Positions 1 through 35,143 of a stretch of DNA of 35,143 bases are shown piece after piece. Each line of letters begins with the position of its first letter. Positions within the stretch are counted from its first letter, which is position 1. The notes beneath the pieces were generated by a model. That model did not search any database. It saw only the letters and a program-made list of their open reading frames with translations, and had not been told where the DNA came from. The translations under genes were made by a program, and so were the position numbers. Origin of the DNA: a virus; the IMG/VR virus record IMGVR_UViG_3300008740_000024, positions 1 to 35,143 of that record; one strand, 5' to 3'.

Positions 1-464
1 TATAATAGTTTTCGATATACAGTCATGTATCTCATTCTACCCTCTGTTTCTCTGTCATGAACTTCAGAAGTCCATATGTTAAGTAACTTCCCTGCCTTGT
101 TACCACTTTTATCATCATGTCTTAGAGGAACTCTCTGCTTGTTGTTCCAATACTTTGTAATTAAAATAAGATGTGCTAGTTCATGACATATTACCCCTGC
201 ATTTTGCAGGACTATTAAACCATAATCTTCTATATCATTAATGTATATTTTACAAGAGTTCCTGGTTGTAACACCATGAGGCATACCTGCATTTAAAACA
301 GTATTTCTATTGCTAAGATACATGCCAAAGTCCTTTGTTCTATCAGTAGGGTGTATTTCTATGACATAATCAGTTCCTCTATCCCTGTGTTCAGCTACAT
401 ATTTGTATATGATTTGCCTATACAAAGTCTTGTCTATCTTGTTAGTAGCGAACTTTACTTTCAA
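1..464 (-). CDS. HExxH zinc metallopeptidase-like protein, C-terminus outside window
   Basis: Open leftward frame of 154 codons that runs off the window edge, so the C-terminus is missing. It carries CHELAHL around residues 93-99, a classic HExxH zincin site, and EVHDRE about 40 residues later, which could supply a third metal ligand. The only good start is TTG at 464. It is preceded by a GAGGG ribosome binding site six bases away and overlaps the end of the zinc-ribbon gene upstream. There is no signal peptide, so it probably acts in the cytoplasm or in the virion. Which zincin family it belongs to is not clear; it resembles small SprT/WSS-like or minimal gluzincin proteins. Substrate unknown. 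Confidence 0.75.
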   Translation of the reverse strand, partial: MKVKFATNKIDKTLYRQIIYKYVAEHRDRGTDYVIEIHPTDRTKDFGMYLSNRNTVLNAGMPHGVTTRNSCKIYINDIEDYGLIVLQNAGVICHELAHLILITKYWNNKQRVPLRHDDKSGNKAGKLLNIWTSEVHDRETEGRMRYMTVYRKLL

Positions 465-648
465 TATATTCCCTCTTTCTATCATTTGATCTTGGTCTAA
501 TGGCTAGTAAATTATTGCAACATGGACAGCGTTTGTATTTCTTTGGAAACCAATGTTCACATATACGACACCTGGCATGAGTTAAAAATACATAGCGTTG
601 TGGCCTAGAATTATCATAATATTTACATTGTCCTTTACACATATTCAT
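442..648 (-). CDS. small zinc-ribbon protein, paralogue of the gene at 8963-9181
   Basis: A 68-residue protein with CKGQC at the N-terminus, CRIC in the middle and CPCCN towards the end, followed by a basic tail (RPRSNDRKREYIE). The order CKGxC, aromatic stretch, CxxC, W, CPCC, basic tail is shared with the 72-residue protein at 8963-9181, so the two are paralogues. Its ATG overlaps the stop of the upstream gene (ATGA). Small proteins of this pattern are common in Nitrososphaerota; a nucleic-acid-binding role is inferred from zinc sites plus the basic tail. Confidence 0.75.
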   Translation of the reverse strand: MNMCKGQCKYYDNSRPQRYVFLTHARCRICEHWFPKKYKRCPCCNNLLAIRPRSNDRKREYIESKVRY

Positions 649-767
649 AATAATTCCTCTGCTAGTTTTTGTATTTCCTTTTGTTTAAAATGTATTGATA
701 TTTTATCTTCTCGTATCTGTGAGGCTATCCAATATATCTGTCGTCTAATCTCATCTTTAGTCATCAT
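645..767 (-). CDS. hypothetical protein, about 40 residues
   Basis: Short reading frame starting at ATG 767 (or 764) and ending in an ATGA overlap with the zinc-ribbon gene. It begins MTKDEIRRQIYWIASQI after the first Met and is highly charged and helical (RREDK, KQKEIQKLAEELL). The start lies inside the end of the preceding small gene, so translation is probably coupled. No family recognised. It is accepted because the overlaps are exact and the composition is protein-like. Confidence 0.6.
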   Translation of the reverse strand: MMTKDEIRRQIYWIASQIREDKISIHFKQKEIQKLAEELL

Positions 768-855
768 TATCTTCCTTGTCTATACTTTTCCAAAGTTCAG
801 GTGTATTTCTGTTTTCCCACCATTCAATGCGTTCTTTAAGACTTCTTAATGCCAT
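757..855 (-). CDS. hypothetical micro-protein, 32 residues
   Basis: ATG at 855 is preceded by a clear GAGGT ribosome binding site seven bases upstream, which itself sits in the stop region of the upstream gene. The product starts MALRSLKERIEWWENR and ends in an acidic DKEDNDD. A longer version of this frame starting at 969 exists, but the ribosome binding site favours the short form. Function unknown. Confidence 0.5.
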   Translation of the reverse strand: MALRSLKERIEWWENRNTPELWKSIDKEDNDD

Positions 856-857
856 TT

Positions 858-1040
858 CTACAACCTCAATATTATTATTATTAAATTTGGTAAAGCCATA
901 GCATATCCTATAGAAAATAATATTACATTCAGTTTTAAATAACTTCTGTTCTGTGATTTCATACCACAATGATCACACTTGCCATGACTGTGTAACAAAT
1001 GAAATATGTCTTTCATTTCTGCCAGGTAATCCAACTCCAT
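858..1040 (-). CDS. small protein with a zinc knuckle and hydrophobic C-terminal segment
   Basis: A 60-residue protein with HSHGKCDHCG (residues about 17-26), which could bind one metal ion, followed by a strongly hydrophobic stretch (VILFSIGYAMALPNLIIIIL) that could be a membrane anchor. It sits between two other small leftward genes with little spacing. No family recognised. The second half is rich in A/T-coded hydrophobics, so a chance frame is not excluded. Confidence 0.5.
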   Translation of the reverse strand: MELDYLAEMKDIFHLLHSHGKCDHCGMKSQNRSYLKLNVILFSIGYAMALPNLIIIILRL

Positions 1041-1064
1041 TCGGCTCTTTCTTCATATTCATCA

Positions 1065-1325
1065 TCAATCTTCAACATCAATCAACCCCTTTTCGCCAAA
1101 CCATTGGCAGAACTCTTTGAAGTTTGGATATTCTTCAATAGCCTTGTCTAATGTTACTCTCAACATAGCATAACATTCTTTTGGTGGCATACCATGATTG
1201 TTGAGATAGCCTATCATAGACATCATTTCATGGAACATATCAAGTTGTCTTTTGGCTAGTTTGTCTTTCCAATTATCTGTATCTTTCTTTACTCCATTTT
1301 TGAAAGTTTCTTTCCAATCAGTCAT
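1065..1325 (-). CDS. hypothetical protein, 86 residues
   Basis: Soluble, mostly helical and charged protein beginning MTDWKETFKNGVKKDTDNW. Its ATG overlaps the stop of the upstream gene in an ATGA arrangement, so it belongs to a translationally coupled string (1564-1728, 1322-1567, 1065-1325). No motif or family recognised. Confidence 0.75.
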   Translation of the reverse strand: MTDWKETFKNGVKKDTDNWKDKLAKRQLDMFHEMMSMIGYLNNHGMPPKECYAMLRVTLDKAIEEYPNFKEFCQWFGEKGLIDVED

Positions 1326-1567
1326 TTCGATTCCTCTTTAGATTTCATCTTTTTCCATATGTTTTCATTAGAGTAATAATTCCACCAATCAACAGGGATT
1401 TTATCTCCGTATAATCTTTTAAACTCTTTTGTTTTTGTGTATTTTATCCACCAATTTTTAACCTCACTTTCTGACATGGGTTTTTCTTTTATCTTTTCAT
1501 ATAGACCTTTTTTTCTTGCTATCTCTCTTGCAATTATTTTAGCCTCTTTAATTTCAACAAATGTCAT
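1322..1567 (-). CDS. hypothetical basic protein, 81 residues
   Basis: Lysine-rich helical protein with three tryptophan clusters (NWWIKY, DWWNYY, IWKKM). Start and stop both overlap the neighbours by ATGA, so it is coupled to 1564-1728 and 1065-1325. The basic charge suggests nucleic-acid or protein binding, but no family is recognised. Confidence 0.75.
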   Translation of the reverse strand: MTFVEIKEAKIIAREIARKKGLYEKIKEKPMSESEVKNWWIKYTKTKEFKRLYGDKIPVDWWNYYSNENIWKKMKSKEESK

Positions 1568-1728
1568 TTCGCATCACCATAGTAAATAAGTTTGAAGAAT
1601 GACTTTATTATACCCGTATTTATTTTATCAGGAAACTCATTAAGAACTGCCTCAATCACATCTTCTGGGTAGTTACTCATTAAATAATCTATCATCTCAT
1701 CAACAGGTATATTCTCTATTTCATTCAT
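1564..1728 (-). CDS. hypothetical acidic protein, 54 residues
   Basis: Frame from ATG 1728 to TGA 1564, ending in an ATGA overlap with the next gene. The product starts MNEIENIPVDEMIDYLMSN and is acidic and helical. A second in-frame ATG lies further in. Function unknown; supported mainly by the exact overlap and protein-like sequence. Confidence 0.6.
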   Translation of the reverse strand: MNEIENIPVDEMIDYLMSNYPEDVIEAVLNEFPDKINTGIIKSFFKLIYYGDAK

Positions 1729-1754
1729 GCCCTATACATCAACCATACCATATA

Positions 1755-1931
1755 TTAATCTTCTTCTTTCTCAACATCTTTGAGTTCTTCTATATATGCT
1801 TTGGCCATTATACACAGTTTATTCATAAGTTCCTTGTCAACATCTGCTACCTTATCCTTACTAGCAAAAGCGATCTCATACCAACCCATTAAAACTTTAT
1901 AATCTGTTATGTTTAATTCTACTTCAACCAT
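1755..1931 (-). CDS. hypothetical acidic protein, 58 residues
   Basis: Frame from ATG 1931 to TAA 1755. It begins MVEVELNITDYKVLMGWYEI and ends in an acidic tail (KDVEKEED). The start overlaps the stop of the upstream gene by eight bases (ATGGTTGA), indicating coupling. No family recognised. Confidence 0.65.
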   Translation of the reverse strand: MVEVELNITDYKVLMGWYEIAFASKDKVADVDKELMNKLCIMAKAYIEELKDVEKEED

Positions 1932-2085
1932 TATCCTCTGATTTTCGTTTAGTTTCTCTCTCTATCAGAAGTTTATCCATTATCTTAGTTACTTCTTCTA
2001 TAAATTCCTGGTTGTCAGGGTATTGGTGTGTTTCTAATATCTTGCATAACACCATACATTCTCTTGCAGTAAACTCTATTGTCAT
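1924..2085 (-). CDS. hypothetical protein, 53 residues
   Basis: Start chosen at ATG 2085 (MTIEFTARECMVLCKIL). A longer version from 2160 would run deep into the end of the upstream 355-residue gene and begins with an unlikely composition. The product is helical, with a charged C-terminus (ERETKRKSEDNG). It is coupled to 1755-1931 by an eight-base overlap. Function unknown. Confidence 0.65.
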   Translation of the reverse strand: MTIEFTARECMVLCKILETHQYPDNQEFIEEVTKIMDKLLIERETKRKSEDNG

Positions 2086-2098
2086 GTGTCTACTACGA

Positions 2099-3166
2099 CT
2101 AATCCTTATTAAAAAAGTTTGGGTGGTCGTCAATAAACGATTCACATTGAGGACATTCATCTTTATCTATATGACTAGCAAGTATTCTTTTCTTGTCATA
2201 AGGTTTTAGGTATTTGTCCATTCTCTGATTCTTTAACAATATCTTTGCGAAAGGGCATAAATCACTCCAATCATCATTCATAAGTTTCTTCATTTCATTG
2301 TCCAATTCTTTCAGATATGAATCACTATTGATCGCAAATTTTAATCCTTTAGTAGTCATTGGTTTTACAACTCTGTGACATACATGCTTACATTTCTCTG
2401 CTCTGCATTGTATTGGATCAAGACATTCTCTGCAATTCTTTTCATCTTCCTCTATTTCCCATCTTGACTTGAACTCCCATTGGCCTTCAACAACATGGGC
2501 TAAAGATGTAGTAGCATTTGAAGCTACAATCATAGCCTCATAGTCCATCAATGGAGTTGCAAATCTGCCATCTCTTGCAGTTCTTACATGTTTGCTGACT
2601 TTGGCACATATTGATTTGTCATGTTTTTCCTTGTGTTCCTTTTCCATCTTGATTGCTAGCTTAGCTAATTCTGCTGCAACATAGCAATCCCAATTAGCAT
2701 ATTGCTCTAAGGCATCTTTGGTTTCTTTTATCTTTATATCCTTGCTCAATCCTCTGTCCATATCTCTAATACGCCTTAGTATATCATCTTTGATAACATA
2801 TAGATTCTTTTCAGATATTTCATCAGCGTTGATTAGTTTCTCTTTTTCTTTATACTTGTGTTTGAATTTATCAGGTAATACTCTGTAAAGCCATGACTGA
2901 CTTAATGTTTCAAAGTGTTCTTCCCTAATCTTGTTTAATAATAATGCTATGTCTTGTGGTGTGACTTTCTCATCATTCTTTCTCTGATCACTTGCCTCTT
3001 TCAATCTTTTGATTTTACCAACCAGGAAAGGATTTTGCTCATTAATGGCAACCTCATACTCTTTCGCTAGTTCTAGGACTTTGGGTTTCAGCTTTGTGTT
3101 TGCTGATCCAACAAGAGTTTTAATATCACTAATGATCTTCTCGGTTTTCTTCTGACTATATCCCAT
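2099..3166 (-). CDS. hypothetical protein with C-terminal cysteine clusters, 355 residues
   Basis: Long charged, helical N-terminal two thirds (lysine/glutamate-rich, probably coiled-coil), then a cysteine-rich segment at about residues 245-265 (CRECLDPIQC ... CKHVCH) and a final CPQC near residue 340. These could form one or two zinc sites. It is the first gene after a recognisable promoter (3183-3198) and may start the leftward group of small genes. The position next to replication genes suggests a DNA-related role, but no family is recognised. Confidence 0.8.
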   Translation of the reverse strand: MGYSQKKTEKIISDIKTLVGSANTKLKPKVLELAKEYEVAINEQNPFLVGKIKRLKEASDQRKNDEKVTPQDIALLLNKIREEHFETLSQSWLYRVLPDKFKHKYKEKEKLINADEISEKNLYVIKDDILRRIRDMDRGLSKDIKIKETKDALEQYANWDCYVAAELAKLAIKMEKEHKEKHDKSICAKVSKHVRTARDGRFATPLMDYEAMIVASNATTSLAHVVEGQWEFKSRWEIEEDEKNCRECLDPIQCRAEKCKHVCHRVVKPMTTKGLKFAINSDSYLKELDNEMKKLMNDDWSDLCPFAKILLKNQRMDKYLKPYDKKRILASHIDKDECPQCESFIDDHPNFFNKD

Positions 3167-3182
3167 ACAATATGTTTATATA

Positions 3183-3198
3183 TATGGTATATAAGTTA
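3183..3198 (-). promoter_or_regulatory. promoter box TAACTTATATACCATA for the gene at 2099-3166
   Basis: Sense sequence TAACTTATATACCATA, with the TATATA core about 22-29 nt before the start codon, fits an archaeal BRE/TATA element for a leaderless transcript. The identical 16 bases occur before the gene at 31492 at the same distance, with ACTTA ending 26 nt before the start in both. Confidence 0.7.
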
Positions 3199-3200
3199 GA

Positions 3201-3884
3201 TTATTTCTTCTCAACCAATCTAGCAATCTGTTCTGTCAGGTTGTTTATTGCATTGATTTTGGCAATCTGTATTAAATGCCCCTCTTTTGCATTGACAATC
3301 ATACCAAATGAATCACCCTGTTTTGATTTGTTTGGGTGTAAATCTGAAGTTATCTCTAATGCTGTAGCTTCAAATTCTTCTTCCTGGTCTATCAAATGCT
3401 GTAACTTAGCCAAAACTTCAGGACTTGGATTGCTCCATTGAACTTCTGCATAGCTAGTGGGCTTTGCCTGGTCAACAACTTTATCAACCGTTCCAACAGG
3501 TGTGCAATTAGTGTGCTGAACTTGATTACCTTTTGATCTATCTGGCCAATAGTTAATCTGTTCGCCAACTGCAATCTTGTCGTTACAAGAAAAACATTTT
3601 CCTGCATACTTTGATTTCATGGTTTTATATTCTGTAGCCATGTTCTGTATCTTGCAACTTCCCTCTATTAAATGTTCCGTTTTACTCCATGCTTCACGCC
3701 AAAACCATTTGACATTATTTTCTTTACCAAATATACCGTTAGGTGTTTTACCATCTTTAGTTATAATGTTACCATCTTTACCATATCTAGCTTCAAAATA
3801 AATAGGAATACCACACCCTCTAGGGCATGGTCTTTCTTTTGTCCTGTATGCCTGGTCAGGAATGTTTTTGTCGAATAGCAACAA
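3201..3884 (-). CDS. hypothetical protein with zinc-binding cysteines, 227 residues
   Basis: The N-terminal third has CPRGCGIPIYFE followed by a glycine-rich loop. The middle has KCFSCNDKIAVGEQINYWPD with a later HTNC, resembling a treble-clef or PARP-finger-like metal site (CxxC ... HxxC). The C-terminal part is helical, with a lysine-rich end. The start overlaps the end of the upstream gene by 29 bases. Neighbouring nuclease genes suggest a DNA transaction role. No family assigned. Confidence 0.75.
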   Translation of the reverse strand: MLLFDKNIPDQAYRTKERPCPRGCGIPIYFEARYGKDGNIITKDGKTPNGIFGKENNVKWFWREAWSKTEHLIEGSCKIQNMATEYKTMKSKYAGKCFSCNDKIAVGEQINYWPDRSKGNQVQHTNCTPVGTVDKVVDQAKPTSYAEVQWSNPSPEVLAKLQHLIDQEEEFEATALEITSDLHPNKSKQGDSFGMIVNAKEGHLIQIAKINAINNLTEQIARLVEKK

Positions 3885-4167
3885 GTTCCTTACTCGTGTA
3901 TGTTTTCAAAGGCTCACCCGAATCATCAGTCAAAACAGCTCCCATCTGTTCAACACACATTGTTTTAAAAGCTTCGACAGCATACTTTGTGTTTGAATCT
4001 GCAATTCCTAACATTAACTGATCCAATGATATTGGGTTGTTTGGATCAATGTTCAATGTTACAGCAACCTTTGAAGCCTTTGCAAACCTCTCTAATTTTA
4101 AGTGCAGAGGCTCTGCTGTTTTTACTACTGTGGTCTTATCTACTATTGTGTTTTCCAAAGTCGTCAT
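3856..4167 (-). CDS. hypothetical protein, 103 residues
   Basis: Soluble helical protein (MTTLENTIVDKTTVVKTAEP) with no recognised motif. It overlaps the Hjc-like gene upstream by 32 bases and the zinc protein downstream by 29 bases, so it is part of a dense operon. Function unknown. Confidence 0.7.
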   Translation of the reverse strand: MTTLENTIVDKTTVVKTAEPLHLKLERFAKASKVAVTLNIDPNNPISLDQLMLGIADSNTKYAVEAFKTMCVEQMGAVLTDDSGEPLKTYTSKELVAIRQKHS

Positions 4168-4504
4168 TACCCTTTAAGTCTAAAGACTTTATATTAATCT
4201 TCTGATCATCAGTAGTTCTAAATGCTATTCTGCCCTTTTCCTTATAGGCTATCAATACTTGGCCTTGCCATTTCTTTTCTTTCAATCTCTTTCGTTCATC
4301 AGGCTTTACATATCCGTTTAACTTAGCCTGTATTAACAATGGAAAGTTAAACCAATGCTCTTTAACAAAAGGTGGTATTGCTATTATGTCATACAATCCC
4401 TTGCTACCATATGCCCTCATGCAATAGTAACCTCTCTTTCTAAAAAATCCCATGACAGAGTATTCAAAGTTTCTTCCTCTAACGTAATTTGTGGCGTATG
4501 CCAT
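4136..4504 (-). CDS. hjc: Holliday junction resolvase, Hjc-like (PD-(D/E)XK fold)
   Basis: A 122-residue protein, matching the usual 120-140 of archaeal Hjc. Visible family features are GRNFEYSV (E14 region), RKRGYYCMRAYGSKGLYD with the catalytic Asp at about residue 39, and LLIQAKLNG, where Q59-A-K61 takes the place of the usual E-x-K. Hjc cleaves four-way junctions. In a virus it would resolve recombination or replication intermediates and clear branched DNA before packaging. It overlaps the membrane protein gene upstream by 26 bases. Confidence is good for the fold, slightly less for strict Hjc specificity. Confidence 0.85.
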   Translation of the reverse strand: MAYATNYVRGRNFEYSVMGFFRKRGYYCMRAYGSKGLYDIIAIPPFVKEHWFNFPLLIQAKLNGYVKPDERKRLKEKKWQGQVLIAYKEKGRIAFRTTDDQKINIKSLDLKGNDDFGKHNSR

Positions 4505-4733
4505 GTGTGTATATCAATGATATTACAGTTGCTAAACTAATAAGTTCGACTAAATCAACACCGTATAATAGAAAGTCAATTACAGGGTGTATTCTGCTTA
4601 TGTTTCCCATTTCAAAATACATGTCAGCGTTCCATGCCATGTGAGGAATTTGTATTATATGAATGATCAATAGGAATATTAATGATCCTTTGAGTTGTTT
4701 CTCATACCAATCCCAAAATCTATTCCACATCAT
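4479..4733 (-). CDS. small membrane protein, two transmembrane segments
   Basis: 84 residues with hydrophobic segments at about 15-33 (LKGSLIFLLIIHIIQIPHM) and 52-75 (IDFLLYGVDLVELISLATVISL). Aromatic and basic residues sit at the N-terminus and a basic tail at the C-terminus. ATGA overlap with the HExxH gene upstream indicates coupling. Role unknown; its early-block location argues against it being the lysis holin. Confidence 0.75.
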   Translation of the reverse strand: MMWNRFWDWYEKQLKGSLIFLLIIHIIQIPHMAWNADMYFEMGNISRIHPVIDFLLYGVDLVELISLATVISLIYTHGIRHKLR

Positions 4734-4975
4734 TCTATATATTCATCTGCCCATTGTAATAAAAAGATTACTCTTTCTTCTTGTGATTCATCTATATCAT
4801 CAGTTTCTTCAAGTTCAGCAAGACAATGATGCATGACTTCATGGTTTATTGTTTTACATATGTCATGTATATCCTCATGCATACCTAAGTATATTAATGC
4901 CCTCTTTGTTGATTCATAGTAAATCCCCCTATTATCATCTTTCCTACATAGAAAATCTATTTTTAAGTTCGGCAT
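4730..4975 (-). CDS. minimal HExxH metallopeptidase-like protein, 81 residues
   Basis: Contains INHEVMHHCLAELEE, with HExxH at residues 45-49 and a nearby acidic helix. There is no signal peptide. At 81 residues it is far shorter than typical proteases and close to minimal zincin folds. It is one of three HExxH proteins in this window. Proteolytic activity is inferred only from the motif; the protein could instead be a metal-binding regulator. Confidence 0.7.
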   Translation of the reverse strand: MPNLKIDFLCRKDDNRGIYYESTKRALIYLGMHEDIHDICKTINHEVMHHCLAELEETDDIDESQEERVIFLLQWADEYIE

Positions 4976-4978
4976 ATA

Positions 4979-5101
4979 TCAACTTACCACCATTTTTTTA
5001 TCAGAAGAAAATTTCTCATGGAGTTCTATACAGCACTCACACTCATCTTTCCTGCATTGTTCTTCTTCCCAATGAAAGCATATACCACAAACACACTCCA
5101 T
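4979..5101 (-). CDS. cysteine-rich micro-protein, 40 residues
   Basis: Starts at ATG 5101 in a TAATG overlap with the exonuclease stop and ends at TGA 4979. The start MECVCGICFHWEEEQC and the following CECC give seven cysteines plus histidine in the first 30 residues, enough for one or two zinc sites. A short linker leads to the HExxH gene. Probably a small zinc-binding protein; partner unknown. Confidence 0.65.
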   Translation of the reverse strand: MECVCGICFHWEEEQCRKDECECCIELHEKFSSDKKMVVS

Positions 5102-5835
5102 TAGACACTTGCACCACCGACAGCTACACGCTTCATCTCTTTAAGAAGAACGTCAAAGTTCTGCCATACATCTATCTCACAATGTTCACAGATATACTTC
5201 ATACTGCTTTTCCATTTTGGGTGATCCTTGTAATATACATTCTTCCATATGTCCAAATTAACTGAAGTCTTATCGTCATATCCACCAACTATCTTCCCTG
5301 CATTTCTTAGACTGTTGCCACCTGAATTATAAAGATTATATTTATTCTTCGTTATTCGCCAGGTATCTATTATTCTAAATTCATTATATGATGGAACTAG
5401 CTTGTCCTGTTTTGTCAAGTGACACCTAGCAGTTACATAAGGTAGATCAAACTTTGAAATATAATGTCCTGCAACTATATCAGCTCTTGACAATTCATCA
5501 GCTAGTGTTTGTAAAATACGAATATCAAAGTCAAAGTTCTTTGTCTTATAACCCCTTTTCATATCTTCAGGGAGTAGGCAATCATATATCATTTCTTGTT
5601 TGTCAGTAAGTATATCCCAATTCAATGCATACCAACATATTACAAACCCCATTCGAGCATCAAAGTTTATTGATTCTATATCAAAGATTATGAAATTTCT
5701 GTAGCCTTTCATCAACCATCTATACTGTTCCTTGCTTAGATTATCACAATCAAATAGATAGTCCACTTCAAACTCATGTAGTTTTCGGTGGTTGTCAAAC
5801 CTTTCTTGTATTTCAGCTTTGTTTAGATTTCTCAT
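5101..5835 (-). CDS. DEDD-type 3'-5' exonuclease, PolB-exonuclease-like
   Basis: Start set at ATG 5835 (MRNLNKAEIQERF), which has a GAGGT ribosome binding site five bases upstream; a longer frame from 5880 lacks one. Motif Exo I is FIIFDIESINFD, Exo II is GHYISKFDLPYV, and Exo III is near YICEHCEIDVWQNFD. This is the RNase H-like fold seen in the proofreading domains of family B polymerases and in stand-alone exonucleases. No polymerase domain is attached. It may process DNA ends in replication or recombination together with the Hjc-like resolvase. It overlaps the upstream gene by 23 bases. Confidence 0.8.
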   Translation of the reverse strand: MRNLNKAEIQERFDNHRKLHEFEVDYLFDCDNLSKEQYRWLMKGYRNFIIFDIESINFDARMGFVICWYALNWDILTDKQEMIYDCLLPEDMKRGYKTKNFDFDIRILQTLADELSRADIVAGHYISKFDLPYVTARCHLTKQDKLVPSYNEFRIIDTWRITKNKYNLYNSGGNSLRNAGKIVGGYDDKTSVNLDIWKNVYYKDHPKWKSSMKYICEHCEIDVWQNFDVLLKEMKRVAVGGASV

Positions 5836-6031
5836 TTTTAACCTCGAACTTTTCCTGGAACTCTGTCCATTGACTGTCATTCATCTTTGTAACTTTTATA
5901 GGCTTTTGTGTCAAAAGGATTGTTGTGTTTTCCCAATCCTCACATGCTTCTTCAAGCTTTCGTTTCAATACTTTGATTTCTTTTTCGTCAAAGTTCTCTG
6001 CATGAATTATAGCTAAACGCTTTTCTTCCAA
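5813..6031 (-). CDS. hypothetical charged protein, 72 residues
   Basis: Begins at TTG 6031 (MEEKRLAIIHAENFDEKEIK) with no strong ribosome binding site. The protein is helical and charged, probably coiled-coil. It ends inside the start region of the exonuclease gene and carries that gene's ribosome binding site. Function unknown. Confidence 0.6.
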   Translation of the reverse strand: MEEKRLAIIHAENFDEKEIKVLKRKLEEACEDWENTTILLTQKPIKVTKMNDSQWTEFQEKFEVKNEKSKQS

Positions 6032-6062
6032 TGATTTACTGTGATCATATCATACTAATAAA

Positions 6063-6278
6063 CTACATTTTTGCAAAATGTCCGTCTTGTCTTGGATCAC
6101 ATTCGGGGTTTCCATTGTATATACAAGCAGGACATCTATCCTTACCACGCTTAATCCATGATGTAGAACAACCCTTATGTCTTGACAAACGCCACTTGCC
6201 CGTTCTAGCATGATGTTCGTGATCCCATGACAGTCCTGTTTCGCCACAGAACTTGCAAGTTTTATCGCTTACGCCAAA
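6063..6278 (-). CDS. HNH/treble-clef-like zinc domain frame without a start codon, +1 to the methyltransferase
   Basis: Open frame of 71 codons reading CKFCGETGLSWDHEHH, then RHKGC and CPACIYNGNPEC. The CxxC, DHEHH and later CPAC order resembles a small HNH/endonuclease VII-like zinc nuclease. It has no ATG, GTG or TTG before the first cysteines and is closed upstream by TGA at 6279-6281. It lies in the +1 frame of the methyltransferase and overlaps its stop. Skipping one base at that stop (cga t aaa act) would fuse the two. It is either a programmed +1 frameshift product, a decayed or assembly-disrupted fusion, or a gene using an unusual start. Confidence 0.55.
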   Translation of the reverse strand, partial: FGVSDKTCKFCGETGLSWDHEHHARTGKWRLSRHKGCSTSWIKRGKDRCPACIYNGNPECDPRQDGHFAKM

Positions 6279-6681
6279 TCACCACCATATATGCATTTCT
6301 AGCTTGAAACTTTGTAGGTATTTTATTCTTGTTAAACTTTATTCTTCCCTGTGGTTGAGCATAATATTCTGCATGATTCTCTATGCATTTATGCCAAAAC
6401 TTTGATGATACTGTATTAGCAGGTATGAACATCATAATGTTAATATTTTGCCTACGCCATTGTTGGTATGCTTTTTCAACAAATAATCCTGTAATAGAAT
6501 GTGGTGGATTACACCATACATCTTCAGTCCAATCTTCTTCAAGTCCATCTTTAAGATACTTTTTGCATAATGTGTTATTCTCATTTGCTGCTGCATCAAT
6601 TTGTGGAAACATCTTGTATTTTTTGCATAAATCTCTATACAGTTGTATTGGTGTTTCAAACTCATCATCTTTCGGGATCAA
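6262..6681 (-). CDS. dam: phage-type DNA N-6-adenine methyltransferase
   Basis: 139 residues in the Dam-like phage family (DNA_N-6-adenine_MTase type). It opens with DEFETPIQLYRDL, has the AdoMet-side IDAAANENN (residues 28-36), and the catalytic motif WCNPPH at 56-61 (NPPH, a variant of DPPY). It would transfer methyl groups from AdoMet to adenine in viral DNA, possibly to escape host restriction or mark replicated DNA. It overlaps the MCM gene by 17 bases. Its 3' end overlaps a zinc-domain frame (6063-6278) that may be its natural C-terminal extension. Confidence 0.85.
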   Translation of the reverse strand: MIPKDDEFETPIQLYRDLCKKYKMFPQIDAAANENNTLCKKYLKDGLEEDWTEDVWCNPPHSITGLFVEKAYQQWRRQNINIMMFIPANTVSSKFWHKCIENHAEYYAQPQGRIKFNKNKIPTKFQARNAYMVVIWRKR

Positions 6682-8491
6682 ACTTATATCTGTTATTCTT
6701 GCCTAATAGTAATAAACCTGTGTCATGCATTTTCTGTAGGTATCTTCTTACAACTTCCTCATCTGCCTTAAAGTGCTTTGCTGACTTTGATAATTCGCCA
6801 ACCAAATCTTCCATATAGAAATAACCATCTTCATCTTTTACTGCGTTGATTGTATGCACAACATACTGATTCTTGTTCATATCATGTGGTAACATCTGTT
6901 GCACCATTTCGCCTGGTGTTCTCATACCGAATGATTCCAAATGGGCTTTGTATAATTCAATGGCCTTTTCAACATCTGCTTTTTCTATCTTATCGCAGAA
7001 TCTTAACTTTGCAGAAGCAGTTGAAAGTCTTACCAATCCCTCTAGCCCTCGCCAATCAACAGTTAATGAATCACTATCCTGTTCTTCATTTCTCATCTGT
7101 ATATAAAAGTCCTCAATGATTCGTCTTGATTCTTCCAGGAACACAGGCTTTAGTTTTCTTGCATGGTTTATGTATTTTGTAAGTTCTTCCTTTGTCAATA
7201 TTTCACAGTTGTTTTCACCCTTTCTTACTTTGAGTATGTGTTTTATTATTGCCCTGTCATTTGCACCCTCTGGAATATCCCTTACAAGAAATATTAAATC
7301 AAATCTTGATAACAGTGATTGTGGCATGTTTATGTTGTCAACTATTGACATTTTAATATCATACTTTGAACTTCTTGGGTTTGCTGCTGCAATTATAATT
7401 GTTTCTGCAGGAAGTGTAAGGTTACTTCCTATCTTATGCAAGGAAGCAGTTTGCTGTTCCATGACTTCGTGCAACGCACTTCTATCTTCTGCTTTCATCT
7501 TGTCAATCTCATCTATACAAACACAACCACCATGACATAATACCACAACTCCTGCCTTTACAATATTTCTTCCGTCAGCTAGCTTGTCAACACCAAGAAC
7601 TAATCCTGCTGCTGAAGTTGATCTACCAAGTGCGTATGCAGATTTCTGTGTGACATTCAATACGAACTTTAATAGCCTGGACTTTGCAGTAGATGGATCA
7701 CCAACTAATAATACATTAATGTCGCCTCTAAGATCATCAACCTTATTCCCACTAACCAACGAGTAAAGCAGGGCTAGTTTTTCATTTCTTAATCCAAAAA
7801 CTTCGGGAGCAAATGAATCTACAAGTTGATCTGTTGTAGTCTTTTTAAATTTTTCCAACTCCTCATCAGTTGGTAACAAGTCCTCATGTTCTTCAATGCT
7901 TTTTATCTTTTTTATATCAAATACTATTCTGTTTGTATTCTCTTTCTTTTTCTTTACTGATCTGAATATTCCTGTTGTTTTCACATCTTTCCCGATAAAG
8001 ATTTTCTTTGTAATCTTACCTGTGGTTACAGCTTCAAATACAACAGGTGTCATATTTACTGCCTCGTCTAAAGGCTCTTGTAGCATTAATGTCCTTATGG
8101 TATCTACTTCAGATAATTCATCACGTTCAATCATTCTTACAGCACAGCTCTTACAGTTAGGAGCAGTTTTTATTCTGCGATATTCGTCACATTGGCTTGT
8201 TTCTGAACTTTGGCATATAGGACATTCATAATGTATTTTTGTGAAATAATTTTCAAGTTCACCCCTTGCTATTATTCTGCAAGTAAATGTTGCAAACTGA
8301 TTATTCAGATCAGGTGTATAGTCCTGCATTTTCATTATCTCACCAGGCTTTACTTCAGGTGATTTAGGCTCATAATCAACCATGACTATGGTATGTCTAT
8401 TCAGTTTACAAGCTGTTCTCTGTTGTTTATATTTATCGCCTTTTAATAAGCCAATATGTTGACCACATTCTTGACAAAACTCATGCTTCAT
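6665..8491 (-). CDS. mcm: MCM replicative DNA helicase
   Basis: 608 residues. The N-terminal part has CxxC at 6-9 and an MCM-type zinc site C90/C93/C113/C116. The AAA+ core has Walker A GDPSTAKS at 264-271, Walker B CIDEIDK at 325-331, sensor AANPR at 369-373 and the arginine finger SRFD at 395-398. The last 70 residues look like the MCM winged helix (MEDLVGELSKSAKHFKADEE). It is somewhat shorter at the N-terminus than host archaeal MCMs, replacing the usual helical A domain with a short zinc knuckle. It would unwind the viral origin as a homohexamer, recruiting host polymerase because no polymerase gene is seen here. Confidence 0.97.
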   Translation of the reverse strand: MKHEFCQECGQHIGLLKGDKYKQQRTACKLNRHTIVMVDYEPKSPEVKPGEIMKMQDYTPDLNNQFATFTCRIIARGELENYFTKIHYECPICQSSETSQCDEYRRIKTAPNCKSCAVRMIERDELSEVDTIRTLMLQEPLDEAVNMTPVVFEAVTTGKITKKIFIGKDVKTTGIFRSVKKKKENTNRIVFDIKKIKSIEEHEDLLPTDEELEKFKKTTTDQLVDSFAPEVFGLRNEKLALLYSLVSGNKVDDLRGDINVLLVGDPSTAKSRLLKFVLNVTQKSAYALGRSTSAAGLVLGVDKLADGRNIVKAGVVVLCHGGCVCIDEIDKMKAEDRSALHEVMEQQTASLHKIGSNLTLPAETIIIAAANPRSSKYDIKMSIVDNINMPQSLLSRFDLIFLVRDIPEGANDRAIIKHILKVRKGENNCEILTKEELTKYINHARKLKPVFLEESRRIIEDFYIQMRNEEQDSDSLTVDWRGLEGLVRLSTASAKLRFCDKIEKADVEKAIELYKAHLESFGMRTPGEMVQQMLPHDMNKNQYVVHTINAVKDEDGYFYMEDLVGELSKSAKHFKADEEVVRRYLQKMHDTGLLLLGKNNRYKFDPER

Positions 8492-8717
8492 TGTTAAGGT
8501 ATGGTCGTATTATATTTATAAGTTGCTCTTTAAACTGCTGATCGTTCTCTATCTTATTTTTTATTTTTAATGGATCAATGGAATCATCAACATATGATTT
8601 TATTGCCTTGATTGTAACTCTTGAAAAAGTAATGTCATATGTCTTGCACATCTCATCTACTTTGGCAATATATTCTTCGTCACACTCTCTAACAGATATT
8701 GATCTTATTTTAGGCAT
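8481..8717 (-). CDS. ribbon-helix-helix-like regulator, 78 residues
   Basis: N-terminal strand IRSISVRECDEEYIAKVDEMCKT followed by two helices (FSRVTIKAIKSYVDD) fits the ribbon-helix-helix pattern of small DNA-binding repressors. The C-terminal half is helical and could dimerise. It overlaps the MCM start by 11 bases and starts in a TAATG overlap with the cysteine-rich gene. It may regulate the replication block; identity is by fold pattern only. Confidence 0.55.
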   Translation of the reverse strand: MPKIRSISVRECDEEYIAKVDEMCKTYDITFSRVTIKAIKSYVDDSIDPLKIKNKIENDQQFKEQLINIIRPYLNNEA

Positions 8718-8956
8718 TAAACTATTCCTAAAATTAATCTCTGAAGTTTATGTCCTACACAAACAAGAACACCGTTTTTAAGTTCATAATTAAGACTTTT
8801 ATCATAACACCCGTTTATAATCTTATCCTGGCAATAACCACAATCACATTCACTACCACATGCCCAAAAACAAAAATCACACATACCACATGAACATTCA
8901 GCAAGACAAGCAGTTGGTGATTTACTGTCGTCAAAAACTATACATGGTTTATTCAT
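8717..8956 (-). CDS. cysteine-rich protein, 79 residues
   Basis: Residues 17-42 contain nine cysteines in the spacing C-x3-C-x-C-x2-C-x2-C-x3-C-x3-C-x-C-x2-C, enough for two metal sites or a compact metal cluster. Another cysteine (C49) and an LVCVGH segment follow. It has no signal peptide, so disulfide bonding is less likely than zinc or iron binding. No family recognised. Coupled to the regulator-like gene downstream by TAATG. Confidence 0.65.
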   Translation of the reverse strand: MNKPCIVFDDSKSPTACLAECSCGMCDFCFWACGSECDCGYCQDKIINGCYDKSLNYELKNGVLVCVGHKLQRLILGIV

Positions 8957-8962
8957 TAATAA

Positions 8963-9181
8963 TTAATAGTTATTAAGCTCTATATATTTTTTACGATATT
9001 CCGATTTCTTTGGCTTTCTTCTAAGTATCGAGTTACAGCATGGGCATCTTATCTGTGACTTTGAAATCCAAACATGTTTGCCAACGTCAGAACAAGTAGT
9101 GCATCTGCCATATTTTAGATATGCATTTGCAGTATTGATGTGTATCTTATACTCATCACATTTACCCTTACATTCTAACAT
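8963..9181 (-). CDS. small zinc-ribbon protein, paralogue of the gene at 442-648
   Basis: 72 residues with CKGKC near the N-terminus, YGRCTTC in the middle, then VWISKSQIRCPCCN and a basic tail (RRKPKKSEYRKKYIE). It matches the 442-648 protein in motif order and spacing. It lies just after a 17-bp palindrome (9190-9206) that could be an operator or hairpin in its leader. Nucleic-acid binding is likely by inference. Confidence 0.75.
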   Translation of the reverse strand: MLECKGKCDEYKIHINTANAYLKYGRCTTCSDVGKHVWISKSQIRCPCCNSILRRKPKKSEYRKKYIELNNY

Positions 9182-9189
9182 TTATATAT

Positions 9190-9206
9190 TACCGTAATTT
9201 ACGGTA
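9190..9206. repeat. perfect 8-1-8 palindrome TACCGTAA T TTACGGTA
   Basis: Perfect inverted repeat in the short gap between the nuclease stop (9207) and the zinc-ribbon start (9181). It could be a regulator operator or an RNA hairpin covering the start region. There is a flanking ATATAAA on the nuclease side. Confidence 0.6.
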
Positions 9207-9638
9207 TCATATAAATATGCTTATCTGCTCATCAATATAGTCGTTGATGTTTTGCTTCTGAAATTTCAAATCTGCTAAGTTTGCGACTATGAATTTTATA
9301 TTTGCCTTTCTGTATTGGTCGTTTCTTTCCAAAGTCTTTGATACCTTTCTATCGTGAACTGCTCCATCAACCTCAATTACTAATAGGCCAAACTTTTTAC
9401 TCCATAGTAGTAAATCAGGGTTTCTTATCTTATACTGCTTTACATCTTCTTTTGTTGGATTTTCTGTCCATTTTATTAGGTGTTCATCTTCAAAGCATAG
9501 ATACCATTCTCTCTTTATCCACCTGATCTTCCACTTTTTGAATATATGATTTCTTAGTTTTATCAGGGTTTCCAGGTCAGATTGACCTCTTTGTTTATTC
9601 CTTTGACCATAATATATCCCTGATGTTTTTTTTGCCAC
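9207..9638 (-). CDS. DUF559/Vsr-like PD-(D/E)XK endonuclease
   Basis: 143 residues. The core IRNPDLLLWSKKFGLLVIEVDG gives D75 and E89-x-D91, followed by HDRK and ERNDQYRKANIKFIVAN. This is the layout of DUF559/very-short-patch-repair-like nucleases (PD ... E-x-D ... R..D). The start is GTG 9638. It is the first gene of the early leftward block, with a TATA-like box about 45 bases upstream. It could act in DNA repair, recombination or host DNA attack; the substrate is not visible. Confidence 0.75.
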   Translation of the reverse strand: MAKKTSGIYYGQRNKQRGQSDLETLIKLRNHIFKKWKIRWIKREWYLCFEDEHLIKWTENPTKEDVKQYKIRNPDLLLWSKKFGLLVIEVDGAVHDRKVSKTLERNDQYRKANIKFIVANLADLKFQKQNINDYIDEQISIFI

Positions 9639-9788
9639 TTAGTAAATAATAGTTATGAATAGTAATAAACTACACAAAGATTTATATGGGCAGTTATATA
9701 TATTAACTGTATAAAGGCTAGATTGAGCTATAACCAAAACTCAACCACGTTTTGTTAGTTTTCTCGTGCATTGATGCCTTTTCTTTTT
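9639..9788. promoter_or_regulatory. intergenic promoter region between virion block and early block
   Basis: 150 bases without a credible gene. In the leftward sense it has ATATAAATC at 9680-9688, about 45 bases before the nuclease start, and a second TATA-rich palindrome at 9691-9709 (CAGTTA, seven A/T, TAACTG). A short inverted repeat TTGAG/CTCAA lies near 9723-9745. This is the natural place for the end of late transcription and the start of early transcription. Confidence 0.5.
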
Positions 9789-10400
9789 CTATAAACTACC
9801 ATTCTGATGAAGTTCGTTACATTGAACTACAAACAGATCGCCACTTGACATTGTAAATGTAGAGAAAACTATCCTAGCATGACATATTCCACTTGTTACT
9901 GCTGTAAATAATCCTGCTTCTGATATTGCTAAAGGCACAGCACTTACATGACTGTCTTGCCATAACATGCCATATTTTGCAGTTTGATTTGTGACTTTAC
10001 GCTGTCCTGCTGAAGCTAAAGCTCGTCTTGCATATGATCCACCACTATCTTCAGATTGTAGTCCTGTTTGACTTTCTGCTTCTGCTACAGTTGAAGTTCC
10101 AATTCCAACATGAGTTACTGTTGAGCTTGTTTCACCCGTATCTCTTTTTGCTGATTCTGTTAGTCCTGCAGTTGTAAGAATATTATTTCCTGTTTCAACA
10201 TAATGTGGTAATACTGTCTTACCAGGATTTGCCTGGCAGTTATATATTTCTTGTAATATTTTCTCATGTTCTTCTATGATCCTTGAATTTTTAAATGATA
10301 TTTCACTAGACTTCCAACCTGTCATTATCCAAGCATCAGCTTGTAGGTTGATATGTTTTGATACCCCCCCTGCTTCTTTTTTAAGGTCAATCAGTTCCAT
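9789..10400 (-). CDS. virion structural protein, fibre/tail-tip type
   Basis: 203 residues. A short N-terminal domain is followed by phage-structural low-complexity sequence (THVGIGTSTVAEAESQTGLQ) and DSGGSYARRAL, which recalls the YARRRS motif of the two adjacent fibre proteins. The end is beta-rich (FTMSSGDLFVVQCNEL). It overlaps the upstream fibre gene by 14 bases. It is the last gene of the late operon and likely a tail-tip or fibre component. Confidence 0.7.
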   Translation of the reverse strand: MELIDLKKEAGGVSKHINLQADAWIMTGWKSSEISFKNSRIIEEHEKILQEIYNCQANPGKTVLPHYVETGNNILTTAGLTESAKRDTGETSSTVTHVGIGTSTVAEAESQTGLQSEDSGGSYARRALASAGQRKVTNQTAKYGMLWQDSHVSAVPLAISEAGLFTAVTSGICHARIVFSTFTMSSGDLFVVQCNELHQNGSL

Positions 10401-11382
10401 ATACTGTTACCTCTGTTCCCTCGCCAAATGATCCACTTTGAGTATTAATAAGATCAACTCTTGTAATAGCATTAGATGTATTAGCCCACTTCCAAACCAT
10501 TTCAATTCTTTTAGGAACATTTCCTGCACCGTTACCATTATTTGTAACATTTTCCATTAAAACTAATTTTTCTTCATCAGAAATATTATTAACATTCATT
10601 GTTGAAAAAGCAAATTCATCATAATCACGTTCCCAATTAATACCTGTTTGTGAAACTGCTGTTGATTCTGCACCCCCTTCTTGTGATCTTCTTCGTGCAT
10701 AATTACTGCCACTATCATTATTAAATCTTATAATATTATCACAGTCACCACTTGGTATAACAGTCATTTGAATCATTAAGTTTTTCTTTGCTGTCAAACT
10801 ATCTACTGTAACTGTATCTGTTGCTGCTACTGTATATACTGCACTATATTTTGCTGATCTACTTGTTTGAAGATCAAATGATCCATTATCTGCCCATGTA
10901 ACCCAATAACCTTTACCTGAATCTTCGTTACTACTTTTAATTTGTCCTTTAAATGATTCTGTATCATTTCCTATATTGGCAGGTAATGTTACTAAAACGC
11001 AATCATCTGCTTCTACTGTTGCAGGACTTGAAAATGTATATGTTACTGCTGCTGCAGTTCCTGTTAATGTTGATGTGCTTACTGTGCCACTTGAAGCCCT
11101 AACTGTTGTTTTATCAGTTCCTGCGAAATGTTTTGCTGTCATATTTTGGTGTGAATAGTTACCACCTGCATTAGATGTGAGATATTGATAAAATGTAATT
11201 GATTTTAATGGTTTACCAATTAATGTATGACCTGATTTGAATTGTTGACCAAATCCACCACCACCATCAGCTTGATCTCCACCAATACCCGATACATCAT
11301 TAGTTGTTGATTGATTATGTGTGCTATCACTTCCATGATCAGTAGTGTTAACTTTTGTTGATCCTAATTTAGTCCAAGCCAT
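10387..11382 (-). CDS. tail fibre/adhesin protein with one C-terminal repeat domain
   Basis: 331 residues, rich in S/T/N/G and poor in cysteine, as in fibre proteins. The N-terminal 190 residues are beta-rich, lectin-like sequence with a glycine-rich loop (DQADGGGGFGQQF). Residues 199-331 are one copy of a module also found twice in the next protein (YARRRS ... SDEEKLV ... KRIEMVWKWANTS ... EVTVYG). It starts in a TAATG overlap with that gene. Likely role is receptor binding on the archaeal surface; the host-range function is inferred. Confidence 0.8.
   Translation of the reverse strand: MAWTKLGSTKVNTTDHGSDSTHNQSTTNDVSGIGGDQADGGGGFGQQFKSGHTLIGKPLKSITFYQYLTSNAGGNYSHQNMTAKHFAGTDKTTVRASSGTVSTSTLTGTAAAVTYTFSSPATVEADDCVLVTLPANIGNDTESFKGQIKSSNEDSGKGYWVTWADNGSFDLQTSRSAKYSAVYTVAATDTVTVDSLTAKKNLMIQMTVIPSGDCDNIIRFNNDSGSNYARRRSQEGGAESTAVSQTGINWERDYDEFAFSTMNVNNISDEEKLVLMENVTNNGNGAGNVPKRIEMVWKWANTSNAITRVDLINTQSGSFGEGTEVTVYGTD
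10390..10788 (-). repeat. fibre repeat module, copy A
   Basis: About 132 residues shared with copies B and C: LTAKKNL near the start, NYARRRSQEGG, SDEEKLV, GAGNVPKR, WKWANTS and a final VYG. Confidence 0.75.
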
Positions 11383-13067
11383 TAGTCAAAACCCCATACT
11401 TTGATAGATGAATTTGTATTATAGTTACCACCACTTTCTGAATTAGCAAAATTAATTGATGTAATTTGGCTAGACGTATTATCCCATTTTGCAACATATT
11501 CTGTTCGATTTGGAGCAGTTCCAGCTCCTGTTGCTGTTGTTACCATTTCACCAATAACTAATTTCTCTTTATCTGATTTATTTATGATAAACAATGTTTC
11601 AAATCTATTTTTGGATTCACCACCTCTTACATCTATTGCAGAAGCACTTGTATCGGTTGAATCTGAAGCCCCATCATTACTTCTTCTTCGTGCATAGCCT
11701 GAAGTTGATCCATTAAATGTTATATTTCCTGTAATTGAATTATCTGCTTCCATAAAAGCCTGAACTAACAAATATTTTTTAGCAGTAAATGTTCCACTAG
11801 AAAGATTATCACCTGCACTTCCTAATGTTACATTTGCTAATTCTTCCCATGCATTTGTTCCTGATTCATCTGCAGGATCATAACCTAAAACTACTACTTC
11901 TGATCCTATTGCAAAGTCACCTGATCCACCATTCGTATATGTAAAACTCTTTATTGAATCTGATGTATTAGCCCATTTATGAACGCCCTCATGTCTTTTA
12001 GGTGCTGTTCCAGCTCCTGTTGCATCAGCAGCTCCACCACTTGATATTAATATTTTTTCTTGATCAGATTGATTATTAACTGTTAATATACCAAATTCAC
12101 CATATGCTGCACCTGCAAAATATGTTACCATTGATGTTTGCGAATTATTTGTAGTATCTGATCCACCATTTCTTGACCATCTATTAGCGTAGGTGCTTCC
12201 ACCATCACTATTAAAAGTTCCTGCTCCATAAACCTGATTTGTTCCTACATCATAAACATGAGGAATAATCATCAAGTATGGTTTTGCTTCAAGGTCAGGC
12301 TCATAAATTGCTGAATCATTATGAAATGTAACATTAGATACAACACAGCTTAGTGCTTGATTATATCCTGTTGCATTTGCAAAAGTTAAATATCGAATGT
12401 CCTCTGATACATTTGCAATATCAGCATTTGTAATATCCCATGTTGCTCGTGTAGTTCCTGTATGGCTACCTGTTCTAACTATCATTCTAACTCTTGTTGT
12501 TGAAATTCTACAAAATTCCACATAATAATCTGTTGAAGTAGCTACAGTATAATTCGAATTTGAATTTAAATTAGATGTTCCTAATGCTTCGCCATCTGCC
12601 CAACCTATTTGCGAAACCCAACTTGGATTACTTGGTTGTGCATACATACTAAATCCTATTGCATTTTGGTTAGTAGCTGAACTTGCATTCTGTGTATCAC
12701 TTAAATAGAAATTAATCTGTGAATCATTTGCTATTGCAGAGAAATTAATTTGAAATCTTACAGTCCATTTTGATGCATTAACGGTATTTGCACCTAAATC
12801 TGTTGAAATACTTGCAACAGTCGCTTCTCTTGTTAAACTTGAAAATGTAATTGTTCCACTCGATTCAGAAATTCTACTATTTGAATCTGATTCAGTCCAT
12901 GAGCTTGGTGTTGTTCCTGATCCTAAAGTTGTTTCATCACCTAATACGGTAATTGTATCACCTGCAGTTGTTAATGCTTTTCTTCCAAGAACTTGCCAAA
13001 AAGGATTTGCTCCTGCTCCACCAACAGTTGCTAACCATTGACCTGTTGACATATTGCCCCAAACCAT
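11382..13067 (-). CDS. tail fibre/adhesin protein with two repeat domains
   Basis: 561 residues. Residues about 1-255 are a beta-rich domain resembling concanavalin-like lectin folds (WTVRFQINFSAI, INFYLSD, YYVEFCRISTTRVRMIVR). Residues 261-397 and 429-561 are two copies of the YANRWS/YARRRS module, joined by a short linker. A GGTGA ribosome binding site precedes ATG 13067. Long, repeated, lectin-like architecture at the end of the tail operon points to a host-binding fibre or spike. Duplicated modules may allow exchange of binding tips by recombination. Confidence 0.8.
   Translation of the reverse strand: MVWGNMSTGQWLATVGGAGANPFWQVLGRKALTTAGDTITVLGDETTLGSGTTPSSWTESDSNSRISESSGTITFSSLTREATVASISTDLGANTVNASKWTVRFQINFSAIANDSQINFYLSDTQNASSATNQNAIGFSMYAQPSNPSWVSQIGWADGEALGTSNLNSNSNYTVATSTDYYVEFCRISTTRVRMIVRTGSHTGTTRATWDITNADIANVSEDIRYLTFANATGYNQALSCVVSNVTFHNDSAIYEPDLEAKPYLMIIPHVYDVGTNQVYGAGTFNSDGGSTYANRWSRNGGSDTTNNSQTSMVTYFAGAAYGEFGILTVNNQSDQEKILISSGGAADATGAGTAPKRHEGVHKWANTSDSIKSFTYTNGGSGDFAIGSEVVVLGYDPADESGTNAWEELANVTLGSAGDNLSSGTFTAKKYLLVQAFMEADNSITGNITFNGSTSGYARRRSNDGASDSTDTSASAIDVRGGESKNRFETLFIINKSDKEKLVIGEMVTTATGAGTAPNRTEYVAKWDNTSSQITSINFANSESGGNYNTNSSIKVWGFD
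11385..11783 (-). repeat. fibre repeat module, copy C
   Basis: Residues 429-561 of the fibre: TAKKYLL, GYARRRSNDG, SDKEKLV, ATGAGTAPNR, AKWDNTS, and a final VWGFD. Closest to copy B in the ATGAGTAP segment and to copy A in YARRRS. Confidence 0.75.
11877..12287 (-). repeat. fibre repeat module, copy B
   Basis: Residues 261-397 of the fibre: AKPYLMI, TYANRWSRNGG, SDQEKIL, ATGAGTAPKR, HKWANTS, VVVLGYD. Confidence 0.75.
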
Positions 13068-13074
13068 GATTATG

Positions 13075-13683
13075 TCACCCTGTCCTATAGCCTTCGATAT
13101 AGACTTTTAATCCGTTACCTGCTGTAGATGATCCTATCTGATCAATATCTATACTGATTTCTGCATCATTAGCTAAAGCAGTATCTGAAATAACTGCTGC
13201 TGAAGCTGCTGTGGTTGATGTGTTTTCTGCAGCATCTATTGAAAGTTTTGTTGAAAGTATAGTTGTTCCTGCTTCGTTAATATCCACGATAATTGTTGCA
13301 CCAACAGGAGCTGTTGTTACACTAGCTCTTACACCTGTTACTGTCATAGCAAAAGGCATACGATATTTTACCTTGTTAGTTCCTGTTGTTAGATTTGTAG
13401 TTTCATCACTACATGCCAACATTATGACTTCGTTAAATACATTAGAATGAACATCTCTGTCAGGCATATTCAATACCCTAGTATTTGAAGCACTAACAGT
13501 TCCTGCATCTATTCTTACTCTTTTGGTTGTAGTTGACGGATCGGTAATAACAATATCATCATCTTTAATATAGGCTATTTCTGATCCACCACCGTTCAAG
13601 AAATTGCCAATCTTGTTTAAAGCTGTTCCACCGAATTTAGTGGAAGTTGATGCTGAATCGCCTGTAATAGTATCAAAGACCAT
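13075..13683 (-). CDS. virion protein with a duplicated structural domain
   Basis: 202 residues. The C-terminal 110 residues (MLACSDETTN, PFAMTVTGVRASV, GATIIVDINEAGT, DIDQIGSSTAG, LKVYIEGY) match almost block by block the C-terminal domain of the protein at 26966-27466. The N-terminal 90 residues differ (NFLNGGGSEIAYI), suggesting a trimeric fibre or decoration trunk fused to the shared domain. A late-type box precedes it. Likely a decoration or fibre protein of the particle; the exact position is unknown. Confidence 0.75.
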   Translation of the reverse strand: MVFDTITGDSASTSTKFGGTALNKIGNFLNGGGSEIAYIKDDDIVITDPSTTTKRVRIDAGTVSASNTRVLNMPDRDVHSNVFNEVIMLACSDETTNLTTGTNKVKYRMPFAMTVTGVRASVTTAPVGATIIVDINEAGTTILSTKLSIDAAENTSTTAASAAVISDTALANDAEISIDIDQIGSSTAGNGLKVYIEGYRTG

Positions 13684-13708
13684 ATTTATATATTCCCTAT
13701 TAAATTAA

Positions 13709-13720
13709 AAAGAGAAGTAT
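13709..13720 (-). promoter_or_regulatory. late box, sense ATACTTCTCTTT
   Basis: Core ACTTC ends 31 nt before ATG 13683 and abuts the stop of 13720-14820. Strong match to the shared late box. Confidence 0.7.
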
Positions 13721-14820
13721 TAATAAACCTCATCATTTACACTACTAGCCTCATTTGTGACAAATTGAATCGCATTTAATTGATTTTTGGTAGTCATTCT
13801 TGCCTTGTCGTGAAAATCTGCTATTTCCGTAGTTGTCAAAGGTGCTGATTCCAAAAACCAATGTGCCAATGATCCCTGTAAAGTTCGAGTTCCTGATTTA
13901 TCTGCTCCGACATATGCATTTACTGTGGTAGTCAGATTATCTATTACTGATGAAGATACACTTCCTATTGATACTTTGTCCAAGAATATCTGTAAAACCT
14001 CACTACCTGATACTACTGTTTCAAAATCATCAGCATGGTAATCATCAGCATGGTAATCTGCATCAGTTAATACCGTTGAATTTATACATATACTATGCCA
14101 ATTATTGTCAAATATGTTTGTCGCTGTGGTTGCTACTAATGATACCGTATCAGTTCCATCTTCTATTTCACAATTTACGGAATTTTGAACTACTGCTGTT
14201 GCAAAATCATCAGTATCAAAGTTTGCAGTTAGATAATTATCTGCTAATGCAGGATCAATAATTACCTCAATTCCTGATTCAGAGGGTTGTTCTTGAAGAT
14301 AATCTGCTGCCAAATAATCATCAGAATCAAAGTCAGGGTTTTCATCAGTCACGTTGGATTTAGAATATATTGCCCCACCTTGACGGTTTGATTTAAACCA
14401 AAATATCATGCCAAAGTGTGCTGTTTGTGGGGTTATTGTTGTGTTATGTGGTATCGTTATGTATGAACTTCCGTCAAAATATCCCTCTGCCCCATGTTTT
14501 AAATCTGTTAATGGAAATGTTATAGTTCCTGTAGTTGAATTGGTTACGGGATATGTTACCTTGCTTCCTGGTGTCAAAGTAAATGCAAAATCATCTCTAT
14601 TTCTATATTCAGATTTTAATGCGTTTGTTGCATCTGCCCCACCAGCTTCCTCTACTGAAAATGTCCTCACATGCATTTCTGGAGCTAGTGCAATCTTTTC
14701 CTTTAATCCATCTTGTTCGACTTCTGGGTTATTTGCCTGTAGTGATTCTAATATCTTGTTTAGTGTTTGCCTGTCAAGTGTCTTTCCACTTCTAAGATAA
14801 TTGTTAATATCTGTTGTCAT
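13720..14820 (-). CDS. LamG/concanavalin-like virion protein with Asp-rich insert
   Basis: 366 residues. The N-terminal 60 residues are helical and may attach to the baseplate. A LamG-like domain follows: GYFDGSSYITIP, FGMIFWFKS, then NNWHSICINS, IFLDKVSIGS, YVGADKSGTRTLQGSLAHW and TTTEIADF. The domain is split by an insert carrying repeated acidic-aromatic units (SDDYLAADYL, TDDFA, HADDYHADDF). Such acidic runs could bind calcium. A role in binding surface glycans is inferred. ATG overlaps the upstream stop (TAATG). Confidence 0.75.
   Translation of the reverse strand: MTTDINNYLRSGKTLDRQTLNKILESLQANNPEVEQDGLKEKIALAPEMHVRTFSVEEAGGADATNALKSEYRNRDDFAFTLTPGSKVTYPVTNSTTGTITFPLTDLKHGAEGYFDGSSYITIPHNTTITPQTAHFGMIFWFKSNRQGGAIYSKSNVTDENPDFDSDDYLAADYLQEQPSESGIEVIIDPALADNYLTANFDTDDFATAVVQNSVNCEIEDGTDTVSLVATTATNIFDNNWHSICINSTVLTDADYHADDYHADDFETVVSGSEVLQIFLDKVSIGSVSSSVIDNLTTTVNAYVGADKSGTRTLQGSLAHWFLESAPLTTTEIADFHDKARMTTKNQLNAIQFVTNEASSVNDEVY
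14026..14055. repeat. 15-bp tandem direct repeat, two copies
   Basis: Two exact head-to-tail copies of ATCATCAGCATGGTA. In the leftward frame they encode the repeated YHADD units of the LamG-like protein, a sign of recent slippage or in-frame expansion. Confidence 0.8.
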
Positions 14821-16520
14821 TAATAATGCACTTCCTCTAATCCCAATGATATTCTATCTGCTCCAACTATTGAAGAATTATTTTGAACTGATAATGTAAC
14901 ATCTACTGTCATTATATTGGCCTTTGTGTTTAGACCTGTCTTTGAATCTACTATTCTGCAAAATAAACCCAATGGTATTCTTAATGTTGGTGGACTTACT
15001 GTAATTTGTGAATAGAATCTTCGTTCCAAACCCAATACTTCACCTGCACTTATCATGGCTTCCCTTGCAGTAGCTTCTTCCTGACCACCACTAAAATTGA
15101 CTACTTTTTCCCTAGTTCCATATTTTGCTTTTGCCCTTGTATTTTCCAATATGATTTGAAGTGATTTCTGATTATAAACTCTCATACTAAACAAACCTGT
15201 TGCACTTGACCAGGAATCACCATCTGTTGAAGTCCAAAATGTTCCTGTGCCTGTTCTATAATCCATTGTATAATTATGAGATGAATCACCATACTTGTGT
15301 AAGACTAGCATTAATGGATCATCTGGGTTTACATTTACCTTTTCATCTAGGCTAAATTCTGCCCAATCACCTGATGTGCTGAATGTTTGTAACTTTGTTG
15401 ATGTTATGGATATTGACTTTCTAAGATTATCTCTCTTTGGAGCATTTGAAGCTCCTGTATCAACTCCTACTATCTCAAATGTTGTATTGGTTGCAGGTGT
15501 TCCTGTCTTGGCCATTCTGATTGCCAATTTTCCAATATTGTCAGTTGCAGGTGTAAATGGTATTCCTATCCATGATGAGTGTGATTGTCTTACAGCATTT
15601 TCACTACCACTATTCTGTTGATCAATCTTTACACTATTGCTACCAAGCCCATGAATTGTTGAGAAAGCAGAATCAAATGATGAATCTCGCCAAGAGTTTG
15701 AAGCATTTAATAAATATCCAATTCTTGATGAATCCCAATTCTGTGCTGTATCGCCTGACAGGTTGTTTGTAAATAAGAATCCTGAATCAATACTTCCTGG
15801 ATCACGCAGAAACAAATCCCTATCTGCATCAACTCCCCACATCATATTTCCCGTTGAAGCCAATTCTGATAATGTTGTTGCGTATGTTGCATATGATTTT
15901 TGCAAGTCAGGTAGTTTTAAATCTAAATCTATAACACCATTTGATGTTATTCCCAAATCAGTATTATTTAATCCCTGATCTGCCTGATGATCCTCATCTT
16001 CTACTACATCTTTAAAGAGTTCTGAAATCTTTGTTGATGTATCATTTGAATCTACTGTGACACCATCTGCTGTTTTACTTTGAAACCTTTTGATGTTTGT
16101 AACCCTATCTTTTAATATTACACCCCAACCAACACATGACAATACTACTGATTGCCTGTTTGTAGCAGGTCTTACTATATCAACATCATATATTTTACCA
16201 TAAAACCATCTCTGTAAAAGTGGTTGCGACTTGCCTAGATATATCTGAATATCCCATTGTCTTTCAATCTTACTATCACGCCTTACCTTTTCCGTATCTG
16301 TCAAAGTATTATCTGGATCATCTATTTTAAGAATACAATATCCATAATCAGAATTTACACCCATGTGAATTGAGAGTTCCCTTAGTTTGAAATCTTGCTG
16401 TGGTGATACTGATGAAGTTGTTGTTGATGTTTCATATCTGTATTTCTCTACTCCTGTTCTATCAGTAATTATGATTTTAGGCTCTAATGGGTTTGTATCA
16501 TAGTTTGGTGTTAGTGACAT
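14820..16520 (-). CDS. tail hub/baseplate protein with carbohydrate-binding-like insert
   Basis: 566 residues. The N-terminal part (PKIIITDRTGVEKYRYE, FKLRELSIHMG, ILKIDDPDNTLTD, LLQRWFYGKIYDVDIVRP, VLSCVGWGVILKD) has the look of phage hub proteins that follow the tape measure. The middle (SWIGIPFTPATDNIGKLAIRM, TFEIVGVDTG, PLMLVLHKYGD) resembles a beta-sandwich carbohydrate-binding insert. The C-terminus returns to hub-like sequence (AREAMISAGEVLGLERRFY). It starts right at the tape measure stop (TAATG-type overlap). It would cap the tail tube and organise the tip. Confidence 0.75.
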   Translation of the reverse strand: MSLTPNYDTNPLEPKIIITDRTGVEKYRYETSTTTSSVSPQQDFKLRELSIHMGVNSDYGYCILKIDDPDNTLTDTEKVRRDSKIERQWDIQIYLGKSQPLLQRWFYGKIYDVDIVRPATNRQSVVLSCVGWGVILKDRVTNIKRFQSKTADGVTVDSNDTSTKISELFKDVVEDEDHQADQGLNNTDLGITSNGVIDLDLKLPDLQKSYATYATTLSELASTGNMMWGVDADRDLFLRDPGSIDSGFLFTNNLSGDTAQNWDSSRIGYLLNASNSWRDSSFDSAFSTIHGLGSNSVKIDQQNSGSENAVRQSHSSWIGIPFTPATDNIGKLAIRMAKTGTPATNTTFEIVGVDTGASNAPKRDNLRKSISITSTKLQTFSTSGDWAEFSLDEKVNVNPDDPLMLVLHKYGDSSHNYTMDYRTGTGTFWTSTDGDSWSSATGLFSMRVYNQKSLQIILENTRAKAKYGTREKVVNFSGGQEEATAREAMISAGEVLGLERRFYSQITVSPPTLRIPLGLFCRIVDSKTGLNTKANIMTVDVTLSVQNNSSIVGADRISLGLEEVHY

Positions 16521-19042
16521 TATGTTACTCCCGTTGACATGCCTTCCATTCGCTGCTGATATGCCAACATATCTATCAATGTTTGTTCGCCTTGTAACTC
16601 ATCTTTGATTATCTTAAATGCTTCACTTGGCGATAATGTTGGTAGTTGATTAGAATATCCTGTTGCAGTTTGCATACGCTGTGCATCTCTTTCTCTCTGT
16701 GTTTCTGCTGTTCCTATACCAATACTGTTAGCCCATCTTTTCATATAACGCCAAGAATCAATACGCCACTCCATTCTATCTTCCATTTCATCAAATGATT
16801 TTTGCCACTCTTGTATATTTTCATTTAGTTTTTCCTGTAAATCCTGATCTAATGTTCCATATCTACTAGCTTGCCCTCTTATTGTTGAAGCACTTGCCCC
16901 ACCCAAACCTCTTTGTGCATTTAACATGCCTACCTTTCTTCTACCATGATCTCTGATTATACTTGGGGTTGATGTTTTTGTTGCTGTTGAAGAAATTTCC
17001 TTATAATAATCTGCGTGTTGTTGTCTTACTTCTGCGTTATCTGCTGCTCTTTGTGCATTAATTTGTTCAACTTGTGATGCTGATGTGATTCCTAATGATG
17101 TTTTAGCTGACTTTCTATGTTCTTCTAGTTGTTGTGTAATAGTTTTTAATCCACCACCCCAAGCAATAATAGCAGAATCCCATTCAGATTCTGTTCCTGA
17201 ATGACTAATTGGTTTTCTGCCTGATTTATAATAATCTAATAATAATGGGTGGTTTGGTATTATGTTACCATATTTATCTCTAAAGTCAAAACCTATTCCC
17301 ATGCCTGTATTAGTTCCATAGTCAAAACTAGCACCTGCTCTTATAGCCAATCTTTGTGATTCAATATATTTTTCCCATTGTGGCCCGCTAATACTTTTGC
17401 CTGTTAATATTTGTGGTTTATCACCTATATACGTTACACCTGAAGGTCTATTAAATGTTAAACCTGTTCCACTAGAATACCCTGTCTTTTCTCTCAAAAA
17501 CTCTTTACCCCAAAATTCAGGCGTATATGGACTACCTGCAGCACCAAACCCAAAGTTAGTTCCTGATGGGCTTCTCATTAAAGCCTGTGAAGTTGGTAAT
17601 TTTCCTAATGCTTCTGCTGTCTTTTCATTCATGGCTTTTTGCATAAATTCATCTATTGTATCTAAAGCTTCTGGTTGATCTAAATTTGCTTGTTTTAATT
17701 TTATTAATACATCAAACTTCTGATCAGGTGTTAATCCCCTATAAGCAATTTGTTGTTCTATATTACCAAGTGGCGAAGCAGTAATACCAATTTGTTCTAC
17801 TGCTTTTTGTTTTGGTGGTGCTACAGATAAAGGCTCTGCTCCTGCTCCCTCTGCTGTAGGAATCCAACTTGGTATATTAGCTGGATCAGTTGTAACACCC
17901 CAAGTGTTTTGGGGGGTTGCTACACCCCCACCCCTAAAATCTGGGGGCTTTACAAGTGTAACATCTTTGCCTACACTTCGGGCAATCATTAATTGTGCAT
18001 TATAATTTGCTATCTTATCTGCTGTGTTTTGATAACCTGCAGAAAGCTGTGATAAATATGCTATTTGCTGTGCTGCTATAAATGTTAGTTTAGGAATTTC
18101 TTTTGATGTTCCTTCCATAGCTTCACCCAAACCTTTTGTTGATTGTGTTGCATCACCCAACTTTTCATCAACTTCTTCCATTTGATTTGATAATCCTAAT
18201 AATCCACCTGTTATTTCTTCTATACTTCCAAATACTTTACCCAAATGCATATCCCATGTTGACATGACAATAGTTAATCCTGTTATTGCCCAACCAATCG
18301 GGCCAAGTGCCAAGTATAAACCTCTAAATGCACTACCTAATGTCCTTGTGCCAAAAGCTGACATCATAGCTGTTCTACCTGCTGTAGTAAATATTGCAGG
18401 TAACATCTTTGTTCTTGTTATAAGTGCATCTGTTTGATAATTTAATGCTGCTGTCTTTGCTCTTAAAACCGACATGGATATACCTGCTGTTTTCATTGTT
18501 GCTATTGTTTGCACCATTGAAACTGTAACGTTTGCTATGTTTGCCCCAAATAACAACCAAACATCATTTAATTTGGCTTTTTCTATTCTAAGTTTTTCTT
18601 CTTTTACCACCATATCTGCTGTAGCTGTGTTTATTTCTTTCATCAAGTTTAATGCTTTTCTAGAATTTCCCATACCTCTTGCTACTAATTCATCATATCT
18701 TAACTGCTTTGCATTTAACAAATCTTGAGCTCTTGCAACACCTATCTTTGCCATAGAAACTCTATGTTCTGCTGAAGCTAAGTTTGTAAGTGAAGTATAT
18801 GTTTGAACTGCTGATGTTGAAAGGTTAAGCATACCTTGTGTCATAGTTTGGAATCCTACTGCTGATGCTGCTGCTTTATCACCTGTTGATGAAACAGAAG
18901 TCTTTAACCTATCTGTAGCCTGACTAGCTTTAACAGTCTTGGCTTCCATCTGACCTAACTGATGTGTAAGTTTCTGTATCTGCCCTGTAGCTTTGTTAAT
19001 ATCTACAGATATGACAAGTCTTGAAGTTTCGTTTCTAGCCAT
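16520..19042 (-). CDS. tail tape measure protein
   Basis: 840 residues. The N-terminus has the typical tape measure opening (VISVDINKATGQIQKLTHQL), followed by a long helical coiled region. Hydrophobic segments lie at about 161-183 and 239-260 (FRGLYLALGPIGWAITGLTIVM), and a long helical, Gln/Glu-rich C-terminal half follows. It lies in the expected place after the tail tube and the G/GT chaperones and before the hub gene. By the usual rule of about 1.5 angstrom per residue, the tail would be roughly 120 nm, suggesting a long non-contractile tail. No lysozyme or peptidase motif was seen inside it. No tail sheath gene is recognised. Confidence 0.9.
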   Translation of the reverse strand: MARNETSRLVISVDINKATGQIQKLTHQLGQMEAKTVKASQATDRLKTSVSSTGDKAAASAVGFQTMTQGMLNLSTSAVQTYTSLTNLASAEHRVSMAKIGVARAQDLLNAKQLRYDELVARGMGNSRKALNLMKEINTATADMVVKEEKLRIEKAKLNDVWLLFGANIANVTVSMVQTIATMKTAGISMSVLRAKTAALNYQTDALITRTKMLPAIFTTAGRTAMMSAFGTRTLGSAFRGLYLALGPIGWAITGLTIVMSTWDMHLGKVFGSIEEITGGLLGLSNQMEEVDEKLGDATQSTKGLGEAMEGTSKEIPKLTFIAAQQIAYLSQLSAGYQNTADKIANYNAQLMIARSVGKDVTLVKPPDFRGGGVATPQNTWGVTTDPANIPSWIPTAEGAGAEPLSVAPPKQKAVEQIGITASPLGNIEQQIAYRGLTPDQKFDVLIKLKQANLDQPEALDTIDEFMQKAMNEKTAEALGKLPTSQALMRSPSGTNFGFGAAGSPYTPEFWGKEFLREKTGYSSGTGLTFNRPSGVTYIGDKPQILTGKSISGPQWEKYIESQRLAIRAGASFDYGTNTGMGIGFDFRDKYGNIIPNHPLLLDYYKSGRKPISHSGTESEWDSAIIAWGGGLKTITQQLEEHRKSAKTSLGITSASQVEQINAQRAADNAEVRQQHADYYKEISSTATKTSTPSIIRDHGRRKVGMLNAQRGLGGASASTIRGQASRYGTLDQDLQEKLNENIQEWQKSFDEMEDRMEWRIDSWRYMKRWANSIGIGTAETQRERDAQRMQTATGYSNQLPTLSPSEAFKIIKDELQGEQTLIDMLAYQQRMEGMSTGVT

Positions 19043-19067
19043 GACTTAACAATACACCATTCAATAA

Positions 19068-19077
19068 TAGGAAGTTA
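19068..19077 (-). promoter_or_regulatory. late box variant, sense ATAACTTCCTA
   Basis: Core ACTTC ends 29 nt before the tape measure ATG (19042) and overlaps the stop of the gp10-like gene. Confidence 0.55.
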
Positions 19078-19725
19078 TCCAACATCTGCCTTTTTAATAA
19101 ACTGACCTGTTCTTCTTCTTCTACCAAGCCTACGTTTAAACTGTTTTCTTCCTGTTCTTACCCTAATTAAAGATATTTTACCCCTACCTCTCAACGTTGA
19201 TCTATGAGTTCCTGTAAGACCTACTGTTTTTGTAAGATTTGATTGTTTGGACATTCCAATATGATCAAATGTTTTCCAATGTCTTTTCAATTTTGCTCTT
19301 ACTAACTGCCCCATAACATCATCTAATAGTCTTGAAATATGAATTATATGTGGTTGAGCCTTTGTTCCAGGGTGCATTACTCTTTTAAACCAAACTTCCT
19401 CACCTACTCTATCCCAATAAAAATGCATATATTTTACATTCCTAGCAAGTATCTCATGTGGTTTAGTTCCATTTTCTAACCAATTAAATACGTTAGGCAT
19501 AGATGTATCTATTTCAATAAAGTTGTCACCTCGTTTTACAACACGCCATGAATTAGCATATGATCCTGTAGCTCTTGGTGCTGCCTGTTTTATTGCCTTT
19601 AATGTTAATTCCTCAAACTCTTTTAAATATTCGTTTACTAGCTTCACTTTGTTTTTTTGTAGTGTTTGTAAGTTTTTCTTATATTTATCCAATCCTACCC
19701 ACTTCATTGATTGTATTCTAGCCAA
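19075..19725 (-). CDS. HK97 gp10-like tail completion protein with Arg-rich tail
   Basis: 216 residues. The core (LKAIKQAAPRATGSYANSW, WLENGTKPHEI, HPGTKAQPHI) matches the HK97-gp10-like head-tail joining family, with the conserved GTKPH and HPGTKAxPH. The last 45 residues are very basic (GRKQFKRRLGRRRRTG), an extension not usual for the family that could touch packaged DNA at the neck. Start TTG 19725 is chosen for a GGAG site nine bases upstream; ATG 19707 is the alternative. It overlaps the end of the GT extension frame. Confidence 0.8.
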   Translation of the reverse strand: MARIQSMKWVGLDKYKKNLQTLQKNKVKLVNEYLKEFEELTLKAIKQAAPRATGSYANSWRVVKRGDNFIEIDTSMPNVFNWLENGTKPHEILARNVKYMHFYWDRVGEEVWFKRVMHPGTKAQPHIIHISRLLDDVMGQLVRAKLKRHWKTFDHIGMSKQSNLTKTVGLTGTHRSTLRGRGKISLIRVRTGRKQFKRRLGRRRRTGQFIKKADVG

Positions 19726-19990
19726 CTCTTGAAGCTCCTTCTGAATCTTGTTCTCTTAATTTATTAATAATGCTTTGAACTTTATTCAAATCTGACACTA
19801 TATCTAATCCATGTTTTTCCTTTACATGAAGTATATCTGAAAGATTGCCAAACCCGTTGTTTATAGCTGATATGATTATAGAATATTCTGTTAATTCAGG
19901 AAAGTCAACTACTGCTTTTGTCCGTTCTTGTTGATCTCCTTCGTAGAGGAAGCGAACTGCCTCGCCAAATCTGTTGATCCAAATTTTGTT
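19718..19990 (-). CDS. T-like extension of the tail chaperone, reached by -1 frameshift
   Basis: Open frame of 90 residues plus stop, with no start of its own. It begins at the slippery heptamer and continues NKIWINRFGEAVRFLYEGDQ, then TKAVVDFPELTEYS and SDILHVKEKHGLD. Together with 98 codons of the first frame, the fused product would be 188 residues. Its place between tail tube and tape measure is exactly that of lambda G/GT tail assembly chaperones, which bind the tape measure and recruit tube protein. The sequence is protein-like throughout and stops seven bases inside the gp10-like gene. Confidence 0.85.
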   Translation of the reverse strand, partial: NKIWINRFGEAVRFLYEGDQQERTKAVVDFPELTEYSIIISAINNGFGNLSDILHVKEKHGLDIVSDLNKVQSIINKLREQDSEGASRVG

Positions 19991-20283
19991 AAAAAAACAA
20001 ATGTAGAAGCAGTAATCTCTCTTATTTCCCCTTCTGTTAGAGTATCTAAATCTTCTTCCTTAAAATCTTTTAATCCTAATGGTAATACTGTATTAAACCA
20101 TTCTTCTTCAATATTCTCTACTTCTGTTTGAGTTAATTTCTCAATTCCTTTTTCTTCTAGCTTCTCATGTTTGTTACGGAGTTCCTTTATAACCTTTAAC
20201 TCTTTTCTTGTTACTATATCCTTAAAATGATAAGTTAAATTATCACGAACTTTGATACAACCATTCTCTAAATCTAATTCCAT
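19909..20283 (-). CDS. tail assembly chaperone, G-like
   Basis: 124 residues, acidic and helical (EKLEEKGIEKLTQTEVENIEEE), ending in a short lysine/glutamine tail (INKNGQKQ). No sequence family is recognised; the call rests on position between tail tube and tape measure and on the overlapping -1 frame. The product without frameshift would be the abundant G form. The region upstream (20284-20316) lacks a clear late box and is A/T-rich. Confidence 0.8.
   Translation of the reverse strand: MELDLENGCIKVRDNLTYHFKDIVTRKELKVIKELRNKHEKLEEKGIEKLTQTEVENIEEEWFNTVLPLGLKDFKEEDLDTLTEGEIREITASTFVFLTKFGSTDLARQFASSTKEINKNGQKQ
19990..19996 (-). other. -1 ribosomal frameshift slippery heptamer T TTT TTA
   Basis: In the zero frame the codons are GTT TTT TTA ACA, giving X XXY YYZ = T TTT TTA, the same heptamer as the HIV-1 gag-pol site. 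Slipping one base back leads directly into the 90-residue T-like frame. A run of seven T is also a place where assembly errors occur, so read depth should be inspected. Confidence 0.75.
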
Positions 20284-20316
20284 GCTTAATTATTAATAAT
20301 AAGTGCTATTAATAAA

Positions 20317-21231
20317 CTATGCTATAGATACGCCTTCTGCACGAGCTGTTATACTCTCTACAAATGCATCTGTTGTAGTTGCAGATTTAGAACTTGACCA
20401 ACCTGCTAAAACACAGTTGGTATATGTTAATGTCTTACTTGGACTTGATGAGAATTTGTATGTTGCTGCTCTAGCTGTCTTTGATTTAAAGTCACCAATC
20501 AATGTTGTGTCTTTTACAAAGCAATCAACTGAAAACTCTATTCTTCTTGCTGTTGGTTTTGCATATGTTATCGTTTGCTCACCATTTACTGATAATACTG
20601 ACATATCTCTGTTTACTGTAGTTGAGAATCTTCTTTCAGGTCTTGCTACAGAGTTCCAAGTGAAAGGATCACTACCTGCATCTGTATGAGTTACAGGACT
20701 TGCAGTTGGGATTGAAACAAAAGTTGGGTTAGTTAGTCCATGAGCTGTTGCAGGAGTTGTAATTTCCTTACAAATCCAGGTCATATCTGCGTTCCAAGTT
20801 CCTCTCTCTAATGATAGAGTTGTAGAAGTTGGTAAGCAACCTTTTAAAATAGTATAATATTCTGTGTTATCTAGTTTTTCTGAAAATATGAATGACAATG
20901 AAGCATCAATAGATCCTGATCCACCACCACTTGCTGAAAGACCATAATTAAGTAAAAGTGTGTCAGTTGGATTAAATCGCATTGTAAATGTATAAAGTTC
21001 GCCTGTTTTTACTGCATCAACTACATCTTCTGATCCTAGAACATCAACATCTTGATGAACAATGTCAGGGTTTAATGTTATCTCTGTGTTAAGTCCTGCT
21101 GCTGTAAAACCTGGACTTGAAGTTGGTGTTACTCCATAAGAAGTCGGGCCTGTTAATATGCTTGATGTTTCCTGAATATATTGTAAAGGCTTAACTATAT
21201 CTTTCTTGGTAGTTACGTTATGTGCTGCCAT
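20317..21231 (-). CDS. major tail tube protein
   Basis: 304 residues, beta-rich, with tail tube-like features: DVDVLGSEDVVDAVKTGELY near residue 60-80, FTMRFNPTDTLLLNYGL, SFIFSEKLDNTEYYTILKG, LSLERGTWNADMTWICKE, and a C-terminal SPSKTLTYTNCVLAGWS. It precedes the G/GT chaperones, as expected. A strong late box lies upstream. It polymerises as rings to form the tail tube. Confidence 0.85.
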   Translation of the reverse strand: MAAHNVTTKKDIVKPLQYIQETSSILTGPTSYGVTPTSSPGFTAAGLNTEITLNPDIVHQDVDVLGSEDVVDAVKTGELYTFTMRFNPTDTLLLNYGLSASGGGSGSIDASLSFIFSEKLDNTEYYTILKGCLPTSTTLSLERGTWNADMTWICKEITTPATAHGLTNPTFVSIPTASPVTHTDAGSDPFTWNSVARPERRFSTTVNRDMSVLSVNGEQTITYAKPTARRIEFSVDCFVKDTTLIGDFKSKTARAATYKFSSSPSKTLTYTNCVLAGWSSSKSATTTDAFVESITARAEGVSIA

Positions 21232-21256
21232 ATTCTTTTTCTTAGTTTAAAATCAT

Positions 21257-21268
21257 AAAGAGAAGTAT
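21257..21268 (-). promoter_or_regulatory. late box, sense ATACTTCTCTTT
   Basis: Core ACTTC ends 31 nt before the tail tube ATG (21231) and overlaps the stop of the upstream gene (TTAATACTTC). One of the best matches. Confidence 0.75.
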
Positions 21269-21783
21269 TAAGATTTGTCCTTAAACCATGCAACAAGCAA
21301 GAAACCTTGTGAACTTGGATTAGTATCTAATTCCCCCTCAGGCTCTATTCTGTTAAACTCTATTTCAGAGTTTTCAAAATATTGTGCCTCGCTGTTAGCC
21401 CCGTTTGACTTTGTTAACCTGGTAGAGTTATCAGGTGCTATTTCCCATATTATTCTATTTATTTCATCTTCCATTAATGATAGTGTTTCCATTGTTTCGC
21501 CCCAAACATCAAATGATATTTCTGTTCGCCAATAATGTGAGGCATCACCATTTGGATCGTTATCTGAATCTTCTGCTCTCTGCCTACTTACTACGTTTAT
21601 GTAAATCTTGTTCGGGCCTGTATAATCTTGTCTTGCTAGGAAATCAGGATCATCAGTTCCATTCTCAATATCAGGAGTTATGCTGTTTGTGTTTCCACTT
21701 ACCCAATCTTCTGTTAAATGATAATCTAGGGTTTTGTCAAGGTTTTCCCTATCGCCACTAAGGTTTCTAATCGTGACGGCCAT
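21268..21783 (-). CDS. tail terminator/tail completion protein
   Basis: 171 residues with IYINVVSRQRAEDSD, HYWRTEISFDVWGET and LMEDEINRIIWEIAPDNST, typical of small tail-terminator or completion proteins that cap the tube. It lies between the connector genes and the tail tube gene, as in lambda-like orders. It overlaps the tiny zinc-finger gene by 17 bases. Family assignment is by position and pattern. Confidence 0.7.
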   Translation of the reverse strand: MAVTIRNLSGDRENLDKTLDYHLTEDWVSGNTNSITPDIENGTDDPDFLARQDYTGPNKIYINVVSRQRAEDSDNDPNGDASHYWRTEISFDVWGETMETLSLMEDEINRIIWEIAPDNSTRLTKSNGANSEAQYFENSEIEFNRIEPEGELDTNPSSQGFLLVAWFKDKS

Positions 21784-21859
21784 GCCACTCTAAATGATCC
21801 TCATACTGATTGTTGCCATCATCTGTTATGGTTTCGCCACAAACTTCACAAACTACCAT
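21767..21859 (-). CDS. C2H2-like zinc-finger micro-protein, 30 residues
   Basis: Starts at ATG 21859, overlapping the connector stop, and ends at TAG 21767 within the terminator gene. The product MVVCEVCGETITDDG continues to YEDHLEWH, giving C-x2-C ... H-x3-H, a one-finger protein with almost nothing else. Its place inside the virion operon and exact overlaps argue that it is translated. Could be a structural zinc peptide or a regulator. Confidence 0.65.
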   Translation of the reverse strand: MVVCEVCGETITDDGNNQYEDHLEWHGRHD

Positions 21860-22173
21860 ACAAATCTCACGTTACCCCAATTACCCTCTTGACTAGGTAT
21901 CATTTGGTCTTTTACTGCTTCAAGCATTTCTTCTGCTTGTCTAACAAATTGAGATTCTCTACCTGTCCTGGCTTGTTGTATAAGTCCTGCAGCATAAAGT
22001 TCTGCTATAGTGTCAATTCTATCTGGAACTGTAGTCAAGTCACTTGTTAAGTTCAAAACGCTGTTTATTCTAGTGGTTGCAACCTGTAATGATGTTGAAA
22101 CGTTTGCAGGAGTTGAAGCCTTTACGTTACCCCACACCAATTTCTGCACTTCAGAAGTATTACCGTAAACCAT
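21853..22173 (-). CDS. head-tail connector protein
   Basis: 106 residues from ATG 22173 (MVYGNTSEVQKLVWGNV); a longer frame from 22203 exists, but the late box spacing (31 nt) favours 22173. The helical body (RIDTIAELYAAGLIQQARTG, QAEEMLEAVKDQ) resembles gp6/gp15-like connector proteins that sit under the portal. Position downstream of the capsid gene fits. Confidence 0.7.
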   Translation of the reverse strand: MVYGNTSEVQKLVWGNVKASTPANVSTSLQVATTRINSVLNLTSDLTTVPDRIDTIAELYAAGLIQQARTGRESQFVRQAEEMLEAVKDQMIPSQEGNWGNVRFVW

Positions 22174-22200
22174 ATACATCTTTATTAAACAATAGTTATA

Positions 22201-22209
22201 CAAGAAGTT
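22201..22209 (-). promoter_or_regulatory. late box variant, sense TAACTTCTTG
   Basis: Core ACTTC ends 31 nt before ATG 22173, in the 125-base gap after the metzincin gene. The rest of that gap shows no gene. Confidence 0.6.
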
Positions 22210-22328
22210 ATGTTCCTTTTATGGCTACAAAATGCAGATAAATATCTTAGTTCTTCTACTGATGATAAAAATTTCGACCTAGAATATGACTTTATTCATT
22301 ATATATTAACAAAGGATATTAAATACCG

Positions 22329-23117
22329 TCAATCACATAAAACTATAGCCCCCCTATCAATTCCACAGAAAAAGGGAATCCAATCAGGGAATGGATATTT
22401 GAATCCACTTTCACCATAAATCAAATAAACCATTTCAATATCAAGATCAGTTATTTCTACAGATACATCTGAAAAGGGATCAAATGAGTGATACATTATT
22501 GATTCAGATTCACAACTTTCAGGACATGATAGAGTATTGTAATAATGTTCCAATCCGATTCCATGCCCAAACTCATGCTTCACAATCCGTTCTATGCTCT
22601 CAATCGGAAAATTCTCTCTATGAACATTCAATTCAATTTTATGATCTAATCCCTTTGATATATCAATCTCTATATGATTGTTATAACCTGTTGTATAGAC
22701 TGTTATAAATGCCCATTTATGCCAGGACTTGCTAAAGTCAAATGATGTAGTTCCTATTGCATTATCATTATCATTAAATTTCTCAAATACTATGAATATG
22801 TTACATTCTTCAAAATCGCTAGTATGTTTATCTGCGTGTTCATACCATTCAAATATTAATATATGAAATGCCCAATCACCACCTGATCTTTCTAGTTTAT
22901 GTTGCCAATCAAATACTGAATCTATAGTTACATCTCTTATTTCTTTCCAATTAGTAATTTCTGATTTGTCAGGTAGCATTATACATACATTTGGATTATC
23001 TTTAAAGTTCAATCCATGAATTATATTATACATATTTGCATTGGCCATGCCTACTATACCTGCAAATACTATCATACAACAAATGAAAAAAAGAAGGGTA
23101 TACGCTACCGTAATCAT
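22329..23117 (-). CDS. membrane-anchored or secreted metzincin (matrixin-like) metalloprotease
   Basis: 262 residues. The N-terminal 26 residues (VAYTLLFFICCMIVFAGIV) are a signal or anchor segment, so the domain acts outside the membrane. HEFGHGIGLEH at 181-191 is the full HExxHxxGxxH metzincin zinc site, followed by the Met-turn SIMYHSF at 206-212. A final YLIYGESGF matches matrixin ends. Located in the virion block next to two small membrane proteins. Inferred role: cleavage of S-layer or surface protein during release or entry. A host-derived protease acquired by the virus is likely. It has its own late box. Confidence 0.9.
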   Translation of the reverse strand: MITVAYTLLFFICCMIVFAGIVGMANANMYNIIHGLNFKDNPNVCIMLPDKSEITNWKEIRDVTIDSVFDWQHKLERSGGDWAFHILIFEWYEHADKHTSDFEECNIFIVFEKFNDNDNAIGTTSFDFSKSWHKWAFITVYTTGYNNHIEIDISKGLDHKIELNVHRENFPIESIERIVKHEFGHGIGLEHYYNTLSCPESCESESIMYHSFDPFSDVSVEITDLDIEMVYLIYGESGFKYPFPDWIPFFCGIDRGAIVLCD

Positions 23118-23142
23118 GTTATAGTGTTATTACATAATAACG

Positions 23143-23150
23143 TAAGAAGT
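23143..23150 (-). promoter_or_regulatory. late box variant, sense ACTTCTTA
   Basis: Core ACTTC ends 29 nt before the metzincin ATG (23117) and follows the upstream stop directly (TAAACTTC). Confidence 0.6.
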
Positions 23151-23315
23151 TTATTCGCTTCTGTGTTTTATCTGATCTGCTGCTATGAATGCTGCTACAG
23201 GTGCTAAGAGCAATACTGCTCCCTCTATATCAGCTACAACGTCTTTGGCAATCAAAAGTGCCGATACCAATCCATAACAGATTATTCCTATGTATCTTGT
23301 TGACCACATATCCAT
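23151..23315 (-). CDS. holin-like membrane protein, about 53 residues
   Basis: Two hydrophobic segments (YIGIICYGLVSALLIA and GAVLLLAPVAAFIAA) joined by a short KDVVADIE loop, with a basic end (KHRSE). Start ATG 23315 or, better placed after GGAG, ATG 23309 (MWSTRYIGII). Size and topology fit small two-helix holins. It sits between a coiled-coil membrane protein and the metzincin. Confidence 0.7.
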   Translation of the reverse strand: MDMWSTRYIGIICYGLVSALLIAKDVVADIEGAVLLLAPVAAFIAADQIKHRSE

Positions 23316-23334
23316 CACTCCTTTGAATATTGAG

Positions 23335-23346
23335 AAAAGAAGTATT
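23335..23346 (-). promoter_or_regulatory. late box, sense AATACTTCTTTT
   Basis: Core ACTTC ends 30 nt before ATG 23309 and lies just after the stop of the upstream gene. Confidence 0.7.
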
Positions 23347-23348
23347 AT

Positions 23349-23549
23349 TTAAAGGTAGTCAATTATTGAAATAATGCCTATAGCACCTATGATAACGCCT
23401 AAAGCAGATACCCATTTATTAAAGCGTTTTTCAGATAATTCTCTGTCTAATGTGATATAAGAATCAATCTTTTCTATCCTATTACATGTATCATCAAGAC
23501 GTTCTTCAAACTTGTCTATTCGTTGGAAAATACGTTCTTCGGTATCCAT
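23349..23549 (-). CDS. small coiled-coil protein with C-terminal membrane segment
   Basis: 66 residues. The first 45 form a charged helix (ERIFQRIDKFEERLDDTCNR), followed by a hydrophobic end (WVSALGVIIGAIGIISIIDYL). This is the layout of many phage holin-associated proteins (for example XhlA-like). With the two-helix protein and metzincin it makes a plausible lysis set. The family call is by architecture only. Confidence 0.7.
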   Translation of the reverse strand: MDTEERIFQRIDKFEERLDDTCNRIEKIDSYITLDRELSEKRFNKWVSALGVIIGAIGIISIIDYL

Positions 23550-23576
23550 TACTATATGAAAATAAAAAAAAGATAA

Positions 23577-23586
23577 GGGAAGTTTT
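23577..23586 (-). promoter_or_regulatory. late box variant, sense AAAACTTCCC
   Basis: Core ACTTC ends 30 nt before ATG 23549, followed by a T-rich stretch (TCTTTTTTTTATTTTC) before the start. The T run could also terminate capsid transcripts. Confidence 0.55.
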
Positions 23587-23607
23587 TTGTCAGTCTAACC
23601 TTATTGA

Positions 23608-25563
23608 CTAATCTTGTTTGCTACTAAGAACAACGTAAGCTGCTGAATCGAGTATTCCACCGTTTGTTCTGTGTGTTGCCACTACAGATACGGATTGGTT
23701 ATCAATGTTCTTGTCAAACTCTAATTCGAGTTTTCTTCCTGAAGCAACTGCAAAAGCCTTGCCTTTAACCCACATAATATTTCTATATGAGTTGTTAGCA
23801 GTTCTTAATGTGTTTGTAACAAATAGGTCGACACCTAAGTATCGTTCCAATCTACCTTGTTGAGAGATAGCTGGATCACCATTTTGCACATAAGTTGCTA
23901 TGTCAGGATCAGAAATTAATGTTCTAAAAGCTCTAGGTGTGATAGCCAAGACAACGTTGCCTGGTGCTACATCATAACCTGCTTCTTCTAGTTTTTGACG
24001 ACCAAACTCGACACCCTCTTTCAAGAACTCACCTGCTGCATCTTCTTCTGAAGTAGAAGTTACGTTTGCACCTGTGTCGGCTCTTAAATGTTTGCCAGCT
24101 ATGAAAGTGTTTGTGCCACTTGCTGCTGCTGCTGGGGTTGCTACATCTTTTAAGATGATACTTGCTTCGTCTTGGATAGCTCGTAGTCTTGCAGTTGAAC
24201 GGATTGCTTCGAGCAAACCTGCAGGATATTTTTCAATCTCTGTTTTCTTTACTACTTGACGGAATCCTCTTGGAGTATCTGCTGCTACATCTACACTCGT
24301 TAAAGTGTGAGTTGAAGCACTAATATCGCTTCCACCCTCTGTAATATCTGCAAATGCAGGTATGTCAATCTTGTAGAAACGAACTTTGTCGTTACCCTGT
24401 GGGATTTGTTTGAACTGTGTCCATTGTCTTACAGGTTTAACACTAATGCCACCTGGTAAAACAATTATATCTCTGTTTGCATTGACTGTTGGAATTGTTC
24501 CACTTGTGGTAATTCCTTCTGTAACAGGTGATCTCTCTTTGACAGTGTTGGCCTCGTAAAAGTCCTCTTTGTCAATTTCGATAACTACGCTGTTACCTTT
24601 CAAAACTTTCTTTAGCTCTGAAACTTGTTCGTCAACGTTTTCCTCAACATAAGTTTTTGGAGTTGCGTTTTCTTCAATCTTTGCTTTTGGAGTATATGTT
24701 GCACGAATCTCATCTTGTATGGATTCTAGTTTGGCATCAACCTTTGCATCAATCTCTGTTTCAACATTGGTTTTCTTCTCGGACTTGTCGCAACCACAAT
24801 CTTCTTTCTCGGTTTGAGTTGAAGGAGTTTCTGTTTGGACAGGTTGTGTTTCTGCTTCTGCTTCTGCCTCTGGGGCTTTTGTAGGAACAGGAACGCATTT
24901 ACCGTCTTTCCATGCTTGTCCTTCTGGACATTGAGGTTGTTCGGTCTTTGGATCTTCCGTTGTATTCACAGTAACCTTTGTATCGGTTTCTTCTGCCATA
25001 TAAGTGTTGTTGTTATTAATATTATTAACAGAAGTATTTTCTTGTTTCTTACATTCTGAATCACAAATTGCTTTTGCTTGATCATCTATTTTCTTGCCAC
25101 TATCTGCTTTATCTTTCAAACAATCACTAACGCAATTCTCAAATTTAACATTTTCAGTAGTAAAATACTCTATAACGTCTAAGGTTGCTTCAGGTATTCC
25201 AGGAGTTTCAACTATTGACATTTCTTTGAAATTTAAACCTAATGGAACATTGTAACAGTTACCCTCTTTGTGACATATCTTTTCTTCTGTTTCAGGCTCT
25301 GCTCCTAGACTTACTTTAAACTCTTTATTTACTAATTGTTTCTCTATTTCTGGATTATCTACTGTTGCTTCATAATTAATCTGCATTTTTTCTTCATCAT
25401 ACATTAAATGTGCTGTTCCAATAATACCCTCATTATCTTGAATATGATTCCATCTCAAAGGAACATCTTTACCATCAGCTTTGGCCAATTCTTCAGGATA
25501 ATAGAAATTACCATTTCTACTAACTCTTGGTAAGGCTAACAAGCCTGATATTCTCTTTACCAT
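23608..25563 (-). CDS. fused prohead protease and HK97-fold major capsid protein
   Basis: 651 residues. The first 135 match prohead serine proteases: WNHIQDNEGIIGTA with H40, FKVSLGAEP with S85, and FKEMSIVETPGIPEA (114-126). A cysteine- and Asn-rich linker follows (NNINNNNTY; CPEGQAWKDGKCVP). A charged delta-like region (about 255-335) then leads to the HK97-type capsid domain from about 340 (ITTSGTIPTVNANRDIIVLP, FAVASGRKLELEF at the end). Protease and shell protein are made as one chain, so cleavage must release the capsid unit. ATG at residue 189 (24999) could give a separate capsid product, but no ribosome binding site is seen there. Confidence 0.9.
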   Translation of the reverse strand: MVKRISGLLALPRVSRNGNFYYPEELAKADGKDVPLRWNHIQDNEGIIGTAHLMYDEEKMQINYEATVDNPEIEKQLVNKEFKVSLGAEPETEEKICHKEGNCYNVPLGLNFKEMSIVETPGIPEATLDVIEYFTTENVKFENCVSDCLKDKADSGKKIDDQAKAICDSECKKQENTSVNNINNNNTYMAEETDTKVTVNTTEDPKTEQPQCPEGQAWKDGKCVPVPTKAPEAEAEAETQPVQTETPSTQTEKEDCGCDKSEKKTNVETEIDAKVDAKLESIQDEIRATYTPKAKIEENATPKTYVEENVDEQVSELKKVLKGNSVVIEIDKEDFYEANTVKERSPVTEGITTSGTIPTVNANRDIIVLPGGISVKPVRQWTQFKQIPQGNDKVRFYKIDIPAFADITEGGSDISASTHTLTSVDVAADTPRGFRQVVKKTEIEKYPAGLLEAIRSTARLRAIQDEASIILKDVATPAAAASGTNTFIAGKHLRADTGANVTSTSEEDAAGEFLKEGVEFGRQKLEEAGYDVAPGNVVLAITPRAFRTLISDPDIATYVQNGDPAISQQGRLERYLGVDLFVTNTLRTANNSYRNIMWVKGKAFAVASGRKLELEFDKNIDNQSVSVVATHRTNGGILDSAAYVVLSSKQD

Positions 25564-25590
25564 TAACCAAATGTTAATAATTATTAATTA

Positions 25591-25599
25591 TTAGAAGTA
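25591..25599 (-). promoter_or_regulatory. late box variant, sense TTACTTCTAA
   Basis: Core ACTTC ends 31 nt before the capsid ATG (25563), in an A/T-rich gap that also has the palindrome TTAATAATTATTAA near 25574. Confidence 0.6.
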
Positions 25600-25621
25600 A
25601 AATACCAATTCTACACTAGAA

Positions 25622-26926
25622 TTACTGTTTTTTAGGCCTACCTCTAGGCTTTGGTATCTTTTCTTTGACTAGATTTAACAATTCTTCCAACTTTTCATCA
25701 AATTCAGGTTGATTCGTTCGTAAATCATTCGTTGGTGTAACTGATGTAATTGGTGGTGTATCGCCATCATTTTCATCATCTAAATCAATAATTGTGTGTT
25801 TTTTAAGATATTTCCTTACTTCATTCCTTGTTATTGTTCCTTTTTCAAACAATTTCTCTATTTCTTCTGCTCCCAACTCGAATTTTGATTCAGTTTCAAA
25901 TACTATTGATACATCTGCCTTTTTTGGATCAACTTTATTGATTTTAAGGACAGGATCAATGATTTCCTGCTTTATTTGGGTTGCTAATCGTCTTTGTATT
26001 CTTTTTACCTTTCTCAATACTACTGAATCGGTTGTTTCTGATGAAGCTCTTGCTGTAAAACCTGCATTAAACATCTGAAGTGGGAATTGTGAGCCTACTT
26101 CAATAACATCTTTCTGCAAATGGTCAATATAACCATCAAACTTTGAAGCAGGGTTTACTTCGAATATCTTTACATCAAATTCCTTGTCAGTTAATATCTT
26201 TGCTCCTGGTTTTGCATTTTTAAAGGCTTCTGCTTGTTTCTCAATGAATTGTTCACCTGCATCTTGGAAGTGAATAAGCATCATAGGACTAGCATATGAT
26301 TCAAATATCTTTACCATAGCATTTTCTACTTTCCACATACTTGTAATAGGACTAGGCTCATAAACTCCGTCTATTATTCTAGTTCCTGCTACGGATTGGA
26401 ATAATCCTCTACCCCAAACTTCTCTGTGTCTATTAGAGAATTTCAAATGAATTATTGTTTTTGGATCAAGTTCGTTTTTAACTGCATCTACTTCCTGAAT
26501 ATACTTTTTAATCTTACCATGTGAATCTCTTATTATCTCTTTTACTGTTGTAATATCAACTTCTGATACATCTGCTAAAGCAGGGTATTTCTCAAATATT
26601 GCATTTCCTGTTACTACTAGGCTATGCATGGCATCTTCTAATTTTCTCTCAAAATCAGTTGCTTCTAGCCACTTGTTAATTTTTTCTAAAGCCTTTTTAT
26701 TCTGTGTCTTTATCTTTATCCCAGAGCCTAATATCAGTTGGACATAAGTGTCACAAGCCAAACTCAATCTAGCATCATGGTCATTTACATAAAATAAATC
26801 ATCAAATGATACTTCAGGCTCGAAAGTGTTTGCAAACCCATCTGAACTCTTTATGAGTGCTTTTCCATGATCCTCATTGATAACCTCTACAGTTCCTTCA
26901 GATACTTTTTTGGAAAATAATGCCAT
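25622..26926 (-). CDS. portal protein with C-terminal AT-hook
   Basis: 434 residues. Portal-family signs are VNDHDARLSLACDTYVQLIL, MHSLVVTGNAIFEKYP, IIHLKFSNRHREVWGRGLFQS, a long stem/wing helix region, and QMFNAGFTARASSETTDSVV. It lies between terminase/neck genes and the capsid gene. The C-terminal tail ends PKPRGRPKKQ, an AT-hook core (RGRP) that can bind the minor groove of A/T-rich DNA. The portal forms the dodecameric ring through which DNA is packaged. Confidence 0.9.
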   Translation of the reverse strand: MALFSKKVSEGTVEVINEDHGKALIKSSDGFANTFEPEVSFDDLFYVNDHDARLSLACDTYVQLILGSGIKIKTQNKKALEKINKWLEATDFERKLEDAMHSLVVTGNAIFEKYPALADVSEVDITTVKEIIRDSHGKIKKYIQEVDAVKNELDPKTIIHLKFSNRHREVWGRGLFQSVAGTRIIDGVYEPSPITSMWKVENAMVKIFESYASPMMLIHFQDAGEQFIEKQAEAFKNAKPGAKILTDKEFDVKIFEVNPASKFDGYIDHLQKDVIEVGSQFPLQMFNAGFTARASSETTDSVVLRKVKRIQRRLATQIKQEIIDPVLKINKVDPKKADVSIVFETESKFELGAEEIEKLFEKGTITRNEVRKYLKKHTIIDLDDENDGDTPPITSVTPTNDLRTNQPEFDEKLEELLNLVKEKIPKPRGRPKKQ

Positions 26927-26955
26927 TTACAATAAAATGACGGTAATTTTTAATT

Positions 26956-26965
26956 AGAGAAGTAT
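26956..26965 (-). promoter_or_regulatory. late box, sense ATACTTCTCT
   Basis: Core ACTTC ends 33 nt before the portal ATG (26926); adjacent to the upstream stop. Confidence 0.7.
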
Positions 26966-27466
26966 TTAGGATTGATAACCTGTTAAATATACTTTTAGAC
27001 CTTTTCCTGCTGTTCCTGATCCAATTTGGTCAATATCCACAGTTATTACTGCTCCACTTGCTAGGGCAGTATCGGTCAAAGTTGGTGATTGAGCTGCTGT
27101 CGCAGTTGAAGTTTCATCTGCATCAATAACTATCTTATTTGAAGTCATGATACTAGTTCCACCCTCATTTACATCAACTATCAAAGTTGATCCTGCAGGT
27201 GCTGTTTGGACACTTGCTGAAATACCTGTTAAAGTAAATGCATAAGGCATAATGAATTTAACAACATCTGTTGCTACTGCCAAATCTGTAGTTGATTCGT
27301 CAGAACATGCTAACATCAAACATTCTGTTTTTGCTGCACTAGCTATATCTGCTAATACTATAGTTCCATCTTGAATCTTGGAAGATATTACTGCATCTGC
27401 AGCTAATTCTATTTGCTCTACTGTTGATCCAACACCTGATGTATCTTGTGGTGGATAATTAGCCAT
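26966..27466 (-). CDS. virion protein sharing a domain with 13075-13683
   Basis: 166 residues from ATG 27466 (MANYPPQDTSGVGSTVEQIE), which lies two bases after the upstream stop; a longer frame from 27526 would overlap that gene. The C-terminal domain (MLACSDEST, PYAFTLTGISASV, GSTLIVDVNEGGT, DIDQIGSGTAGKGLKVYL) is a clear paralogue of 13075-13683. The N-terminal AADAVISSKIQDGTI resembles fibre-trunk repeats. Possibly a head decoration or head-fibre protein, since it lies in the head gene cluster. Confidence 0.75.
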   Translation of the reverse strand: MANYPPQDTSGVGSTVEQIELAADAVISSKIQDGTIVLADIASAAKTECLMLACSDESTTDLAVATDVVKFIMPYAFTLTGISASVQTAPAGSTLIVDVNEGGTSIMTSNKIVIDADETSTATAAQSPTLTDTALASGAVITVDIDQIGSGTAGKGLKVYLTGYQS

Positions 27467-27467
27467 T

Positions 27468-27812
27468 CTAGCCTTCCATTGATACTTCGCTGATTCTACA
27501 CAATCTAATTGTAGTTCCACTACCATTTGTAGTTCTCATATTGAAAGTATCGTCAAATCTTACGGGAACGTCAAAAATATATAATGCATCTGCTACTAGA
27601 TTATTACCACTATTTAGTTTCAACCATGTAGTGCCTGAATCTACTGTGCATTGAACATCTACTGCTGAACTTACTGCTACTGTTATTCTAAATTTAGAGG
27701 CTTCTTCAGAGCCTGAAATTGCTTCTGGGTTTAAATCTGCTGCAAACCACTCTGCGTTTTGTGCCTTTGTTCCACTTGCAGAGCCTATAACTTCTACGTT
27801 AGAACTAACCAT
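27468..27812 (-). CDS. small beta-rich virion protein, 114 residues
   Basis: Beta-rich sequence (FRITVAVSSAVDVQCTVDSG, YIFDVPVRFDDTFNMRT) typical of phage decoration or neck proteins. It is preceded by a strong late box. It ends ATG GAA GGC TAG directly before the next gene. Exact role unknown. Confidence 0.7.
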   Translation of the reverse strand: MVSSNVEVIGSASGTKAQNAEWFAADLNPEAISGSEEASKFRITVAVSSAVDVQCTVDSGTTWLKLNSGNNLVADALYIFDVPVRFDDTFNMRTTNGSGTTIRLCRISEVSMEG

Positions 27813-27836
27813 ATATCATTCTTTAATTAAAATAAT

Positions 27837-27848
27837 AAAGAGAAGTAT
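27837..27848 (-). promoter_or_regulatory. late box, sense ATACTTCTCTTT
   Basis: Core ACTTC ends 30 nt before ATG 27812; directly follows the TAG of the upstream gene. Confidence 0.75.
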
Positions 27849-28220
27849 CTAAGTTATTGTAGGAACTGATCTTACCAGGAGTTCGTCAGAGCCTTTTATT
27901 CCTACAGCAGATATGCGTTCATCTGTTGCAGAACATTGTATTACTACCCTATATACACCCTGAATATCTATCTTGTTGATCGTTGGTTTATATCGCCAAG
28001 TTCCTGCACCTGCAGATACTATTTCTGCATCTTCTGATACTATATACCAATCAGGCCTTTCTTTTGGATAAATCTTAATCTTTAATGTATAGCCTGAAAG
28101 TGACTGTGCTGAAGATAATGCCTCATCACTATAGATAGTGCCTGTTAAGGCATATGCGTTTGTATTGACATAATCACCCGAAGCCCAAGTCTTTTGGTCT
28201 AATTTCAAATAGAAAGGCAT
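27849..28220 (-). CDS. beta-sandwich virion protein, BppU-N-like
   Basis: 123 residues. The pattern ALTGTIYSDEALSSAQSL, GYTLKIKIYPKE, GTWRYKPTI, GVYRVVIQC resembles the Ig-like N-terminal domain seen in BppU-type baseplate and other phage structural proteins. In this head cluster it may decorate the capsid or neck. Assignment is by sequence pattern only. Confidence 0.65.
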   Translation of the reverse strand: MPFYLKLDQKTWASGDYVNTNAYALTGTIYSDEALSSAQSLSGYTLKIKIYPKERPDWYIVSEDAEIVSAGAGTWRYKPTINKIDIQGVYRVVIQCSATDERISAVGIKGSDELLVRSVPTIT

Positions 28221-28246
28221 ACAATATCAATGGCTAATCTAATATC

Positions 28247-28258
28247 AAAAGAAGTATT
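28247..28258 (-). promoter_or_regulatory. late box, sense AATACTTCTTTT
   Basis: Core ACTTC ends 31 nt before ATG 28220; it begins at the base after the terminase stop TAG. Confidence 0.75.
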
Positions 28259-29647
28259 CTAATATACTGTTACTGATATTCCACCACCCATCTTGAAATA
28301 CCATAAAGCCATTAGAAAGGCATCACCCAAGTCAAATGGATTATGGTTTGTCTTGTCAGGTGTTCCTTTGGAATTGTATTTTATGGTTTCAAGTTGTGAA
28401 AACAGTTTCCTATGCATTGGGTGTATTCTTACCTGTAACTTGCCTACTTTCTCTGAAGCATTAGCTGTCATTTCCTTTCCCATAGTTCTAAAGTTGAATC
28501 CAATTACGTCATAATGTAAATCTCTAAGGTCTTTGATAAGTTCAGGTCTAGAACTGTCAACCCTTATCTTTCTTATCTTATATGTATCTGCCAAGCTCTT
28601 TACCTTGTCCAAAATCTGCGTGTAACTTCTTCTTTCGAAATCTTCTGCATATATTATGTGAGGAACATTGTTCAGTCTTTGTGCTATTACTATTCCAAAG
28701 TTGGAAGATGAGAATCCTGGATCAAGTGCCATAACCCTTTCAAATGAATCATTCTTTGGATCAATCTTAAAATCATCACCTGCGATTTGTGTTAATGCTT
28801 CTGCATTGAATATATCACCAACGTTCTTACCCCATTCACCACAGTATTCCCTTCCAAAGCTTCTAGCCTGTTTTGCACTTTCTATAAAGTCTTTGTTGAA
28901 TAATGATGTTTTTGTCTTTATATCTTTCTTTAATCCCCACTCCCAATAGAACTCTAGTTTCTTGTATATAGAGTTCTTCTCATTTAGAATATCATAAAAG
29001 AATCCTGCAGGCTCTTCCCCTGCTGTAGATACCCAAACTACCCATGCGTTACTTTTACCAATATATCTTTCGCCTACAGTCTTTACAATACTATCATCTC
29101 TAATCTTGAAAAATGCTGCTTCGTCACCAAAGAATACTGAAACCTGTGGCTTACCTCTTGCTGCGTGAATGTTGTTTGATGGATAACATTTAATTCTTGA
29201 TCCGTTTACAACAAACTCATAAGCTCCTGCATCTTGAAAATCTACCTTATCCCTTATGAGATTCTTTGCTCTCAATATCAAGTCCTGTGCAAGATCAACA
29301 TTCGGGCCTGTAACAATCATGGCTTCTTTACCAAAAAACCAATCATCAGTCAATGACTTCCAAATAATCCACCTAATCATAAATTCAGTAACTCCTAGTC
29401 CTGTAGCCTTGTAAACTGCAATACATTTAGTCTTGTCCAATTCCTTTAACATTATATCTTCATGCTCATAAACAGGGTGGTAAATATCATCTCTTTCTGG
29501 ACTTCCTATGAAATGCCAAAAACAACAATCCTTTCTCTTTGATAGAGAATTGTCACACCAAAACTTGTCAGGTGATATTGTGTTGTCACTATCTACTTCT
29601 GCAAATATAAGTTTCTTTGTATCTTCTGCTGCAAGTCCTTTAGGCAT
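28259..29647 (-). CDS. terL: terminase large subunit
   Basis: 462 residues. ATPase: Walker A variant YKATGLGVTE at 79-88, Walker B VFFGDEAAF at 171-179, motif III VWVSTAGEE at 204-212. Nuclease (RNase H-like): VMALDPGFSSSNFGIVIAQ with the first Asp, IRVDSSRPELIKDLRD, and HNPFDLGDAFLMALWYF near the C-terminus. It packages DNA into the prohead through the portal. It overlaps the small-subunit-like gene by eight bases. Confidence 0.93.
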   Translation of the reverse strand: MPKGLAAEDTKKLIFAEVDSDNTISPDKFWCDNSLSKRKDCCFWHFIGSPERDDIYHPVYEHEDIMLKELDKTKCIAVYKATGLGVTEFMIRWIIWKSLTDDWFFGKEAMIVTGPNVDLAQDLILRAKNLIRDKVDFQDAGAYEFVVNGSRIKCYPSNNIHAARGKPQVSVFFGDEAAFFKIRDDSIVKTVGERYIGKSNAWVVWVSTAGEEPAGFFYDILNEKNSIYKKLEFYWEWGLKKDIKTKTSLFNKDFIESAKQARSFGREYCGEWGKNVGDIFNAEALTQIAGDDFKIDPKNDSFERVMALDPGFSSSNFGIVIAQRLNNVPHIIYAEDFERRSYTQILDKVKSLADTYKIRKIRVDSSRPELIKDLRDLHYDVIGFNFRTMGKEMTANASEKVGKLQVRIHPMHRKLFSQLETIKYNSKGTPDKTNHNPFDLGDAFLMALWYFKMGGGISVTVY

Positions 29648-30110
29648 TTTCTTCCTCTATGTCCAATACTTTAAGGGTGTCATACTTCTTCTTCCTTTCT
29701 AGTTTTAACTTTTTTACTGCCATTGGTAATTCTATGTCTTGTAACATCTTCATCTTGTCCAATCTTATTTCATGTCTTAACCTCATAAGCTTTATCTTTA
29801 CATCTTCATCTTCTGTATTTGTAATCATTTCATCTACATCTTCCAATTCCTTATCCATAGAGTTCTGCAATCTTACAAACTCTGCTGTATATTTGTCAAT
29901 GGCATCTTCGCCTATATAATGCTCGTATTCTTCCTTTATCTTCTTGATATGATATTGAACTCCTGCTACTGATATTGTTCCGTATTTTCTTTTAAATTCC
30001 TGGTCACTATTTAGGTCACTTGCTATAGCCCTTACTGATTTGTGAAAAAATATGTATAAATCTCTTATCTTGTTCTTTATATCATTTGATTCTTCTACAT
30101 TTCTAGTCAT
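29640..30110 (-). CDS. terminase small subunit-like protein
   Basis: 156 residues. An N-terminal helix-turn-helix-like region (IRDLYIFFHKSVRAIASDL, then ISVAGVQYHIKKI) precedes a long charged coiled-coil (LQNSMDKELEDVDEMITN) and a basic end. HTH plus oligomerising helix directly upstream of TerL is the usual small terminase layout. It would recognise viral DNA and start packaging. It is the first gene of the virion block, under the divergent promoter at 30135-30144. Confidence 0.8.
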   Translation of the reverse strand: MTRNVEESNDIKNKIRDLYIFFHKSVRAIASDLNSDQEFKRKYGTISVAGVQYHIKKIKEEYEHYIGEDAIDKYTAEFVRLQNSMDKELEDVDEMITNTEDEDVKIKLMRLRHEIRLDKMKMLQDIELPMAVKKLKLERKKKYDTLKVLDIEEENA

Positions 30111-30134
30111 GTTATATAACCTTTTCTGCCAACC

Positions 30135-30144
30135 TATATATATA
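30135..30144. promoter_or_regulatory. symmetric TATA box TATATATATA shared by divergent genes
   Basis: The 10-bp self-complementary box lies 21-30 bases before ATG 30165 on the right and 25-34 bases before ATG 30110 on the left. Both distances suit leaderless archaeal transcripts. On the right side it continues as TATATACC, also present before 31492 and 3166 at the same 19-20 base spacing. Confidence 0.6.
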
Positions 30145-30164
30145 CCTAGTATATTATAAATTAC

Positions 30165-30782
30165 ATGAAATGTGCTAATATTAACTGTGAAAATGAATTA
30201 GACCAATATAGGATTGATGCCCAAAATACACCAGGAACAAAGAGAAGATGGCGATTTAGATTTTGTCATAAATGTGCCAAAGATAACATAAAAACCATGT
30301 GGAAGTGTAAAGGGTGTGATTCAATACTAACCAAAGTTACTCATAATGTATTTTCACAATACTGCTCTACTGATTGTAGAAGAAGGAATAGTGAGTATTC
30401 TTCATGGCTTAAAAGATACCAAAGTGGTAAATATAATATTCGTATAGCTTCTATTTTTTGTAAAATGTGTGAAGAAGAAATACCATACGTTCCTAATGAA
30501 CATAGAGGAAATTTCTGTATGGAATGTAAAATCAAAATAATAAAGAAAATGCATAGTAAAAAGTGTATTCTATGTAAAAGTGATGATATACCTTTTGGTA
30601 ATCTGTTTTGTAGAAATTGTAGATATGATTATAAACATGGTATTTATAAGAATAAACCTACACCATCTTTCAGAAGAAAGTGTTTGGCTTGTGCTAAATT
30701 TACAAAAAATAACAGCTTCTGTTCTAACAAATGCTTACTTAGAGGGCGACATTTATATAACACTATTCCTTATGACAAATGA
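30165..30782 (+). CDS. protein with five successive four-cysteine zinc sites
   Basis: 205 residues with cysteine pairs C3/C8+C34/C37, C48/C51+C67/C71, C99/C102+C118/C121, C134/C137+C149/C152 and C173/C176+C186/C190. These form five zinc-ribbon-like units separated by basic linkers. The protein is strongly basic. This suggests nucleic-acid binding; a late-gene regulator is a fair guess because it is divergent from the virion operon. No named family recognised. Confidence 0.8.
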   Translation: MKCANINCENELDQYRIDAQNTPGTKRRWRFRFCHKCAKDNIKTMWKCKGCDSILTKVTHNVFSQYCSTDCRRRNSEYSSWLKRYQSGKYNIRIASIFCKMCEEEIPYVPNEHRGNFCMECKIKIIKKMHSKKCILCKSDDIPFGNLFCRNCRYDYKHGIYKNKPTPSFRRKCLACAKFTKNNSFCSNKCLLRGRHLYNTIPYDK

Positions 30783-30885
30783 TGAAATTGAGTGTTGTGA
30801 TGTAAAGTGGAAGAAGGAAGTTCTAAAGTGCCTGATATGCGACAAGAGGCTTCGCCACCCACAGAAGCAGGATTCAACCAAATAA
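30772..30885 (+). CDS. zinc-knuckle micro-protein, 37 residues
   Basis: ATG 30772 overlaps the stop of the five-zinc-site gene. The product MTNDEIECCDVKWKKEVLKC continues LICDKRLRHPQK, giving CC and CxxC pairs for a single metal site with a basic tail. Function unknown. Confidence 0.55.
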   Translation: MTNDEIECCDVKWKKEVLKCLICDKRLRHPQKQDSTK

Positions 30886-31025
30886 TCATAGAACAGAATG
30901 ATTCTACTACTTCTTACAATAAAAACTTCTCAATAACCCTTGTTTCTAAGAGGGAAACAGTAAAGGAACTGATAGAGATTGCAAAATCGCTTAAAACAGA
31001 TGCTTTATCTGCAAACCTGCATTAG
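30837..31025 (+). CDS. hypothetical protein, about 62 residues
   Basis: Overlaps the preceding micro-gene in another frame. ATG 30837 (MRQEASPPTEAGFNQIIIEQ) is preferred over GTG 30807. The second half, ITLVSKRETVKELIEIAKSL, is a regular strand-helix stretch. No family recognised. Confidence 0.5.
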   Translation: MRQEASPPTEAGFNQIIIEQNDSTTSYNKNFSITLVSKRETVKELIEIAKSLKTDALSANLH

Positions 31026-31113
31026 ATGTGGTTTTCAGATGAAACGGATAACTTCTTGTCACAGGCGTTGTGAGAACTGTGGATCAGAGATAGATTGTTC
31101 GGATATGGTTTAA
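31000..31113 (+). CDS. zinc-ribbon micro-protein, 37 residues
   Basis: Frame from ATG 31000 to TAA 31113: YLQTCIRCGFQMKRITSC, then RRCENCGSEIDC. Two CxxCG knuckles 18 residues apart make a complete zinc ribbon. It overlaps the previous gene by 26 bases and is followed immediately by the next ATG. Possibly a small transcription or RNA-binding factor. Confidence 0.65.
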   Translation: MLYLQTCIRCGFQMKRITSCHRRCENCGSEIDCSDMV

Positions 31114-31230
31114 ATGCAACTTGACCTAGTTTTTACGCTTATTTGTTTTGGCTATTTTTTGGGTGGTTTGGCCATTGGCTACTATATACCTAAATGGCAA
31201 GAATCCAGGAATAAAGGAAGATGGGAATGA
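31114..31230 (+). CDS. single-pass membrane micro-protein, 38 residues
   Basis: Starts at the base after the previous stop. Residues 3-25 are hydrophobic (LDLVFTLICFGYFLGGLAIGYYI), followed by a basic, tryptophan-containing tail. Overlaps the next gene start. Function unknown. Confidence 0.6.
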   Translation: MQLDLVFTLICFGYFLGGLAIGYYIPKWQESRNKGRWE

Positions 31231-31457
31231 ATTGGTTTAAGAAAGAGAAGTTTGCACTTCCTGATGAGGATTTACAGAGGGATTTGATTCTTGAAATAGA
31301 GGAAAAACTACTATCTGCTACGGGATCAGAACGGACAAAATTGACATATATGTTGGCTAATCAAATGTTCTTTCTAGATCAGATAAGAGAGCAAAACAAG
31401 TCCAATCTGCCTAAAAGGTTGAATAATAAGGGCAAATGGGTTTGGGTAGAAGATTAA
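31221..31457 (+). CDS. hypothetical protein, 78 residues
   Basis: Starts at ATG 31221, or at ATG 31227 in an ATGA overlap. The product MGMNWFKKEKFALPDEDLQR is helical with an acidic first half and a basic tryptophan-rich end (NNKGKWVWVED). No family recognised. Confidence 0.7.
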   Translation: MGMNWFKKEKFALPDEDLQRDLILEIEEKLLSATGSERTKLTYMLANQMFFLDQIREQNKSNLPKRLNNKGKWVWVED

Positions 31458-31459
31458 TA

Positions 31460-31475
31460 TAACTTATATACCATA
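31460..31475 (+). promoter_or_regulatory. promoter box TAACTTATATACCATA for the gene at 31492
   Basis: Identical 16-mer to the box before 3166, with TATATA about 22-27 nt before ATG, as expected for a leaderless archaeal transcript. Confidence 0.7.
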
Positions 31476-31491
31476 CACACTAACCACAAAT

Positions 31492-31770
31492 ATGGCAGTT
31501 TCAAACCCTGAAAAAGCAGCATGGGTTCATGGCTATCTACGTGCCTACCTGGACATACTTACTACTATGGGTGGATATGATCCTAAGACACTAGCTGACG
31601 GAACACAGTTCATAGCAGAGGAAACCTTGCGTAAACTGAAAGTTCCTGTTGACGATAACATTCTACGGGTAATAAGAGGCTTAGATGATTTGGAAATACA
31701 ACTAACTATCAACCATGTGATAAGCAAGAATACACCAAAGACATTCAGCAAGTTTTCTATCGTTTTCTAA
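31492..31770 (+). CDS. hypothetical protein, 92 residues
   Basis: Soluble helical protein (AAWVHGYLRAYLDILTTMGG, then LRKLKVPVDDNILRVIRGLD) with no recognised motif. It has its own promoter box shared with the 2099-3166 gene, so the two are probably expressed together. A GC-rich hairpin follows the stop. Confidence 0.75.
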   Translation: MAVSNPEKAAWVHGYLRAYLDILTTMGGYDPKTLADGTQFIAEETLRKLKVPVDDNILRVIRGLDDLEIQLTINHVISKNTPKTFSKFSIVF

Positions 31771-31780
31771 ACAGTTATAT

Positions 31781-31793
31781 GGGGCGAAGCCCC
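31781..31793 (+). terminator. hairpin GGGGC-GAA-GCCCC followed by TTT
   Basis: Perfect five-pair G/C stem with a three-base loop, 10 bases after a stop codon and 12 before the next ATG. It is the most GC-rich hairpin of the region. It may terminate, or structure the leader of the next gene, which has a TATA-like TTATAT just upstream. Confidence 0.5.
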
Positions 31794-31804
31794 TTTAGTT
31801 GATA

Positions 31805-32068
31805 ATGAGTATATGGTTGATACTATGGATAACACTTTGCGTGATTTCATTCTTCGGAATTACTATGGCCTTTGCATGTGAAGATGGTAAAGAAGTATCT
31901 GGAATAATAACACTACCACAGTATATATCAGAGAGTGCCATAGTCAAGCCACCATATGAAGCAGATTGGTATGACAGGACATATGATAGTGCCTATTGGG
32001 ATTTGCCAACAAATATATATAACCCTGACAACTATGAACTATGTCTATTAACGGGGTGGTGTAACTAG
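31805..32068 (+). CDS. secreted small protein, 87 residues
   Basis: Start ATG 31805 (MSIWLILWITLCVISFFGIT) fits the TTATAT box 25-30 bases upstream better than the TTG at 31799. The first 22 residues are a signal peptide ending FGITMAFA before CEDGKE. The mature part is acidic and tyrosine-rich (YEADWYDRTYDSAYWDLP) with two C-terminal cysteines. An exported or virion-associated protein is likely; function unknown. Confidence 0.7.
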   Translation: MSIWLILWITLCVISFFGITMAFACEDGKEVSGIITLPQYISESAIVKPPYEADWYDRTYDSAYWDLPTNIYNPDNYELCLLTGWCN

Positions 32069-32100
32069 GTTTTCGGGCTTTTTTCTTGGCTTTAAAAACC
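32068..32100 (+). terminator. T-tract terminator after the secreted protein gene
   Basis: The T-rich run GGGCTTTTTTCTTGG lies just after the TAG and is enclosed by the inverted repeat GGTTTT/AAAACC. Archaeal transcripts commonly end at such U tracts. Confidence 0.5.
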
Positions 32101-32146
32101 ATTAGTCCGTATGTGAGTGACCTGCGATCTGCCGATCAGTTTTTTT

Positions 32147-32317
32147 AGGCGTGAGTTGGTTATATACTCACAAATCCAGGCACAAATATCGATCAAAGGG
32201 GTGGCCACCTAATATATATGTTTGCATTTCCAGGCGTGATCGCATTTTCTAAATAAATAATTCTCTCACTCTTAGCCATGATTAGCCATGACTAACTATA
32301 ACTTGATTTAGGCGTGA
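32147..32317 (+). repeat. three dispersed AGGCGTGA direct repeats
   Basis: Exact 8-mers at 32147-32154, 32232-32239 and 32310-32317, spaced 85 and 78 bases. All are on the same strand inside the non-coding region. Confidence 0.5.
32272..32291 (+). repeat. tandem 10-bp direct repeat TTAGCCATGA
   Basis: Two adjacent exact copies in the non-coding region, close to the second and third AGGCGTGA. Confidence 0.65.
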
Positions 32318-32461
32318 AACTTGGATATTTTACAAAATGTATTGATTAAAACCTAAGAGCCTGATATATTATAGCTTAGTATGGAAAGTATATTTTAATC
32401 TAGGAATAAGTTAAGCTGAATGAATGTTAATAAATAATAATAATTAACAAAAAAAATAGTT

Positions 32462-32481
32462 AGTGATAATCAAATATCACT
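32462..32481. repeat. 7-bp inverted repeat AGTGATA / TATCACT
   Basis: Perfect stem with six-base loop, within an A/T-rich background. Could be a regulator site or RNA hairpin. Confidence 0.5.
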
Positions 32482-32651
32482 TATGATCTTATCAATTATT
32501 TCTAATTGAATTAAGATTTGATCTATTAGGTATCGTTCGTATTGTAGAAGATCCATGATCTATCTTATACCTTATTCCTTATTCATTTTGACTGTTAATA
32601 ATTATTAATAATGTTATGAACTTTATTAAATCTAGGATCGGCTAAAATGAG

Positions 32652-32684
32652 ATTATAAATATATGTCGATCATGTGTCGATCAT
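32652..32684 (+). promoter_or_regulatory. promoter with paired operator-like repeats before the amidoligase gene
   Basis: TTATAAATA near 32652-32660 is a TATA box. Two exact copies of TGTCGATCAT at 32664-32673 and 32675-32684, with a period of 11 bases (one helix turn), cover the expected transcription start. That is a classical place for a repressor. The leader to ATG 32721 is about 35 bases. Confidence 0.6.
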
Positions 32685-32720
32685 TATAAGATTAAATACA
32701 AACTTTGTAAAAGATATGAT

Positions 32721-34211
32721 ATGAAATATGATGAAACAAAAGATGATCAATCATTCAATATTATCTTTAAAAATATACATGCGTTAGGCGTGGAATTAGA
32801 GGGTTTATTTGTAAGAGATGAAATTAACGATTATTGGAATAGTAGAGACATTACACATATCAAAGACTTTGTTAATGATGGATCAATTAGTGGACTATAT
32901 CCACGTGAATGTCATTTATGTGCAAGTGAGGAAGATCACGAAGATTGCTCAATGATTACAGATGATGAATATTACGCAGAAAAAGAATGCCGATCAGAGC
33001 CTTTAACATCATTAAAACAATTTAATCAATTTTTGCATTCTATTGCTTACCCAATTAAATTTAATAATTCTTGTGGGGCACATTTTCATTTTTCATTAAA
33101 TAAAAAATCTGATTATAGATACTTGATTAATGAAGATTTTAACACACAATTTTTAAATTTTTTATATGCTTATTCAAACAATACTAAAACAAGAATAACA
33201 AATGGTGTTTTTAAAAAAAGGTTATCTGGAGATGAAAATTATTGTAAAACATCATACAACGGTAAAAAGCAATTGATAAACAGAGATTCACTTGAATCTA
33301 GATATTTTATGTTTAATTTTGGGGCATATTACAAACATAAAACCTTTGAATGTAGATTACCCAGTGTTATGAATGATAAATACACATATCAAAGATTAGT
33401 AATAAACTCTTTAAAATTCATAGACGATTATTTAGAAATGGCTAAAAAATTAAACAAAACTAATGTTATAAAAAATCTAGGTAATAATATAAAATATGGC
33501 TATTCAGTAAAAAACGATCATGTGTGGATTTTTCTATTTGATCCTAAACAAGAATTAAAACAATTATTCAAAAGATCAATATTAAAAAGCAGATATAATG
33601 ATTATATTAATAACAATTACAGCTCAAATTATGATTCTAGGTTATCAAATACACATAGATATAATATTTTTATCAGAGAGATTTTAAAAATTAATACTGA
33701 TCATTTTTTTGAATTGTCAGAAAAAAACCAAGAGCGAATTAAAAACTATTACTTAGATGAAATTATTTATTTGCATGATGACTATAATTATAACTATGAT
33801 ATTAAATTGGTTAATCCATTAAAGATTAAAAACGGTATTATAACAACTAGCAGAAATTTAATTAAATCTAGAATTTTTGCAAGTGATAATTATTACGGTT
33901 ATCATTCTAAACAATCAAAATATAATTTATTCACTGACAATGATCTACAAATGCCAAATCTAAGCATTTTACAAATGGAACAAGCAAAAAAAGGTATAAC
34001 TTTTAGACTAAATGATTTAAAGAGATTATGGGGCATAAAAGATTTGAATTTATGGTTAAATTATGTTGATGAATTTTATAATGAATTAAAAACTAAAACA
34101 ACGGATATTGTAAAAGAATTAAGCAAAGCATTCTATTATAATTCTGATTTAATTTTTAATGATAGTATAGTTAATAACACCATGAATGATATATTAAAGG
34201 AGTTAGATTAA
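32721..34211 (+). CDS. Amidoligase_2-like ATP-dependent carboxylate-amine ligase
   Basis: 496 residues. N-terminal ALGVELEGLF (21-30) is the E-x-E motif of the glutamine-synthetase-fold amidoligases; CGAHFHFSL (118-126) is the histidine motif; KTFECRLPS (207-215) matches the family's E-x-R motif. An extra cysteine-rich segment (CHLC at 64-67, then EDHEDCS) may bind zinc. The C-terminal half is long and unassigned. The family forms amide bonds between carboxylates and amines using ATP and is often paired with a class II amidotransferase, which is exactly the next gene, three bases away. The substrate here is unknown; surface or protein modification is inferred. Codons are visibly AT-richer than in the virion genes. 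Confidence 0.8.
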   Translation: MKYDETKDDQSFNIIFKNIHALGVELEGLFVRDEINDYWNSRDITHIKDFVNDGSISGLYPRECHLCASEEDHEDCSMITDDEYYAEKECRSEPLTSLKQFNQFLHSIAYPIKFNNSCGAHFHFSLNKKSDYRYLINEDFNTQFLNFLYAYSNNTKTRITNGVFKKRLSGDENYCKTSYNGKKQLINRDSLESRYFMFNFGAYYKHKTFECRLPSVMNDKYTYQRLVINSLKFIDDYLEMAKKLNKTNVIKNLGNNIKYGYSVKNDHVWIFLFDPKQELKQLFKRSILKSRYNDYINNNYSSNYDSRLSNTHRYNIFIREILKINTDHFFELSEKNQERIKNYYLDEIIYLHDDYNYNYDIKLVNPLKIKNGIITTSRNLIKSRIFASDNYYGYHSKQSKYNLFTDNDLQMPNLSILQMEQAKKGITFRLNDLKRLWGIKDLNLWLNYVDEFYNELKTKTTDIVKELSKAFYYNSDLIFNDSIVNNTMNDILKELD

Positions 34212-34213
34212 AA

Positions 34214-34996
34214 ATGTGTATTCTTGCGTTATATCCTAAAAATTATCCAAAATTAAAGGATTTAAAAAATATGGAATCTATGCATAAAAACGGATCAGGA
34301 ATAGCATTTTTTGAAAATGGTAAATTATTTTACTCAAAAGGATTAAAACAAAATGCAAATGATATTATGAAAATAATAAAAGATCATAAGCCAAAATTAC
34401 CAATCATGATTCATTTTCGCATGAGCTCTAGTGGTGTCACAAATTGTGACGATTTATGTCACCCATTCGAAATAAATCTCAAAGGAGTTAATAATTTAAA
34501 TGGTTATTGTAAATATTTACTTGCTCATAATGGCACGGTTAATGATGATTTTTGGAATTGCCAAATCGAATTGATTTGTAAATTAAAAAATATTAAATTA
34601 CCTGATGGAAATTGGTCAGATAGTAGAGCCATGTCTTTTATTATTGCTCATTGTGGCTTCGATTACTTAAAAAAATTCTTTGATGATCAAAAAATCGCTA
34701 TTTTATACGCTGAAAATAATAAAATGAAATATACATTAATAGGATCATATGAAAAAAGAAATAAAACTCTATTATCGAATACATGGCATATTAACGATAG
34801 TTATCAGTCAATGTTTAATTTTGATTTAGATAAATATAGGAAAAAATCAAGCAAATACGATAAAGAAGATTTATGTAAACAATGCTTAAAACTAGGTTAC
34901 ACTATAGATAAAAATGATTGCTTTGAGCACTTTGAATACATAGATAATACAATAGATAACGGGCTTTATGATAATTATTTAAGGAAAAATGATTGA
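34214..34996 (+). CDS. class II glutamine amidotransferase domain protein
   Basis: 260 residues starting MCILALYP, so Cys2 becomes the N-terminal nucleophile after Met removal. Other class II landmarks: HFRMSSSG (67-74), CHPFE (82-86), LAHNGTVND (103-111) and SDSRAM (136-141). The domain releases ammonia from glutamine. There is no synthase domain attached, so ammonia or a glutamine-derived product probably goes to the amidoligase encoded just upstream. The C-terminal 80 residues are charged, with CKQCLKLG near the end. Start and operon spacing are unambiguous. Confidence 0.85.
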   Translation: MCILALYPKNYPKLKDLKNMESMHKNGSGIAFFENGKLFYSKGLKQNANDIMKIIKDHKPKLPIMIHFRMSSSGVTNCDDLCHPFEINLKGVNNLNGYCKYLLAHNGTVNDDFWNCQIELICKLKNIKLPDGNWSDSRAMSFIIAHCGFDYLKKFFDDQKIAILYAENNKMKYTLIGSYEKRNKTLLSNTWHINDSYQSMFNFDLDKYRKKSSKYDKEDLCKQCLKLGYTIDKNDCFEHFEYIDNTIDNGLYDNYLRKND

Positions 34997-35009
34997 TAAA
35001 GGGTTTAAA

Positions 35010-35143
35010 AATGACAAAACAAATTAATTATTTGAAAATGATATTTGTATATGATTCGCCTATGATTGAAAGTGATCAAATTGAATTTAATATTAAACTC
35101 GAAAGTTATAAAACAATTTTAAAGCTCATTAATGATTTAGAAA
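35010..35143 (+). CDS. partial hypothetical protein, C-terminus outside window
   Basis: Starts at ATG 35010, 14 bases after the amidotransferase stop, and is open to the window edge (44 codons). It begins MTKQINYLKMIFVYDSPMIE and is AT-rich like the two genes before it, so it is probably the third member of that operon. No family can be judged. Confidence 0.55.

Follow-up and report, generated by a model that had tools for sequence, protein, structure and literature searches.

The window, meaning the whole stretch of DNA analysed here, is the 35,143-base record of a head-tail virus. It features genes for a terminase large subunit, a portal, an HK97-type capsid protein encoded as a protease-capsid fusion, a tape measure and a putative major tail protein (Table 1), and MCM helicase and nuclease genes are also located on the virion-gene strand. 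In a phage collection, only Pro-Nvie1, a provirus of Nitrososphaera viennensis, matches this virus; its terminase is 35% and its portal 22% identical. Of 400 genomes in the class of the ammonia-oxidising archaea (AOA), 40 encode related terminases; this class was found via AmoA, and a search of the class starting from G021 returned only genomes without a match. The similarity of the MCM did not identify the host. Based on the homology to Pro-Nvie1 and the terminase relatives in the AOA class, the hosts are most likely Nitrososphaeria. Several terminase relatives per genome are found in G615 (7 matches), G473, G548, G601, G303 and other genomes of the AOA class, which suggests that such genomes carry many proviruses.

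Several other genes of the window have features of their own. The product of 5101-5880 weakly matches the exonuclease domain of DNA polymerase B (E 0.00066) and lacks a polymerase domain, and among the compared records it is found only in G002, where it is 85% identical. A rightward gene pair at 32721-34996 is very A+T-rich (GC 22–25%) and weakly conserved in distant relatives, and its second product resembles, by eye, a class II glutamine amidotransferase. Related domains are repeated in several adhesin- or fibre-like products encoded at 9789-13683 and 26966-27526; the 13075 product shares its matching relatives with the 26966 product, and the 11382 product matches its neighbours more than once.

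The earlier note had claimed eleven copies of a late box with the core ACTTC before virion genes, and all of them are present at their places on the minus strand (Table 1). The exact 12-mer ATACTTCTCTTT occurs at three of these sites (13709, 21257 and 27837) and has no occurrence on the plus strand of the window. Two boxes at first appeared too near their start codons, 23335 at -28 and 22201 at -29. The orthologues start at the next in-frame ATG (23309, MWST, and 22173, MVYG), which places the boxes at -34 and -35. The two exceptions vanish with the orthologue start codons, therefore the spacing predicted the correct start. With these corrections ACTTC begins 33–37 nt before each of the eleven starts, and its last C lies at -29 to -33, five times at -31, in agreement with the distance originally described (29–33 nt, 31 in five cases).

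The same note had proposed a comparison with shuffled sequence, and the enrichment is clear. ACTTC begins at -38 to -28 in 12 of the 45 gene starts, versus a mean of 0.33 ACTTC-bearing starts (maximum 4 in 2000) for dinucleotide-shuffled upstream regions and a mean of 0.63 (maximum 5 in 5000) for random minus-strand positions. The twelfth start, that of the 8481-8717 gene, probably bears ACTTC by chance; this site and an ACTTC at -41 before the 1755-1931 gene were judged to be chance occurrences. The weakest of the eleven boxes is the 23143 site, and in two close relatives the orthologues of its gene have a TATA-type promoter. The protein encoded there, which is metalloprotease-like and has a HEFGHGIGLEH motif, seems to differ in promoter class between the window and these two relatives. 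When a matrix was trained only on relatives with ~50% identical portals, its top eight sites in the window were seven of the claimed boxes and a site inside the capsid gene.

Table 1. Genes, boxes and promoter regions in the window. Distances give the first base of ACTTC relative to the start codon.
Feature	Sequence	Position	Strand	Remarks
Terminase large subunit		28259-29647		
Portal gene		25622-26926	-	
HK97-type capsid protein (protease-capsid fusion gene)		23608-25563	-	
Tape measure gene		16520-19042	-	
Putative major tail protein gene		20317-21231	-	
Late box	ATACTTCTTTTG	28246-28257	-	-35, before 27849-28220 gene
Late box	ATACTTCTCTTT	27837-27848	-	-34, before 27468-27812 gene
Late box	ATACTTCTCTAA	26954-26965	-	-37, before portal gene
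Late box	TTACTTCTAATA	25589-25600	-	-35, before protease-capsid fusion gene
Late box variant	AAACTTCCCTTA	23574-23585	-	-34, before 23349-23549 gene; variant shared by L043 and L046
Late box	ATACTTCTTTTC	23334-23345	-	-34, before small ORF 23151-23309 (orthologue start MWST)
Weak box, doubtful member	AAACTTCTTACG	23141-23152	-	-33, before metalloprotease-like gene 22329-23117
Late box	ATAACTTCTTGT	22199-22210	-	-35, before 21853-22173 gene (orthologue start MVYG)
Late box	ATACTTCTCTTT	21257-21268	-	-35, before putative major tail protein gene
Late box	ATAACTTCCTAT	19066-19077	-	-33, before tape measure gene; close relatives have TTAGTTCCCTTT
Late box	ATACTTCTCTTT	13709-13720	-	-35, before 13075-13683 gene
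Internal late box	ATACTTCTGTTA	25026-25037	-	36 nt upstream of in-frame ATG 24999 (M189), within protease-capsid gene
Predicted nested gene (scaffold and major capsid protein without protease domain)		23608-24999	-	starts at M189 (MAEETD); expression putative
TATA-type early promoter	ACTTATATACC	3167-3205	-	element at -30 before 2099-3166 gene
Promoter region of G-like gene 19909-20283	AGTTTATTA	20284-20330	-	TATA-type, no late box
Small zinc-ribbon protein		8963-9181	-	TATA-type promoter; related to multi-copy host family
Second copy of zinc-ribbon family		442-648	-	

Loss of the box in relatives had been named as evidence against it. About 20 related viral contigs, with portals 45–81% identical, keep the box at an unchanged register, although these viruses are not independent samples. 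In the relatives it nearly always lies on the strand of the virion genes, with most copies between -32 and -37. No other 5-mer in the viral upstream regions is as strongly enriched by position as ACTTC, and 62 of its 92 occurrences fall within four positions. ACTTC and AGTTC exchange at orthologous promoters, namely those of the tape measure and of the 27849 gene, the latter featuring TTAGTTCTCTTT in relatives L043 and L046. The box is also found before virion genes in three Nitrososphaera-type proviruses (Pro-Nvie1 and those in G409 and G441), whose portals and terminases are 22–35% identical to those of the window. It is located there at -33 to -37 and reads TAGTTCTCTTT or, once, ATACTTCTCTTT. 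The box was not seen in the more distant proviruses of the same class that were examined, nor in the examined proviruses of the multi-terminase genomes listed above, therefore it marks a lineage and not all tailed viruses of the class. A degenerate scan of viral contigs with the whole box gave, among the matches listed, a single chance-like match per contig, and its matches were left out of the evidence.

A second position-fixed class of elements in the viral upstream regions is built around GTTTATATACC at -33 to -23, with TTATA/TTTAT enriched at -31 to -27. Members of this TATA class are found before early-type genes, among them the zinc-ribbon gene and the 2099-3166 gene; several relatives also have one before the homologue of 29640-30110, a gene just ahead of the terminase. 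The late box had been reported as missing from the early gene starts that were checked, and these genes indeed have a TATA-type promoter at the matching register. The late box is restricted to virion genes and is distinct from the early promoters, giving two classes by gene module.

The G-like gene (20283) had been listed as an exception among the virion genes. It does lack the late box, however in most relatives a TATA-class element precedes it, therefore it conforms to the other promoter class; its orthologues mostly have GGTTTAAATACC, GGCTTATAAAGG or GTTTATATACTAC at the promoter. A gap of ~180 nt (19725-19909) separates the G-like gene from the following gene. Near the G-like gene, several relatives feature a conserved TTACTTCGTGT 121 nt past the stop of the gene upstream, and this stretch may encode the tail chaperone's T-part in a shifted frame. 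The statement that no TATA consensus is conserved next to the late box also stands in part. It holds for the Nitrososphaera-type proviruses, however the ~50%-identity relatives have a TTTATTA-like stretch after the box.

The box often incorporates a stop codon (TAATACTTC, TAGTTCTC), so it could look stop-linked, and at packed junctions the upstream TAA or TAG touches or overlaps it. A stop-linked terminator or an RNA-processing signal between genes had been put forward as the alternative in the earlier note. The box-to-start distance has an SD of 2.0 nt (n = 126) versus an SD of 44 nt (n = 105) for the stop-to-box distance, and the stop-linked terminator is rejected. Boxes also lie within upstream ORFs, within the capsid gene and at a distance of several hundred bases from any stop, and a divergent gene pair in G008 (L050 3949-4137 and 4178-4840) carries a box in each direction without an upstream stop. 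The RNA around the boxes shows no consistent fold (z -1.6 to +0.9), and a signal of this type is extremely improbable. A signal within the mRNA, acting in translation or as part of the leader, would account for the fixed distance to the start codon. However, TATA-type elements at a matching distance in the same genomes fit leaderless starts, which would place the box outside the mRNA, and we regard such a signal as very improbable.

Host use of the box was assessed in samples of ~400 kb each from G403, which holds Pro-Nvie1, and from G188, another AOA; a small host regulon is possible with samples of this size. In both genomes TTTATA elements are overrepresented about five-fold between -38 and -28. 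ACTTC/AGTTC is not enriched at -38 to -28 before the 464 and 407 host genes of the two samples. In G403, four of the six full-box matches fall in the provirus, and outside it the full box is not in excess across the genome. In the sampled parts of these two genomes the box shows no sign of use by the host.

The set of eleven boxes is not complete, as a strong site inside the protease-capsid gene (25026-25037) had been missed. It is the third best match genome-wide of the matrix trained on the ~50%-identity relatives. All 21 distinct protease-capsid fusion genes examined (20 and that of L205) contain the internal box, 36 nt, once 33 nt, before an in-frame ATG. This ATG is located at the protease/capsid junction, where the protease domain ends. 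There the linker is hypervariable, yet Thr-Ser (ACTTCT) and Met are kept, and the proviruses have Ser-Ser (AGTTCT). Every marine-type copy spells Thr-Ser as ACTTCT, a spelling that codon use predicts for only about 11% of Thr-Ser pairs. No recurrent internal box of this kind was found in other genes among 16 virus and provirus pieces. These features imply a putative nested late promoter that would make free capsid protein, a scaffold and capsid without the protease; the shorter product is a prediction. In phage lambda C/Nu3 a shorter product starts in frame inside the capsid protease gene. The nesting is similar, however in the protease-capsid fusion a promoter box is predicted inside the gene, beyond a translation start. 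The internal box is new here, and the protease-capsid fusion of Pro-Nvie1 was already described in PMC6563490, where the word "promoter" is absent.

The start-linked spacing, the conservation at orthologous promoters, the two classes in the same register, the lack of enrichment in two hosts and the internal capsid copy together provide strong support for a virus-specific late promoter at the BRE/TATA position, which the earlier note had suggested. Its further suggestion of a virus-encoded reader is less secure, there being no TFIIB-family gene in nine viral records. Judged from the sequence comparisons, the box is very probably a late core promoter specific to a lineage of Nitrososphaeria head-tail viruses. 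Among the points against this reading are the apparently TATA-type promoter of the 22329 gene in relatives and the failure of some more distant proviruses of the same class to show the box. We infer the promoter role, the late action, the leaderless start and a reader other than the usual TFB/TBP pair, with "late" taken from gene function. In the proposed mechanism the box would be the core element of a late, virion-gene regulon. It would fill the BRE position ~33–37 nt upstream of the start codon and run into the TATA position, and the leaderless transcript would have its 5' end on the start codon or very close to it. Almost every separately spaced virion gene would have its own copy, and overlapping genes would ride on the gene upstream. 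The internal box would give a second, shorter transcript for scaffold and capsid without protease, and with it capsid in excess of protease. The early genes and the tail-chaperone-like G-like gene would use an ordinary host-type TATA promoter in the same register.

The box resembles the canonical leaderless archaeal BRE/TATA promoter in its distance to the start codon, and the viral and host TATA-type promoters share this register. The position would fit an element at -35 to -24 of a transcription start, with ACTTC starting at -33 to -37 and TATA at -31 to -27, both relative to the start codon. However, canonical BRE is purine-rich and the core of the viral box is ACTTCT/AGTTCT, and the TATA is weak in the marine-type viruses and absent in the Nitrososphaera-type proviruses. 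Pro-Nvie1 (FR725450; PMC6563490) has a homologous terminase, portal, protease-capsid fusion and tail genes together with the box, and differs in having AGTTC for ACTTC and no recognisable TATA. In the open literature, accounts of transcription in archaeal viruses cover repressors, early regulatory sequences and the GTC element (PMC11065993, PMC5569661). In rudiviruses and fuselloviruses (SIRV2, SSV) a conserved early regulatory sequence surrounds a strong host-type BRE/TATA and is also found in host genes (PMC11065993). As with the late box, one core-promoter sequence is common to many genes of an archaeal virus, however the SIRV2/SSV set is early and host-type, whereas the late box is located on virion genes and is not enriched in two hosts. 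The GTC element of SIRV1/SIRV2 promoters is virus-specific like the late box; it accompanies canonical TATA and BRE (PMC5569661), whereas the late box stands in place of BRE. His2 has temporal classes without a late core motif (PMC7221443). No report of this box, or of any lineage-specific late core promoter in archaeal viruses, was found in open-licence papers.

The promoter reading leaves two readers nearly equal, as shares of that reading. The first is a host TFB paralogue, perhaps with TBP on the weak TATA, that would be available or favoured late, with no viral initiation factor. TFIIB-domain matches are numerous in the two AOA genomes (16 in G188 and 11 in G403) and absent from the nine viral records, and the box is common to virus groups in which no shared early protein or regulator was found, the Nitrososphaera-type proviruses being possibly not intact. 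A dedicated TFB would, however, have few host targets, given the host results above. A host paralogue is a tentative choice, at somewhat under an even chance.

The second is a virus-encoded factor that would replace or redirect TFB/TBP in the manner of a phage late sigma factor, and its chance falls just short of even. Zinc-ribbon proteins (65–83 aa) and a family of cysteine-containing 355-aa proteins (2099-3166 in the window) are encoded in all box-bearing marine-type records with the early module available, mostly behind TATA-type promoters. The 355-aa protein is a candidate reader, and the zinc-ribbon protein is a candidate regulator as a lead only. Zinc-ribbon relatives form a multi-copy host family, with 6–15 in each of six AOA genomes (G188, G403, G104, G299, G409, G441), and in G188 one copy overlaps the end of a TFB gene (L238 14605-14790 and 14783-15694). 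However, among 21 zinc-ribbon neighbourhoods this is the one overlap, and one more copy is located within about 2 kb of two TFB genes; the other examined neighbourhoods are without TFB. Neither family was found in the Nitrososphaera-type proviruses, and fold and family give no function for the candidates: the AlphaFold2 model of the 355-aa protein has low confidence (pLDDT 44), and profile searches against solved structures returned nothing convincing.

Phage late promoters of the T4 gp55 type provide virus-specific transcription of late structural genes and have a virus-encoded reader. Herpesvirus late promoters, as outlined in PMC6541308, likewise differ from the host core promoter and are read by virus-encoded proteins. 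Those readers are known and viral, whereas for the late box viral and host readers are both candidates. The chances are even that a dedicated non-canonical initiation factor switches the host RNA polymerase to the late core promoter, with the internal copy setting the capsid:protease ratio, and that, taken jointly with this and by analogy, such a switch is the archaeal counterpart of the phage late sigma switch.

If true, these findings would show how late and early genes are separated in archaeal viruses without a recognisable RNA polymerase or TFB, and a testable role would follow for the AOA TFB paralogues or for a viral protein. The box would serve to correct start codons and to predict a nested capsid gene, and it would provide a DNA signature for finding the late genes and the hosts of uncultivated viruses.

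Follow-up and report, generated by a model that had tools for sequence, protein, structure and literature searches.

Which carboxylate would an amidoligase and a glutamine amidotransferase act on when both enzymes are encoded by a virus of archaea? For more than a decade, amidoligase cassettes of viruses have been taken to alter the cell wall and so block superinfection. In PMC10580990 the OM43-phage authors, citing Iyer et al. 2009, pass on the idea that pairs of the phiEco32 type act on the cell wall to prevent superinfection; the literature searched contained no test of the cell-wall and superinfection explanation of such cassettes. We analysed a gene pair of this kind in a stretch of viral DNA of 35,143 nucleotides (the window), which is the whole of the IMG/VR record IMGVR_UViG_3300008740_000024.

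A ligase gene and an amidotransferase gene lie side by side

The first gene of the pair (32721-34211, + strand) encodes a putative glutamine synthetase (GS)-like amidoligase of 496 aa, assigned to a divergent Amidoligase_2 type from the ORF, an hhalign comparison and motif blocks, with a predicted catalytic part at residues ~1-235. The second gene (34214-34996, +) encodes a class II (Ntn) glutamine amidotransferase (GATase) of 260 aa with Cys2 as the nucleophile. Both ORFs lie where the preliminary description had placed them, but the gap between them is 2 nt (34212-34213) rather than 3. A ribosome-binding-site-like AAAGGAG (34196-34203, +) stands ahead of the GATase gene, within the end of the ligase gene. 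The GATase gene ends 147 bases before the end of the window, where a third short ORF (35011-35143, +) has its start only; it is cut by the contig end because the whole record is 35,143 bases long. The pair is preceded by a non-coding leader (32100-32720), in which, judging by identity bins, the twin contig L002 starts to diverge from the window. The whole group is located in a divergent arm beyond the end of the terminase small-subunit gene, and the GC content is 24–26% in this arm versus about 36% in the terminase and helicase genes.

The genome is assigned to a tailed virus of ammonia-oxidising archaea

The sole match of the large terminase in the phage collection was the Nitrososphaera viennensis provirus Pro-Nvie1 (35% by tblastn, 37% by alignment). 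The MCM-type helicase matched archaeal viruses only. Related terminases occur in ten cellular contigs, each with Nitrososphaerales, Nitrososphaeraceae or Thaumarchaeota in its title. Because the terminase, the helicase and the cellular terminase relatives agree, the assignment of this genome to a tailed virus of Nitrososphaeria (ammonia-oxidising archaea) is well supported, in line with the archaeal virus proposed in the preliminary description. These archaeal hosts have no murein. Elsewhere in the window, a short protein (5101-5880) matches the exonuclease domain only of a family B DNA polymerase (PF03104, E 6.6e-4); the polymerase part is missing from the ORF.

The pair is kept in the closest relatives and varies between near-identical viruses

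Direct searches with the ligase or the GATase (Pfam, PHROGs, NCBIfam, PDB sequences, phage records, IMG/VR) gave no matches or weak ones, so relatives were reached through the terminase. In IMG/VR these were the twin L002 (98.6% over 15 kb), the contigs L005, L006, L007 and L012 with a terminase identity of 79%, and a more distant terminase clade at 53–58%, which includes L015, L017 and L018. Scans for further relatives with two-sequence alignments as queries returned the known locus only. In the 79% clade, all contigs extending to the locus carry both genes in the same order: L012 (ligase 2940-1960, GATase 1959-907), L007 (ligase 6348-5182, GATase 5182-4307) and L005, where the pair is as in L012 and the GATase is cut by the contig end. 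The contig L006 ends just upstream of the ligase. The GATase follows the ligase at 0–2 nt or overlaps it in the window, L012, L005 and L007, and this tight spacing in the same order bears out the single operon described earlier. Our analysis demonstrates both the gene pair and the conservation of the operon; every homologue that could be checked has its amidotransferase partner, so the refuting case named in the preliminary description, a ligase homologue on its own, did not turn up. A GATase-profile search of the 53–58% clade (L015, L017, L018) found no pair, which makes it an accessory trait. When 400 Nitrososphaeria genomes were searched for host copies, only spurious ligase matches full of stops were obtained. 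One metagenome-assembled contig binned to this class (C146 of G034; L048 1-2094) has a COOH-NH2-ligase-like gene (HMM E 2e-15) in front of a class II GATase; this contig may be bacterial-phage contamination.

The portal, capsid and terminase are 79–81% identical between the window and the 79% clade, whereas the ligase and the GATase are 24–42% identical. The small genes next to the pair are in the same 24–42% range; all accessory genes in the arm evolve fast, not the pair alone. Between L002 and the window, most 500-bp bins from 18.5 to 32 kb are 99.8–100% identical, with the main low bins at 23.0–23.5, 25.0–25.5 and 27.5–28 kb. From about 32.1 kb the identity falls to 82–90%, through the leader and the ligase. 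The two ligase alleles are 79% identical as proteins, with a dN/dS of 0.25 and unchanged motifs. L005 and L012 are 99.7% identical over 12 kb and have 26 mismatches in the first 465 bases, within the GATase, whose alleles have a dN/dS of 0.06. The alleles of both genes are under purifying selection. The differences sit at the ends of contigs, where an assembly may be chimeric: either near-clonal viruses swap alleles of the locus, or these ends are chimeric. Under both readings, diverged and functional alleles coexist.

Profile comparison places the ligase near phage Amidoligase_2 proteins

The preliminary description assigned the ligase to the Amidoligase_2 group and proposed a profile search against PF12224 as a check. 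No model in Pfam, PHROGs or NCBIfam matched the ligase, which lies below recognition by PF12224: there was no match at E≤1 or 10 in the window, nor for the L007 and L012 homologues. LUZ24 gp18 itself barely clears this model (24.0 vs 22 bits). Since no library model recognises the ligase, 13 diverse phage Amidoligase_2 proteins were gathered. In hhalign, the three archaeal-virus ligases aligned with these proteins over 157 columns with P 1.9e-5, compared with 0.42–0.85 for the controls (COOH-NH2 ligase, GATase, terminase), and GxExE, DGS, HxH, FC/YC, (K/R)Y..N and ExR were brought into register. The single-sequence comparison of the ligase with the phage family gave P 0.033 only. Among 687 ORFs, the best non-self matches of the archaeal ligase HMM were the phage amidoligases L069, L062 and L056, in a ranking that leaves out L046 and L047, loci pre-selected by the same model. 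In a sequence-to-profile search, the phage amidoligase HMM does not single out the archaeal ligases. The assignment is thus backed by the profile–profile comparison: we identify the ligase as a divergent GS-like protein of the Amidoligase_2 type, whose family membership is shown at the profile level.

The motifs named in the preliminary description (GVELE, CGAHFHF and ECRLP in the ligase, an N-terminal Cys and HNG in the GATase) are real. The ligase contains G23-x-E25-x-E27, D53-G-S55, E87, C118-G-A-H121-F-H123, R167...C175, R194-Y195...N199 and E210-x-R212. The 13 phage proteins share a set of invariant residues (GxExE, S of DGS, E, HxH, C, Y..N and ExR), and the ligase has all of them, as E25, E27, S55, E87, H121, H123, C175, Y195, N199, E210 and R212. 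By alignment, E25, E27, H121, E210 and R212 are kept in all three archaeal families. These are presumably metal and phosphate ligands by correspondence with glutamine synthetase, in which we take the second His not to be a metal ligand. Of the two histidines placed in the proposed active site earlier, H121 is present in all three families; H123 is not strictly required, as HTTV replaces HFHF in the L007 homologue. For a frame of 496 codons to stay open by chance at 25% GC, p is about 1.5e-20. The strict motif string occurred in 2.5e-4 of ligase shuffles; among 498 ORFs of at least 200 aa, it matched only the amidoligase loci and the archaeal candidates, the pattern being derived from the same kind of proteins that it matched.

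Between DGS and E87 the ligase has a lineage-specific Cys-rich insert, CHLCASEEDHEDC (residues ~63-78; 32907-32954, +), with C64, C67 and following cysteines. It occurs in the window, L002 and L007 and is missing from L012 and from the phage proteins; zinc binding by this insert is a guess. The C-terminal extension of 261 aa (residues ~236-496; 33426-34208, +) has no recognised domain, is missing from the L007 and L012 homologues in the alignment, and matched itself alone in a phmmer search against all ORFs examined. Both parts exist as first described, but neither is conserved among homologues, and for this reason they were dropped as functional domains.

Could these be unrelated or inactive proteins with amidoligase-like motifs, the ligase being degenerate or structural? 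The ligase has no library match, AlphaFold2 on shallow alignments gave a mean pLDDT of 38.1 and 35.1 in two runs, and HxH is lost in L007. We nevertheless regard this as very improbable, given the hhalign P value relative to its controls, the purifying selection, the five residues kept in all three archaeal families and the constant pairing with a GATase.

The amidotransferase retains the full catalytic set

The GATase matches PF13230 with E 3.8e-4 and 19.9 bits, under the curated 23-bit cut-off, and PF13522 with E 0.032. Its motifs are C2, R69, H83-x-F85, H105-N-G-T108 and D136. C2, R69, H105-N106-G107-T108 and D136 are invariant across the window, the L007 and L012 homologues and LUZ24 gp19. 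The PF13230 match, below the cut-off as it is, and the full catalytic residues support the class II assignment made earlier. In asparagine synthetase B, GlmS and PurF, a Cys2 glutaminase domain feeds ammonia to a synthetase. In contrast to these enzymes, the synthetase of the window is separate and GS-like, and is not an ATP pyrophosphatase, isomerase or phosphoribosyltransferase domain. MurT-GatD (PMC3267633, PMC5871853) is similar to the pair in that two co-transcribed genes, for a ligase and a glutaminase, serve carboxylate amidation; it differs in its Mur-ligase fold, class I glutaminase and murein substrate, which is absent in archaea.

The pair may amidate a carboxylate outside murein

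An Amidoligase_2-type ligase and a class II GATase are shared by the phage cassettes of Bruynoghevirus (LUZ24 gp18-gp19), Kuravirus (phiEco32-like), Grimontviridae and Zobellviridae, and amidoligase/GATase cassettes are also found in OM43 phages (PMC10580990) and UFV-P2 (PMC3890496). In LUZ24 and Kuravirus the ligase comes first, as in the window, and the motif blocks are the same. Unlike the window, the phage cassettes add a COOH-NH2 ligase, a small conserved gene and often an ATP-grasp protein and a gamma-glutamyl cyclotransferase. Their GATases are 510–600 aa long versus 260 aa, and their hosts have murein, whereas the archaeal hosts of the window do not. HMMs built from the phage genes found no COOH-NH2 ligase or ATP-grasp match in the window, L005, L007 and L012, where the window stops 147 bases past the GATase and L007 covers both sides of the pair. 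Since these peptide-making genes of the phage cassettes are absent, the peptide-like tag suggested in the preliminary description is not supported.

We lean towards the view that the pair is one glutamine-dependent amide-forming enzyme that amidates a non-murein carboxylate, with a probable role in virus–host or virus–virus competition. Simple carboxylate amidation is favoured because murein is absent from the hosts and the pair lacks the peptide-ligase partners seen in the phage cassettes. The class II amidotransferase would hydrolyse glutamine with Cys2 and pass ammonia to the GS-like ligase. With ATP and Mg2+ (E25/E27, H121, E210, R212), the ligase would activate a carboxylate as an acyl phosphate, which would then be converted to a primary amide. 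We infer this chemistry and the ammonia transfer from family knowledge. The substrate could be a carboxylate of the host envelope, in a polymer or a protein (uronic acid or Asp/Glu), or one on a virion or host protein. The role may be, for example, superinfection exclusion or defence evasion. Both the target (S-layer, lipid, virion or other) and the role are guesses; competition is probably involved, because the pair lies in an accessory arm that evolves fast and differs in its alleles from one near-clonal virus to another. It could also be that the ligase is free-standing and uses free ammonia or another amine, and that the GATase acts as a hydrolase instead.

The same phage cassettes suggest another chemistry. 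A peptide-type ligase would couple a carboxylate to an amino acid or polyamine, giving a tag or metabolite, and the GATase fold would be a trimming hydrolase of gamma-glutamyl or amide bonds. Some proteins of the class II amidotransferase fold are hydrolases, and the COOH-NH2 ligase, ATP-grasp and gamma-glutamyl cyclotransferase that accompany the pair in phages fit peptide chemistry. However, no peptide-forming partners accompany the pair in the archaeal viruses, and the GATase retains the full glutaminase set (C2, R69, HNG, D136), so we consider this chemistry rather unlikely.

The neighbouring genes raise the question of DNA modification, in which the pair would form an amide at a modified base and so protect the virus DNA from host restriction. 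A Mom-family gene (PF25680, E 4e-43 in L012) is found at 4420-5019 in L012, about 0.9 kb from the upstream gene of the ligase operon and on the same strand, and likewise in L005 (2965-3564) and L006 (1761-2360). L007 and L068 have a DNA methylase close to the pair, and the window has a Dam methylase (6262-6681), though far from the pair. The homologous Mom of Mu puts a glycinamide-type group on adenine and is not known to need such partners. Moreover, the window and L007 have the pair with no Mom nearby, and no base-modifying pathway genes were found among the proteins scanned. We therefore judge DNA modification by the pair improbable. Mom in L012, L005 and L006, together with the DNA methylase beside the pair in L007, gives the arm the look of an anti-defence region.

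Haloviruses may carry a counterpart of the pair

A class II GATase in the haloviruses phiCh1 and ChaoS9 has already been published, with only the GATase named (PMC8651126, PMC6471424). We found that 4 nt upstream of this GATase lies an uncharacterized protein of 357 aa with GMEVE, GSHVHL, YSSVTFN and IELR in the amidoligase order. The candidate pairs are phiCh1 ORF42+41 with ORF40 and ChaoS9_220 with ChaoS9_215. The coordinates of the candidate ligases are L065 1319-2392 (ChaoS9 30818-31891) and L068 2027-3313; in L068, a 62% relative, all halovirus motifs are kept in near-identical form. The strict motif string occurred in 0.14% of ChaoS9_220 shuffles. Phage-cassette GATases are among the nearest relatives of the ChaoS9 GATase, and phiH seems to retain only a fragment that matches the GATase end. 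As in the window, phiCh1 and ChaoS9 have a two-gene layout and a murein-free archaeal host; unlike it, they have no Cys-rich insert and a different small gene after the pair. PhiCh1 and ChaoS9 are likely a second archaeal-virus lineage with the pair, but this is a motif-level lead and not a proven member, since the profile comparison of the candidate ligases lacks significance (P 0.2 and 0.42). As the hosts of phiCh1 and ChaoS9 are in culture, the halovirus case lends itself to a direct test.

What stands out in this locus is the archaeal host, the stripped-down architecture and the likely halovirus counterparts. A ligase–GATase core without peptide-making genes, in viruses whose hosts have no murein, implies that murein cannot be the only target. 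A broader reading, possible but offered with reserve, is that the pair is a minimal two-gene module for glutamine-dependent carboxylate amidation, common to tailed viruses of two archaeal phyla, with a non-murein target, and that the larger phage cassettes may have grown out of this core. If true, viral amidoligases could no longer be explained in general by cell-wall modification.

Other variable genes of the virus

A metalloprotease-like gene (22329-23117; Matrixin, PF00413, E 2.5e-5) with a hydrophobic N-terminus lies within the structural module. Its protein is 33–35% identical to its relatives versus about 80% for the capsid and portal, and the adjoining region at 23.0–23.5 kb differs between the window and L002. 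It is possible that this gene encodes an envelope-degrading or egress enzyme. A Cys-rich, zinc-ribbon-like protein is encoded at 30165-30782 in the window, 3677-4261 in L006 and 8957-9502 in L007. It evolves fast (24–27% identity), and its gene is transcribed divergently from that of the terminase small subunit in the whole clade.
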